Under the pieces are notes generated by a model, which saw only the letters and a list, made by a program, of their open reading frames with translations, did no database searches and was not told the origin of the DNA. The position numbers were made by a program, and so were the translations under genes. From Thermosinus carboxydivorans Nor1 (GTDB lineage Bacteria; Bacillota; Negativicutes; Sporomusales; Thermosinaceae), in assembly GCF_000169155.1 (NCBI RefSeq), contig NZ_AAWL01000019.1, positions 1-47,154 of the forward strand: a stretch of 47,154 nt of DNA, given 5' to 3'. This document shows positions 1-47,154 of the stretch, piece after piece. Within the stretch, counting starts at the first letter, position 1; every line of letters starts with the position of its first letter.

Positions 1-16
1 AGTAGCTGAGTTTCTG

Positions 17-34
17 TTGAAAACTTTGTTTCAA
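17..34. promoter_or_regulatory. inverted repeat upstream of the DAACS symporter
   Basis: TTGAAA (17-22) and TTTCAA (29-34) form a perfect inverted repeat with a 6-base spacer in an AT-rich stretch about 180 bases before the symporter start. It could be an operator, but arms of six bases can occur by chance in AT-rich DNA. I found no convincing sigma-A promoter between it and the gene. Confidence 0.25.
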
Positions 35-213
35 AATTCACACATTTATAAATTGTTTTATTTTTCCTATTAATTAGCAGGAATTTTTTGATTTGGCAAT
101 TAAATATCATAAGATATATGAAATATTTTGCTTGAGAAGGAGGGATGCACCGGTCAGGGAAGTGCCAGGGTTCTAAACGTCATTTATACTATGTTCAAAG
201 GAGGTTAAGTTGT

Positions 214-1461
214 ATGGAAAACAGTAACGGCGCCAATGGTTCGCAAAAATTTCCTTTGTGGCTGCAAATTCTGGTGGGCCTGGTTATCGGTATTGGCATC
301 GGTTTCTTGTGGCCAAAATTTGGCGCACAGCTGCAGCCTTTAGGCACGGCCTTTATTAAAGCCATAAAAATGATTGTCATGCCGCTCGTCTTTTCGGCAG
401 TTACCCTCGGCATTTATAAGATGGGGTCGGACATCAAGCAGCTGGGACGTCTTGGTATCCTGGCTTTTATTTGGTTTTATGTGGCAACCGGTTTGGCCAT
501 TGTTCTTGGCATCGTATTGAACGCCATTTTCCACCCAGGTGCTGGCGTGGCGTTGCAGGCTACCGGCAAAATTCCGGCGAACCTAGCTACGTCTATCAAC
601 TGGGCCCAATTCTTCCTAGACATTATTCCTGACAACGTGGTCAATGCCATTGCCAACCAGAAGATTATTCCCACCCTGTTTTTCTCGATTTGCTTTGGTC
701 TGTGCCTGGCCAGTATTGGTGAAAAAGGCAAGCCTATCGTGCATATACTGGAAGGCCTCTTGGAAGCAATGTTTAAACTGACTAAAGGCGTTGTTGCCAC
801 AGCCCCCATTGCCGTCGCCGGCATTATGGCCTGGGTGTTCGCTACCCAAGGCGGCAAAGTACTTCTGGCCATGGCCAAATTGATCGGTACCCTCTATATC
901 GGCCTGGCTATTGTGATGGTTATCTTCTGGATCATTGTCTATTTCCTAGGCCTCAACCCCTTTGCTACTACTAAGAAAGTTATGGAACCGCTGTTGCTGG
1001 CCTTTACGACCTGCTCGTCTGAGGTAACACTCCCTGTTCACATGGAAATTCTGGAGCGTGCTGGCATTCCCAATAAGATTGTATCCTTTGTTCTGCCGCT
1101 GGGTTACAGCTTTAACCTGGACGGCGCCGCCCTCTATCAGTCCCTTGCGGTGTGCTTCCTGGCTGAAGCCTATGGGGTTCCGCTAGACTCGGCTTCTTTA
1201 TTAACTATTCTGGTCACGACTCTCATTGCTAACAAGGGTACGGCGAACGTACCGGCCGCTTCGCTGGTCGTGCTGGCCGTCATCCTGACTTCTATCGGCT
1301 TGCCGGTGGAGGCCATCGCCATTCTCGCCGGCGTCGACCGGTTTATGGACATGGGTCGCACTACTGTAAACGTGTTCGGCAATACTATCGCAGCTATTCT
1401 GTTGCACAGATTCGGCGGCGCTGCAGCCGTAGAAGATACCAATACCGGCGTCAGCGCTTAA
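214..1461 (+). CDS. dicarboxylate/amino acid:cation symporter (DAACS family)
   Basis: This is a sodium- or proton-coupled importer of C4-dicarboxylates or acidic amino acids in the inner membrane, of the GltP/DctA type. The 415-residue protein is hydrophobic throughout and has family hallmarks in order: a Ser-rich re-entrant hairpin segment (TTCSSEVTLPV, about residue 266), NLDGAALYQ (about 300), NKGTANVPAAS (about 339) and DRFMDMGRTTVNVFGN (about 375), which carry the cation and substrate ligands in known members. I chose ATG 214 because AAGGAGG lies about 8 bases upstream. An in-frame ATG at 145 has its Shine-Dalgarno one base away and would add a charged, non-family N-terminus. It is a single-gene unit closed by a terminator. 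The substrate cannot be told from sequence. Confidence 0.9.
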   Translation: MENSNGANGSQKFPLWLQILVGLVIGIGIGFLWPKFGAQLQPLGTAFIKAIKMIVMPLVFSAVTLGIYKMGSDIKQLGRLGILAFIWFYVATGLAIVLGIVLNAIFHPGAGVALQATGKIPANLATSINWAQFFLDIIPDNVVNAIANQKIIPTLFFSICFGLCLASIGEKGKPIVHILEGLLEAMFKLTKGVVATAPIAVAGIMAWVFATQGGKVLLAMAKLIGTLYIGLAIVMVIFWIIVYFLGLNPFATTKKVMEPLLLAFTTCSSEVTLPVHMEILERAGIPNKIVSFVLPLGYSFNLDGAALYQSLAVCFLAEAYGVPLDSASLLTILVTTLIANKGTANVPAASLVVLAVILTSIGLPVEAIAILAGVDRFMDMGRTTVNVFGNTIAAILLHRFGGAAAVEDTNTGVSA

Positions 1462-1476
1462 TTGATAAAAGAAAGA

Positions 1477-1510
1477 GAAAGCTCCCAGGTCAGGGAGCTT
1501 TCTTATTTTT
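1477..1510 (+). terminator. rho-independent terminator after the symporter
   Basis: A perfect 10-bp stem (1477-1486 with 1493-1502) with a 6-base loop is followed by a T-rich tail (TCTTATTTTT). It starts 16 bases after the stop codon. Confidence 0.85.
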
Positions 1511-1749
1511 GGTGGCATTTTGATTTACGTTAGCGGCCGCCTTGTCCCCCTGGCTTGGCTCCGCCGGGCATCAGCATCATGCATGCGAATACAACTTCCC
1601 GAGACGGAATACTGAATATCTCAAGTCTTGTTGGTGCCATGGATATCGTAAGGGGCAGAATTCCAGCCAACGGGTGCCGAGAGGATTATCAGGACCGGGC
1701 GGCACAGGTGTCCGGTCCTCGAATTTTAAGTCAGCCGCGGCAAAGAGTG
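1511..1749. other. gene-free leader region of unknown content
   Basis: This GC-rich stretch lies between the symporter terminator and the paired palindromes before the siroheme-type reductase. Open frames here have no ribosome-binding site and no recognisable protein. One clear hairpin is visible: AGGACCGG (1691-1698) pairs with CCGGTCCT (1712-1719), without a T-run. I do not recognise a riboswitch class. It may be decayed coding sequence or an upstream regulatory region. Confidence 0.4.
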
Positions 1750-1767
1750 GTGTGAGGAGTATCACAC
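1750..1767. promoter_or_regulatory. CRP/FNR-family palindrome 1 (GTGTGA-N6-TCACAC)
   Basis: GTGTGA (1750-1755), six bases, then TCACAC (1762-1767) is a perfect palindrome that matches the TGTGA-N6-TCACA core bound by CRP/FNR-superfamily regulators, including HcpR-type nitrosative-stress regulators. Its centre is about 90 bases upstream of the reductase start. The identity of the regulator is an inference. Confidence 0.6.
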
Positions 1768-1774
1768 TGGTCAG

Positions 1775-1788
1775 GTGACGCAAGTCAC
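1775..1788. promoter_or_regulatory. CRP/FNR-family palindrome 2 (GTGA-N6-TCAC)
   Basis: GTGA (1775-1778), six bases, then TCAC (1785-1788) is the same site type as the palindrome 23 bases upstream, measured centre to centre. The inner bases extend it to GTGAC-N4-GTCAC, the FNR/HcpR register. Two sites about two helical turns apart suggest cooperative binding or combined activation and repression of the gene that follows. Confidence 0.55.
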
Positions 1789-1846
1789 AGATGGTGCCGG
1801 CCGCTTAGCATACAATTAAACCAGAAGCTAAGTTGAGGTGATGAAG

Positions 1847-2779
1847 ATGATGCCGAAAGCAGCCAACCTGCAAAAAATTCGCGAAGGTCGCCGGACCTAC
1901 GCGATTACCCCCAGTGTGCCGGGAGGGTTTATAAAGCCGGCGCAGCTCCGCAAATACGCCGATATTGCCGAGAAATATGGGGCTACACTCAAAATGACGT
2001 CGGCCCAGCGCATGATGATCATTGGCCTGAAAGCGGAAGATGTCGACAAGGTATGGGAAGAACTGGGCGTCAATCCGGCGCTGTCTTACGCTAACTGTGT
2101 GCGGAGCGTAAAGATGTGCCCTGGCAGCGCGTTTTGCAAGCGCGGCCTGGATGACTCAATCAAACTGGGTATGGAGTTGGACCGGCGCTATCATAAACAG
2201 GAGATGCCTTCACGTTTGAAAATTGGGGTAGCCGGCTGTCCTAACTCCTGCTCGGAAGTGCATATCAAAGATATCGGCGTGTTCGCTACCGAAACGGGCT
2301 GGACGGTAGTAGTAGGCGGCTCTTGCGGGCGCGAACCGCGTTTGGCCGATAAATTGGCGGAAAATCTTACCTATGACGAAGTGCTGAAATTGGTAGAAAT
2401 CGTGATTGATTACTATAAGAAAAACGCTGATATTGAACGGCTTGGCCAAATGATTGACCGCATTGGCTTTGAAAAATTCCGCGCCGACGTGCTGGCTCTA
2501 TTCCAAGGAACGAAGGAAGCCAATGCCCAACCGGCTGTCGCGGCCAACCAAGTCGCGGCCAGCGAAAAAGAACCGGCGCCTGTTCAGCCAGGCAAAATAA
2601 CCAAAGACAGCATTATTGGCCAAGTTATCCGCGACAACCCTCGGACTATTGCTGTTTTCCGCGCTCATGGCATGGGCTGCCTCGGTTGCCCGTCGGCAAG
2701 CGGGGAAAGCGTCGAAAAGGCCGCGGGTATTCACGGGATTGACTTGGAAGAACTGTTGTCCGAATTGAATAAAGTGTAA
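1847..2779 (+). CDS. small siroheme-type sulfite/nitrite reductase-like protein with C-terminal DUF1858 domain
   Basis: This 310-residue protein is probably a redox enzyme carrying siroheme and a 4Fe-4S cluster. The N-terminal ~215 residues resemble the ferredoxin-like and catalytic half-modules of sulfite/nitrite reductases. They carry the cluster/siroheme motif C-X5-C (Cys91, Cys97) followed by C-X3-C (Cys131, Cys135). After an Ala/Pro-rich linker, the last ~60 residues are a DUF1858 domain with a CxxC pair (GMGCLGCP); this small domain is often linked to hybrid cluster protein. GAGGTG at 1835-1840 fits ATG 1847 or 1850 better than the GTG or ATG at 1838/1841. Two CRP/FNR-type palindromes lie just upstream, consistent with control by anaerobiosis or nitrosative stress. 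Whether the substrate is sulfite, nitrite or NO is not visible. Confidence 0.75.
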   Translation: MMPKAANLQKIREGRRTYAITPSVPGGFIKPAQLRKYADIAEKYGATLKMTSAQRMMIIGLKAEDVDKVWEELGVNPALSYANCVRSVKMCPGSAFCKRGLDDSIKLGMELDRRYHKQEMPSRLKIGVAGCPNSCSEVHIKDIGVFATETGWTVVVGGSCGREPRLADKLAENLTYDEVLKLVEIVIDYYKKNADIERLGQMIDRIGFEKFRADVLALFQGTKEANAQPAVAANQVAASEKEPAPVQPGKITKDSIIGQVIRDNPRTIAVFRAHGMGCLGCPSASGESVEKAAGIHGIDLEELLSELNKV

Positions 2780-2783
2780 GAGG

Positions 2784-2816
2784 CAAAAGCCGCCGGCAGT
2801 TCCGGCGGCTTTTGTC
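2784..2816 (+). terminator. rho-independent terminator after the siroheme-type reductase
   Basis: A 13-bp perfect stem (2784-2796 with 2802-2814) has a 5-base loop, and its 3' arm ends in TTTTG. It lies immediately after the stop codon. Confidence 0.8.
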
Positions 2817-2890
2817 CGGTTGAAAGCAGTCACGGCAATCCATACTAAAAATGATTATGCCAAAGCGATGCAAATATTTACTTTGTTTGA

Positions 2891-2907
2891 CATTATGTGC
2901 CATAATG
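2891..2907. promoter_or_regulatory. palindrome in the promoter region of the phosphate butyryltransferase gene
   Basis: CATTATG (2891-2897), TGC, then CATAATG (2901-2907) is a perfect 7-bp inverted repeat about 30 bases before the start codon. It overlaps TTGACA (2887-2892) and a CATAAT (2901-2906) that look like promoter fragments but are not at consensus spacing to each other. A repressor operator is plausible; the binding protein is unknown. Confidence 0.4.
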
Positions 2908-2938
2908 ATGCTTGATGTTATTTAAGGAGGAGTTTTCC

Positions 2939-3844
2939 ATGATGCGTTCTTTTCGCGATGTTCTGCAGGCAGCGCAGCAGGGGCGTCCATCCCGGATTGC
3001 CGTTGCCGTCGCCGAAGATGAAGATGTGCTCTTGGCGCTGGCCGAGGCTTACCGGCATGGACTGGCCCAGGCCGCTCTAGTTGGTGACCGGGACAAAATC
3101 AAAGCGGCTGCCGGCAGGGCGGGGATTGAGCTTAGCGGGTTTGACATTGTCCATGAGCCGGATGCCAAGGCAGCGGCCAGGCAGGCTGTGGCGCTTGTCA
3201 GTTCGGGCCAAGCTCAGTTGGTAATGAAAGGACTCATTAGTACGGCCGACATTCTGCGGGCGGTGCTGGATAAAGAGATAGGACTGCGTACCGGCCGGGT
3301 GCTATCGCATGTAGCGGTTATGGAGATTGACGGTTACGACCGCTTAATGCTTCTCACTGATGCGGCTATGAATATCGCGCCCGATGTTAACCAGAAGGCG
3401 CAAATCGTGCAAAATGCCGTCATTGTTGCAAAGGCGCTCGGTATAAAGCAGCCCAAGGTGGCGCCTTTGGCCGCGGTCGAAGTGGTCAATCCTGACATGC
3501 CGGCTACCTTGGACGCGGCGATCCTGGCCAAAATGGCTGACCGCGGTCAGATCAAAGGCTGTGTGATTGACGGTCCCCTGGCCCTGGATAACGCGGTATC
3601 GCTCGAGGCGGCCCGACATAAGGGCATCGTCAGCCCGGTGGCAGGAATGGCCGACATTCTATTGGCCCCCAATATTGAAACCGGTAATGCCCTTTATAAA
3701 TCGGTCGTATATTTCGCCAAGGCCCAAATAGGAGGCATCATTGCCGGCGCCAAAGCTCCCGTTATTCTCACTTCCCGGGCGGACAGCCCACAAGCCAAAC
3801 TAAACTCCATCGCTCTCGGTGTTATTGTCTCTCAGCTCGGTTAA
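2939..3844 (+). CDS. ptb: phosphate butyryltransferase (phosphate acetyl/butyryltransferase family)
   Basis: It would transfer the acyl group of butyryl-CoA, or a branched or acetyl homologue, to phosphate, giving acyl-phosphate for ATP formation by a kinase. The 301-residue protein is full length for Ptb (about 300) and shows family blocks such as VMKGLISTADILRAVL, GRVLSHVAVME, LTDAAMNIAPDV and the C-terminal GIIAGAKAPVILTSRAD. ATG 2939 has AAGGAGG 8 bases upstream; the adjacent ATG 2942 is also possible. No buk or branched-chain dehydrogenase gene is adjacent, so the partner kinase must lie elsewhere. Family members overlap in substrate range with phosphotransacetylase, so the acyl group is uncertain. 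Confidence 0.85.
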   Translation: MMRSFRDVLQAAQQGRPSRIAVAVAEDEDVLLALAEAYRHGLAQAALVGDRDKIKAAAGRAGIELSGFDIVHEPDAKAAARQAVALVSSGQAQLVMKGLISTADILRAVLDKEIGLRTGRVLSHVAVMEIDGYDRLMLLTDAAMNIAPDVNQKAQIVQNAVIVAKALGIKQPKVAPLAAVEVVNPDMPATLDAAILAKMADRGQIKGCVIDGPLALDNAVSLEAARHKGIVSPVAGMADILLAPNIETGNALYKSVVYFAKAQIGGIIAGAKAPVILTSRADSPQAKLNSIALGVIVSQLG

Positions 3845-3849
3845 GCTTG

Positions 3850-3884
3850 AAAGGCTTATGCATTTTGTGGCATAAGCCTTTTGT
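3850..3884 (+). terminator. rho-independent terminator after ptb
   Basis: A 12-bp stem (3850-3861 with 3870-3881) around an 8-base loop is followed by TTGTC. It is located 6 bases after the ptb stop codon. Confidence 0.8.
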
Positions 3885-4217
3885 CATCAATGCTTGGATT
3901 AACGGACGAAAGTAGGATGGGCTACAGTGAACGGCTAACGGGGTAACTTTGTGCGACGACAAGGAGAGCGACGGTCTAGCTGTGTGTAAATCGTGCCCCA
4001 TGAATGAAGAATTTTTGTGCCGGCAAGAGGTATATGCCAGGTAAAACCGAATACAATTTGCTGAGTAGAGATCACCTCCTGCGCGAAGAAGGGAACCTTA
4101 AAACTTGCTGGTCCTAAAGCTGGCAGGTAAGATTTTGTTAATACTACATATCTTACAGTTGGTAACTTATGATACTGGAATAGAACGATAATAGATGACC
4201 TTTAACGGGGTGGTTTG
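3885..4217. other. 333-base gene-free region before acpS
   Basis: No open frame here has a credible start and I recognise no RNA family. The visible structure is an inverted repeat, GTAAGAT (4127-4133) and ATCTTAC (4150-4156), 60-90 bases before acpS. There is also a chance match to the 16S 3' end (GATCACCTCCT, 4070-4080). The acpS promoter is presumably here, but no good -35/-10 pair stands out. Confidence 0.4.
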
Positions 4218-4601
4218 GTGATTATCGGTATCGGCATAGACATTGTGGAGATTGACCGCATTGCGGCTGCCATTGCGCGCGATACTTTTGTGCGGCGAAT
4301 TTTTACGCCCGGCGAGCAGGTGTATTGTGAGGGGCGGGGGCGGCAGCGGGCCGCTTCGTATGGCGCCCGGTTTGCCGGTAAAGAGGCGCTGCTTAAAGCA
4401 TTGGGAACCGGCCTGTCCGGCGGGCGCTGGCAGGACATTGAGATTTTGCCTGATACGAAAGGGCGCCCCCAGGTACGGCTTACGGGCAGTTTTGCGCAAA
4501 TCGCCGCCGCACAGGGGGTTGAACGTATTTATATTACTTTGACCCATGCTCGCCAGTATGCGGCGGCGCAGGTCATTTTGTGGGGAGGCGAAAACAAATG
4601 A
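4218..4601 (+). CDS. acpS: holo-[acyl-carrier-protein] synthase
   Basis: It transfers 4'-phosphopantetheine from CoA to the serine of apo-ACP in the cytoplasm, activating fatty acid synthesis. The 127-residue length is typical of AcpS. The Mg-binding aspartate (Asp8 in GIGIDIVEI) and glutamate (Glu56 in RFAGKEALLKAL) are present. GTG 4218 follows GGGGTGG; TTG 4215 is an alternative one codon earlier. The stop overlaps the next start (ATGA), so it is translationally coupled to nnrE. acpS-nnr-alr-ndoA is a familiar Bacillota neighbourhood. Confidence 0.93.
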   Translation: MIIGIGIDIVEIDRIAAAIARDTFVRRIFTPGEQVYCEGRGRQRAASYGARFAGKEALLKALGTGLSGGRWQDIEILPDTKGRPQVRLTGSFAQIAAAQGVERIYITLTHARQYAAAQVILWGGENK

Positions 4602-5341
4602 AAATAGCAACCGCGGCCGAAATGCGGGGGATCGACAAAGCGGCCATTGAATATTTCGGGATACCGGGCCTTGTTCTCATGGAAGACGCTGGGGCCGCCC
4701 TCGCCCGCCAGGTGGCGTCTATCCTCACGGATGCAGCCAACAAGAGAGTATGTGTTTTTGCTGGCAAAGGCAATAATGGCGGCGACGGTTTTGTCGCCGC
4801 CCGCCATCTTGCCAGCTTGGGGGCCAAAGTAAAAGTTTTCTTGGTATTTGACGAGGGTGATATGGCCGGCGATGCCCAGGTCAATCTGAATATCATCAAG
4901 AAGATGGGGATTGATGTGCTGCCGCTGGCTGGCGACCGTGATTGGGATATGGCGCGGGTGGCGGCAACGTTTGCCGACTGTATTATTGACGCCATGCTGG
5001 GGACGGGGTTTAGCGGCGCTATCCAGGGCAATATGGCCCGGGCTGTCGAGCTCGTTAACAGCGCCGGTAAACCGGTTGTGGCGGCCGACATTCCTTCCGG
5101 TGTTCATGCCGATACCGGCCGGGTCGGCACAGTGGCGGTCAGGGCGGATTATACCGTTACCTTTGGTCTGCCCAAACCGGGGCTGCTGCTATATCCGGGG
5201 GCGGAATACACCGGCCGGCTAGTGGTAGCTGACATCACTATCCCGGCCGCGCTGCTGGCCGCCGATACCATTCGCCAAAACGCCATCACGGCTCAGCAAA
5301 GCGAAGCAGCTGCTGCCGCGCCGGCATCCGGCGGCGCATAA
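4598..5341 (+). CDS. nnrE: NAD(P)H-hydrate epimerase domain (YjeF N), 5' part of a broken nnrE/nnrD fusion
   Basis: It epimerises R- and S-NAD(P)HX, damaged hydrates of NAD(P)H, for repair by the dehydratase. The epimerase fold spans about residues 1-220 with the phosphate-binding AGKGNNGGDGFVAARHL block (about residues 51-67). ATG 4598 overlaps the acpS stop and has GGGGAGG upstream. In related bacteria this domain is fused to NnrD in a protein of about 500 residues. Here the frame drifts into a low-complexity Ala-rich tail and stops at 5341. Dropping one A from the AAA at 5298-5300 restores an LLP...AHKG linker in another frame, which points to an indel rather than a true C-terminus. Confidence 0.85.
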   Translation: MKIATAAEMRGIDKAAIEYFGIPGLVLMEDAGAALARQVASILTDAANKRVCVFAGKGNNGGDGFVAARHLASLGAKVKVFLVFDEGDMAGDAQVNLNIIKKMGIDVLPLAGDRDWDMARVAATFADCIIDAMLGTGFSGAIQGNMARAVELVNSAGKPVVAADIPSGVHADTGRVGTVAVRADYTVTFGLPKPGLLLYPGAEYTGRLVVADITIPAALLAADTIRQNAITAQQSEAAAAAPASGGA

Positions 5342-5378
5342 AGGAATGAACGGCCATGTAGCCATTGTGGCGCGGGTC
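5298..5378 (+). other. two apparent +1 frameshifts in the nnrE-nnrD linker
   Basis: Between the domains the expected fusion sequence runs through three frames. The epimerase frame is good up to about 5297. The linker QLLPRRHPAAHKG and the first dehydratase strand GHVAIVA (about 5301-5372) are in the next frame. GSEAYTGAAAL (from about 5375) is in the third. One extra base near AAA 5298-5300 and one near GCGCGGG 5371-5377 account for both breaks. Error or genuine mutation cannot be decided from sequence alone. Confidence 0.7.
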
Positions 5379-6150
5379 AGAGGCCTATACCGGCGCAGCG
5401 GCCCTGGCGGCGACGGGGGCGCTCCGCGCCGGCGCCGGCCTGGTAACACTGGGCGTTGCCGCGAGTCTGCTGAGTCTCATGCAAATGAAACTAACCGAGA
5501 TTATGACGCGGCCGCTGCCGGAAATTGTCGGCGGCGCTATTGGCATGAAGGCGGTGCCCTATATTGATGATCTGGCGGCTCGCTGTGACGTGCTGGCTAT
5601 CGGTCCAGGCCTGGGCCGAGCGGAAGAAACAATGGCGGCAGTGCGGGAAGTGGTCAGAAACTGTGATAAGCCGCTGGTCATCGATGCGGACGGATTGAAT
5701 GCCCTTGTCGGGCATACGGATATTTTACGCGATACTGCTGCTTTGGCGGTACTGACGCCACATCCTGGCGAGATGGGTCGGCTCTTCGGCCTTACACCCG
5801 CGCAGGTCAACCAGGACCGTATTGGTGTGGCGCGGCAGGCGGCACATAGTTGGGGGGCGATTGTGGTCCTCAAGGGGGCGCCGACGGTGGTGGCTTTCCC
5901 TGATGGAGAAGTGTATGTCAATACAAGTGGCAATGCCGGTATGGCCACAGGTGGTACCGGCGATGTGCTGACCGGAGTGATTGCTGCCCTTATTGCCCAA
6001 GGCTTGTCCAGTCATGACGCCGCTATCGCCGGTGTGTATCTCCACGGCCTGGCCGGCGATATTGCCGCGCGCGCCGGCCAGGTTGGCATGGCGGCCGGCG
6101 ATGTGGCTCGGGCGCTGCCGGCAGCTTATGCCGGCTTGCTGGAAGAATGA
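5365..6150 (+). CDS. nnrD: ADP-dependent NAD(P)H-hydrate dehydratase domain (YjeF C), 3' part of the broken fusion
   Basis: It dehydrates S-NAD(P)HX back to NAD(P)H using ADP. The ribokinase-like fold is nearly complete: YTGAAALAATGALRAGAGLVTLG at the N-terminus, AIGPGLG, VIDADGLNAL, LTPHPGEMGRL and the catalytic/nucleotide motif GGTGDVLTG. The first ~12 residues of the domain (GHVAIVA-type strand) lie upstream in another frame. ATG 5365 is only the first start in this frame and has no ribosome-binding site, so independent translation is doubtful. It is either the 3' half of a fusion interrupted by sequence errors or a degenerate gene. Confidence 0.85.
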   Translation: MWRGSEAYTGAAALAATGALRAGAGLVTLGVAASLLSLMQMKLTEIMTRPLPEIVGGAIGMKAVPYIDDLAARCDVLAIGPGLGRAEETMAAVREVVRNCDKPLVIDADGLNALVGHTDILRDTAALAVLTPHPGEMGRLFGLTPAQVNQDRIGVARQAAHSWGAIVVLKGAPTVVAFPDGEVYVNTSGNAGMATGGTGDVLTGVIAALIAQGLSSHDAAIAGVYLHGLAGDIAARAGQVGMAAGDVARALPAAYAGLLEE

Positions 6151-6238
6151 GAAGCTTGTCGGGGCAGGAGCTTTATGTTATAACTAGCTATGGCGATGCA
6201 TAATTGATAACCCTAGGACATATTTTATATATAAAAAG

Positions 6239-6267
6239 TTGACACTGTATATAACTGTTTATATAAT
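6239..6267 (+). promoter_or_regulatory. consensus sigma-A promoter for ndoAI-ndoA with internal palindrome
   Basis: TTGACA (6239-6244), a 17-base spacer and TATAAT (6262-6267) match the sigma-A consensus at all 12 positions. Within it, TATATAA (6248-6254), CTGT and TTATATA (6259-6265) form a perfect inverted repeat covering the spacer and part of the -10. Ribbon-helix-helix antitoxins commonly repress their own operon from such sites, so this is a likely operator. Confidence 0.85.
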
Positions 6268-6306
6268 GAAAATATATCAACAATGTGGTACGGCGGGGGT
6301 GAGTGT

Positions 6307-6582
6307 GTGGCCGACTTAAAGCGTATCATGATTAGTATCCCGAACAGCCTTCTGCAGGAAGTGGACGGCATCATCGCCATGGAGAAGTTAAGCCGTAGCC
6401 AATTTGTTCGGGAAGCTATGCGCCTATATATCGAGGAACGGAAACGTAAGACGGTACGCGATATGATGAAGAAGGGATATCAGGAGATGGCCATAATCAA
6501 TCTGGCGTTAGCTGAAGAAGGATTAGTCGCCGATGCTGAAGCCTACGATTTGATGCCCACCTTGCTGACGGAGCGTGAATAG
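6307..6582 (+). CDS. ndoAI: ribbon-helix-helix antitoxin of the NdoA/MazF pair (EndoAI type)
   Basis: It is the antitoxin that binds NdoA and probably represses the operon as a dimer. The 91-residue protein has an N-terminal ribbon-helix-helix: a strand (KRIMISIP) then two helices (LLQEVDGIIAMEKL and SRSQFVREAMRLYIEERK). An acidic C-terminal tail is suited to toxin binding. GTG 6307 follows GGGGGTGAG at good spacing. ATG 6283 is upstream but has no Shine-Dalgarno and lies only about 9 bases from the predicted transcript start. The toxin gene follows 3 bases after the stop. Confidence 0.85.
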   Translation: MADLKRIMISIPNSLLQEVDGIIAMEKLSRSQFVREAMRLYIEERKRKTVRDMMKKGYQEMAIINLALAEEGLVADAEAYDLMPTLLTERE

Positions 6583-6585
6583 TTC

Positions 6586-6936
6586 ATGATTGTAAAGCGT
6601 GGGGATATTTACTATGCTAATCTCAGCCCGGTAGTTGGCTCAGAGCAGGGTGGACACCGTCCGGTGCTAATCATCCAGAATGATGTTGGCAATAAATATA
6701 GTCCGACCGTCATTGTAGCGGCCATTACTTCCCAGATTTCTAAGGCCAAACTGCCCACGCATGTAGAAATTAGCGCCAAACAATTTAGCCTTGATAAAGA
6801 TAGTGTTGTCCTGCTGGAACAGTTGCGCACCATTGACAAGCGACGGTTGAAGGAAAAAGTTACACATCTCAGCGAAGACATTATGGTCAAAGTGGATGAA
6901 GCAATCCGTATTAGCTTGGGATTGGTTCAATTATAA
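6586..6936 (+). CDS. ndoA: mRNA interferase toxin NdoA (EndoA/MazF family)
   Basis: It is a sequence-specific endoribonuclease that cleaves mRNA when freed from its antitoxin. The 116-residue length is standard for EndoA. The protein is very close to the Bacillus type: [20 protein letters not shown] at the start, the [12 protein letters not shown] strand-loop with the catalytic Arg, [19 protein letters not shown] and [16 protein letters not shown]. It overlaps no other gene and shares the consensus promoter at 6239. In many Bacillota the pair directly follows alr; here alr lies about 4 kb away on the other strand. Confidence 0.95.
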
Positions 6937-6940
6937 TGGG

Positions 6941-6969
6941 AAATAGGCGGGAGACTGCCTATTTTTAAT
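6941..6969 (+). terminator. rho-independent terminator after ndoA
   Basis: AAATAGGC (6941-6948) pairs with GCCTATTT (6957-6964), followed by TTAATTT. It lies 5 bases after the toxin stop. Confidence 0.8.
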
Positions 6970-6992
6970 TTGTCTAGGCGAGGAGGAGATAT

Positions 6993-7901
6993 ATGGGGAA
7001 AATTTGGCGGTGGCGCAGGCTGCTGGCGGTTTGCCTGGCCATATTGCTGGTGATCGCAGCCGGGTGCGGCGGCCAGGGGAAAACGGCGGTTGAGCCGCAA
7101 AAGGCGTCTGGCCAGTCGACGGCGGGAACGGTCACGGTTAAGGTGCTTGATGTGGGGCAGGGGGACGCGATTCTCATCCGTACCGGCGGCCAGACGGTAC
7201 TCATTGACACCGGCGACGTTCCGGCCCGCGAGCAATTGGTTAAGTACATAAAAAATGAAGGCATTACTGTTATCGACAAACTGATTATAACCCACCCCCA
7301 TGCTGATCATCTCGGGGGCGCGGCGGCCATTTTTAACAACTTTACGGTAAGGCAGGTCTATGACAGCGGCCAGACTACGACGAGCGGTTTATACCGCCAG
7401 TACCTCGAGACAGTCCAGAAAAAGAATATTCCGTTTAGCGTGCTGACAGCCGGCCAGATGGTCGACATTGGCGGCGGCGCGCTACTCAAGGCCTTGGCGC
7501 CGGAAAAACCATATATTCAAGGTACCGAATCCGACTTAAACAATAACTCCATTGTTGTCAAACTGGTTTATGGGAATTTTTCCATGCTGCTAACCGGCGA
7601 TGCCGAAAAAGAAGCGGAGGAGCGCATGCTGAAAAGTGGCAGCGCCGAACTGAAGAGTACCATCCTTAAGAGCGCCCATCACGGCAGCAGCAGTTCATCC
7701 ACTCCTGCCTTCCTGGCGGCGGTGGCGCCAGAGGCGGTCATTATCTCGGTCGGGGCCAACAATGACTACCATCACCCCCATCCCAGCACATTAAAAAAAT
7801 ATAATGAGCGCAAGCTGAAAATTTACCGTACCGACAAAGACGGCACGGTAACGGTGACTACCGATGGAAAAGGTTATACCATTAGCAAGGAGAAAGGATA
7901 A
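6993..7901 (+). CDS. ComEC/Rec2-like metallo-beta-lactamase-fold lipoprotein
   Basis: It is a secreted, membrane-anchored hydrolase of the ComEC C-terminal type, perhaps a nuclease or phosphodiesterase. The signal peptide has a charged start, a hydrophobic core and the lipobox AAGC (Cys25). The fold follows: VLDVGQGDAILI (about 51-62), the metal motif HPHADH (101-106), LLTGDAEKEAEERM, the AHHGSSSSS histidine loop and a terminal HHPHPSTL block. The 302 residues lack the ComEC membrane domain, so it is a stand-alone version. A DUF3006 gene follows at once; this pairing recurs in Bacillota. Its substrate is unknown. Confidence 0.85.
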   Translation: MGKIWRWRRLLAVCLAILLVIAAGCGGQGKTAVEPQKASGQSTAGTVTVKVLDVGQGDAILIRTGGQTVLIDTGDVPAREQLVKYIKNEGITVIDKLIITHPHADHLGGAAAIFNNFTVRQVYDSGQTTTSGLYRQYLETVQKKNIPFSVLTAGQMVDIGGGALLKALAPEKPYIQGTESDLNNNSIVVKLVYGNFSMLLTGDAEKEAEERMLKSGSAELKSTILKSAHHGSSSSSTPAFLAAVAPEAVIISVGANNDYHHPHPSTLKKYNERKLKIYRTDKDGTVTVTTDGKGYTISKEKG

Positions 7902-7902
7902 C

Positions 7903-8121
7903 ATGCAGCTTAGAGCGGTGATTGACCGCTTTGAAGACGAAAAGGCGGTACTCTTAGTCGGCGATGAGGAGGAGCAGGTATTATGGCCGCGCTGCCTGCT
8001 ACCGGCTGGCGCCAGGGAGGGCGATATTCTTACCATGGCGTTGGCCGTGGACGGCGACGCCACCCGTGCGGCCCGGGAAGAGGCGGAAACCATACTGCGG
8101 CGCTTGCTGGGCCAAGAGTAA
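7903..8121 (+). CDS. DUF3006 family small protein
   Basis: This 72-residue protein of unknown function starts MQLRAVIDRFEDEKAVLL, a DUF3006 signature. It looks like a short beta-barrel strand set (LRAVIDRFEDEKAVLLV...VLWPRCLLP, GDILTMAL) followed by a charged helix (AREEAETILRRLL). ATG 7903 has AAGGAGAAAGGA upstream and begins one base after the metallo-beta-lactamase stop, so the two are coupled. The family is often found beside ComEC-like hydrolases, which suggests a modulating role. That is context only. Confidence 0.8.
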   Translation: MQLRAVIDRFEDEKAVLLVGDEEEQVLWPRCLLPAGAREGDILTMALAVDGDATRAAREEAETILRRLLGQE

Positions 8122-8153
8122 AAACCGGGAACCGATGGTATTCCCGGTTTTTA
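8121..8153 (+). terminator. rho-independent terminator after the DUF3006 gene
   Basis: AAAACCGGGAA (8121-8131) pairs with TTCCCGGTTTT (8141-8151) around a 9-base loop. It begins in the stop codon of the DUF3006 gene and ends in a T-run. Confidence 0.85.
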
Positions 8154-8200
8154 TGTTCGTTACCGTCTGGCGGGTGCGCGCACCTGTCTATGAAAAAAGA

Positions 8201-8216
8201 TCGACTGGTCAGTCGA
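8201..8216. promoter_or_regulatory. palindrome upstream of the cell-wall amidase
   Basis: TCGACTG (8201-8207), GT, then CAGTCGA (8210-8216) is a perfect 7-bp inverted repeat about 90 bases before the amidase start. A second, imperfect palindrome centred on TCCTGCAGGA follows at about 8235-8255. The half-site AGTCGAA is one base off the Spo0A box TGTCGAA, but a Spo0A role is speculative. Confidence 0.35.
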
Positions 8217-8307
8217 AAACCAATGTTTTCCGACAAAAGTCCTGCAGGATTTTGTTGCTGAGAGCGCGAACCTACCTACTAGGTGTCGCTATTTGGAGGT
8301 GATATCT

Positions 8308-9459
8308 TTGCGCCGGACTATTCTGGCCGTGTTTCTTTGTCTGTTGCTGCTGATGCCGGCGGCATTTGCCGGTCCAAATCCGGTGACGGTAACGCCTGAG
8401 CCGAAACCGGCCGCCCAAATTCCTGTCGTCAGGCCGGAACCGGCGGCAGGAAAACAGGAACTCCCCTTGAAGCAGGAAATCACCAATATTCGCTGGGCGA
8501 CCCATGAAGATGCCCTTACTGGTCAAAGCAAGCTCCGCCTGGTATTGGATGTGTCCGGCCCAGTGCGCGTTGAGGCAGAAGCCGAGGCTGCGCCAACGCC
8601 ACGGTTGGTAGTGAACATTAAAGGCGCCATACCTGGCAAAGTTAAGGACGAGCTATCTTTTGGCGGCAAAATTGCTGACAGGGTCGAACTAGTTGCCACC
8701 GGTCTTGATTCCAGCCGGTTAATCGTTGACGTGCCCTTAATGCTGGAAGACAATGATTATCGGGTGTTTACCCTTCCTAGCGACCCTAAGTTTAACCGGC
8801 CTTTCCGCGTAGTAGTTGACGTGAATAAAAAGGTTCCGCCTGTCGACTATAAGTTTAGCCCTGGTCTGAAAAACAAAGTTATCGCTATCGATCCCGGCCA
8901 TGGCGGCAGTGATCCAGGGGCTATTGGGTTGGGCAAGACCCAGGAAAAGGTTATTACCCTGGCAGTGGCCAAGCAGGTGCAGGCTTTGCTGGAAAAAGCC
9001 GGCGCCAAAGTACTAATGACCCGGCAGGATGATCGGGACGTATTTGGACCGAATGCTACGGCCGTGGAAGAACTTAAGGCGCGGACAAGCATTGCCAACA
9101 ATAAGAAAGCCGACGTTTTCGTAAGCATCCACATCAATTCTTTTACTAACAGCGCCGCCGGCGGCACCGCGACTTATTATTATCAAAAAACGCCTTACGA
9201 TATGTTGCTTGCCCAGAACTTGCAGAGCGCGCTGCTAGAGGCAGGCGGCCTGCAGGATCGCGGAGCTAATCCCGCTAACTTCTATGTTATCAAGCGCACC
9301 ATCATGCCGGCGGCATTAGTGGAGCTGGCTTTCATCAGCAACCCGGAGGAGGAAAAACTGCTCAATACGCCGCAGTTTCAGCAAAAAATGGCCCAGGGAA
9401 TTGTCCAAGGGTTGAACCGGTTTTTCACCCAGGCGGCGAAATTAGGAGGTGAGCGGTGA
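8308..9459 (+). CDS. N-acetylmuramoyl-L-alanine amidase with AMIN domain (Amidase_3)
   Basis: It cleaves the amide bond between N-acetylmuramic acid and the peptide stem of peptidoglycan outside the membrane. TTG 8308 is preferred because GGAGGTGAT (8295-8303) is well placed; it gives 383 residues. Order: signal peptide (about 1-20, ending AAFAG), Pro-rich linker, AMIN domain (about 45-150) for cell-wall targeting, then the zinc Amidase_3 domain (about 185-375). The catalytic domain shows IAIDPGHGGSDPGAIG, an Arg-rich KTQEKVITL segment with the zinc Glu, VSIHINS and LVELAFISNPEEEKLL. The downstream gerM-like gene overlaps its stop, which suggests a joint role in sporulation, germination or division. 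Confidence 0.93.
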   Translation: MRRTILAVFLCLLLLMPAAFAGPNPVTVTPEPKPAAQIPVVRPEPAAGKQELPLKQEITNIRWATHEDALTGQSKLRLVLDVSGPVRVEAEAEAAPTPRLVVNIKGAIPGKVKDELSFGGKIADRVELVATGLDSSRLIVDVPLMLEDNDYRVFTLPSDPKFNRPFRVVVDVNKKVPPVDYKFSPGLKNKVIAIDPGHGGSDPGAIGLGKTQEKVITLAVAKQVQALLEKAGAKVLMTRQDDRDVFGPNATAVEELKARTSIANNKKADVFVSIHINSFTNSAAGGTATYYYQKTPYDMLLAQNLQSALLEAGGLQDRGANPANFYVIKRTIMPAALVELAFISNPEEEKLLNTPQFQQKMAQGIVQGLNRFFTQAAKLGGER

Positions 9460-10028
9460 TGTCCCGCAAAGCGGTCCCTCTCTTCCTGATCCTGCTTCTC
9501 TTTGCCCTGCTTACTATTGGCTGTGCTACCAGCACACCGGCTACGGTTCAGCCGCCTAATCCACCACCCAAAACAAGTGAAGCGACGGAAACGCCAGCGC
9601 CGCCAGCGCAGGAGACGATGCGGCTCACCGTATATCACGCCACGAAAGATGCCATGCACCTTGTCCCTGAGGTTCATGTTGTCCCCAAGAACAACCATCC
9701 GGCGCAAACGGCAGTGGAACTGTTGCTCGCCGATCCGAAGTCGCGGGATTTGGTGCGCGTGCTGCCGCCGGGAACCAAGGTCCGTAGTCTTACGATTAAA
9801 GATCATATCGCTTACGTGGATTTTAATGACAAGCTAATCAAGAACAATGGGGGCGGATCGGCTACCGAGCTGCTGACCGTAGGCGCCATTGTCAATACGC
9901 TGACCGAGTTTCCCGAAATTGAGAAAGTGCAAATTTTAGTCGAAGGGCAGAAGGTGGAAACGCTTAGCGGGCATATGGATGTGAGTCACCCGCTCAGCCG
10001 GTCGGAGAAGATTATTAAAAAGCCTTGA
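9459..10028 (+). CDS. GerM-like lipoprotein (GerMN domain)
   Basis: This 189-residue lipoprotein carries one GerMN domain. The signal peptide ends with lipobox LTIGC (Cys22), followed by a Pro/Thr-rich linker (to about residue 50). The domain includes TAVELLLADPKSRDLVRVLPPGTKVRSL, VDFND and the typical ATELLTVGAIVNTLTEFPEIEKVQILVEGQ block. ATG 9459 overlaps the amidase stop and has AGGAGGTGA 6 bases away. GerM proteins act in sporulation and spore germination; single-domain homologues also occur as general lipoproteins. The amidase partner supports a cell-wall role. Confidence 0.85.
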   Translation: MSRKAVPLFLILLLFALLTIGCATSTPATVQPPNPPPKTSEATETPAPPAQETMRLTVYHATKDAMHLVPEVHVVPKNNHPAQTAVELLLADPKSRDLVRVLPPGTKVRSLTIKDHIAYVDFNDKLIKNNGGGSATELLTVGAIVNTLTEFPEIEKVQILVEGQKVETLSGHMDVSHPLSRSEKIIKKP

Positions 10029-10035
10029 TCAAAGA

Positions 10036-10069
10036 AAGACCAACCTCAGGCAGGGTTGGTCTTGTTTTT
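10036..10069 (+). terminator. terminator after the GerM-like gene
   Basis: AAGACCAACC (10036-10045) pairs with GGTTGGTCTT (10054-10063), followed by GTTTTTG. It lies between the convergent gerM-like and alr genes; the T-tail serves the plus strand. Confidence 0.8.
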
Positions 10070-10085
10070 GTGTTATCCTGGCGTT

Positions 10086-11213
10086 CTACCTTTCGTCCCC
10101 GTCATTTACATACAGACGGGGGACACGGCCGCTTATGCCGCAGACCAGCTCGTAGTTAATCGTTCCCGCTAATTCAGCCAGTTCGGTGACGGTAATTTCG
10201 GCGTCACCCTGGCGACCGAACAGGACAGCTTCGTCGCCGACAGCCGCATCGCAAACAGGTCCTAAATCGACAATGGTTTGATCCATACAGATACGCCCCA
10301 CGACAGGGCGGCGTTTACCGCCGATCAGTACACAGGCTTTGTTGGAGAGGTGGCGGCTGTAGCCGTCGGCGTAACCGACTGGGAGAGTGGCGAGAAAGGT
10401 GGCTTGCGGTGTTACGTATGTGCAGCCATAACTGACGGCGAAGCCGGCCGGTACTTCTTTGATATAGACAATGCGGGTTTTGAATTCCATGGCTGGCCGG
10501 AGGTCGAGCGATTGGTGCATTTCCAGTGATGGCGGCAGGCCGTAAATAGCGATGCCGGGTCTAACGGTATTGAAATGGCCGTCGACGATGTCGATAACGG
10601 TGGCACTGTTGGCGGCGGAAATATAGGGTAGCAAAATACCGGCGGCCGCGGCCTGGTCAAGAATAGCGGTAAAGGCGGCCAACTGACGGCGAGCGTAGCT
10701 TTTATCCGCGGCATCGGCCGTTGCCAGGTGCGTAAATAGGCCGCGCAGTTCAATCTCGGGCATGGCAGCCGCGGCGGTGAGAAAGGGGAGCAGCTTGTCA
10801 GACGTAAGGCCGATGCGTCCCATACCGGTATCGGCTTTAACCATAACGCGGGCCCGTTTGCCGGCGCACCGTGCGGCGTGAGCCAGTGCCTTTAGGCCGT
10901 CCTCTGTGCATACTGTGGCGGTAAGGTCATATTCTACCAGCACGGAGGCCTGTTCGGGCAAAGTAAGACCAAGGACCAGAATGGGCACGGTGAAGCCGGC
11001 ATCCCGAAGCTCAACTCCTTCTTCCGGCAGAGCGACGGCCAGGCTGTCGGCGCCGGCGGCGAGGGCCGCCCGACTGACAGGAATGGCGCCGTGTCCGTAG
11101 GCGTTGGCTTTCACCACGGCTGTTAAGCGGGTAGAGGGTTTAAGCCGCCGCCTGATTTGGATTATGTTATGACGAATTGCCCCAAGGTCGACTTGAACAT
11201 GCGTTGGTCGCAC
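10086..11213 (-). CDS. alr: alanine racemase
   Basis: It is a PLP enzyme that interconverts L- and D-alanine for peptidoglycan. I take GTG at 11213 as the start: it gives MRPTHVQVDLGAIRHN, the family N-terminus, 375 residues, with AAGGTG five bases upstream. The frame stays open to an ATG at 11327, which would add 38 Lys/Arg-rich residues without a ribosome-binding site. The PLP lysine is Lys35 in AVVKANAYGHGA. Other motifs are GLFTHLATADA, NSATVID, VRPGIAIYGL, the catalytic Tyr region SYGCTY, and VCMDQ-type RICMDQTIVDL. It is transcribed away from thiL. Confidence 0.93.
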   Translation of the reverse strand: MRPTHVQVDLGAIRHNIIQIRRRLKPSTRLTAVVKANAYGHGAIPVSRAALAAGADSLAVALPEEGVELRDAGFTVPILVLGLTLPEQASVLVEYDLTATVCTEDGLKALAHAARCAGKRARVMVKADTGMGRIGLTSDKLLPFLTAAAAMPEIELRGLFTHLATADAADKSYARRQLAAFTAILDQAAAAGILLPYISAANSATVIDIVDGHFNTVRPGIAIYGLPPSLEMHQSLDLRPAMEFKTRIVYIKEVPAGFAVSYGCTYVTPQATFLATLPVGYADGYSRHLSNKACVLIGGKRRPVVGRICMDQTIVDLGPVCDAAVGDEAVLFGRQGDAEITVTELAELAGTINYELVCGISGRVPRLYVNDGDER

Positions 11214-11396
11214 AGTAGCACCTTCTTTTACGATTTCGGCAGCGCCGGAAAGGGCTGCCAATTTGGTTTTTGCCAGCCTGCTGGATAAATCCTTTCGGCG
11301 ATACAACTTTTTTTTGCTCTGTGGCATAATAGCAATGCAGGAAATACTTGTATGCAGCCCGAAAAGGTAGTCAAAAGCCGATATGTGGTGGTGCTT

Positions 11397-12392
11397 ATGG
11401 ACTTAAAAGAAATTGGCGAGTTTGGTTTGATAGATTTAATTCAGACCGACGCTATTCAGGAGCCGGGAACCGTTGTGGTCGGCATTGGTGACGACGCTGC
11501 CGTGCTGCTGCCCACGCCCCGCCAACTGCAGCTTTTAACCGCCGATATGCTGGTAGAAGGAGTACATTTCGATTTGGGCCGGACAACGGCCTGGCAGCTC
11601 GGCTATAAAGCTATCGCCGTTAACCTGAGCGATATCGCGGCCATGGGCGGCGTGCCGCGCCATGCTGTTATTTCCCTGGCTCTGCCCCGGCAAATACCGG
11701 TAGAGTTTGTCGTCAACCTTTACCAGGGCATGAAGGAAATCTGCCGCGAGTTTCGCGTCAACATAGTCGGCGGTGACACGGTAGCAAGCCCGCACGGCCT
11801 GATTATTAATGTCGCGGTCATGGGAGAAGTAGAGCCGACCCAGCTTGTCCGCCGCTCCGGGGCGCAAGTCGGCGACATGGTAGCCGTGACTGGCGTGCTC
11901 GGCAGTTCCGCCGCCGGTCTCGATTTGCTTAGCCTTGACAATTGGGCGGAGTACGATTTTGCCTGGCCGCTCGTAACGGCCCATCTCACTCCCCGCCCGC
12001 AGGTCAAAGCCGGCCAACTGCTGGGGCTCTATGGCGCGACCAGCATGGACGATATCAGTGATGGGTTGGCCAGTGAGGCCCACGAAATTGCCAAGGCTAG
12101 CAAGGTAGGCCTGCGCATTGAGGCCAAGCTGGTACCGCTGGCCCCTGAACTTAAACAGGCGGCTGCCATGCTCGGGAAGGAACCGTTGGATTATGCCCTG
12201 TACGGGGGGGAAGACTACCAGTTAGTTTTTACGATTGGCCGGGAAAAATTGCAGGCGTTGTCTGCAGTTGACTTTGGCGTGCCGCTGACTGTTATTGGGG
12301 AGGTTACCGAAGCGGCTGACGGCGTAAAACTGGTAATGGACGATGGCGTCGAGCAGGAACTGGCGCCACGGGGGTACAACCATTTCCGTTAG
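11397..12392 (+). CDS. thiL: thiamine-monophosphate kinase
   Basis: It phosphorylates thiamine monophosphate to thiamine diphosphate with ATP, the last step of cofactor synthesis. The 331-residue protein starts MDLKEIGEFGLIDLI, the ThiL signature, so ATG 11397 is chosen over the ATG at 11352 although the ribosome-binding site is weak. The PurM-like fold has VVGIGDDAAVL (Mg/ATP), NLSDIAAMGG, VGGDTVASP, SMDDISDGLASE and YALYGGEDYQLVFT. It heads a tight run with tsaE, tsaB and rimI, so all four probably share a transcript. Confidence 0.93.
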   Translation: MDLKEIGEFGLIDLIQTDAIQEPGTVVVGIGDDAAVLLPTPRQLQLLTADMLVEGVHFDLGRTTAWQLGYKAIAVNLSDIAAMGGVPRHAVISLALPRQIPVEFVVNLYQGMKEICREFRVNIVGGDTVASPHGLIINVAVMGEVEPTQLVRRSGAQVGDMVAVTGVLGSSAAGLDLLSLDNWAEYDFAWPLVTAHLTPRPQVKAGQLLGLYGATSMDDISDGLASEAHEIAKASKVGLRIEAKLVPLAPELKQAAAMLGKEPLDYALYGGEDYQLVFTIGREKLQALSAVDFGVPLTVIGEVTEAADGVKLVMDDGVEQELAPRGYNHFR

Positions 12393-12404
12393 GGAGGACG
12401 AAAA

Positions 12405-12905
12405 ATGTTAGTATATAAAACTTTTACGCCGGACGAAACGGAAGCGTTAGGCGGAAAACTGGCAGAGCTATTAGCGCCGGGCGACATTGTTTGCCTGTCT
12501 GGCGACCTCGGGGCCGGTAAGACGTTATTCGTACAAGGAGTCGCCGCCGGGTTGGGCGCTGATGTCAATGACGTTACCAGTCCAACCTTTACGATTATGA
12601 ACGTCTATGCGGCCCGTATCCCGGTTTATCACTTTGACTTGTACCGTTTGGAAAATGCCGCGGCGCTGGTTGATATCGGGTTTGAAGAGTATCTGGGCGG
12701 CGATGGCGTGGCGCTTATCGAATGGGCCGATAAATTTCCGGCGGCGCTTCCCGCGCAGTACCTGGATATTCGCTTTACTGCCGGCGAAGGGCCTACCGAG
12801 CGAATAATAACGATGATACCGCAGGGGCCGCGCTATTTACAAATGAGCGAGGAGTTGAAAGAGCGTGCCGATACTGGCTTTAGATACTGCGACCCTAGTG
12901 TCTAG
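12405..12905 (+). CDS. tsaE: tRNA threonylcarbamoyladenosine biosynthesis ATPase TsaE
   Basis: It is the ATPase partner of TsaB/TsaD in making t6A37 on ANN-decoding tRNAs. The P-loop is GDLGAGKT (residues 33-40), followed by VTSPTFTIMNVY and VYHFDLYRLE, and an EWADKFP block near the C-terminus. It has 166 residues. The last ~14 codons overlap tsaB in another frame, and those residues (ERADTGFRYCDPSV) are not family-like. AGGGAGGA precedes ATG 12405, 12 bases after thiL. Confidence 0.92.
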   Translation: MLVYKTFTPDETEALGGKLAELLAPGDIVCLSGDLGAGKTLFVQGVAAGLGADVNDVTSPTFTIMNVYAARIPVYHFDLYRLENAAALVDIGFEEYLGGDGVALIEWADKFPAALPAQYLDIRFTAGEGPTERIITMIPQGPRYLQMSEELKERADTGFRYCDPSV

Positions 12906-13572
12906 CGTGGCCTTGGCAACCGATGACCGCCTAATAGCCGAGCTAACGCTCCAGACCCGCAAGACTCATTCCGAGCGGCTGATGCCCCATATCGCCGAAC
13001 TTCTGCGCATGAGCGACCTGACAAAGGACCAAATCAAGGCTGTGGCCGTCAGCATCGGACCAGGATCGTTCACCGGGCTGCGCATTGGGTTGGCTACGGC
13101 GAAAGCGCTTGCTTACGCCTGGAATGTGCCGCTGGTTGGCGTGCCCACCCTGGCGGCTTTGGCCTACTGTTGTCCGCTGCCGGGTCTTGTGCTGTCACCG
13201 CTGTTAGACGCTCAAAAAGGGAATATGTACAATGCGCTATATCGCTGGGAGCAGGGCGTACTTAAAGAAATAACGCCGGCGCGAGTGATAGCAGCCGAAG
13301 AATGCCTGGCGGAGCTGGCAACGCGCCCCGAACCGGTGGTACTCCTCGGCGAAGGGGCTCAGCAATACCGCGATAAGGCAGAAGTAATCGGCGGTAGCCT
13401 GGTGATTGCCCCGCCACATATCATCATCACACGGGCCGGCAGTGTGGCGCTATTGGCGCAAGAAATGCTGCGGCAAGGGGTACGGCATGACGTCATGAAG
13501 CTTGAACCTTATTATATTAGGCGTTCTGAAGCGGAAGAACTGTGGGAGCGCCGTCACGGAGTCTGTGGATGA
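12865..13572 (+). CDS. tsaB: tRNA threonylcarbamoyladenosine biosynthesis protein TsaB
   Basis: It is the inactive TsaD paralogue that scaffolds TsaD and TsaE in t6A synthesis. The 235-residue protein shows the ASKHA start LALDTATLVSSVAL, KTHSERLMPHI, the hallmark SIGPGSFTGLRIGLATAKALA (about 64-84) and SPLLDAQKGNMYNALY. GTG 12865 has GAGGAG ten bases upstream and lies inside the end of tsaE (41-base overlap). The stop overlaps the rimI start as ATGA, so expression is coupled. Confidence 0.92.
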   Translation: MPILALDTATLVSSVALATDDRLIAELTLQTRKTHSERLMPHIAELLRMSDLTKDQIKAVAVSIGPGSFTGLRIGLATAKALAYAWNVPLVGVPTLAALAYCCPLPGLVLSPLLDAQKGNMYNALYRWEQGVLKEITPARVIAAEECLAELATRPEPVVLLGEGAQQYRDKAEVIGGSLVIAPPHIIITRAGSVALLAQEMLRQGVRHDVMKLEPYYIRRSEAEELWERRHGVCG

Positions 13573-14024
13573 GCAGACGAAAATGGGTCATACGGCCAAT
13601 GACGGCCGACGATATTGATGCCGTACTTGAAGTCGAGCGGGCTTCTTTTACCACGCCATGGTCACGGGCAGCGTTTGCGGCCGAAGTAGCGGATAATGAC
13701 TTAGCCTACTACCTGGTAGGCGAAGCGGACGGCGCCGTGGTCGGCTATGCCGGGGTGTGGATTATTTTGGATGAAGCTCATGTTACTAACATTGCCGTTT
13801 TGCCGGCCTATCGCGGCCAGGGCCTTGGTGAACAATTGCTAACTGCTTTGATGGCTTATGCGAAAAAGCGGGGGGCTTTAAGTATGACGCTTGAGGTGCG
13901 CGTTTCCAATGAAGGCGCGCAGCGCCTGTACCGGCGGCTGGGGTTTATGCCGCGCGGCATCCGCAAGCAGTATTATAGCGATACTAAGGAAGATGCCTTA
14001 ATCATGTGGAAAGAAGGCCTTTGA
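13569..14024 (+). CDS. rimI: ribosomal-protein-alanine N-acetyltransferase RimI
   Basis: It is a GNAT-fold enzyme expected to acetylate the N-terminus of ribosomal protein S18. The 151-residue protein begins with IRPMTADDIDAVLEVERASF and TPWSRAAF. It has the acetyl-CoA loop VLPAYRGQGLGEQLL (about 76-90) and ends with a typical LEVRVSNEGAQRLYRRLGF-x-RGIRKQYYSD block. ATG 13569 overlaps the tsaB stop, with GGAG at 13559. tsaB-rimI-tsaD is a conserved order. Confidence 0.9.
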   Translation: MSRRKWVIRPMTADDIDAVLEVERASFTTPWSRAAFAAEVADNDLAYYLVGEADGAVVGYAGVWIILDEAHVTNIAVLPAYRGQGLGEQLLTALMAYAKKRGALSMTLEVRVSNEGAQRLYRRLGFMPRGIRKQYYSDTKEDALIMWKEGL

Positions 14025-14110
14025 AAAAAAATCAGGCCACTTGCGTGGCCGACGGGTGATTGTGCCTTATACCATATGCTGACAAGGTATTAAGTGTGAC
14101 AAAACAAACA

Positions 14111-14137
14111 GGGGGGCGGCGGCCGCCCGTTTTTTTC
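14111..14137 (+). terminator. GC-rich terminator between rimI and tsaD
   Basis: A very GC-rich palindrome (14114-14128; usable stem GGGCG/CGCCC with a 5-base loop) is followed directly by a run of seven T (14130-14136). It sits 56 bases before the tsaD start, so tsaD may need its own promoter or read-through. Confidence 0.7.
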
Positions 14138-14192
14138 AGTTTTCACCTGGTTGACATTTAAAAAACTAATAGCGCAAATGGAGTGGGTTATC

Positions 14193-15203
14193 TTGGCAGT
14201 ATTGACTTTGGCTTTGGAAACGAGCTGTGATGAAACCTCCGCGGCGGTCGTGGCCGACGGACGCATTATTCTTTCCAACATTATCTCCTCGCAGGTGCCG
14301 CTACACCAGAAATATGGCGGCGTAGTACCGGAAATCGCGTCACGCAAACATATTGAAACCGTAATGCCCGTGGTGCATGAGGCGCTTACCGCCGCCGGTG
14401 CGACGCCAGGGGACATAAACGTGGTGGGCGTTACCTACGGTCCCGGCCTGGTTGGCGCTCTCCTGGTCGGCGTGGCCGCCGCTAAAGCGCTGGCCTTCGC
14501 GCTGGACATCCCGCTGGTCGGCGTCAATCATTTGGAAGGCCATATCTTCGCTAATTTTTTAGCTCATCCTGACCTCGAGCCGCCGTTTGTAGCGCTGATC
14601 GTGTCAGGTGGGCACACTTCGCTTGTTTACGTCCGGGACTATAATGATTTTGTGTTACTAGGACAAACGCGCGATGACGCGGCCGGCGAAGCCTTTGACA
14701 AAGTGGCACGGGTGATGGGCTTACCCTATCCGGGCGGCCCTCATATCGACCGTCTTGCGGCTCAGGGTGACCCTTCGGCTATTGCCTTTCCCCGCGCTCT
14801 AACCGGCGAAAATTATGAATTTAGCTTTAGCGGCCTAAAATCAGCAGTGCTTAATTATCTCAACAGTGCCAAACAGCGCGGCTTCGCGGTGAATGCCGCC
14901 GATGTGGCTGCCAGTTTTCAGGCGGCCGTGGTAGAAGTATTGGTGGAGAAGACGCTCCGCGCGGCCGAAAGCTGCCGCACCGGCGTTATTGTTTTAGCTG
15001 GGGGGGTAGCCGCCAACAGCCGGCTACAGGCCGAATTGGGCCGGCGGACCGCCGCCGCCGGCCTAAGGCTTTTTTTTCCGCCGCCGGTCCTGTGCACCGA
15101 TAATGCGGCGATGATTGCCTGCCGCGCCTACTATAAGCATATTGCCGGCCGTTATGCCGATTTACATCTTAATGCCGTGCCGGCATTGAAATTAGGACAA
15201 TGA
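14193..15203 (+). CDS. tsaD: tRNA N6-adenosine threonylcarbamoyltransferase TsaD
   Basis: It transfers the threonylcarbamoyl group to A37 of ANN-decoding tRNAs and works with TsaB and TsaE. TTG 14193 gives [20 protein letters not shown], the normal family start, 336 residues, with GGAG at 14180. The in-frame ATG at 14178 lacks a ribosome-binding site. Motifs are the metal [50 protein letters not shown] and CTDNAAMIA. It is separated from rimI by a terminator, unlike the tight thiL-rimI block. Confidence 0.95.
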
Positions 15204-15207
15204 AAAC

Positions 15208-15326
15208 TGTGGAAAAGTATTCTACTCATAAATGTGGACAATGTTGATAACTTTGCCCCAGAGAGAAAAAAACTGATGGAATAGCTGTGGATATCAATGT
15301 GGATAATGTGGATAACCAGGGGATAA
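15208..15326 (+). repeat. cluster of DnaA-box-like nonamers
   Basis: In the 230-base gap after tsaD, nonamers of the form TGTGGATAA (complement of the DnaA box TTATCCACA) recur on one strand. Two are perfect, directly abutting, at 15298-15306 and 15307-15315. One-mismatch copies lie at 15208 (TGTGGAAAA), 15233 (TGTGGACAA), 15242 (TGTTGATAA) and 15286 (TGTGGATAT). A weaker AGGGGATAA lies at 15318. No dnaA, dnaN or other replication gene is adjacent, so this looks like a DnaA-binding cluster rather than oriC. Confidence 0.7.
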
Positions 15327-15437
15327 CCTTTGGAAATAAACCGGGAAAATATGAACTGGGACGGCAGGAATTTTAGCTAGCCACGCTGAATAAACTTAAA
15401 TTTATAAATTCGCTGGGGGTAATAAGGTGCCATGGGA

Positions 15438-16856
15438 ATGGTCAGTGAAATTTGCCGCAAGATAACCGTCTTGGATGCTGACCAAATTGCCGTCTTGGAA
15501 CGGGCTGGCAGCGTCCTTGGATTGGCCAGCGACCTGGCTTACGCCCAGGTAACGGTCTATACCTGGGCTCGCGATGCCAATTACCTGGTGATTGTGGCCC
15601 AGGCCAAGCCTAATACCTGCCTGATCCGGTACAAACCCAACCTGCTGGGTGCGACCGTGCTTGCCGTGGAAGAACCGCTTGTTTGGCGCACGCTTACTTC
15701 CGGCGAGAGTATTTCTGGCGAGCGGGAATGGGCGCTGGGCGCGGACGTGTTGGATATGCGTACTTTTCCCCTGCGCGACGATGCCGGCAAGATAATTGCG
15801 GCGGTAAGCTTTGAAAGCAGCGCCGAGGAGACGGCGGCGGGAACCACCAGCGCCTTAATCGAGACAGCCTACCTCTTGCTTACGGCTGCGCCAGCCCCGG
15901 TCGCCAGCGACGGCTACCGCCCCTTGTCAGCGCGAGACGGTATTATCATTGCTGATGAGCGTGGCCGAATTATTTTCGCCAATGCCGCCGCTGGCAGTAT
16001 ATATAAGGTATTAGGCGTAGGAAGGCTAATCGGCCGCCGTATTTATGACCGGCTCATTAATCTCCGTGTCGCCCAACAGGCAGCGGCTACCGGCAAGCTT
16101 TGCGAAACGGAACTTGAAATCAGCAATATGGTTATCGTGCAACGGGCTATTCCTATCATACACGGCGGCGAGGTTTTACGAATCATCGTCATTGTTGCTG
16201 ATGTTACCGAACTAAAGAAAAAAGAAAAAGAACTGCTCATTAAATCGGCCGTTATTCAGGAAATCCACCATCGGGTGAAGAATAACCTGCAGACTATTGC
16301 CAGCCTGCTCCGGCTGCAGGCGCGGCGTACACCTTCGGCAGCCGTCAAGGCCGCTTTGCGCGAAAGTGTAAATCGTATTTTGAGTATTTCCGTGGTCCAT
16401 GAATTTCTGTCCCAGCAGGACACGGAAGTTATTGACATTGCGGAAGTGACTAAGAATATTCTGGATTTAGTCATTCAGAATATGCTGGAGCCTGATTTTA
16501 ATATCCAGACCGTTTTCAATGCTCAACAGGTTGTTCTGGCATCCGAACAGGCGACCAGTCTGGCCTTGGTCATTAACGAACTCATTCAAAACGCCCTGGA
16601 ACATGGGTTTGTCGGGCGGCGTGAGGGGCTAATCGGCGTGGACATCGCCGCCCGGGATGACAGTTATCAAATAGAAATATATGATAACGGTATTGGTCTT
16701 CCGCCCGGGTTTAATGTGCAAACTACCGGCAGTCTGGGATTGCAGATTGTTCGCACCTTAGTGGAGACCGACCTCGGCGGTACCTTTCAATTATTTTCCA
16801 ATAACGGGACCCATGCCCGGATTACGATACCGAGGATGAGGGAGGAAGGATTATGA
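15438..16856 (+). CDS. cytosolic sensor histidine kinase, PdtaS type (GAF-like, PAS, HisKA_2)
   Basis: It is a soluble signal-sensing kinase that should phosphorylate the ANTAR regulator encoded next. The 472-residue protein has no membrane segment. It has an N-terminal GAF-like sensor (about 1-150), a PAS domain (about 160-265), the HisKA_2 box EIHHRVKNNLQTIASLLRLQ with the phospho-His at about 277-278, and an HATPase with NELIQNALEHGF and YDNGIGLPPG. AAGGTG (15424-15429) suits ATG 15438 better than ATG 15432. The stop overlaps the regulator start. The signal is unknown. Confidence 0.9.
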   Translation: MVSEICRKITVLDADQIAVLERAGSVLGLASDLAYAQVTVYTWARDANYLVIVAQAKPNTCLIRYKPNLLGATVLAVEEPLVWRTLTSGESISGEREWALGADVLDMRTFPLRDDAGKIIAAVSFESSAEETAAGTTSALIETAYLLLTAAPAPVASDGYRPLSARDGIIIADERGRIIFANAAAGSIYKVLGVGRLIGRRIYDRLINLRVAQQAAATGKLCETELEISNMVIVQRAIPIIHGGEVLRIIVIVADVTELKKKEKELLIKSAVIQEIHHRVKNNLQTIASLLRLQARRTPSAAVKAALRESVNRILSISVVHEFLSQQDTEVIDIAEVTKNILDLVIQNMLEPDFNIQTVFNAQQVVLASEQATSLALVINELIQNALEHGFVGRREGLIGVDIAARDDSYQIEIYDNGIGLPPGFNVQTTGSLGLQIVRTLVETDLGGTFQLFSNNGTHARITIPRMREEGL

Positions 16857-17437
16857 TGCAACCTTTGCGCATCGTTATTGCCGACAATGAATCCATTATT
16901 CGAATGGATCTGCGCGAATTGCTCGAAGAAGCCGGGCACACTGTCGTCGGGGAGGCGGCTGATGGGTTGAAAGCCGTGGAACTTGTGCGCAAACACCGTC
17001 CCGACCTGGTAATTATGGACATCAAGATGCCGGAAATGGACGGCATTTCGGCGGCCAAAATTATTTCCAACGAAAAACTTGCACCGGTGCTGCTCCTTAC
17101 TGCCTACAGCCAGAAGGAAATTGTCGAAAAGGCCAAGGAATCAGGCGTACTTGCTTACTTAGTCAAGCCGATAAAAGAAACTAATTTATTTCCGGCAATG
17201 GAGATTGCCCTATCCCGGTTTCAGGAATTTATGGAACTGGAGCGGGAACTGGAAGAAGTTAAAAACTCGCTCGAGACCCGCAAAGTTCTTGACCGGGCCA
17301 AAGGTATTCTCATGGACGCTTATAATCTGACCGAGAGCGAGGCGTACCGCCGGATTCAGCAATATAGCATGAGCAAACGCAAATCTATTCGCGAAGTGGC
17401 CCAAGCCATTGTGGAAGCGGCCACGCGTAAACGCTAA
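16853..17437 (+). CDS. response regulator with ANTAR RNA-binding domain (PdtaR type)
   Basis: It is an antitermination regulator: phosphorylation should allow its ANTAR domain to bind twin hairpins in leader RNAs. The 194-residue protein has a receiver (about 1-120) with acidic Asp11, phospho-acceptor Asp56 in VIMDIKMPEMDG, Thr in LLTAYS and Lys105 in YLVKPIK. A coiled linker follows, then ANTAR (about 130-190: RKVLDRAKGILMDAYNLTESEAYRRIQQYSMSKRKSI, read in parts). ATG 16853 overlaps the kinase stop, with GGAGGAAGGA upstream. No ethanolamine or nitrate genes are nearby, so its targets must be distant. Confidence 0.92.
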   Translation: MMQPLRIVIADNESIIRMDLRELLEEAGHTVVGEAADGLKAVELVRKHRPDLVIMDIKMPEMDGISAAKIISNEKLAPVLLLTAYSQKEIVEKAKESGVLAYLVKPIKETNLFPAMEIALSRFQEFMELERELEEVKNSLETRKVLDRAKGILMDAYNLTESEAYRRIQQYSMSKRKSIREVAQAIVEAATRKR

Positions 17438-17466
17438 ACTGCCCTGGTATAGCGGGCAGTTTTTTG
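17438..17466 (+). terminator. terminator after the ANTAR regulator
   Basis: ACTGCCC (17438-17444) pairs with GGGCAGT (17454-17460), followed by TTTTTGT. Confidence 0.85.
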
Positions 17467-17561
17467 TATAAATTAGGCAGACATGGAAAAACTAACAGGG
17501 GCAAAAAATAGCTTGCAGCAAATTTTTTTTGCAAAAATAACGTTTTTTACCTTTAGGGCTC

Positions 17562-17593
17562 TTGATTTTTCCAATGGTTTTATATATTATAAT
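17562..17593 (+). promoter_or_regulatory. sigma-A-like promoter of groESL
   Basis: TTGATT (17562-17567) and TATTAT (17585-17590) are 17 bases apart; an overlapping TATAAT lies at 17588-17593 at longer spacing. Transcription would start just before or within the CIRCE element. Confidence 0.7.
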
Positions 17594-17601
17594 TTATGGA
17601 A

Positions 17602-17628
17602 TTAGCACTCGCGATTAGTGAGTGCTAA
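17602..17628. promoter_or_regulatory. CIRCE operator (HrcA site)
   Basis: TTAGCACTC (17602-17610), nine bases, then GAGTGCTAA (17620-17628) is the exact CIRCE consensus. HrcA binds it and represses groESL until heat or misfolded protein titrates HrcA through GroEL. It lies just downstream of the promoter and about 46 bases before groES. Confidence 0.97.
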
Positions 17629-17650
17629 CAAAATAGGGTCAAAAAAATAA

Positions 17651-17959
<309 letters not shown>

Positions 17960-17971
17960 TCTAAAAAATAA

Positions 17972-19618
<1,647 letters not shown>

Positions 19619-19636
19619 AATTTTAGGCCGAGTCCG

Positions 19637-19664
19637 GAGGCAACCGAAAGGTTGCCTCTTTTTT
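19637..19664 (+). terminator. terminator after groEL
   Basis: GAGGCAACC (19637-19645) with a GAAA tetraloop and GGTTGCCTC (19650-19658) is followed by six T. This is a textbook stem, tetraloop and U-tract. Confidence 0.95.
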
Positions 19665-19739
19665 CGTGTCCGAAAAGCCGATATAATGGAGTTGGTTTCT
19701 GGGTAATGCCGTCGATGTTTGTATGCAGGGGGTAAAACC

Positions 19740-20390
19740 GTGGAGTATAAAGTTACCCGGCAGGGGCGACTGCCGGCCTGTCGGCTCAGTGAAAGCATGC
19801 TACGTGAGGTGTGGACCGTTTTTCATGCTGACGAGGGCCTTAAATGGGAGGCAGTTATCGGCGTTGGCGGTGATCTGCTGGGCAAAGACCAGCAGCGGCC
19901 CCAGCAAACGGTAACGGAGTGGGACAAACTTATTAGCTTGCTTCGCTCGCTGCCGCGGTTAGACGCGCTGACCATTACCTTTGAGGTGCCTGACAGAGGC
20001 GCGCTGGCCATAGCCTTTAAAAACTACCCGCCTGTCGGCGGCTCGATCGTAGCCGCCGGCCATGAAGCGGCCTGGGTGGAAGCAAGAATGGCCGCTGTCA
20101 TGGCAATAGTGAACCGTCATGGCGAACCATTTACCACCCGGCTGTATTCACAGCTTGGTTTTAGCGTTATTCAGACCGCTATTCCGCTGACGGCTGCTTT
20201 TATTTTCATCGTTGTGGCGGCCGGTCTTGTTATTCCCCGGGAAATCAGGCAGAGCGACGAATATCTGTGGTGGATTACGGCGGCCACGGTTGTTGCCACC
20301 CTGCGGCTGGCCTACACATTTTCAGACCGGCTGATTATGGCGGCGCTTAGGCGTTATCCCTATATCCGTTGGGCCGATAAGACGGAATAA
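19740..20390 (+). CDS. membrane protein of unknown function
   Basis: I do not recognise this 216-residue protein. The first ~140 residues look soluble and mixed alpha/beta (WEAVIGVGGDLLG, TVTEWDKLISLLRSL, ALTITFEVPDRGALAIAF). Two hydrophobic helices follow at about 148-172 (IPLTAAFIFIVVAAGLVI) and 182-203 (YLWWITAATVVATLRLAY), with a basic C-terminus. GTG 19740 has GGGGG seven bases upstream; the frame is open from ATG 19719 without a better site. A TATAAT at 19682-19687 may be its -10. It stands alone between groEL and the deacetylase. Confidence 0.7.
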   Translation: MEYKVTRQGRLPACRLSESMLREVWTVFHADEGLKWEAVIGVGGDLLGKDQQRPQQTVTEWDKLISLLRSLPRLDALTITFEVPDRGALAIAFKNYPPVGGSIVAAGHEAAWVEARMAAVMAIVNRHGEPFTTRLYSQLGFSVIQTAIPLTAAFIFIVVAAGLVIPREIRQSDEYLWWITAATVVATLRLAYTFSDRLIMAALRRYPYIRWADKTE

Positions 20391-20455
20391 GCATTACCAT
20401 CATATTTCGCCTCCTTGCCGCATACATATCACTGTAGCGGGAGGAGGGAGAAACC

Positions 20456-21196
20456 ATGATAGTTGACTTACGGCGGTTTATGGGGCACCGGCACTTGTTT
20501 TTTGGAATTATCGGCATTTTCGCCATTAGTACCCTCTACGTTCAGGCCGCTAATATTATTGCCGGCGGCCCCATCGCCATTGCTGGGACAAATACCGATC
20601 ATAAAGTTGTCGCATTGACTTTCGACCATTCGTGGGGTAATAAATTCACGCCGTCCATTCTGGACACATTAAAACGCCACAACCTGAAAGTGACCTTTTT
20701 CATTATGGGACCATGGGCGAAGAAGTATCCCGAAGTTGCCCAGCGGATGGTGGCTGACGGCCATGAAATAGCGAGTCACGGCTACCGTCATGAAAACTAC
20801 GGCGATATGACGACCGAATGGGTAAAAGAAGACATTCTGAAAGCCCATGCGCTAATTAAGGAAGTAACAGGGGTTGACCCGACGCTGATCCGTCCGCCCA
20901 ATGGCCACTATAGCCAGCGGTCGCTCAAGGCAGCGGACGAATTAGGCTATAAGACCATTATTTGGAACGTGGACTCGCTGGATTGGAAAAACCCTGGCCG
21001 GGACGTAATTATCGAGCGGGTCATGAAGCGGTTAAAGCCGGGGGCGATTATCTTGATGCACGCGTCCGATACGCCGGTACAGACTGCCGAGGCGCTGCCC
21101 ATCCTGCTAGAGAAAATTAAGGCCGAAGGCTATCAAATTGTCACCGTAAGTGAGCTTTTAAGCAAATACAGTGAAAAGGGAATTCAGCGGCACTAA
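20456..21196 (+). CDS. PdaB-like polysaccharide deacetylase
   Basis: It is a NodB-domain deacetylase anchored by an N-terminal membrane helix (about residues 13-32) and facing the outside or the forespore intermembrane space. The first motif reads TFDHSWG (55-61) rather than TFDDG, the variant seen in PdaB, a sporulation protein needed for stable spores. The zinc pair SHGYRH (His108, His112) and the RPPNGHYS, NVDSLDW and ILMHASD blocks are present. 246 residues; GGAGGAGGGAG precedes ATG 20456. It is a monocistronic gene with its own terminator. Confidence 0.87.
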   Translation: MIVDLRRFMGHRHLFFGIIGIFAISTLYVQAANIIAGGPIAIAGTNTDHKVVALTFDHSWGNKFTPSILDTLKRHNLKVTFFIMGPWAKKYPEVAQRMVADGHEIASHGYRHENYGDMTTEWVKEDILKAHALIKEVTGVDPTLIRPPNGHYSQRSLKAADELGYKTIIWNVDSLDWKNPGRDVIIERVMKRLKPGAIILMHASDTPVQTAEALPILLEKIKAEGYQIVTVSELLSKYSEKGIQRH

Positions 21197-21204
21197 CTCT
21201 GTGC

Positions 21205-21231
21205 AGCCTGCTTTGGCAGGCTTTGTTTTTT
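21205..21231 (+). terminator. terminator after the PdaB-like gene
   Basis: AGCCTGC (21205-21211), TTTG, GCAGGCT (21216-21222) is followed by TTGTTTTTT. Confidence 0.88.
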
Positions 21232-21273
21232 GAGGGCAGGAAATAAACAGCCAAGCGCGAAGTACAATAAATC

Positions 21274-21295
21274 GCATAATTCTCCAGGATTATGC
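21274..21295. promoter_or_regulatory. inverted repeat upstream of the menaquinone operon
   Basis: GCATAAT (21274-21280) and ATTATGC (21289-21295) form a perfect 7-bp inverted repeat with an 8-base spacer, just after a TACAAT (21263-21268) that could be a -10 element. It is a candidate operator or 5'-UTR hairpin for mqnE. Confidence 0.35.
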
Positions 21296-21335
21296 TGATA
21301 ACTACACTCATAAGCCAAATCCGAGGTGCAGCATC

Positions 21336-22436
21336 ATGGAAGAACTTATTGCGGCCGCTAAGGAGAAAGTTTTGCGCGGCGACCGCCTAAACTTTAGTGA
21401 GGCTTTGGCCTTGTATCGGCAGGACGACCTCCTATTATTGGGTCAGCTTGCTCGGACGGTAAAGGAGCGCAAATCCGGCCGTTATGTTTATTTTAACGTC
21501 AATCGCCATATAAATTTGACCAATATTTGCGTTGCCCGCTGTCCGCTCTGTGCATTCGGCCGCGGCGCCGACCATGAACAGGCGTACATCATGGAAAAAG
21601 ATGAGGTGGAAGCATTGGTGCGGCAGGCGGCCACCGCTTCGCCCGACTTGACGGAAATTCACATTGTCAGCGCCTTGCACCCGGACAAGCCCTTCAGTTA
21701 TTATTTGGATATTGTCCGGATGGTAAAAGAACTCTTACCTCACGTCCATATCAAAGCCTTTACAGCGGTGGAAATTGTCCATTTCGCTAAACAAGCAGGG
21801 CTGACGGTGCGGGAGGTGCTGACCCAGCTCAAGCAGGCCGGGCTGGATTCCCTGCCGGGCGGTGGCGCGGAAATTCTTGATGATGAGGTGCGGCGCGTGA
21901 TTTGCCCCAATAAGGCGACCACGGCGGAATGGATCGAGGTAATTAAGACCGCTCACCGTCTGGGAATTCCCACCAACGCCACCATGCTTTACGGCCATGT
22001 CGAGACCGAAGAGCAGCGCCTGCGTCATTTGTTTACTCTGCGGGAAATCCAGGACGAGACCGGCGGCTTTCAGAGTTTTGCTCTTTTTCCCTTTCATCCG
22101 GATAACACCGGCCTGGCGCACTTAAAGCGGGCAACTGCTTGGGAAGATCTGAAAATGATTGCGCTGGCGCGCCTCGTTCTCGACAATTTCGACCATATTA
22201 AGGGTTTCTGGATGATGCTTACCTTGCCGGTAGCGCAACTGGCGTTGGCTTTCGGAGTAGATGATTTGGATGGCACGGTAGTAGAAGAAAAAATCATCCA
22301 TGCTGCTGGGGCGAAAACTGCTGCCGGCATTACGAAAAATGCCATTATTCGCCTGGTGCGTGAGACTGGTTATGTGGCAGTGGAGCGGGATACGTTCTAC
22401 CGGCCGCTGGCCGTTTATGACGGGGAGTCAGCATGA
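21336..22436 (+). CDS. mqnE: aminodeoxyfutalosine synthase (radical SAM)
   Basis: It joins the MqnA product 3-[(1-carboxyvinyl)oxy]benzoate to SAM-derived adenosine, giving aminodeoxyfutalosine in the futalosine route to menaquinone. The 366-residue protein has the radical-SAM cluster motif C-X3-C-X2-C (Cys65, Cys69, Cys72 in CVARCPLC), HIVSALHPDKPFSYY, and the LDSLPGGGAEILDDEVR and FALFPFHPDNTGL blocks shared with MqnC. GAGGTG precedes ATG 21336. It is first in a four-gene operon; its TGA overlaps the mqnA ATG. Confidence 0.95.
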   Translation: MEELIAAAKEKVLRGDRLNFSEALALYRQDDLLLLGQLARTVKERKSGRYVYFNVNRHINLTNICVARCPLCAFGRGADHEQAYIMEKDEVEALVRQAATASPDLTEIHIVSALHPDKPFSYYLDIVRMVKELLPHVHIKAFTAVEIVHFAKQAGLTVREVLTQLKQAGLDSLPGGGAEILDDEVRRVICPNKATTAEWIEVIKTAHRLGIPTNATMLYGHVETEEQRLRHLFTLREIQDETGGFQSFALFPFHPDNTGLAHLKRATAWEDLKMIALARLVLDNFDHIKGFWMMLTLPVAQLALAFGVDDLDGTVVEEKIIHAAGAKTAAGITKNAIIRLVRETGYVAVERDTFYRPLAVYDGESA

Positions 22437-23272
22437 GAGAGCCGCGTTTAGGGCATATTCACTTTATTAATTGCCTGCCGCTAACCTATGCTTTTGCTAC
22501 CGGCGGCTATGGCCAGGGGCTTACCATTGTCCGGGATGTGCCCGCCCGGCTCAACAGTATGGTGACTGCCGGTGAATTGGACGTCAGTCCGGTATCGTCA
22601 ATTGTTTATGCCCAGCAGCCAGACAAGCTGCGTATCCTCCCCGATGTGTCCATCAGCGCCGAGGGGGCGCTGCAAAGCATCTTGCTTGTCGCCAAGCGGC
22701 CAATCAGCGCGCTTGACGGGCAGGCGGTGGCGCTTACGGCCAAATCGGCTACTTCGCACCGGATGCTGAAAATTATCTTGGCTAAGGCTTATCATATTGC
22801 GCCGCGTTATTTTATCAGCCCGCTAACACTGGCCGAGGGGGTACTCCAGCAAGCCGAGGCAGTATTGTTTATCGGTGATGACGCCCTGGAAGCTTTTCAC
22901 CATCGCCACCCTGACTACTGGTATTATGACCTGGGGGATGAATGGCGCAAACTGACAGGACAAGGCATGGTCTATGCCCTGTGGGTGGTTAATGCCGATT
23001 TTGCGGCCAAGCGGCCCGCGGCATTACAGCAGATTTACCGGACAGTGACTGGGGGTTTCGCGTACGGTTTGGCGCACCTGCGCCTGGCGGCCAGGATGAT
23101 GGCCAGCCGGACCCCCTTTACGGCCGAACAAATTTACGAATACATAAACCTTTTAAATTATGGATTTACCGAACGTCACCGGCAGGCCCTGCTTACCTAT
23201 TATGGCCTGGCCTATGATTTGGGCTTAATCGCCCGCATTCCCGAACTTCGATTTGCGGAGGTAATACTGTGA
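22433..23272 (+). CDS. mqnA: chorismate dehydratase
   Basis: It removes water from chorismate to give 3-[(1-carboxyvinyl)oxy]benzoate, the first committed step of futalosine-dependent menaquinone synthesis. The 279-residue protein has the periplasmic-binding-like fold of the family: LGHIHFINCLPLTYAF at the start, PARLNSMVTAGELDVSPVSSIVYA, TAKSATSHRML and VLFIGDDAL. Both ends overlap neighbouring genes by four bases (ATGA and GTGA), so the operon is tightly coupled. Confidence 0.95.
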   Translation: MREPRLGHIHFINCLPLTYAFATGGYGQGLTIVRDVPARLNSMVTAGELDVSPVSSIVYAQQPDKLRILPDVSISAEGALQSILLVAKRPISALDGQAVALTAKSATSHRMLKIILAKAYHIAPRYFISPLTLAEGVLQQAEAVLFIGDDALEAFHHRHPDYWYYDLGDEWRKLTGQGMVYALWVVNADFAAKRPAALQQIYRTVTGGFAYGLAHLRLAARMMASRTPFTAEQIYEYINLLNYGFTERHRQALLTYYGLAYDLGLIARIPELRFAEVIL

Positions 23273-24306
23273 GCGCTCCTTTGACGCCAGCGGAAGGCCT
23301 GGACCTTCTGGCCCACGGCGACATTTTGGCCCTGGGACGGGCGGCGGACGGCGTTCGCCAACGCCTGCACCCAGGCAACATCGTTACCTTTATCATTGAC
23401 CGCAATATTAACTATACCAATGTCTGTCAGAGTGAATGCCGGTTTTGCGCCTTCTACCGCCGCGCCGGCCATCCGCAGGCTTATCTTTTGGATAATGAAA
23501 CCATTTTGGCCAAAGTACGGGAGACGCTGGACGCGGGTGGTACGCAGATCATGCTGCAGGGCGGACTGCATCCCGACTTGGGGCTCGAATATTATACCAA
23601 TCTGTTGACGCTAATTAAAAAGCATTACGCCATTACCATTCACTCTTTTTCGCCGGCGGAAGTTCTGCATATGGCGCGGCAGTCAGGCCTGCCGGTAGCC
23701 GAGGTGCTCCGGCGGTTACAGGCTGCCGGGCTGGATTCTCTGCCGGGCGGAGGGGCGGAAATTTTGGTCGATGCCGTGCGGCGGCGGGTCAGTCCGCAAA
23801 AAATCAGCGCGAGCGAATGGCTGATGGTCATGCGGGAGGCGCACCGGGCCGGCCTTGCCACAACAGCCACCATGGTTATCGGTATGGGGGAAACTTACCA
23901 GCAGCGCATTGAGCACTTTGAAAAGGTGCGCCGTCTCCAGGCGGAAACGGGTGGCTTTCGCGCCTTTATTATGTGGTCGTATCAGCCCGGCAACACCGCT
24001 CTCGGCGGGGAAAAGACTTCGGCTTGGGATTATCTGCGCACATTGGCGGTGGCCCGGCTGTATCTGGATAATTTCCGACATATCCAAGGCTCCTGGGTGA
24101 CGCAGGGGCAGGAAATCGGTCAGTTGACGCTGGCCTTTGGCGCTAATGATTTGGGCAGTATTATGCTAGAAGAAAACGTGGTCAAAGCGGCAGGGACGTC
24201 GCATGAAATGTCCCGCGAGAAAATGATTGCTCTTATCCGGGCGGCCGGGCGCAGACCCGCCCAGCGCGATACCGCGTACAACATTCTGCAAGTATTTGAC
24301 TCGTGA
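23269..24306 (+). CDS. mqnC: cyclic dehypoxanthine futalosine synthase (radical SAM)
   Basis: It cyclises dehypoxanthine futalosine to the spiro compound that later becomes dihydroxynaphthoate. The 345-residue protein has C-X3-C-X2-C (Cys53, Cys57, Cys60 in CQSECRFC), IMLQGGLHPDLGLEYY, LDSLPGGGAEILVDAVRRR and MWSYQPGNTAL. GTG 23269 is coupled to the mqnA stop. It is a paralogue of mqnE in the same operon; the motif details separate the two. Confidence 0.95.
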   Translation: MSAPLTPAEGLDLLAHGDILALGRAADGVRQRLHPGNIVTFIIDRNINYTNVCQSECRFCAFYRRAGHPQAYLLDNETILAKVRETLDAGGTQIMLQGGLHPDLGLEYYTNLLTLIKKHYAITIHSFSPAEVLHMARQSGLPVAEVLRRLQAAGLDSLPGGGAEILVDAVRRRVSPQKISASEWLMVMREAHRAGLATTATMVIGMGETYQQRIEHFEKVRRLQAETGGFRAFIMWSYQPGNTALGGEKTSAWDYLRTLAVARLYLDNFRHIQGSWVTQGQEIGQLTLAFGANDLGSIMLEENVVKAAGTSHEMSREKMIALIRAAGRRPAQRDTAYNILQVFDS

Positions 24307-24326
24307 GGGAGGGTAAGGGAGCGAAT

Positions 24327-25166
24327 ATGAACCTGCTCCAAACCGATTTTGCCGTTATCGGCGGCTCAGGCACGCTGTCCAGTGATTTTCCCTTGGGCGC
24401 CGGCGATCCAGGGGTTAAAATTTTAGCCGATGATTTGTTTTTTGATACGCCCTATGGTATGAGTCCGCCGTTTCGTTTATTTAGTGTTGACGACCGGCAG
24501 GTACTGACCTGCAAAATGCACGGCTGGCGCAGCGGCACAAGCCGTGCCGACGCTTCTCGGCAAGTTTTCTGGGTGCTGCGGGAAACGGGTGTCAAACGGA
24601 TTATTGCCGAGGGGGGCGTGGGGTCGGTCAATCACCTGCTCGATCCCCGCGACGTTGTTGTTCCCGATGACTATATTGATCTCTCCTTGCGTAAGGACGT
24701 GGGCTTGGAGGGAAAATATCTACTGGTGATGCGCGACGCCTTGTGTCCGGAAATTCGTAGCGCCCTTGTCGCCGCCGCCCGCGAGCGCTACGGGGGCCGC
24801 ATTTTTACCAGGGGCGTCTATGCCGTCACCGAAGGACGCCACTTCGAAAGTCCGGCGGAAATCAGAATGCTGCGCGGTCATGCCGACATTGTCGGTCAAA
24901 GCCTGTGCCCGGAAGTTTATCTGGCCCGGGAAATTGGCGCCTGTTATGCCGGTCTCTATTTCGTGGTCAATTATGGCGAGGGCGTCGTCACAGACTGGTC
25001 CCATCAAGAGTTAAAGGCTATTTTTTATAATGACGCGCCCCTTATCAGCCGTATTTTGCTGGACGCTATCCGCCGCTTAGCGCCTGCTGGCGCCTGTCAG
25101 TGCCGGGACCTTAGGAAAGAGACGCTGCTGAAAGGTGTTTACAGTCCGGCCGATAATATGATATAG
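24327..25166 (+). CDS. MTAP/PNP-family nucleoside phosphorylase in the menaquinone operon
   Basis: It is a class I nucleoside phosphorylase resembling 5'-methylthioadenosine phosphorylase. The 279-residue protein has a phosphate loop AVIGGSGTLSSDFP near the N-terminus, RIIAEGGVGSVNHLLDPRDVVVPDDYIDLSLR, and the substrate block GRHFESPAEIRMLRGHADIVGQSLCPEVYLA. ATG 24327 lies 21 bases after mqnC. The pathway needs an enzyme that removes adenine or hypoxanthine from (aminodeoxy)futalosine. That is usually MqnB or MTAN; neither is here, so this gene may fill the step by phosphorolysis. That is inference from position. It could also be an ordinary MTA phosphorylase for methionine salvage. Confidence 0.82.
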   Translation: MNLLQTDFAVIGGSGTLSSDFPLGAGDPGVKILADDLFFDTPYGMSPPFRLFSVDDRQVLTCKMHGWRSGTSRADASRQVFWVLRETGVKRIIAEGGVGSVNHLLDPRDVVVPDDYIDLSLRKDVGLEGKYLLVMRDALCPEIRSALVAAARERYGGRIFTRGVYAVTEGRHFESPAEIRMLRGHADIVGQSLCPEVYLAREIGACYAGLYFVVNYGEGVVTDWSHQELKAIFYNDAPLISRILLDAIRRLAPAGACQCRDLRKETLLKGVYSPADNMI

Positions 25167-25195
25167 TTTGGTCTTAAAAGGGGGAATGTCTAATA

Positions 25196-26738
25196 ATGGA
25201 TGTTAATGGAAAAGAACAGGTCCTGGTGATGGACTTTGGCGGGCAATACAGCCAGCTCATCGCCCGCCGCATCCGGGAGTGCGGCGTGTACTGCGAGATT
25301 GTACCCTTTCATACCCCGGTGACGGGAGATTCTTGATCGGCAGCCACGGGGCATCGTCTTTTCCGGTGGTCCTTCCAGCGTGTACAGTGAAGGGGCGCCA
25401 AAATGTGATCCGAAAATCTTTGCTATGGGGATTCCCATCCTTGGCATCTGCTATGGTATGCAGCTGACCGCCCATTTGCTGGGGGGCGAGGTTGCTCATG
25501 CCACGTCCCGCGAATATGGCAATACGCGTCTGTATATTGACGACAACAGCGGTCTTTTTGCCCAGCTTGACCGCGAAACGCAGGTGTGGATGAGCCACGG
25601 CGACTATATTGCTACCCCTCCCGAAGGGTTTGCCGTGACCGCTCATACCAACAGTACGCCGGTGGCAGCCATGGCCGATCCGGTAAGGCGTATCTACGGC
25701 GTCCAGTTCCATCCGGAAGTGGCTCATACGCCTGAAGGACTGAAGATGCTGCGCAATTTTCTGTTTGATATCTGTGGCTGCCGCGGCGACTGGAACATGG
25801 GTTCTTTTGTCGACCAGGCGGTGAAAGCTATTCGCCGGCAGGTGGGCGATAAGCGGGTGCTATGCGCCCTGAGCGGGGGCGTCGATTCATCGGTAGCCGC
25901 CGTGCTGGTCCATAAAGCGGTGGGTGACCAGTTAACCTGCGTCTTTGTCAACCACGGTTTGCTGCGCAAGGGCGAGGCGGAGCAGGTGGTTAAAACCTTC
26001 CGCGACGGTTTTCATATCAACTTGGTTTATGTGGATGCCAGCGAACGCTTCTTAAACCGCCTGCGCGGCGTTACCGACCCGGAACAGAAGCGCAAAATTA
26101 TCGGTGAAGAATTTATCCGCGTGTTTGAAGACGAAGCGCGTAAGCTGGGCGATATTGAGTTTTTGGTCCAGGGCACGCTTTATCCCGATGTCATTGAGAG
26201 CGGAACAGCCACGGCGGCGGTTATCAAAAGCCACCATAACGTAGGCGGTCTGCCCGAAGATATGCAGTTCAAATTGGTCGAGCCATTGCGTGACCTCTTC
26301 AAAGACGAGGTTCGCATTTTGGCCCGCGAGTTAAATTTGCCGGAGGATATTGTTTGGCGACAACCATTTCCCGGCCCCGGTCTTGCTATCCGGATTATCG
26401 GCGAAGTTACGGAAGAGCGGCTCGAGATTTTGCGGGAAGCTGACGCCATTGTCCATCAGGAAATCAAGATTGCCGGTCTTTACCGTAAGGTATGGCAGTC
26501 GTTTGCCGTCCTGCCGGCCATGAAGAGCGTCGGTGTCATGGGCGACGAGCGTACCTATGCGTATACAGTTGGTCTCCGCGTCGTGTCCAGCGAGGATGGA
26601 ATGACGGCCGACTGGGTGCGTCTGCCCTATGAAGTGTTGGATGTGATTTCCCGCCGAATTGTTAATGAGGTGAAAGGTGTCAACCGCGTTGTCTATGATA
26701 TTACGTCTAAGCCACCATCCACAATCGAATGGGAGTGA
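25196..26738 (+). CDS. guaA: GMP synthase (glutamine-hydrolysing), interrupted by an apparent +1 frameshift
   Basis: It aminates XMP to GMP using glutamine and ATP. ATG 25196 starts [42 protein letters not shown], after which the frame ends at TGA 25334-25336. The family sequence continues in the next frame as [20 protein letters not shown] through to 26738. Removing one G from GGG at 25324-25326 restores [14 protein letters not shown]. Downstream are the GATase Cys (GICYGMQL), FHPEV, the PP-loop [12 protein letters not shown], the dimerisation domain and the final PSTIEWE. It is about 513 residues when repaired, the normal length. The gene is next to, but not under, the guanine riboswitch. 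Confidence 0.88.
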
Positions 26739-26793
26739 CAACAGATAAATCCGAACGTTTTTCCTTGTTGAAACGGAATAGTTCACTTTTTTG

Positions 26794-26822
26794 TTGACAG
26801 TGTTGGTTGCCGCTGGTACAAT
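26794..26822 (+). promoter_or_regulatory. strong sigma-A promoter of the purine operon
   Basis: TTGACA (26794-26799), a 17-base spacer and TACAAT (26817-26822) form a near-perfect promoter. Transcription should begin near 26829, about 20 bases before the guanine aptamer, so the whole tandem riboswitch is in the leader. Confidence 0.9.
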
Positions 26823-26849
26823 AAAAAACGTAGACAACATATTGCTCCT

Positions 26850-26918
26850 ACTCGTATAATTTTGAGAATATGGCTCAAGAGTCTCTACCGGGCAACCGTA
26901 AATTGCCCGACTACGAGT
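26850..26918 (+). ncRNA. guanine riboswitch aptamer (purine class)
   Basis: The three-way junction is complete. P1 is ACTCGTA (26850-26856) with TACGAGT (26912-26918). P2 is TTGAG (26862-26866) with CTCAA (26874-26878). P3 is CGGGCAA (26889-26895) with TTGCCCG (26903-26909). The conserved TATAAT, GTCTCTACC and loop sequences GAATATGG and CCGTAAA are in place. The discriminator is C26911 (GACTAC context), which pairs with guanine; adenine sensors have U here. It lies 310 bases before the permease and directly before a second aptamer. Confidence 0.95.
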
Positions 26919-27044
26919 GAAAGTGTACCTAGGGTTCCGCATGGCCGGTGCTTATATTCGGCTATGGCTGCGACCGAGTGGTACAGGTGTTACCCAGTAG
27001 CGCCACACCGATGGGATAAAAACCCGGGCGGGGAAGTTTCGCTC
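26915..27044 (+). ncRNA. ykkC-type aptamer, probably PRPP riboswitch, in tandem with the guanine riboswitch
   Basis: The conserved ykkC blocks are present: GTGTACCTAGGGTTCCG (26923-26939), ACCGAGTGGTACAG (about 26973-26986), CACACCGATGGGATAAAA (27004-27020, approximate) and ACCCGGGCGGGG (from 27022). The closing helix is GAGTGAAA (26915-26922) with TTTCGCTC (27037-27044), one wobble. ykkC subtypes bind guanidine, ppGpp, PRPP or nucleotides. The guanine aptamer directly upstream and the pur genes downstream favour PRPP. Its 3' conserved strand is also the 5' arm of the terminator, so ligand binding should switch expression on. Confidence 0.85.
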
Positions 27045-27086
27045 TTTTACGAGATGAAAATTTTCCCCTGCCTGGGTTATTGTTTT
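27021..27086 (+). terminator. regulated intrinsic terminator of the tandem riboswitch
   Basis: AACCCGGGCGGGGAA (27021-27035) can pair, with a bulge and a wobble, to TTCCCCTGCCTGGGTT (27063-27078), followed by ATTGTTTT. The 5' arm lies in the conserved 3' part of the PRPP-type aptamer, so aptamer and terminator are mutually exclusive. Only one terminator serves both aptamers. Confidence 0.85.
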
Positions 27087-27159
27087 CACCGGCTGGTGGC
27101 GGCGGTAAATGGGAGGGATTTACTCAAAAGACAAATGCGACTTGGGAGGAAAAAGAAAA

Positions 27160-28530
27160 ATGTTGGAAAAGTTGTTTGAGCTGAGCGCGCGGAAAACGGA
27201 CGTTAAAACAGAAGTTATGGCCGGCATTACCACTTTCATGACCATGGCCTACATTTTGTTCGTCAATCCTAGCATTTTAGGGGCGGCCGGCATGGATAAA
27301 AACGCCGTCCTGTTGGCAACGGCTCTTGGCGCCGGTTTGGTGACGATTATGATGGGACTTTTTGTCAACTATCCTATTGCCTTGGCGCCTGGCATGGGCC
27401 TGAACGCGTTTTACGCTTTTACCGTTGTTATTGGCATGGGTGTTTCCTGGCAAGTAGCGCTAGGGGCAGTATTTATTTCCGGTCTTATCTTTATTCTGCT
27501 CACTGTTACTAATATTCGTCAGCTTTTGGTAGAGGGGATGCCGACATCGCTTAAACATGCGATTACCGTCGGTATTGGTCTGTTCATTACCATTATCGGC
27601 TTAAAATTGTCCGGCATTATGAGTATTCGTCTTTCCCTTATTCCGCCGACGCTAGAGAAAATCGTCGCCGCCAAAGGCAACGGCACGCCCATGCACTTTG
27701 AGACGATTATTGAGCTCGGCAAGCTGGCCGATCCCCATGTTCTTCTGGCTGTTTTCGGTCTTGTCCTGATTGCCGTACTAATGGCCCGCAATGTGCGCGG
27801 CGCTATGCTCATCGGCATTCTTACTACTACGATAATCGGTATTGTCATGGGCATTGTAAAGATCCCGGCCGGCTTCAGCCCCATTGCCGTGCCTGATTTC
27901 AGCCGCAACGCTTTCTTTGCCCTTGACATCTGGGGCGCCATTCATATGGGCCTTTTGACCATCATTTTTACCTTTACCTTTGTTGAATTGTTTGACACCA
28001 TGGGCACCCTGGTGGGCGCCGCCACCAAAGCCGGTCTGGTAGACAAAAACGGCAAGTTCCCCGGTATCGGCAAAGCCATGATGGTCGATGCTACCGGTGT
28101 AAGCCTGGGCGCTCTGCTTGGCACCAGTACTATTACCGCCTATGTGGAGAGCGCGGCCGGTATCGGCGCCGGCGGCCGCACCGGCTTGACGGCGATTGTC
28201 TGCGGCATTCTCTTCTTACTTGCCTTGTTCTTTACGCCGCTGGCCGGTCTTATTCCCGACGCGGCTACCGCGCCTGCTCTCATCATTGTTGGCGCGCTTA
28301 TGCTCGAGTCGGTTCGCCACATTGATTTCAGCGATTTTACCGAAAGTATGCCTGCTTTTGCTACTATCGTCCTGATGCCTTTTACCTACAGCATTGCCAA
28401 CGGCATTTCGGCCGGTCTAGTGCTGTATCCGGTCCTTAAGCTGGTAAGCGGGCGGGGCCGGGAAGTTCACTGGATCGTTTATATTCTGGCCGTGCTCGTC
28501 GTTCTTCGTTTCATCTTTCTCTCTGAATAA
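27160..28530 (+). CDS. pbuG: NCS2-family purine base permease (AzgA/PbuG-like)
   Basis: It imports purine bases, probably hypoxanthine, guanine or adenine, by proton symport. The 456-residue protein has about 12-14 hydrophobic helices and AzgA-like motifs: EVMAGITTFMTMAYILFVNP, ALAPGMGLNAFYAF, TFVELFDTMGTLVGAA and GTSTITAYVESAAGIGAGGRTGL. ATG 27160 has GGGAGGA nine bases upstream; ATG 27109 lacks a site. It is the first gene after the tandem riboswitch, so salvage and synthesis are under one control. A long hairpin separates it from purE. Confidence 0.9.
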   Translation: MLEKLFELSARKTDVKTEVMAGITTFMTMAYILFVNPSILGAAGMDKNAVLLATALGAGLVTIMMGLFVNYPIALAPGMGLNAFYAFTVVIGMGVSWQVALGAVFISGLIFILLTVTNIRQLLVEGMPTSLKHAITVGIGLFITIIGLKLSGIMSIRLSLIPPTLEKIVAAKGNGTPMHFETIIELGKLADPHVLLAVFGLVLIAVLMARNVRGAMLIGILTTTIIGIVMGIVKIPAGFSPIAVPDFSRNAFFALDIWGAIHMGLLTIIFTFTFVELFDTMGTLVGAATKAGLVDKNGKFPGIGKAMMVDATGVSLGALLGTSTITAYVESAAGIGAGGRTGLTAIVCGILFLLALFFTPLAGLIPDAATAPALIIVGALMLESVRHIDFSDFTESMPAFATIVLMPFTYSIANGISAGLVLYPVLKLVSGRGREVHWIVYILAVLVVLRFIFLSE

Positions 28531-28547
28531 GATTATTTGTTGATTTT

Positions 28548-28587
28548 AACCCAGATACTAAGAAAAAGCCTTAGTATCTGGGTTTTA
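28548..28587 (+). terminator. 15-bp hairpin between permease and purE
   Basis: AACCCAGATACTAAG (28548-28562) pairs perfectly with CTTAGTATCTGGGTT (28570-28584), 7-base loop, followed only by TTAAAT. It may act as a leaky terminator or an RNA-processing site that sets the ratio of permease to biosynthetic mRNA. Alternatively it merely protects an mRNA end. Confidence 0.6.
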
Positions 28588-28611
28588 AATACCGCAAAGG
28601 AGTGTTTGAAA

Positions 28612-29106
28612 GTGAAAGTAGCCATTATTATGGGCAGCGATTCCGATTTGCCTATCTTGAGGCCGGCGCTGGAAACATTGCAAGATTTTGGCATCGATAC
28701 CGAAGTGGTGATTGCTTCGGCTCACCGTACGCCTCATAAAGTTCACGAATTCGCCGCTACAGCGGAAAAACGCGGCGTCAAGGTGATTATTGCCGCTGCC
28801 GGCGCCGCCGCCCATCTTCCCGGCGTTGTAGCCAGTTTTACCACCCTGCCGGTTATTGGTGTGCCGGTTAACAGCACATCTCTTGGCGGGCTTGATGCGC
28901 TGCTAAGCATTGTCCAAATGCCTTCCGGCATCCCGGTAGCTACAATGGCCATAAACGGCGCCAAAAACGCCGCTATCTTCGCCGCGCAAATCATCGCAAC
29001 CGGCAATGCCGCTCTTGCTGCCAAACTGGCCGCTTACCGCCAAAAAATGGCTGCCGAAGTGGAACAAAAGGCCGCCCGGGCCCAAGAAAAACTGCAAGCA
29101 AATTAA
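28612..29106 (+). CDS. purE: 5-(carboxyamino)imidazole ribonucleotide mutase / AIR carboxylase PurE
   Basis: It forms CAIR in de novo purine synthesis, either from N5-CAIR (class I) or directly from AIR and CO2 (class II). The 164-residue protein has IIMGSDSDLP at the start, SAHRTPHKVHEF, AAAGAAAHLPGVVAS and MPSGIPVATMAI. GTG 28612 is chosen because it follows AAAGGAGTG and matches the family start; the frame is open from 28537. No purK follows, which is unusual for class I. CO2-rich growth or class II chemistry could explain that. Confidence 0.93.
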   Translation: MKVAIIMGSDSDLPILRPALETLQDFGIDTEVVIASAHRTPHKVHEFAATAEKRGVKVIIAAAGAAAHLPGVVASFTTLPVIGVPVNSTSLGGLDALLSIVQMPSGIPVATMAINGAKNAAIFAAQIIATGNAALAAKLAAYRQKMAAEVEQKAARAQEKLQAN

Positions 29107-29125
29107 ATGAAGGGGGAAAAGTTTT

Positions 29126-29842
29126 ATGGAAAAACAACCGCTTTATGAAGGAAAAGCCAAAAAAATCTATGCGACCGACAATGCGGATGAACTATTGGTG
29201 TACTACAAGGATGACGCCACGGCTTTTAACGGCATTAAACGGGGAACGATTTTGAACAAAGGTGTGCTCAACAATAAAATTTCTGCCTTTTTCTTTGAGC
29301 TATTAGGAAAGCATGGGATTAAACATCATTATATCCGCACGATCAGCGACCGTGAAATGTTGGTCAAAACCTTGAAGATCCTGCCAGTCGAAGTTGTCGT
29401 CCGCAATATTGCGGCCGGATCGCTTGCCAAGCGGATTGGTTGGGAAGAAGGTAAGAAACTGCCGACTACGGTACTTGAGTTCTACTACAAAAACGATGAG
29501 CTGGGTGACCCGCTCATTAACGACTATCACATTAAAGCTCTCGGACTGGCTACCGAGGACCAAGTGAAAACCATGGCTGAGACAGCGCTTAAGATAAATG
29601 ATATTCTCGGCGCCTATCTAAAAGAAAAGAACCTAGAGCTAATCGACTTCAAACTGGAGTTTGGTCTGCACAAGGGCGAACTGCTGCTGGGCGATGAAAT
29701 CTCGCCTGATACTTGCCGCTTCTGGGACAGTCGTACCGGGGAGAAATTGGACAAGGATCGTTTCCGCCGTGATCTGGGTAATGTGGAAGAGGCCTACAAG
29801 GAAGTGTTGTACCGCTTGACCGGGGAGGTCTTTGCCGACTAG
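29126..29842 (+). CDS. purC: phosphoribosylaminoimidazole-succinocarboxamide synthase
   Basis: It ligates aspartate to CAIR with ATP, giving SAICAR. The 238-residue protein is typical: [31 protein letters not shown] in segments, [54 protein letters not shown] and [16 protein letters not shown] 29126 lies 20 bases after purE with GAAGGGGGAAA upstream. Confidence 0.97.
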
Positions 29843-29863
29843 GCTGCGGAAAGGAGACTAGCT

Positions 29864-31282
29864 GTGTACTACGATTTTCGGGCTGATAAGCTGCGGGAGG
29901 AATGTGGCGTTTTCGGCATCTTCTCCCGCCATGACGACGTGGCGCTCAATACCTATTGGGGTCTATACGCCCTGCAGCACCGGGGGCAGGAAAGCGCCGG
30001 CATCACTGTTACCGACGGCAGTGAAATGGAGGTTCAGCGCGGTATGGGGCTGGTAGGCGAGGTGTTCCGCCGGGGCCTGCCTTCGCTGCGCGGCCATATT
30101 GCCATTGGTCATGTTCGCTATTCAACTACCGGTTCCAGTTTGCTTGCAAATACTCAACCGCTGTTGGTAACTTATTCAGGCGGACATATCAGCTTGGCGC
30201 ACAACGGCAATCTGACTAACGCCCGCGAGCTCCGACAGGCGCTGGAAAAGCAGGGCAGCGTCTTTCAAACTTCGATGGACAGCGAAGTCATCGTGAATCT
30301 CATTGCCCGTTCGTCGCAAGCTACTATTGAGGACAAAATTAAAGAAAGCCTAGCCCGCATAGAAGGGGCTTACTGCCTGGTCATTATGACCGAAGATAAA
30401 TTAATCGGCGTGCGCGACCCTCATGGCTTTAGGCCGCTGTGTCTCGGCCGGCTAAATGGCGGCTGGGTTATTGCCTCCGAGTCATGTGCTCTTGACACGG
30501 TGGGCGCTGAACTGGTGCGGGATATCGAGCCCGGCGAGATGGTGGTCATCAGTGATGCAGGTGTGAAGTCCGAGCGGTTTGGTAGGGAAGACCGCAAAGC
30601 CTTATGTGTTTTTGAGTATATCTATTTTGCCCGTCCCGACAGCGTCATCGACAGACAAAGCGTATACGAAGCCCGTTTCCGCATGGGGCGACAGTTGGCC
30701 AGGGAAAGTGGGCTGGTAGCCGATATCGTCATATCGGTGCCTGACTCGGGCACCACCGCGGCCTTGGGTTTTAGTCACGAAACCGGTATCCCCTATGCCG
30801 AGGGACTGATTAAGAACCGTTATATCGGCCGCACCTTCATCCAGCCGGAGCAAAAAAAACGTGATCTCGGCGTACGGATGAAACTTAACGCCGTTCGCCA
30901 TATCGTGCAGGGCAAGTCGATTATTATGGTTGACGATTCTATCGTTCGGGGGACGACAAGCGGCAAAATTGTGCGTATGCTGAAAGAGGCTGGCGCAGTA
31001 GCGGTACACATGTGCGTCAGCTCGCCGCCGATCGGCTTCCCCTGCTATTACGGTATTGACACAGCCGTACGCAAAGAACTTATCGCCGCCACCAAACAGG
31101 TAGAAGAAATCCGTCAGTTCATTGGCGCCGACTCGCTGCACTACCTATCGCTCGACGGCCTGAAACAGTCTATTACGAATGTGGACAGCGACGCCATGTG
31201 CTACGCGTGTTTCAACTGCGATTATCCGGCTGGTACGCCGACATGCGCCGCTGCAGGAGGGAATAAATATGTCTTTGAATAA
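29864..31282 (+). CDS. purF: amidophosphoribosyltransferase
   Basis: It makes phosphoribosylamine from PRPP and glutamine, the first step of purine synthesis; its substrate is the likely ligand of the leader riboswitch. The 472-residue protein has a 13-residue propeptide before the nucleophile Cys14 (LREECGVFG). It has the GATase block [12 protein letters not shown], the PRPP loop [16 protein letters not shown], and cysteines for the 4Fe-4S cluster of the Bacillus-type enzyme (KALCVF, MCVSSPP...PCYYG and [10 protein letters not shown]). GTG 29864 has AAAGGAG upstream. It overlaps purM by 14 bases. Confidence 0.96.
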
Positions 31283-32333
31283 CGAGACCGGGCTGACTTA
31301 TCGTGATGCGGGTGTAGATATCGATGCCGGCAACGCGGCGGTAGCCTTGATTAAAGAGCATGTACGCTCTACCTATCGTCCTGAGGTGGTCGGCGACATC
31401 GGCGGTTTTGGCGGCCTGTTCGCCCTGAATATCGGCAAATATCGCCAGCCGGTACTGGTATCTGGGACCGACGGGGTGGGCACTAAATTAAAAATTGCCT
31501 TTCTTCTCGACAAACACGACACCATTGGCCAGGATGCCGTTGCCATGTGTGTTAATGACATCTTGGTCCAAGGGGCGGAGCCGCTGTTTTTCTTGGATTA
31601 TCTTGCTGTCGGCAAATTAGAACCGGCAAAAGTGGCGGCCATCGTCGCCGGTGTCGCTAAAGCCTGCCGCGAGTCCGGGTGCGCTCTCATTGGCGGGGAA
31701 ACGGCGGAGATGGCCGGCTTTTATCCTGACGGCGAATATGATATTGCCGGCTTTGCCGTCGGGGTGGCGGAACGGGAACGGCTCATTACCGGTGAAAAGA
31801 TCCGGCCGGGCAATGTCCTTATCGGCTTGCCTTCCAGCGGCCTCCATTCCAACGGTTATTCACTGGTGCGTAAAATTTGTTTTGATGTCAAGGGCTTTGC
31901 GCCGGACGTCTACATTCCCGAACTTGGAAGGACGCTGGGCGAAGAGCTTTTGGAGCCTACGCGGCTGTACCCGCGTGTTTGCTTGCCGCTCCTTGAACGG
32001 TTTGATATCCGGGGCATGGTGCATATAACCGGCGGCGGTTTTTATGATAACATCCCGCGCGTGCTGCCCGCCGGCTGCGCCGTGGAAATTGACGCCGGCG
32101 CCTGGCCCATGCCGCCTATCTTTGCTTGCCTTCAGGCTTGGGGGCAGGTAGCGTGGCCCGAGATGTACCGGACCTTTAACATGGGCATCGGCCTCATTCT
32201 CATCGTGCCGGCCCAGGAGGCGGATGCCGTCCGGGACGACCTGGCGGCGCGCGGCGAAGCCTGCTACGTTATTGGCCGGGTCGTGGCCGGAAATGGCGAA
32301 GTGGTTCTTAAAGGAGGCGTTTTTGGTGAGTAA
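31269..32333 (+). CDS. purM: phosphoribosylformylglycinamidine cyclo-ligase
   Basis: It closes the imidazole ring of FGAM to AIR with ATP. The 354-residue protein starts [14 protein letters not shown]. It has [66 protein letters not shown], the [16 protein letters not shown] block and FNMGIGL. ATG 31269 follows GCAGGAGG inside the end of purF. Confidence 0.96.
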
Positions 32334-32946
32334 GGTGACGCTGGGCATACTGGCTTCCGGCCGGGGGTCCAATGCCCAAGCCATCATGGACGCCATCCGG
32401 CGCGGCGAAGTCGACGCCACGGTGGGCATTATTATCAGCGATAATCCGGCCGCGCCGGTGTTGGCGCGTGCGGCCGAATACGGCGTGCCGGCGCGCTGCA
32501 TCGAACGCGCCGGCTTTGCCACCCGGGAAGCGTTTGAAAAAGCGGTGGCTGATGAACTGGCGGCCCACGGGGTGGAGCTTGTCGTGCTGGCTGGCTTCAT
32601 GCGCCTGCTCAGTCCCTACTTTATTAATCGTTTCCCCGGCCGGATCATGAATATCCATCCATCGTTGCTACCGGCTTTCCCGGGACTTGATGCCCAGGGG
32701 CAGGCGCTACGCTACGGCGTTAAGGTCGCAGGCTGCACGGTTCATTTTGTTGACGAAGGGATGGACAGCGGCCCGATTATTCTCCAGGAGGCCGTGCCGG
32801 TCCGGGATGACGATACACCTGCTACGTTAGCCGAACGCATTTTGGCCGTCGAGCATGTTCTTTACCCGCGGGCGATTTCCTTGTATTGCCAAGGGCGGTT
32901 AGTTGTGGACGGGCGGCGGGTGCTAATCCGGGAAGGAGAGAAATAA
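32326..32946 (+). CDS. purN: phosphoribosylglycinamide formyltransferase (folate-dependent)
   Basis: It formylates GAR using 10-formyl-THF. The 206-residue protein has [19 protein letters not shown], the catalytic region [14 protein letters not shown] and [20 protein letters not shown], then [22 protein letters not shown] 32326 follows AAGGAGG eight bases upstream and overlaps the purM stop by 8 bases; the longer open frame from 32224 is not family-like. Confidence 0.95.
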
Positions 32947-32947
32947 C

Positions 32948-34489
32948 ATGAAGATAAAACGCGCACTCATCAGTGTTTCCGATAAACGGGGCCTGGTTGA
33001 ATTTGCCCAAAAACTTTGCCGGTTAGGGGTTGAACTCATTTCTACCGGCGGCACTTTGCAAGTTTTACGCGATGCCGGCCTGCCAGCGGTTTATGTTGGT
33101 GACGTTACCGGCTTTCCTGAGATGATGGACGGTCGGGTGAAGACACTGCATCCCCGTATCCACGGCGGTATCTTGGCCGTGCGGGACAATCCTGAGCATG
33201 TGGCAGCGTTGACGGCGTACAATATCCCGGCCATTGACATGGTCGTCGTCAATCTGTATCCGTTTCGCCAGACGGTGGCCAAGCCCGGCGTTACCCTGGC
33301 CGAAGCGGTAGAAAATATTGATATCGGTGGGCCGGCTATGGTACGAGCGGCCGCGAAAAACTTCCGCCATGTGGCCGTTGTGGTCAACCCTGACCGCTAC
33401 GGGGAAATCAGCGAGCGCCTGGCGGTGGATGGCGATCTCACGGTTGAATACCGTATGGCCTTGGCTCGGGAAGCGTATTACCACACCGCCGAATATGACG
33501 CCTGTATTGCCGCCTATCTTGACGGGCAGCTTGGCGCGGGGTCATTTCCCGCAAAATTGCACTTGGTGTTTGAAAAAGTACAGGATCTGCGGTATGGGGA
33601 AAACCCGCATCAGCAGGCCGCCTTTTATCGGACCAAATATTTTGCCGGTGGCGGCATAGCCACGGCCCGGCAGCTCCATGGCAAAGAACTTTCCTTTAAT
33701 AATATCGTTGACCTAGAGGCTGCTTACGCTTTAGTCAACGAATTCGCTCAGCCGGCAGCGGTTATTATTAAGCATACCAATCCGTGCGGCACCGCCATCG
33801 CCGCTAGCCTTGCCGAAGCTTATGCCAAAGCTTACGCCGCTGACCCGGTATCGGCGTTCGGCGGCATCGTCGGGCTTAACCGTCCGGTAGATAAGGCGAC
33901 AGCCGAGCAGATTAGCGCCGTCTTTACCGAGGCGGTTGTTGCGCCGGGCTACAGTGATGAGGCCCTTGATCGCTTGCGCCAGAAGAAAAACCTCCGCTTG
34001 CTTTTGGCTGCACCAGCCGGCACTACCGCTACCGAATGGGACATCAAAAAGGTGTCAGGCGGTATTCTGGTGCAAGAGACCGACCGGGCGGATGCCGACC
34101 AGGCTGATATGAAGGTAGTTTCCCAGCAGGCGCCGAGTGCCGCTGAATGGGAGGATTTGCTCTTTGCCTGGAAAGTGGTAAAACATGTAAAATCGAACGC
34201 CATTGTCGTCGCCAAGGGCGGGCAGACCCTTGGTGTTGGCGCCGGTCAGATGAATCGGGTGGGCGCGGCCCAAATTGCGCTGGCCCAGGCCGGAGGAAAA
34301 GCCCAAGGGGCGGTACTGGCTTCTGACGCCTTTTTCCCTTTCCGTGATACGGTGGACGCAGCTGCTCGGGCCGGCATCCGCGCTATCATTCAACCTGGTG
34401 GCTCGGTACGGGACGACGAAACCATCCAAGCGGCTAATGAGCACGGCATTGCGCTGGTGTTTACCGGTGTGCGCCATTTTAAACACTAG
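32948..34489 (+). CDS. purH: bifunctional AICAR formyltransferase / IMP cyclohydrolase
   Basis: It carries out the last two steps to IMP. The 513-residue protein has an N-terminal MGS-like cyclohydrolase ([53 protein letters not shown]) and a C-terminal transformylase ([56 protein letters not shown]). ATG 32948 follows AAGGAGAG, one base after purN. Intact at both ends. Confidence 0.97.
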
Positions 34490-34501
34490 GGGGTGGCGCT
34501 A

Positions 34502-35779
34502 GTGCGTATATTAGTAATCGGCAGCGGCGGCCGGGAGCATGCTTTGGTCTGGAAGCTGGCGGCCAGTCCGCGCGTTACGCAAATCTACTGTGCGCCGGGT
34601 AATCCGGGCATCGCCGCACTTGCCGAATGTGTGTCCATCGATGCCAGCGATATCGCCGCTCTGCGCCAGTTTGCGCTTGAGCGGCAAATCGACCTGACGG
34701 TGGTCGGGCCCGAACTGCCGCTAATGCAGGGCCTGGCCGATGAATTTGCCGCCTATGGACTTAAAGTGTTTGGCCCTAAGCAGGCGGCGGCCCGCATCGA
34801 AGGATCAAAAGCCTTTGCCAAAGCCCTAATGCAGAAATATAACATTCCGACGGCGAAGTTCGCCGTTTTTGAGGACATAGCCGCCGCCATGGATTGTATC
34901 CGGCGCTGGGGAGCGCCGGTTGTCGTTAAGGCCGACGGTCTGGCAGCCGGCAAGGGAGTGGTAGTGGCCCAAACGGTGGCAGAGGCCCTTGATGCCGTGC
35001 AGACCATTATGCGCGACCGGGCGTTCGGCGCTGCCGGTAACCGGGTGGTTATCGAAGAATATATGGAAGGTGAGGAAGCTTCGGTGCTGGCCTTCACTGA
35101 CGGCTATACCGTCGTTCCCATGGTGGCTGCCCAAGACCACAAGCGCGCCTGTGACGGCGATCATGGTCCGAATACGGGCGGCATGGGCGCCTACGCCCCG
35201 GCGCCGGTGGTGACGGCGGCGGTGCGTGAACGGGTAGTGCGGGAAATTTTGCAACCGGTAGTGGACGCACTGCGGCAGGAAGGCTGTCTGTATCAGGGCT
35301 GCCTCTACGCCGGGCTGATGATTACCGCCGACGGACCGAAAGTAGTGGAGTTTAACGCCCGTTTCGGCGACCCGGAAACACAGGCTGTGCTGCCTTTGCT
35401 GGCGAGCGACCTGGTTATGATAATGGAAGCCTGTGTTGACGGACGGCTGCACGAAATCGACATCGCCTGGGCGGACGGGGCGGCAGTTTGTGTCGTCGCT
35501 GCCGCCGGCGGCTATCCGGGGCCATACCGTAAAGGCGATGTTATCAGCGGTCTTGCTGCCGCCGAAGCAGCAGGCGCGCTAATCTTTCACGCCGGTACCG
35601 CCATTAGCGATGGCAAACTGGTAACCAGCGGTGGGCGGGTACTCGGGGTAACGGCCTGCGCCGAAACTATTGCTACCGCCGTGGACAAAGCGTACCGGGC
35701 GATAAATAATATTAATTTTGCCAATATCCATTACCGCCGGGATATTGCCCAGCGGGCACTAACAAAAGCCAGGGACTAA
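34502..35779 (+). CDS. purD: phosphoribosylamine-glycine ligase
   Basis: It joins phosphoribosylamine and glycine with ATP to GAR. The 425-residue ATP-grasp protein has RILVIGSGGREHALVWKL, APGNPGIA, VVGPELPL, GSKAFAK, VVKADGLAAGKGVVVA, NTGGMGAYAP and VEFNARFGDPETQAVLP. GTG 34502 fits the family start and has GGGGG eight bases upstream; GTG 34493 is also in frame. A terminator overlaps its stop codon, so the riboswitch-controlled operon ends here. Confidence 0.96.
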   Translation: MRILVIGSGGREHALVWKLAASPRVTQIYCAPGNPGIAALAECVSIDASDIAALRQFALERQIDLTVVGPELPLMQGLADEFAAYGLKVFGPKQAAARIEGSKAFAKALMQKYNIPTAKFAVFEDIAAAMDCIRRWGAPVVVKADGLAAGKGVVVAQTVAEALDAVQTIMRDRAFGAAGNRVVIEEYMEGEEASVLAFTDGYTVVPMVAAQDHKRACDGDHGPNTGGMGAYAPAPVVTAAVRERVVREILQPVVDALRQEGCLYQGCLYAGLMITADGPKVVEFNARFGDPETQAVLPLLASDLVMIMEACVDGRLHEIDIAWADGAAVCVVAAAGGYPGPYRKGDVISGLAAAEAAGALIFHAGTAISDGKLVTSGGRVLGVTACAETIATAVDKAYRAINNINFANIHYRRDIAQRALTKARD

Positions 35780-35793
35780 TTTACCCTGGCTTT
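35763..35793 (+). terminator. terminator at the end of purD
   Basis: AAAAGCCAGGG (35763-35773) pairs with CCCTGGCTTTT (35783-35793). The 5' arm lies in the last codons of purD, so the stop codon is in the loop. The T-run in the arm gives the U-tract. Confidence 0.85.
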
Positions 35794-35873
35794 TCGATTT
35801 GGCCTGAAATTTGCAGGTAAAACCGCCGCCATGGGCGAAAACTATGAAAAAGGATTACGGCAGGTGAATAGTA

Positions 35874-36386
35874 ATGGATTGGAGCGCGGTACTTGCCAAC
35901 CTGGGTTTCGCCGTCCTGCTGCTGGCCGGTTTGGGGCTGACGCTCGTCGGTCTGCCCGGCAATTGGTTGGTCATGGGGCTGGCGCTGATTTATGGGTATT
36001 GGGAAGGCTTTCAGCATTTCCACGCCAAACTACTGCTCGTGCTGTTTGGTTTGGTCCTGGCCGGTGAAGTGGCCGAGTTCACCGCCGGCGCGATTGGCGC
36101 CAGAAAAGCGAAAGCATCAAGAGCAGCGACGGCAGCAGCCATAGCAGGCGCTTTTGCCGGCGGGATTGCCGGAACTGCCCTGCTGCCGGTCGTAGGAACG
36201 CTTTTCGGCGGCATGGCGGGCGCTTACGGGGCCAGCTACCTGGCTGAGTATGTCCGGACAAACGACGCCGCGCAGGCCGGGCGGGTCGCTCGGCAGGTTA
36301 TGCTGGGACAGCTTGCCGGCACCCTCTTTAAGTTGGCGGCAGGGGTGGTCATGGTCATTCTAGCCATCATAAATTTACCCTGGTAA
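35874..36386 (+). CDS. DUF456 family membrane protein
   Basis: This 170-residue integral membrane protein is of unknown function. It has a first helix with the family block LAGLGLTLVGLPGNWLVMGLALIYG, then LLVLFGLVLAGEVAEF. A Gly/Ala-rich region follows (AAAIAGAFAGGIAGTALLPVVGTLFGGMAGAYGASYLAE), which resembles glycine-zipper segments, and a final helix (LAAGVVMVILAII). ATG 35874 has CAGGTGA upstream. It lies between purD and purL with a GNAT gene; no link to purines is evident. Confidence 0.85.
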   Translation: MDWSAVLANLGFAVLLLAGLGLTLVGLPGNWLVMGLALIYGYWEGFQHFHAKLLLVLFGLVLAGEVAEFTAGAIGARKAKASRAATAAAIAGAFAGGIAGTALLPVVGTLFGGMAGAYGASYLAEYVRTNDAAQAGRVARQVMLGQLAGTLFKLAAGVVMVILAIINLPW

Positions 36387-36411
36387 TTAGGGGCGAGGGA
36401 GGAGAGGCAAA

Positions 36412-36849
36412 ATGACGGACAGACTGGTTATCCGACCGGCAACGGAAGGCGATCTTCCGGCCATCTTCGCCTTGTATGGCGAATTAGCGAAAGCGTATGA
36501 AAACAGCGAGGACAACGATGAAGCCTGGCGAGAGGCGTGGCAGGACAAGCGGCAGCATATCCTGGTCGCAGAACAAGACGGCGAGGTGGTGGGTACCTTG
36601 ACTTGTGTCATTATTCCCAACCTTGGCCACGGGGGGCAGCCTTGGGCGGCAGTGACCAATGTGGTCGTGGCGGCGGCTCATCGCGGGCAAGGCATTGGTA
36701 CGGCGCTTATGGCCGAGGCCACCCGCCTGGCCAAAGCGGCCAACTGTTACAAAATCGTTCTCTCCAGCAACCTGGTGCGGACCGAGGCACACGAGTTTTA
36801 CCGACGCCTTGGCTGGCGGCAGACGCACATCGGATTTTCCCTGGAGTAA
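36412..36849 (+). CDS. GNAT family N-acetyltransferase
   Basis: It is an acetyl-CoA-dependent acyltransferase with an unknown acceptor. The 145-residue protein is one GNAT domain: LVIRPATEGDLPAIFALY at the start, a WAAVTNVVVAAAHRGQGIGTALM strand-loop-helix with the acetyl-CoA motif R-G-Q-G-I-G, and a terminal NLVRTEAHEFYRRLGWR. GGGAGGAGAGG precedes ATG 36412. It may share a transcript with the DUF456 gene. Confidence 0.88.
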   Translation: MTDRLVIRPATEGDLPAIFALYGELAKAYENSEDNDEAWREAWQDKRQHILVAEQDGEVVGTLTCVIIPNLGHGGQPWAAVTNVVVAAAHRGQGIGTALMAEATRLAKAANCYKIVLSSNLVRTEAHEFYRRLGWRQTHIGFSLE

Positions 36850-36859
36850 GCTGCTTACA

Positions 36860-36895
36860 CGTGAAATAGCCCCCTTTATTGGGGGCTATTTCACG
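36860..36895. terminator. hairpin between convergent GNAT and LysR genes
   Basis: CGTGAAATAGCCCCC (36860-36874) and GGGGGCTATTTCACG (36881-36895) form a perfect 15-bp stem with a 6-base loop between convergent genes. It has no clear T-tract on either side. It is best read as a shared, possibly bidirectional terminator. Confidence 0.65.
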
Positions 36896-36911
36896 TTCGC
36901 GGAGCAGACGC

Positions 36912-37790
36912 TCATAACATCTCAATGAATTTTTGGGCTGCCAGCGGCAGCGGGATGTGGCGGTTGGATACTATTCCCCGGTAGCGGTAAGGGATGGGGG
37001 CTGCCACATCCAGGATAAAAATTTCGCCCCGCTCCACCTCGGTTGCGACGTATTCTTCAGCCACAAACGAAAGTCCCAAACCAATTTTGGTCAACTCAAT
37101 CAACAGATCAACACTTCCCAACTCTACTTCGGGGGTGATGGTCACGCCGCCGGTCGCGAGCAATTCGTCAAAAAAATGCCGCGTTACCGTGTTTTTTTCC
37201 AGCATGAGAAGCGGGTAGCAGGCCAGGTCGGTGAGGGATAACGTTTGGCCGCGCAACCGCTCAAACGCCGGACCGGCAATAAACACATCCCGGATGGCGG
37301 TACGGCGGTGGACGGTAAAATTCTCCGGCAGACAGGCGGGCAGATTGACGGCAGCCAGATCGACGGCGCCTTTTTTTAATAATTCCAAGCAGACGGGAGA
37401 TGTGCGGTTTATGATTTTCAGCTTAATATTAGGGTAGCGCTGAATAAATTGCCGCAGGTACGGCAGGAGATAATATTTACAGATAGTATCGCTGGCGCCG
37501 ATTTTAATTTCGCCTTCCTGCAGGGAGCGGATTTGGCGGACGGCGCGCTCCCCGGTTTTAATAATGTGAAAGGCTTGTTCAATATGGGAAAATAACCGCT
37601 CGCCCTCCTGCGTGAGAGATACTTGCTTGGTCGTGCGGACGAATAGGCGGCACCCCAGGCTGGTTTCCAACTGTTTTACGGCCTGGCTGACGGCCGATTG
37701 AGAAATGTACAGATCGCTGGCTGCCTCGGAAAAGCTGAGATGCTTGGCTACATAATAAAAGACTTTGTAGAGTTCAAAATTGATGTTCAT
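36912..37790 (-). CDS. LysR family transcriptional regulator
   Basis: It is a DNA-binding regulator with an effector domain. The 292-residue protein has an N-terminal winged helix-turn-helix (about 1-62: FEAASDLYISQSAVSQAVKQLETSLGCRLFVR, approximate segment, and VSLTQEGERLF). A linker helix follows, then a periplasmic-binding-like domain (about 92-292: GEIKIGASDTICKYYLLPYL). ATG at 37788-37790 faces purL across 110 AT-rich bases. Its effector is unknown. Divergent LysR genes usually control the neighbour, so purL or its own gene is the likely target. Confidence 0.9.
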   Translation of the reverse strand: MNINFELYKVFYYVAKHLSFSEAASDLYISQSAVSQAVKQLETSLGCRLFVRTTKQVSLTQEGERLFSHIEQAFHIIKTGERAVRQIRSLQEGEIKIGASDTICKYYLLPYLRQFIQRYPNIKLKIINRTSPVCLELLKKGAVDLAAVNLPACLPENFTVHRRTAIRDVFIAGPAFERLRGQTLSLTDLACYPLLMLEKNTVTRHFFDELLATGGVTITPEVELGSVDLLIELTKIGLGLSFVAEEYVATEVERGEIFILDVAAPIPYRYRGIVSNRHIPLPLAAQKFIEML

Positions 37791-37822
37791 TAATTAACAT
37801 CCTTTATAAATGATATTATTTA

Positions 37823-37858
37823 TATTAATTATTATAATTAATAATAGCGTGTTATAAT
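37823..37858. promoter_or_regulatory. palindromic operator and -10 element between lysR and purL
   Basis: TATTAATTA (37823-37831), TTA, TAATTAATA (37835-37843) is a perfect 9-bp inverted repeat. TATAAT (37853-37858) follows as a purL -10. The matching -35 position (37830-37835) lies in the palindrome and is a poor match, as in activator-dependent promoters. It is a candidate LysR binding site, although AT-rich palindromes can arise by chance. Confidence 0.5.
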
Positions 37859-37900
37859 CTATATGTAAATTGTTTTTTTGTATTAAAGGGGGCGGCACAA

Positions 37901-40900
37901 TTGACACAACCTGTGCGCAGAATTTATGTAGAGAAGAAGGCGGATTTTGCGGTTGAGGCGCAAAATTTATACACCGACCTTAAAGTGAATTTAGGAATTA
38001 CCGGCCTGACGGGCGTGCGGGTGGTCAACCGCTATGACATGGCCGGGGTAAGCGAGGCTGAATATGTTCAGGCACGCACCACGATTTTTGCGGAACCGAC
38101 GGTGGACGAAGTCTATGATGAAGAACTGCCGCTGGCAGCGGGTGACCGCGTCTTTGCTATAGAATATCTGCCCGGCCAATATGACCAGCGGGCTGATTCG
38201 GCGGCGCAATGCCTGCAAATTCTAACCCAGCGGGAGCGGCCGACGGTGCTTGCGGCCAAAGTTATTATTCTGCAGGGTGATTTATCGGACGATGATTTTG
38301 ACCGCATCAAGCACTACTGCATCAATCCCATCGAGTGCCGCGAGGCGGCGCTGACCAAACCGGACTGTTTGGAGATGAGTGCGCCGCCGCCAGCTGACGT
38401 AACGGTTCTGACCGGGTTTACTACTATGGCTGCTGCGGAACTGGCGGCGCTTCACGCCAAACTCGGGCTGGCGATGAGTTTGGAAGATCTGTCGTTCTGC
38501 CAGGTCTATTTCCGGGATGAAGAACGGCGCGATCCTACCATAACGGAAATTCGGGTTATCGACACTTATTGGTCTGACCATTGCCGGCACACCACCTTTC
38601 TGACCAAAATCGAAGACGTGGTGATTGAAGAGGGGCGCTACAGCCGGCCGGTTGCTGACGCCTTTGCGGCTTATTGCCAGACGCGGGCCTATGTCTTCGG
38701 CGAGGCGGCAAAGGATATGTCCCTCATGGACATTGCCACAATCGGGATGAAGGAAATGAAAAAGCGTGGCTTGCTGGCTGATCTTGATGAGTCTGATGAA
38801 ATCAACGCCTGCAGTATTGTTGTTAACGCCGAGGTAGACGGCCGGACGGAAGAATGGTTGGTCATGTTTAAAAATGAAACCCATAACCATCCGACGGAAA
38901 TTGAACCTTTTGGCGGCGCGGCAACCTGCCTGGGCGGTGCGATCCGCGATCCGCTTTCCGGGCGGACTTATGTCTATCAGGCTATGCGCGTTACCGGCAG
39001 CGGCGACCCGCGTGCAAAAATTGAAAGCACGCTGCCCGGCAAACTGCCACAGCGGAAAATTACCATCGGCGCGGCGGCAGGGTACAGCTCCTATGGCAAC
39101 CAGGTAGGGCTGGCCACTGGCCAGGTGGCGGAACTTTATGACGAGGGGTATATCGCCAAGCGGATGGAAATTGGCGCGGTCATTGCCGCCGCCCCGCGGC
39201 GCAATGTTGTACGGCAGCGGCCCCAGCCCGGCGATGTCGTGCTGCTGGTCGGGGGGCGAACAGGGCGGGACGGCTGCGGCGGCGCTACCGGCTCTTCCAA
39301 GGAGCATAACTTGGAATCTTTGGCGACGTGCGGTGCCGAGGTACAAAAAGGCAATCCGCCAACCGAGCGGAAGCTTCAGCGCTTGTTCCGCAATCCCGCC
39401 GTCAGCCGGCTGATAAAAAAATGCAACGACTTCGGGGCTGGCGGCGTTTCGGTTGCCATTGGCGAACTTACCGACGGCGTGCGGATCAATCTCGACGCCA
39501 TCCCCAAAAAATATGAAGGTCTGGACGGCACTGAACTGGCTATTTCCGAATCGCAGGAGCGGATGGCCGTCGTTGTGGCCGGCGACCAGGCTGATAATTT
39601 CATTCGCTATGCCGCGGCCGAAAACCTTGAGGCCACGGTCGTAGCCGAAGTAACGGCAGAGCGGCGCATGCGCATGTTCTGGCGCGGCCGGGCGATTGTT
39701 GACCTCAGCCGCGACTTTCTCAATACCAACGGGGTGAAGCAGCGGGCAAGCGTCGTTGTCGCCGCTCCGCCGGCCGAAGCAAACTGGTTTGAAAAATTGC
39801 CGGACGGCGTCCGACCCGCGCTGCCCGATCTTAGGGCAGCCTGGTTGGCAAATCTTCAGGACCTCAACATCTGCAGTCAAAAGGGATTGGTCGAGCGCTT
39901 TGATAGTACCATTGGCGCCGGTACGGTGCTGATGCCGTTCGGCGGTAAGTACCAGGCGACACCGGCCGAAGGCATGGCGGCCAAGCTTCCCGTCCTTGAC
40001 GGCGAGACGACAACAGCTACGTTGATGACTTTTGGTTTTCAGCCGCAGCTTGCTACCTGGAGTCCTTTTCACGGCGCCGTTTATGCTGTCGTGGAGGCGG
40101 TGGCCAAAAGTGTGGCCATGGGTGGCGACTACCGGACGATACGGCTGACTCTCCAAGAATATTTTGAGAAGCTGGGCAAGGATCCGCGCAAATGGGGCAA
40201 GCCGTTCAGCGCCCTGCTCGGCGCTTTCTATGCCGAAAAAGAGCTGGGCATCCCGGCGATTGGCGGCAAAGACAGCATGTCCGGCACTTTTATGGACCTT
40301 AATGTGCCGCCCACGCTCGTGGCTTTTGCCGTCAACGTGACTGACGCCGGTCGCATTGTGTCGCCTGAATTTAAAGAAGCGGGTAACTTGGTCGTATTTA
40401 TTCCGGCGCCACGTGATGAGCAAGAATTGCCCCGTTTCGAAGTTTTGCGCCGTAATTTTGCCAAGGTGACGGAGCTTGTCCACGCTGGCCTTGTCCGGGC
40501 GGCCAGCACGGTGCGCTACGGCGGTTTAGCGGCGGCGCTGAGCAAAATGGCCTTCGGCAACCGCATTGGTTTTGTTGCCGCGGCCCAGCTGGCGCCGGAA
40601 GCATGGTTTAGCGCCGACTATGGCTCCTTTGTTCTCGAGCTGGACGGCAAGGCTGATCTAAGCATGCTGGCGGACGTAGATTATGTTGTCCTCGGCCATA
40701 CCGCCGCCGCTCCGGTCATCCGCCTGGGTCAAACGGAAATTTCCCTGGACGAGGCCTATACCGCCTGGGAGCAGCCGCTGGAAACGGTCTTCCCCACCAA
40801 GGCGCCCGAGCCGCCCAAGCCCAGGGTGATTGTCTGCGAGCGGCGGAGCAGAAAAGGCAGCGTCCGCCTTGCCAAACCGCGCGTTTTCATCCCCGTGTTT

Positions 40901-41671
40901 CCCGGGACCAACTGCGAGTATGATTCGGCCCGGGCATTTACTAAGGCCGGCGGCTTGGTTGATATGATGGTTGTCCGCAATTTAACGCCGGCCCAGATCG
41001 AGGAGTCTATTGCCGAATTGGCTCGCCGCATCAGTCAGGCGCAAATTGTCATGTTGCCCGGCGGCTTTAGCGCCGGTGACGAGCCGGACGGTTCCGGCAA
41101 GTTCATTGCTACGCTGCTGCGCAATCCCAAGGTCAAAGACGCGGTCCACGATCTTCTTAAGCGGCGCGACGGCCTAATGCTGGGCATTTGCAACGGGTTT
41201 CAGGCACTGATTAAACTAGGGCTGGTGCCCTATGGCGAAATCCGCGACATTACGCCCGACAGTCCAACCCTTACCTTTAATGCGATCGGCCGCCATGTCT
41301 CCTGCATGGTACGCACCAAAGTGGTATCCACGTTGTCGCCGTGGTTTAACAACGCTAAGCTGGGAGACATTCACACCGTAGCCGTCTCGCACGGTGAAGG
41401 CCGGTTTGTTGCGCCGCCGGCGGTGCTGGACGAACTCATCGCCAACGGGCAGATTGCCACCCAGTATGTCGATTTAGACGGCAATCCCAGCAGCGATATC
41501 CGCTATAACCCCAATGGATCGCTGGAAGCGGTTGAGGGCATTACCAGCCCTGACGGGCGGGTGCTTGGCAAAATGGGTCATTCCGAGCGGGTCGGCCGCC
41601 ATGTGGCCATCAATGTGCCGGGTGATAAAGACCAGGGAATTTTTGCCGCCGGCGTCCAATATTTCCTCTAA
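37901..41671 (+). CDS. purL: phosphoribosylformylglycinamidine synthase, single-chain (PurL with PurQ domain)
   Basis: It converts FGAR to FGAM using glutamine and ATP. The 1256-residue single chain combines the N-terminal linker (PurS-like), two PurM-like halves and a C-terminal glutamine amidotransferase. Markers are DTYWSDHCRHTTF, FKNETHNHPTEIEPFGGAATCLGGAIRDPLSGRTYVYQA in parts, KCNDFGAGGVSVAIGEL, GAGTVLMPFGG, GGKDSMSGTF, then FPGTNCEYDSARAF, MLPGGFSAGDEPDGSG and the nucleophile in LGICNGFQALIKLGL. TTG 37901 follows AAAGGGGGC. It lies outside the riboswitch operon, with its own promoter beside a LysR gene. Confidence 0.95.
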   Translation: MTQPVRRIYVEKKADFAVEAQNLYTDLKVNLGITGLTGVRVVNRYDMAGVSEAEYVQARTTIFAEPTVDEVYDEELPLAAGDRVFAIEYLPGQYDQRADSAAQCLQILTQRERPTVLAAKVIILQGDLSDDDFDRIKHYCINPIECREAALTKPDCLEMSAPPPADVTVLTGFTTMAAAELAALHAKLGLAMSLEDLSFCQVYFRDEERRDPTITEIRVIDTYWSDHCRHTTFLTKIEDVVIEEGRYSRPVADAFAAYCQTRAYVFGEAAKDMSLMDIATIGMKEMKKRGLLADLDESDEINACSIVVNAEVDGRTEEWLVMFKNETHNHPTEIEPFGGAATCLGGAIRDPLSGRTYVYQAMRVTGSGDPRAKIESTLPGKLPQRKITIGAAAGYSSYGNQVGLATGQVAELYDEGYIAKRMEIGAVIAAAPRRNVVRQRPQPGDVVLLVGGRTGRDGCGGATGSSKEHNLESLATCGAEVQKGNPPTERKLQRLFRNPAVSRLIKKCNDFGAGGVSVAIGELTDGVRINLDAIPKKYEGLDGTELAISESQERMAVVVAGDQADNFIRYAAAENLEATVVAEVTAERRMRMFWRGRAIVDLSRDFLNTNGVKQRASVVVAAPPAEANWFEKLPDGVRPALPDLRAAWLANLQDLNICSQKGLVERFDSTIGAGTVLMPFGGKYQATPAEGMAAKLPVLDGETTTATLMTFGFQPQLATWSPFHGAVYAVVEAVAKSVAMGGDYRTIRLTLQEYFEKLGKDPRKWGKPFSALLGAFYAEKELGIPAIGGKDSMSGTFMDLNVPPTLVAFAVNVTDAGRIVSPEFKEAGNLVVFIPAPRDEQELPRFEVLRRNFAKVTELVHAGLVRAASTVRYGGLAAALSKMAFGNRIGFVAAAQLAPEAWFSADYGSFVLELDGKADLSMLADVDYVVLGHTAAAPVIRLGQTEISLDEAYTAWEQPLETVFPTKAPEPPKPRVIVCERRSRKGSVRLAKPRVFIPVFPGTNCEYDSARAFTKAGGLVDMMVVRNLTPAQIEESIAELARRISQAQIVMLPGGFSAGDEPDGSGKFIATLLRNPKVKDAVHDLLKRRDGLMLGICNGFQALIKLGLVPYGEIRDITPDSPTLTFNAIGRHVSCMVRTKVVSTLSPWFNNAKLGDIHTVAVSHGEGRFVAPPAVLDELIANGQIATQYVDLDGNPSSDIRYNPNGSLEAVEGITSPDGRVLGKMGHSERVGRHVAINVPGDKDQGIFAAGVQYFL

Positions 41672-41816
41672 TGGCGTTAATTTAGCCGTCGCGCATTTAT
41701 TTGGTGCGGCGGCTCATTTTATTGGCATATATTTTATGTGCTGTTCACCTTGTCACTGGTGCGGCGCCAGCGTTACAATAGTAAGGAGAAACTTGCATAA
41801 TCATGGTGGTTTTTTG

Positions 41817-43511
41817 ATGAAATTTGAACTTGTTTTGGAACTGATGGGTGATATGGCGCTGCTGGCCATGGCCGCTAATTTTATCGGCCGCAATCGCTAT
41901 ATCGCCAGCTGTGCCGAACGGCCGACGACGCCACGTAGCTGGCTGACTTTGACCGTTATTTTTTCCGTTCTGTCCATCCTGGGTACTTACACCGGGGTTC
42001 CGGTGGAAGGCGCGCTGGCTAACACCCGCTTGGTCGGTACGCTTATGGGTGGCATCATGGGCGGACCGTGGGTGGGGCTTGGCATTGGCTTCATCAGCGG
42101 CCTGCACCGTTATCTGATTGGCGGGTTTACGGCGGAAATCTGCGGCGCCGCCACATTGCTGGGCGGGCTGATGGCCGGTATGGCGCGGCAGAAATACGGC
42201 CTGCACGGCATTAACTGGAAAAAAGCTGCCTTGCTTGCCTTGGCCGCCGAAGGACTGCAAAAGGGAATGGTGCTGCTTTTGGCCAAACCGTTTGAAGCGG
42301 CGTGGGCGTTGGAAAAGGCTATTGCGGTGCCGACCACGGTAGTGACCATGTTGGGGACGGTAGTTTTCATGCTGATTTTGAAGGACATCAAAACCGAGCA
42401 AGAACTGCATGGGGCGAAAGCGGCCCAGCTGTCACTGGAAATCGCCAGCCGGACGTTGCCCTTTTTACGGCACGGCCTGACCATGGAGTCGGCGCAAAAA
42501 ACGGCGGAAATTATTTTTGCATTCACCGGTATGGATGCCGTTTCCATCAGCAACCGGGAGCAGGTGCTGGCCTTTGTTGGCAAAGGGGCTGACCACCACA
42601 AACCAGGCGAGCCGATTATGACCCAGTCAACCAAACAGACCCTTATCAGCGGGATGCTGCATATCGTGCACACTGCCCAGGAGCAGGGCTGTCCGGTGGC
42701 AGGGTGTCCTCTGCAATCGAGCGTCGTTGCCCCGCTGGTGGTCAATGGCGCCGTTATCGGTACGGTCAAACTCAACCGGACAGTGCCGAACGGCATTACC
42801 GAGGTTGACATTCGCATGGCCGAGGGTATCGCCCACCTCTTATCCGTGCAAATTGAACTGGCGGAAATTGATTGCCAGCGGAAGATGCGGGAAAAGGCCG
42901 AACTAAAGGCGCTCCAGGCCCAAATTAATCCGCACTTTTTGTTTAATACCATTAACATTATCATGTCCTTCTGCCGGACAAACCCTGATACGGCTCGCAG
43001 TCTCCTCGGCCACCTGGCGACAATGTTGCGGCACAGTTTTGCCGATCGACAGGATTTTGTCACCTTGAAAGAAGAAATGGAAGGAATAGCGGCCTATTTG
43101 GAAATTGTAAAGGCACGGTTTGGTTCCCGCCTGACCGTCAAAACCGAAATCGACCCGATCTTGCTTGAGGCACCCATCCCGCTACTAACGCTACAGCCGC
43201 TGGTGGAGAACGCCGTACAGCACGGCCTGTTTCCCAAGCTGAGCCATTGTGTACTGACTATTGCGGCTGGTCTGCGGGATGGAGCAATGGTCATTGAGGT
43301 AAGGGACAATGGTGTCGGCATACCGGTCGAAAAACTTCGCACTATCTTGGCCGGACAGGGACAAGGCATCGGTATCCGCAATGTTTATAAACGGTTAACG
43401 GGTATTTACGGGAAAGAGTATGGTCTTGCCATCGAGAGCACGCTTGGACAAGGGACAACGGTCCGGATCGTTATTCCGTATGAGGGGAGAGATCTGGCGC
43501 ATGCGGGTTAA
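41817..43511 (+). CDS. LytS-type sensor histidine kinase (5TM-LYT, GAF, His_kinase)
   Basis: It is a membrane sensor kinase of the LytS/BtsS class. The 564-residue protein has about six N-terminal helices (5TM-5TMR_LYT, about 1-190) with TRLVGTLMGGIMGGPWVGLGIG and SGLHRYLIGGFTAEICG. A GAF domain follows, with the conserved cysteines in QGCPVAGCPL. Then come the phospho-acceptor His373 in INPHFLFNTINIIMSF and an HATPase (LVENAVQHGL, VRDNGVGIP). ATG 41817 follows GGTGG; TTG 41793, preceded by AAGGAG, would add eight residues and is also possible. It overlaps the regulator gene by 11 bases. Confidence 0.92.
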   Translation: MKFELVLELMGDMALLAMAANFIGRNRYIASCAERPTTPRSWLTLTVIFSVLSILGTYTGVPVEGALANTRLVGTLMGGIMGGPWVGLGIGFISGLHRYLIGGFTAEICGAATLLGGLMAGMARQKYGLHGINWKKAALLALAAEGLQKGMVLLLAKPFEAAWALEKAIAVPTTVVTMLGTVVFMLILKDIKTEQELHGAKAAQLSLEIASRTLPFLRHGLTMESAQKTAEIIFAFTGMDAVSISNREQVLAFVGKGADHHKPGEPIMTQSTKQTLISGMLHIVHTAQEQGCPVAGCPLQSSVVAPLVVNGAVIGTVKLNRTVPNGITEVDIRMAEGIAHLLSVQIELAEIDCQRKMREKAELKALQAQINPHFLFNTINIIMSFCRTNPDTARSLLGHLATMLRHSFADRQDFVTLKEEMEGIAAYLEIVKARFGSRLTVKTEIDPILLEAPIPLLTLQPLVENAVQHGLFPKLSHCVLTIAAGLRDGAMVIEVRDNGVGIPVEKLRTILAGQGQGIGIRNVYKRLTGIYGKEYGLAIESTLGQGTTVRIVIPYEGRDLAHAG

Positions 43512-44229
43512 GACGGTAATTATTGATGACGAGCAGCCTATCTGTGATGAGATTGAGTACCTTCTAAAGCAACATATCGACATTGACGTAGCCGCCAAAT
43601 TTACCAATCCGCTCGAGGCCTTGGAGTATATTAGCGAACAAGGCTGCGACCTGGTATTTGCCGACATAAAAATGCCAGGCATGTCGGGTCTTGAGTTGGC
43701 CAGGCGTCTGAGCGTGCTGCGCGCTACTCCCTTAGTCGTTTTTATCACGGCTTTTCAGGAACATGCGCTTGAGGCGTTTGATACTCCCGCGGTAGGTTAT
43801 ATCACCAAGCCCATTATGGAAGATAAGCTTGCTCGGCTGATGAGTAAAGTCCGCTGTCTCATCGAACGCACCTACCAAGCGGGTAGACCGGCGGTTAGCA
43901 AAATTTGCGTTACTACTGGCGGTAAGATAATTCCCCTGGATAAAAACGAGATTGTGCTGGCCTATGTGAAAGATAAGGATGTGTTTGTCCGCACTAAAAC
44001 AAGCGAGTATATGGCGACCCTGACTTTGCAGGAAATTGAAAATATTTTGGATGGAAGCAATTTTTTACGGGTTCATCGGCAATATATTGTCAATCTTGAT
44101 ATGGTCCGGGAAATAATCCCCTGGTTTCACGGTTCTTATCTTTTGCGGATGGATGACTGCCGGCAGGAAGAAGTGCCGGTAAGTCGGGCCAGGACTAAAG
44201 TTTTAAAAAATATTTTGGGGCTAAAATAA
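43501..44229 (+). CDS. LytR/AlgR-type response regulator (receiver and LytTR domain)
   Basis: It is the DNA-binding partner of the LytS-type kinase. The 242-residue protein has a receiver (about 1-120) with Asp9/Asp10, phospho-acceptor Asp55 in VFADIKMPGMSG, FITAF and Lys in YITKPI. A LytTR domain follows (about 138-240: IVLAYVKDKDVFVRTKTSEYMATLTLQEIE in parts, FLRVHRQYIVNLDMV, VPVSRARTKVLK). ATG 43501 follows GGGGAGAG inside the kinase gene. The convergent anion transporter/KOR unit is a possible target; by analogy, such pairs often control carboxylate or pyruvate uptake. Confidence 0.93.
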   Translation: MRVKTVIIDDEQPICDEIEYLLKQHIDIDVAAKFTNPLEALEYISEQGCDLVFADIKMPGMSGLELARRLSVLRATPLVVFITAFQEHALEAFDTPAVGYITKPIMEDKLARLMSKVRCLIERTYQAGRPAVSKICVTTGGKIIPLDKNEIVLAYVKDKDVFVRTKTSEYMATLTLQEIENILDGSNFLRVHRQYIVNLDMVREIIPWFHGSYLLRMDDCRQEEVPVSRARTKVLKNILGLK

Positions 44230-44269
44230 CAAGACCGGGAGCAGCAGTGGCTCTCCCGGTCTTGTTATT
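44225..44269. terminator. hairpin terminator between lytR-type gene and DASS transporter
   Basis: A 17-bp perfect stem (44225-44241 with 44253-44269) around an 11-base loop lies between convergent genes and begins within the regulator stop codon. AT-rich flanks on both sides suit a bidirectional terminator. Confidence 0.85.
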
Positions 44270-44291
44270 AAATTAATAAATATTACAAAAT

Positions 44292-45785
44292 TTAGTTGAC
44301 GATCCCGATCCACTTCCAGTAGGTAGCGCCCAGCAGGACAATCAGCGCGTAGGCGATAATGGTCAGGGGAATACCGGTGCGGATGAAGTCCCGCACTTCG
44401 AACGTTTCCGTACCATAAGCGATCATGTTCTGCGGCGCATTTACCGGTAAGATAAAGCCGAAGCTGACAACATACTGGAGAATCATCGTCATACCGACGA
44501 TATTAATGCCAGGCGTTTTGACACCTTGGAGGATGGAAATAATGATGGGAATCATAGCGGCAGCTAGGGCGGTGGCGCTGGCAAAGCCGAGGTGAATGAT
44601 GATCAGGAAGGCGGCTAAAACGGCAAGGATAACAAGACCGGACATAGTCTGCAGGCCAAAGGCGCTCACAATAATCTTTGCCAGCCAAGCTGCCGCTTTA
44701 GTCGACAAGATGGCGGAACCTAAGCTGATGCCGACGCCGAACAGGATTAAGGTACCCCAGGGAATTTTAGCCTGGGCATCTTTCCAGGTCATGACGCCGA
44801 TGCCGGGCAGCAGCATGAGCGTGATAGCAGCAATAGTAGTGGTCGAAGTATCGAACGGATGAACGATTTTTTCAGTTGACCAGAAAAAGAGGAGGATGAG
44901 CGAGAGAGCCAGCAGTTTCTTCTCGTCGGTTTTCATGGGACCAAGCGCCGCCAACTCTTTGGCTACTGCTTCTTTGCCGCCAGGGATTTCATCCATTTCG
45001 GGCGGCATTAGTTTAAGCAGAACATAATAGAGAACGACGGACATGATGGCGGAAAAAGGCGCGGCGGCAATAAACCAGTCCAGCCAGGTGATGTATACTC
45101 CTAGTTGTTTTTCGATGAAGCCCAGGGCGATTAAGTTTTGGGCCGCGGCGGTTTTGATGCCCACGTTCCAGAGGCTGTCGGCCTGGGCGGTGGCAATCAT
45201 CATAACGCCGGCAAAAGCGCTTTTTTGGTTAACGCCAAAGGCTTTAATCATGCCCATGACAATTGGCACCAGACATGCTACGCGGGCCGTGGTGCTGGGC
45301 ACGAAAAAGCTGAGGATAAAACCGACAAAGATTACGCCGGCAAGCACGCGGTTGGTCTTGGCGCCGACTTTCGACAAGACGAAAAGCGCAATCCGCTTGT
45401 CAAGGCCGGTTTGCGTCATGGCAGCCGACAGGAAGAGAGCGCCGCCGACCAGCGCCAAAGCGGTATTGCTAAACCCGCCTAAGGCCATGGTTAAGGCTTG
45501 ACTAGTACCAATTAATTTTTTGGGATTGGCTACCTCCGGGGAAATACCAAGCAGAAAGGCCATGAGGGTCATGATGACGGCGGCGCTCACGGGGTAGGAA
45601 ATGGCGTCGGTCATCCAGACAATTACGGAAAAGACCAGGATGCCGAGCATCCGCTGCCCTGCCACCGGCAGATCGGCAGGGGTAGGCAGAAGAATGATGG
45701 CAAGTAGTGCAATAAGTCCGATGATTAGGCCGTAGCGTTTGGCGAACGATTCTTGCGGTGGCTGGGTGGCAGTCACCTTTTGCAT
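44292..45785 (-). CDS. DASS-family (SLC13-like) anion:sodium symporter, probably dicarboxylate
   Basis: It is an integral membrane carrier for di- or tricarboxylates, or possibly sulfate. The 497-residue protein has about 12-14 hydrophobic helices with DASS features: VIVWMTDAISYPVSAAVIMTLMAFLLG, the substrate/cation loop FSNTALALVGGALFLSAAMTQTGLDKRIA, SFFVPSTTARVACLVPI (SNT-like first motif) and FASATALAAAMIPI (second repeat). AAAGGAGGA precedes ATG 45785. It lies 52 bases downstream of korC on the same strand without an obvious terminator, so it is likely co-transcribed with the oxidoreductase. Confidence 0.9.
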   Translation of the reverse strand: MQKVTATQPPQESFAKRYGLIIGLIALLAIILLPTPADLPVAGQRMLGILVFSVIVWMTDAISYPVSAAVIMTLMAFLLGISPEVANPKKLIGTSQALTMALGGFSNTALALVGGALFLSAAMTQTGLDKRIALFVLSKVGAKTNRVLAGVIFVGFILSFFVPSTTARVACLVPIVMGMIKAFGVNQKSAFAGVMMIATAQADSLWNVGIKTAAAQNLIALGFIEKQLGVYITWLDWFIAAAPFSAIMSVVLYYVLLKLMPPEMDEIPGGKEAVAKELAALGPMKTDEKKLLALSLILLFFWSTEKIVHPFDTSTTTIAAITLMLLPGIGVMTWKDAQAKIPWGTLILFGVGISLGSAILSTKAAAWLAKIIVSAFGLQTMSGLVILAVLAAFLIIIHLGFASATALAAAMIPIIISILQGVKTPGINIVGMTMILQYVVSFGFILPVNAPQNMIAYGTETFEVRDFIRTGIPLTIIAYALIVLLGATYWKWIGIVN

Positions 45786-45837
45786 GTTTTTAAATTCCTC
45801 CTTTTTTTAATTTATGATACTTGCCGCGCCAGGAGGA

Positions 45838-46368
45838 TTACTCCTTGCGCAGCAAGCTCATTCCCAGTTCAAGGGCGCGTTTGTTGACTTCTTCAGTGCC
45901 GGGGGGAACGCGGTTAAGAACCGCCTGGGTAATTGACTCGACACTAACGACATTGGTGGCCGCCACGATGGCGCCGAGGGCAATAATGTTAGCAAAGAGG
46001 CTTTTGCCCAGTTCAGCGTTGGACGTTTCGGTGATGGGCAGCCGGTAGACGTTTTTAACGTGTTCAGGGATTTCTTTGACGAAGGTAGTGTCTACCATCA
46101 GGATGCCATCTGCCGGCAGGTCGGCGCAGTATTTGTTGGTGGCTTCCTGCGTCATGGCCAGCACCAGATTAGGCTTGGTGACTTTGGGGTAATGGATGGG
46201 CCGGTCGGCGATGATGACCTCGGATTTGCTGGCGCCGCCGCGGGCCTCGGGACCGTAGGACTGGGACTGGATGGCCAGTTTACCGTCCAGTAGTGCCGCT
46301 TCGGCGAGAATGATACCGGCGAGAATAAGACCCTGTCCGCCAGAGCCTGAAAGCCGCATTTCAACCAT
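45838..46368 (-). CDS. korC: 2-oxoacid:ferredoxin oxidoreductase gamma subunit (KorC-like)
   Basis: It is the gamma subunit of a thiamine- and CoA-dependent enzyme that interconverts 2-oxoglutarate (or a related 2-oxoacid) and acyl-CoA with ferredoxin. The 176-residue protein has RLSGSGGQGLILAGIILAEAA at the start, the SQSYGPEARGGASKSEVII block and TNVVSVESITQAVLNRVP. AAAGGAG precedes ATG 46368. It starts one base after korB, so the two are coupled. Confidence 0.9.
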   Translation of the reverse strand: MVEMRLSGSGGQGLILAGIILAEAALLDGKLAIQSQSYGPEARGGASKSEVIIADRPIHYPKVTKPNLVLAMTQEATNKYCADLPADGILMVDTTFVKEIPEHVKNVYRLPITETSNAELGKSLFANIIALGAIVAATNVVSVESITQAVLNRVPPGTEEVNKRALELGMSLLRKE

Positions 46369-46369
46369 A

Positions 46370-47154
46370 TTACCGGGCTCCTTTCTGCGCTTTGGCGAGG
46401 ATTAAATCATATTGCTTGGTGTATTCCGGCGCTTCGCTCTTGTGCAGGACGCCGATAAGGAATTTATCGGCAAGCTGTTCGGGGGCGAGCTTTTTCGCCG
46501 CTTCGACGGTAACGGCGTGGTCGCGCTGCCATGCGAGCATCTTAGGCGCATCGCCCATCTTGTTTTGCCGGCCATAGGAAATGGGGCACTGGGTAATTGC
46601 TTCGACCAGGGCGAAGCCGTCATGGCTGATGGCTTGGGCGATGAGGTCGACAAGCATTTGGGTGTGATAGGCCGTACCGCGGGCGACAAAGGTGGCGCCG
46701 GCCGCCTTGGCCAGTTCCGCGATATCAAAGGTGCGTTCGACCGTTCCGTAAGGCGCCGTTGTCGCCTTGTTATTGGTCGGCGTAAGCGGCGAATATTGGC
46801 CGCCGGTCATACCATAAATGTTGTTGTTGTAAAGGATCACTGTCAGGTTGATATTGCGGCGGGCCGCATGGATGAAGTGGTTGCCGCCGATTGCGGTGCC
46901 GTCGCCGTCGCCGGTAACGACAATGACATTAAGGTCCGGCTCAGCCAGCTTGATCCCGGTAGCGACCGGCAGGGCACGGCCGTGAGCGGAGTGAACGGTA
47001 TCGAAGTTAAGGTAGCCCGAAGCACGGGACGAGCAGCCGATACCGGAAACAATGACGGTTTTATTTTGGTCCAGCCCCAATTTGTCGATAGCCTTGACGA
47101 TGGCGCCGGTAACAATGCCGTTGCCGCAGCCCGGGCACCAGATATGAGGCAGAC
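46370..47154 (-). CDS. korB: 2-oxoacid:ferredoxin oxidoreductase beta subunit (KorB-like), 5' end outside the window
   Basis: It is the thiamine-diphosphate-binding beta subunit of the same complex. The visible ~261 residues begin within PHIWCPGCGNGIVTGAI, which carries the CPGCG cluster/TPP motif, so only about 10-20 N-terminal residues are missing. Next are GIGCSSRASGYLNFDTVHSAHGRALPVATGIKLA in parts, the TPP-Mg motif GDGDGTAIGGNHFIHAARRN and NNNIYGMTGGQ. The HGRALPVATGIKLA wording fits the 2-oxoglutarate type, but other 2-oxoacids cannot be excluded. korA and korD are presumably just beyond the right edge. Confidence 0.92.
   Translation of the reverse strand, partial: LPHIWCPGCGNGIVTGAIVKAIDKLGLDQNKTVIVSGIGCSSRASGYLNFDTVHSAHGRALPVATGIKLAEPDLNVIVVTGDGDGTAIGGNHFIHAARRNINLTVILYNNNIYGMTGGQYSPLTPTNNKATTAPYGTVERTFDIAELAKAAGATFVARGTAYHTQMLVDLIAQAISHDGFALVEAITQCPISYGRQNKMGDAPKMLAWQRDHAVTVEAAKKLAPEQLADKFLIGVLHKSEAPEYTKQYDLILAKAQKGAR

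Follow-up and report, generated by a model that had tools for sequence, protein, structure and literature searches.

The window analysed here, a stretch of 47,154 nucleotides from Thermosinus carboxydivorans Nor1, contains a row of purine genes, a permease followed by purE-C-F-M-N-H-D, behind a leader that holds a promoter, two aptamers with a strand in common and an intrinsic terminator. The features are as follows (positions in the window; + is the forward strand).

26794-26822, +, sigma-70 type promoter (TTGACA-17-TACAAT, with TG before the -10 box, an extended -10)
26832-26933, +, guanine aptamer (RF00167 match, 93.5 bits, E 4.3e-16)
26915-26919, +, shared strand: 3' side of the guanine P1 and 5' side of the PRPP-aptamer P0
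26915-27044, +, PRPP-type (ykkC subtype 2b) aptamer including the extended P0 (RF00442 match at 26918-27032; match to R1, our PRPP-tandem model, at 26917-27041)
27005-27031, +, P3 with the S-turn (A74-C78 at 27005-27009, G95-G97 at 27026-27028, G96 at 27027)
27021-27086, +, shared intrinsic terminator (27021-27044 with 27051-27078, then UUAUUGUUUU)
27160-28530, +, NCS2/AzgA-type purine permease, pbuG-like (PF00860; RBS GGGAGG at 27144-27149; start codon picked by the RBS)
28537-29106, +, purE (TIGR01162, 206.9 bits, cut-off 149.6; open reading frame as listed, the real start being probably later)
29126-29842, +, purC (TIGR00081)
29864-31282, +, purF (TIGR01134)
31269-32333, +, purM (TIGR00878)
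32335-32946, +, purN (TIGR00639)
32948-34489, +, purH (NF002049 and TIGR00355)
34493-35779, +, purD (TIGR00877)

The products of purE, purC, purF, purM, purN, purH and purD each scored above an NCBIfam cut-off. The permease gave no match to the NCBIfam models, and its three solved relatives are the adenine/guanine permeases AZG1/AZG2. A scan of 25100-38000 on both strands returned 15 terminator-like sites, fewer than the mean of 18.2 in shuffled sequence. Standing apart from the row, purL is a single gene of 1256 residues (37901-41671) preceded by an oppositely oriented LysR-type gene, and no Rfam gathering match precedes it in a search of the whole window. At about 25320-25350 the guaA frame appears broken, its N-terminal part and the rest lying in different frames (seen by eye within 25196-25400); the open frame fits the guaA model from position 55 only, which may reflect a real lesion or a sequence error, and the stretch from a sister genome (L078) ends inside guaA.

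To place the leader among its relatives, we searched genomes of the window's class, where at least 60 of 380 have a ykkC-type match and at least 99 a purine match (E up to 1e-4, stricter filters); 14 control genomes gave a ykkC-type match in one and a purine match in two. Within the order, 27 of the 28 genomes contain a ykkC-type match, and reading the match lists by eye placed a tandem in 25 of them, at 27 loci, with the ykkC-type match starting 85-87 bases after the purine match in every case. One genome (G289) has a singlet (L181) instead of the tandem, PRPP-type by 91.6 against 64.0 bits, and another (G296, 72% complete) gave neither a ykkC-type nor a purine match. Beyond the order, nine tandem pairs from eight genomes were fetched among the class matches listed. 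A pattern scan of named genomes added 60 stretches, including Sporomusa, Pelosinus, Thermoanaerobacter, Alkaliphilus, Brevibacillus and Paenibacillus. The junction pattern used, which was read from the tandem family itself, does not occur in 100 shuffled versions of the window; conservation of the tandem junction among the 60 named loci is circular, because these loci were chosen by that pattern, whereas G96 and the 3' strand of P0 lie outside it. The 96 tandem loci collected in this way reduce to 78 distinct leaders when the second aptamer's first 95 bases are used to merge them.

An earlier note, made from the letters of this DNA, had described a near-consensus promoter and a complete guanine aptamer with C26911 as its discriminator, and both descriptions held. 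The promoter matches the consensus at 11 of 12 positions. Scanning 26700-27200 gave two promoter sites against a mean of 0.5 (sd 0.8) in shuffles, the other one (26831-26860) lying inside the aptamer, and similar boxes were seen by eye, uncounted, 5' of many relatives' leaders. The aptamer belongs to RF00167, the gathering cut-off being 37 bits, and is the sole Rfam gathering match in the whole window. Its P1 pairs 26849-26856 with 26912-26919, as checked pair by pair. In purine aptamers the specificity base is C for guanine and U for adenine; here it reads as the guanine-type C26911, at the position that we take to be that of the guanine-specifying C74. The triplet CUA stands at the specificity site in all 96 tandem loci, 36 of which were picked without a pattern fixing CUA.

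The second aptamer begins, as the note had claimed, within the last bases of the first, its RF00442 match running from 26918 while the guanine aptamer extends to 26933. Its ligand had been assigned to PRPP by context, guanidine and ppGpp being left as alternatives. RF00442 (Guanidine-I) gave 51.9 bits (E 1.6e-8 in a 421-base search) against a cut-off of 63, and position 49 is U26979, so the RNA falls outside the Guanidine-I family. Because this sub-cut-off hit was its only match, Rfam is unable to decide between the ykkC subtypes, and we therefore built three subtype models of our own from aligned copies: 29 tandem second aptamers, 25 ppGpp-type RNAs and 20 guanidine-I RNAs, the window's genus being excluded. 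The ppGpp-type and guanidine-I labels are based on the P3 motif, the Rfam score and the downstream proteins judged by eye rather than on assays, and the models cover subtypes 1, 2a and 2b out of a series that extends to 2c and 2d. On these models the window scored 121.5 bits as PRPP-tandem, 57.1 as ppGpp-type and 32.7 as guanidine-I, which makes 2b the best fit among the three subtypes, ahead by 64 bits over the ppGpp-type and by 89 over the guanidine-I model. The note had named a better guanidine or ppGpp fit as grounds for giving up its assignment, and the comparison came out the other way. All 33 sources scored (9 PRPP-type, 20 ppGpp-type, 4 guanidine-I) did best on the model expected from their layout or P3 motif, although they are relatives of the model rows and 12 of the 20 ppGpp-type sources come from the window's own genus.

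Individual bases point in the same direction. With L162, a relative from Thermoanaerobacter wiegelii, as the bridge, numbering was transferred by hand from the available text of Knappenberger et al. 2018 (PMC6031431); the letters of L162 fit at bases 74-78, 95-97, 101 and 103-105. In that text a C75-G96 pair is the mark of PRPP and a pyrimidine at position 49 a mark against guanidine. The window has G96 (G27027) opposite C75 (C27006), and U at position 49. A G occupies position 96 in 96 of the 96 tandem loci, of which 36 came from Rfam model searches instead of a DNA pattern. The models, G96 and the pyrimidine at 49 agree, and PRPP is the probable ligand.

Were the second aptamer of the ppGpp type (subtype 2a), the leader would read guanine against a stringent-response signal. 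Subtypes 2a and 2b do have P0, a pyrimidine at 49 and most conserved bases in common, and the Nor1 genome encodes five other ykkC-type RNAs (E below 1e-5), every one of which scores best on the ppGpp-type model. The ppGpp riboswitch, however, lacks G96 as a rule, and its targets in the order are leuA-, ilvC- and glutamate-synthase-like genes (by eye), whereas the window has G96, purine genes downstream, an S-turn loop with two bases on its 5' side rather than the single one of most ppGpp-type copies (by eye), and a ppGpp-type score less than half that for PRPP; we consider ppGpp a very improbable ligand. Guanidine (subtype 1) is harder still to credit. Guanidine-I is the only ykkC-type family that Rfam matched, and the P1-P2-P3 scaffold is the same, but that match lies below the cut-off, the model built on guanidine-I copies of the class itself gave the lowest score, U26979 takes the place of the A in the GAGAG motif of these copies (mapped by hand), and the window has a P0, which Guanidine-I RNAs do not. 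On the strength of the model scores and of the bases at 96 and 49 we accordingly rejected both ligands.

A third alternative concerns the pocket and overlaps with the PRPP reading rather than opposing it outright, since a PRPP gate whose set-point has moved would belong to both. In the T. mathranii PRPP aptamer, positions 101 and 104 are A and G and touch PRPP in the crystal, with G104 at the ribose and called highly conserved in the available text of PMC6031431; in the window they are G and A. Of the 96 tandem loci, 33 have A and 63 have G at position 104, and the 36 from the window's class include 22 with A, a few rows being ambiguous by one base in both counts. The A104/G101 form could then be a lineage-specific pocket with changed affinity for PRPP or for a related pyrophosphate ligand, a tuned variant, the set-point of a single logic gate having shifted from lineage to lineage. 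We think this unlikely: within the class the permease-pur row follows A104 forms (such as the window, L088, L103) and G104 forms (such as L081, L098, L109) alike, and G96 is unchanged in the A104/G101 form. The A101/G104 contacts come from one structure, and with A104 in a third of the loci we do not treat them as defining for subtype 2b.

Three ykkC-type RNAs before glutamate-synthase-like genes (L003, L178 and L182; genes judged by eye) have UGG where most ppGpp-type copies are one base shorter. Because a G thereby falls at or near position 96, the single-base G96 rule alone could mislabel them; the ppGpp-type (R2) and PRPP-tandem (R1) models gave them 99.7/59.5, 100.6/60.3 and 96.0/76.7 bits, respectively, and call them ppGpp-type.

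With PRPP as the likely second ligand, the anatomy of the leader becomes that of a tandem, the guanine aptamer lying immediately 5' of the PRPP aptamer. The P0 helix is formed from both tails of the second aptamer, 26915-26922 pairing with 27037-27044 (8 of 8 pairs possible), and five bases of its 5' strand are also the end of the 3' strand of the guanine P1 (26912-26919). By hand count, 4-5 bases separate the P1 stems of the two aptamers. There is no terminator between the aptamers and one 3' of both. The note's single terminator with a 5' arm taken from the 3' strand of the second aptamer was borne out: the arm, 27021-27044, contains the 3' strand of P3 and also that of P0 (27037-27044), and in the 3' arm the segment GAGAUGAAA mimics the P0 5' strand GAGUGAAA. 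The stretch 27018-27086, chosen by hand, folds at -33.8 kcal/mol (z -5.61), with none of 200 shuffles as stable. Its U tract is interrupted (UUAUUGUUUU), and a simple terminator scan of 26700-27200 listed none in the leader.

Pairing in P0 is kept among relatives. In 33 of the 36 tandem loci not picked by pattern the extension can form 8 of 8 pairs; the remaining three have 7, 6 and 3, the last being a locus where the rule appears one base out of register. Under the rule used for this P0/P1 count, four named loci come out without a P1 5' strand. In ppGpp-type leaders the equivalent extension forms a mean of 6.89 of 9 pairs against 5.69 (sd 0.19) when the partners were shuffled, and none of 5000 shuffles reached as high, the figure resting on 36 distinct strand pairs from 39 leaders and the shuffle ignoring relatedness. 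These leaders derive from 46 solo ykkC-model matches read among the matches listed, with L184, L205 and L214 (no motif), L008 (weak) and L181 (PRPP-type) omitted and L003 and L178 also lost because the pattern missed both.

Some leaders have only the first aptamer. Of 13 lone purine matches in the order (hand count) four were fetched, and three of these keep GAGUGAA and its partner UUUCRCUC. In genome G314, the third genome of the order without the tandem, a lone guanine aptamer (L104; G314:C28, leader near 67086) precedes the permease-purE row, with no PRPP-type match; this leader retains GAGUGAAA and UUUCGCUC, as though a PRPP aptamer once lying between these strands had dropped out. Together with the natural A104 forms, it offers ready-made material on the function and loss of the gate.

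Folding calculations without ligands placed the P1 and P0 states within 0.2 kcal/mol of one another with polymerase at 27050, P0 being favoured by 1.8 kcal/mol with polymerase at 27046. The two energies lie within 5 kcal/mol in 32 of 36 loci; this comparison has no control and takes no account of ligands or tertiary contacts, and we do not offer it as proof. In it the P1 of L079 is held by one pair only, the rule being out of register there. In the full-length leader the terminator state is ahead by about 19 kcal/mol, and the switch must therefore act during transcription. With the 3' strand of P0 lying in the 5' arm of the terminator and P1 and P0 so nearly equal, guanine bound at P1 should release the terminator and PRPP should block it.

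We thus read the leader, with a probability of roughly 0.93, as a guanine-PRPP tandem riboswitch that sets transcription of the permease-purE-C-F-M-N-H-D row through one terminator. The earlier note had proposed such a logic gate, and the proposal is supported, its working in the Nor1 RNA being inferred from the anatomy and from the published tandem. During transcription, 26915-26919 would either close the guanine P1 or contribute to P0 by pairing with 27040-27044. Guanine, by holding P1, would leave P0 incomplete and the 3' strands of P0 and P3 free for the terminator, and the genes would be off. PRPP, by holding P0 and P3, would keep the 5' arm of the terminator occupied, and the genes would be on even with guanine present. 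With neither ligand, the outcome would be set by the P1/P0 balance and the speed of the polymerase. The predicted output is purine import and synthesis whenever PRPP is plentiful or guanine is not.

The system and its ligand pair are known, a mechanism was proposed in 2018, and the Nor1 leader is most likely a well-preserved new example of a known RNA logic gate. In the available text of Sherlock et al. 2018 (PMC5912903), the tandem of Firmicutes likewise consists of a guanine aptamer followed by a 2b aptamer, with a single shared terminator and purine genes downstream; the P1 stems are typically 5 to 7 bases apart, and IMPLY-like logic was measured for the codA tandem of B. megaterium, codA being a further target of subtype 2b RNAs. 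A 2022 review counts 192 guanine/PRPP tandems in its available text (PMC9481103). Mutually exclusive P0 and guanine P1 were already proposed in PMC6031431, whose T. mathranii aptamer resembles that of the window in G96, C75, the P0 helix and the P0/P1 exclusion, and we therefore rejected strand sharing as a new idea. Among the titles listed by literature searches there was no later experimental study of the guanine-PRPP tandem, the 2022 tandem-riboswitch review, as far as its available text goes, being the only later item. The interest of the locus is as a clean case of two small-molecule signals sharing one RNA strand, in a gate kept by 25 of the 28 genomes of the order.

What appears mildly new lies in the targets and the pocket: importer-first layouts are common, xpt-type genes are also targets and A104 is frequent. 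According to the available text of PMC5912903 the genes of the tandem only include steps up to IMP, and the word 'permease' is absent from its main text; the first gene in Nor1, unlike in that tandem, is a purine permease. A literature search with subscription papers and preprints mostly outside its scope returned no paper joining 'PRPP riboswitch' and 'permease'. We recorded for the 78 distinct leaders the first downstream tblastn match to any of 14 window proteins or to the first 60 residues of the xpt-type protein of L097, a procedure to which other genes are invisible. The first match was a PbuG-type permease in 57, an xpt-type gene in 7 and a pur gene or none in 11, with too little downstream DNA in three (L118, L145 and L156). 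The note had stressed that the gate stands before an importer as well as the biosynthetic genes; the permease does precede those genes, but the placement is not special because a PbuG-type permease comes first in so many leaders, and the importer-first layout, being the commonest found, was rejected as a novelty. The product of L097 is a xanthine phosphoribosyltransferase by NCBIfam, and the other xpt-type cases match its first 60 residues. The counts suggest that, besides the steps to IMP, purine import and salvage are often under the control of the gate. Such targets would fit a rule by which high PRPP switches on PRPP-consuming purine supply.

The tandems before an xpt-type gene (L097, L115, L122, L127, L149, L157 and L171) lie outside the 'up to IMP' targets of the 2018 paper, and in L115, L122, L127 and L149 the next long frame resembles, by eye, a xanthine permease. 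In one genome the first long frame behind a guanine-PRPP tandem (L079, 1778-2854, +) encodes a membrane-like protein for which neither Pfam nor NCBIfam gave a match, and a look-alike lies behind the lone guanine aptamer of L107 in another genome; the L079 protein is a candidate for an unrecognised purine transporter.

Other arrangements of aptamers were seen along the way. T-box RNAs combined with ppGpp aptamers are a known arrangement, and in the window's genome a ppGpp-type aptamer (L005, G000:C31 24358-24460) lies 67 bases 5' of a T-box (C31 24528-24763); L002 has a T-box too, 433 bases further downstream on its own strand. In genome G294 a purine aptamer is followed by a decayed-looking PRPP-type aptamer of 36.1 bits (L106, 13179-13290, -), and the same genome also has a tandem before its pbuG-pur row (L084).
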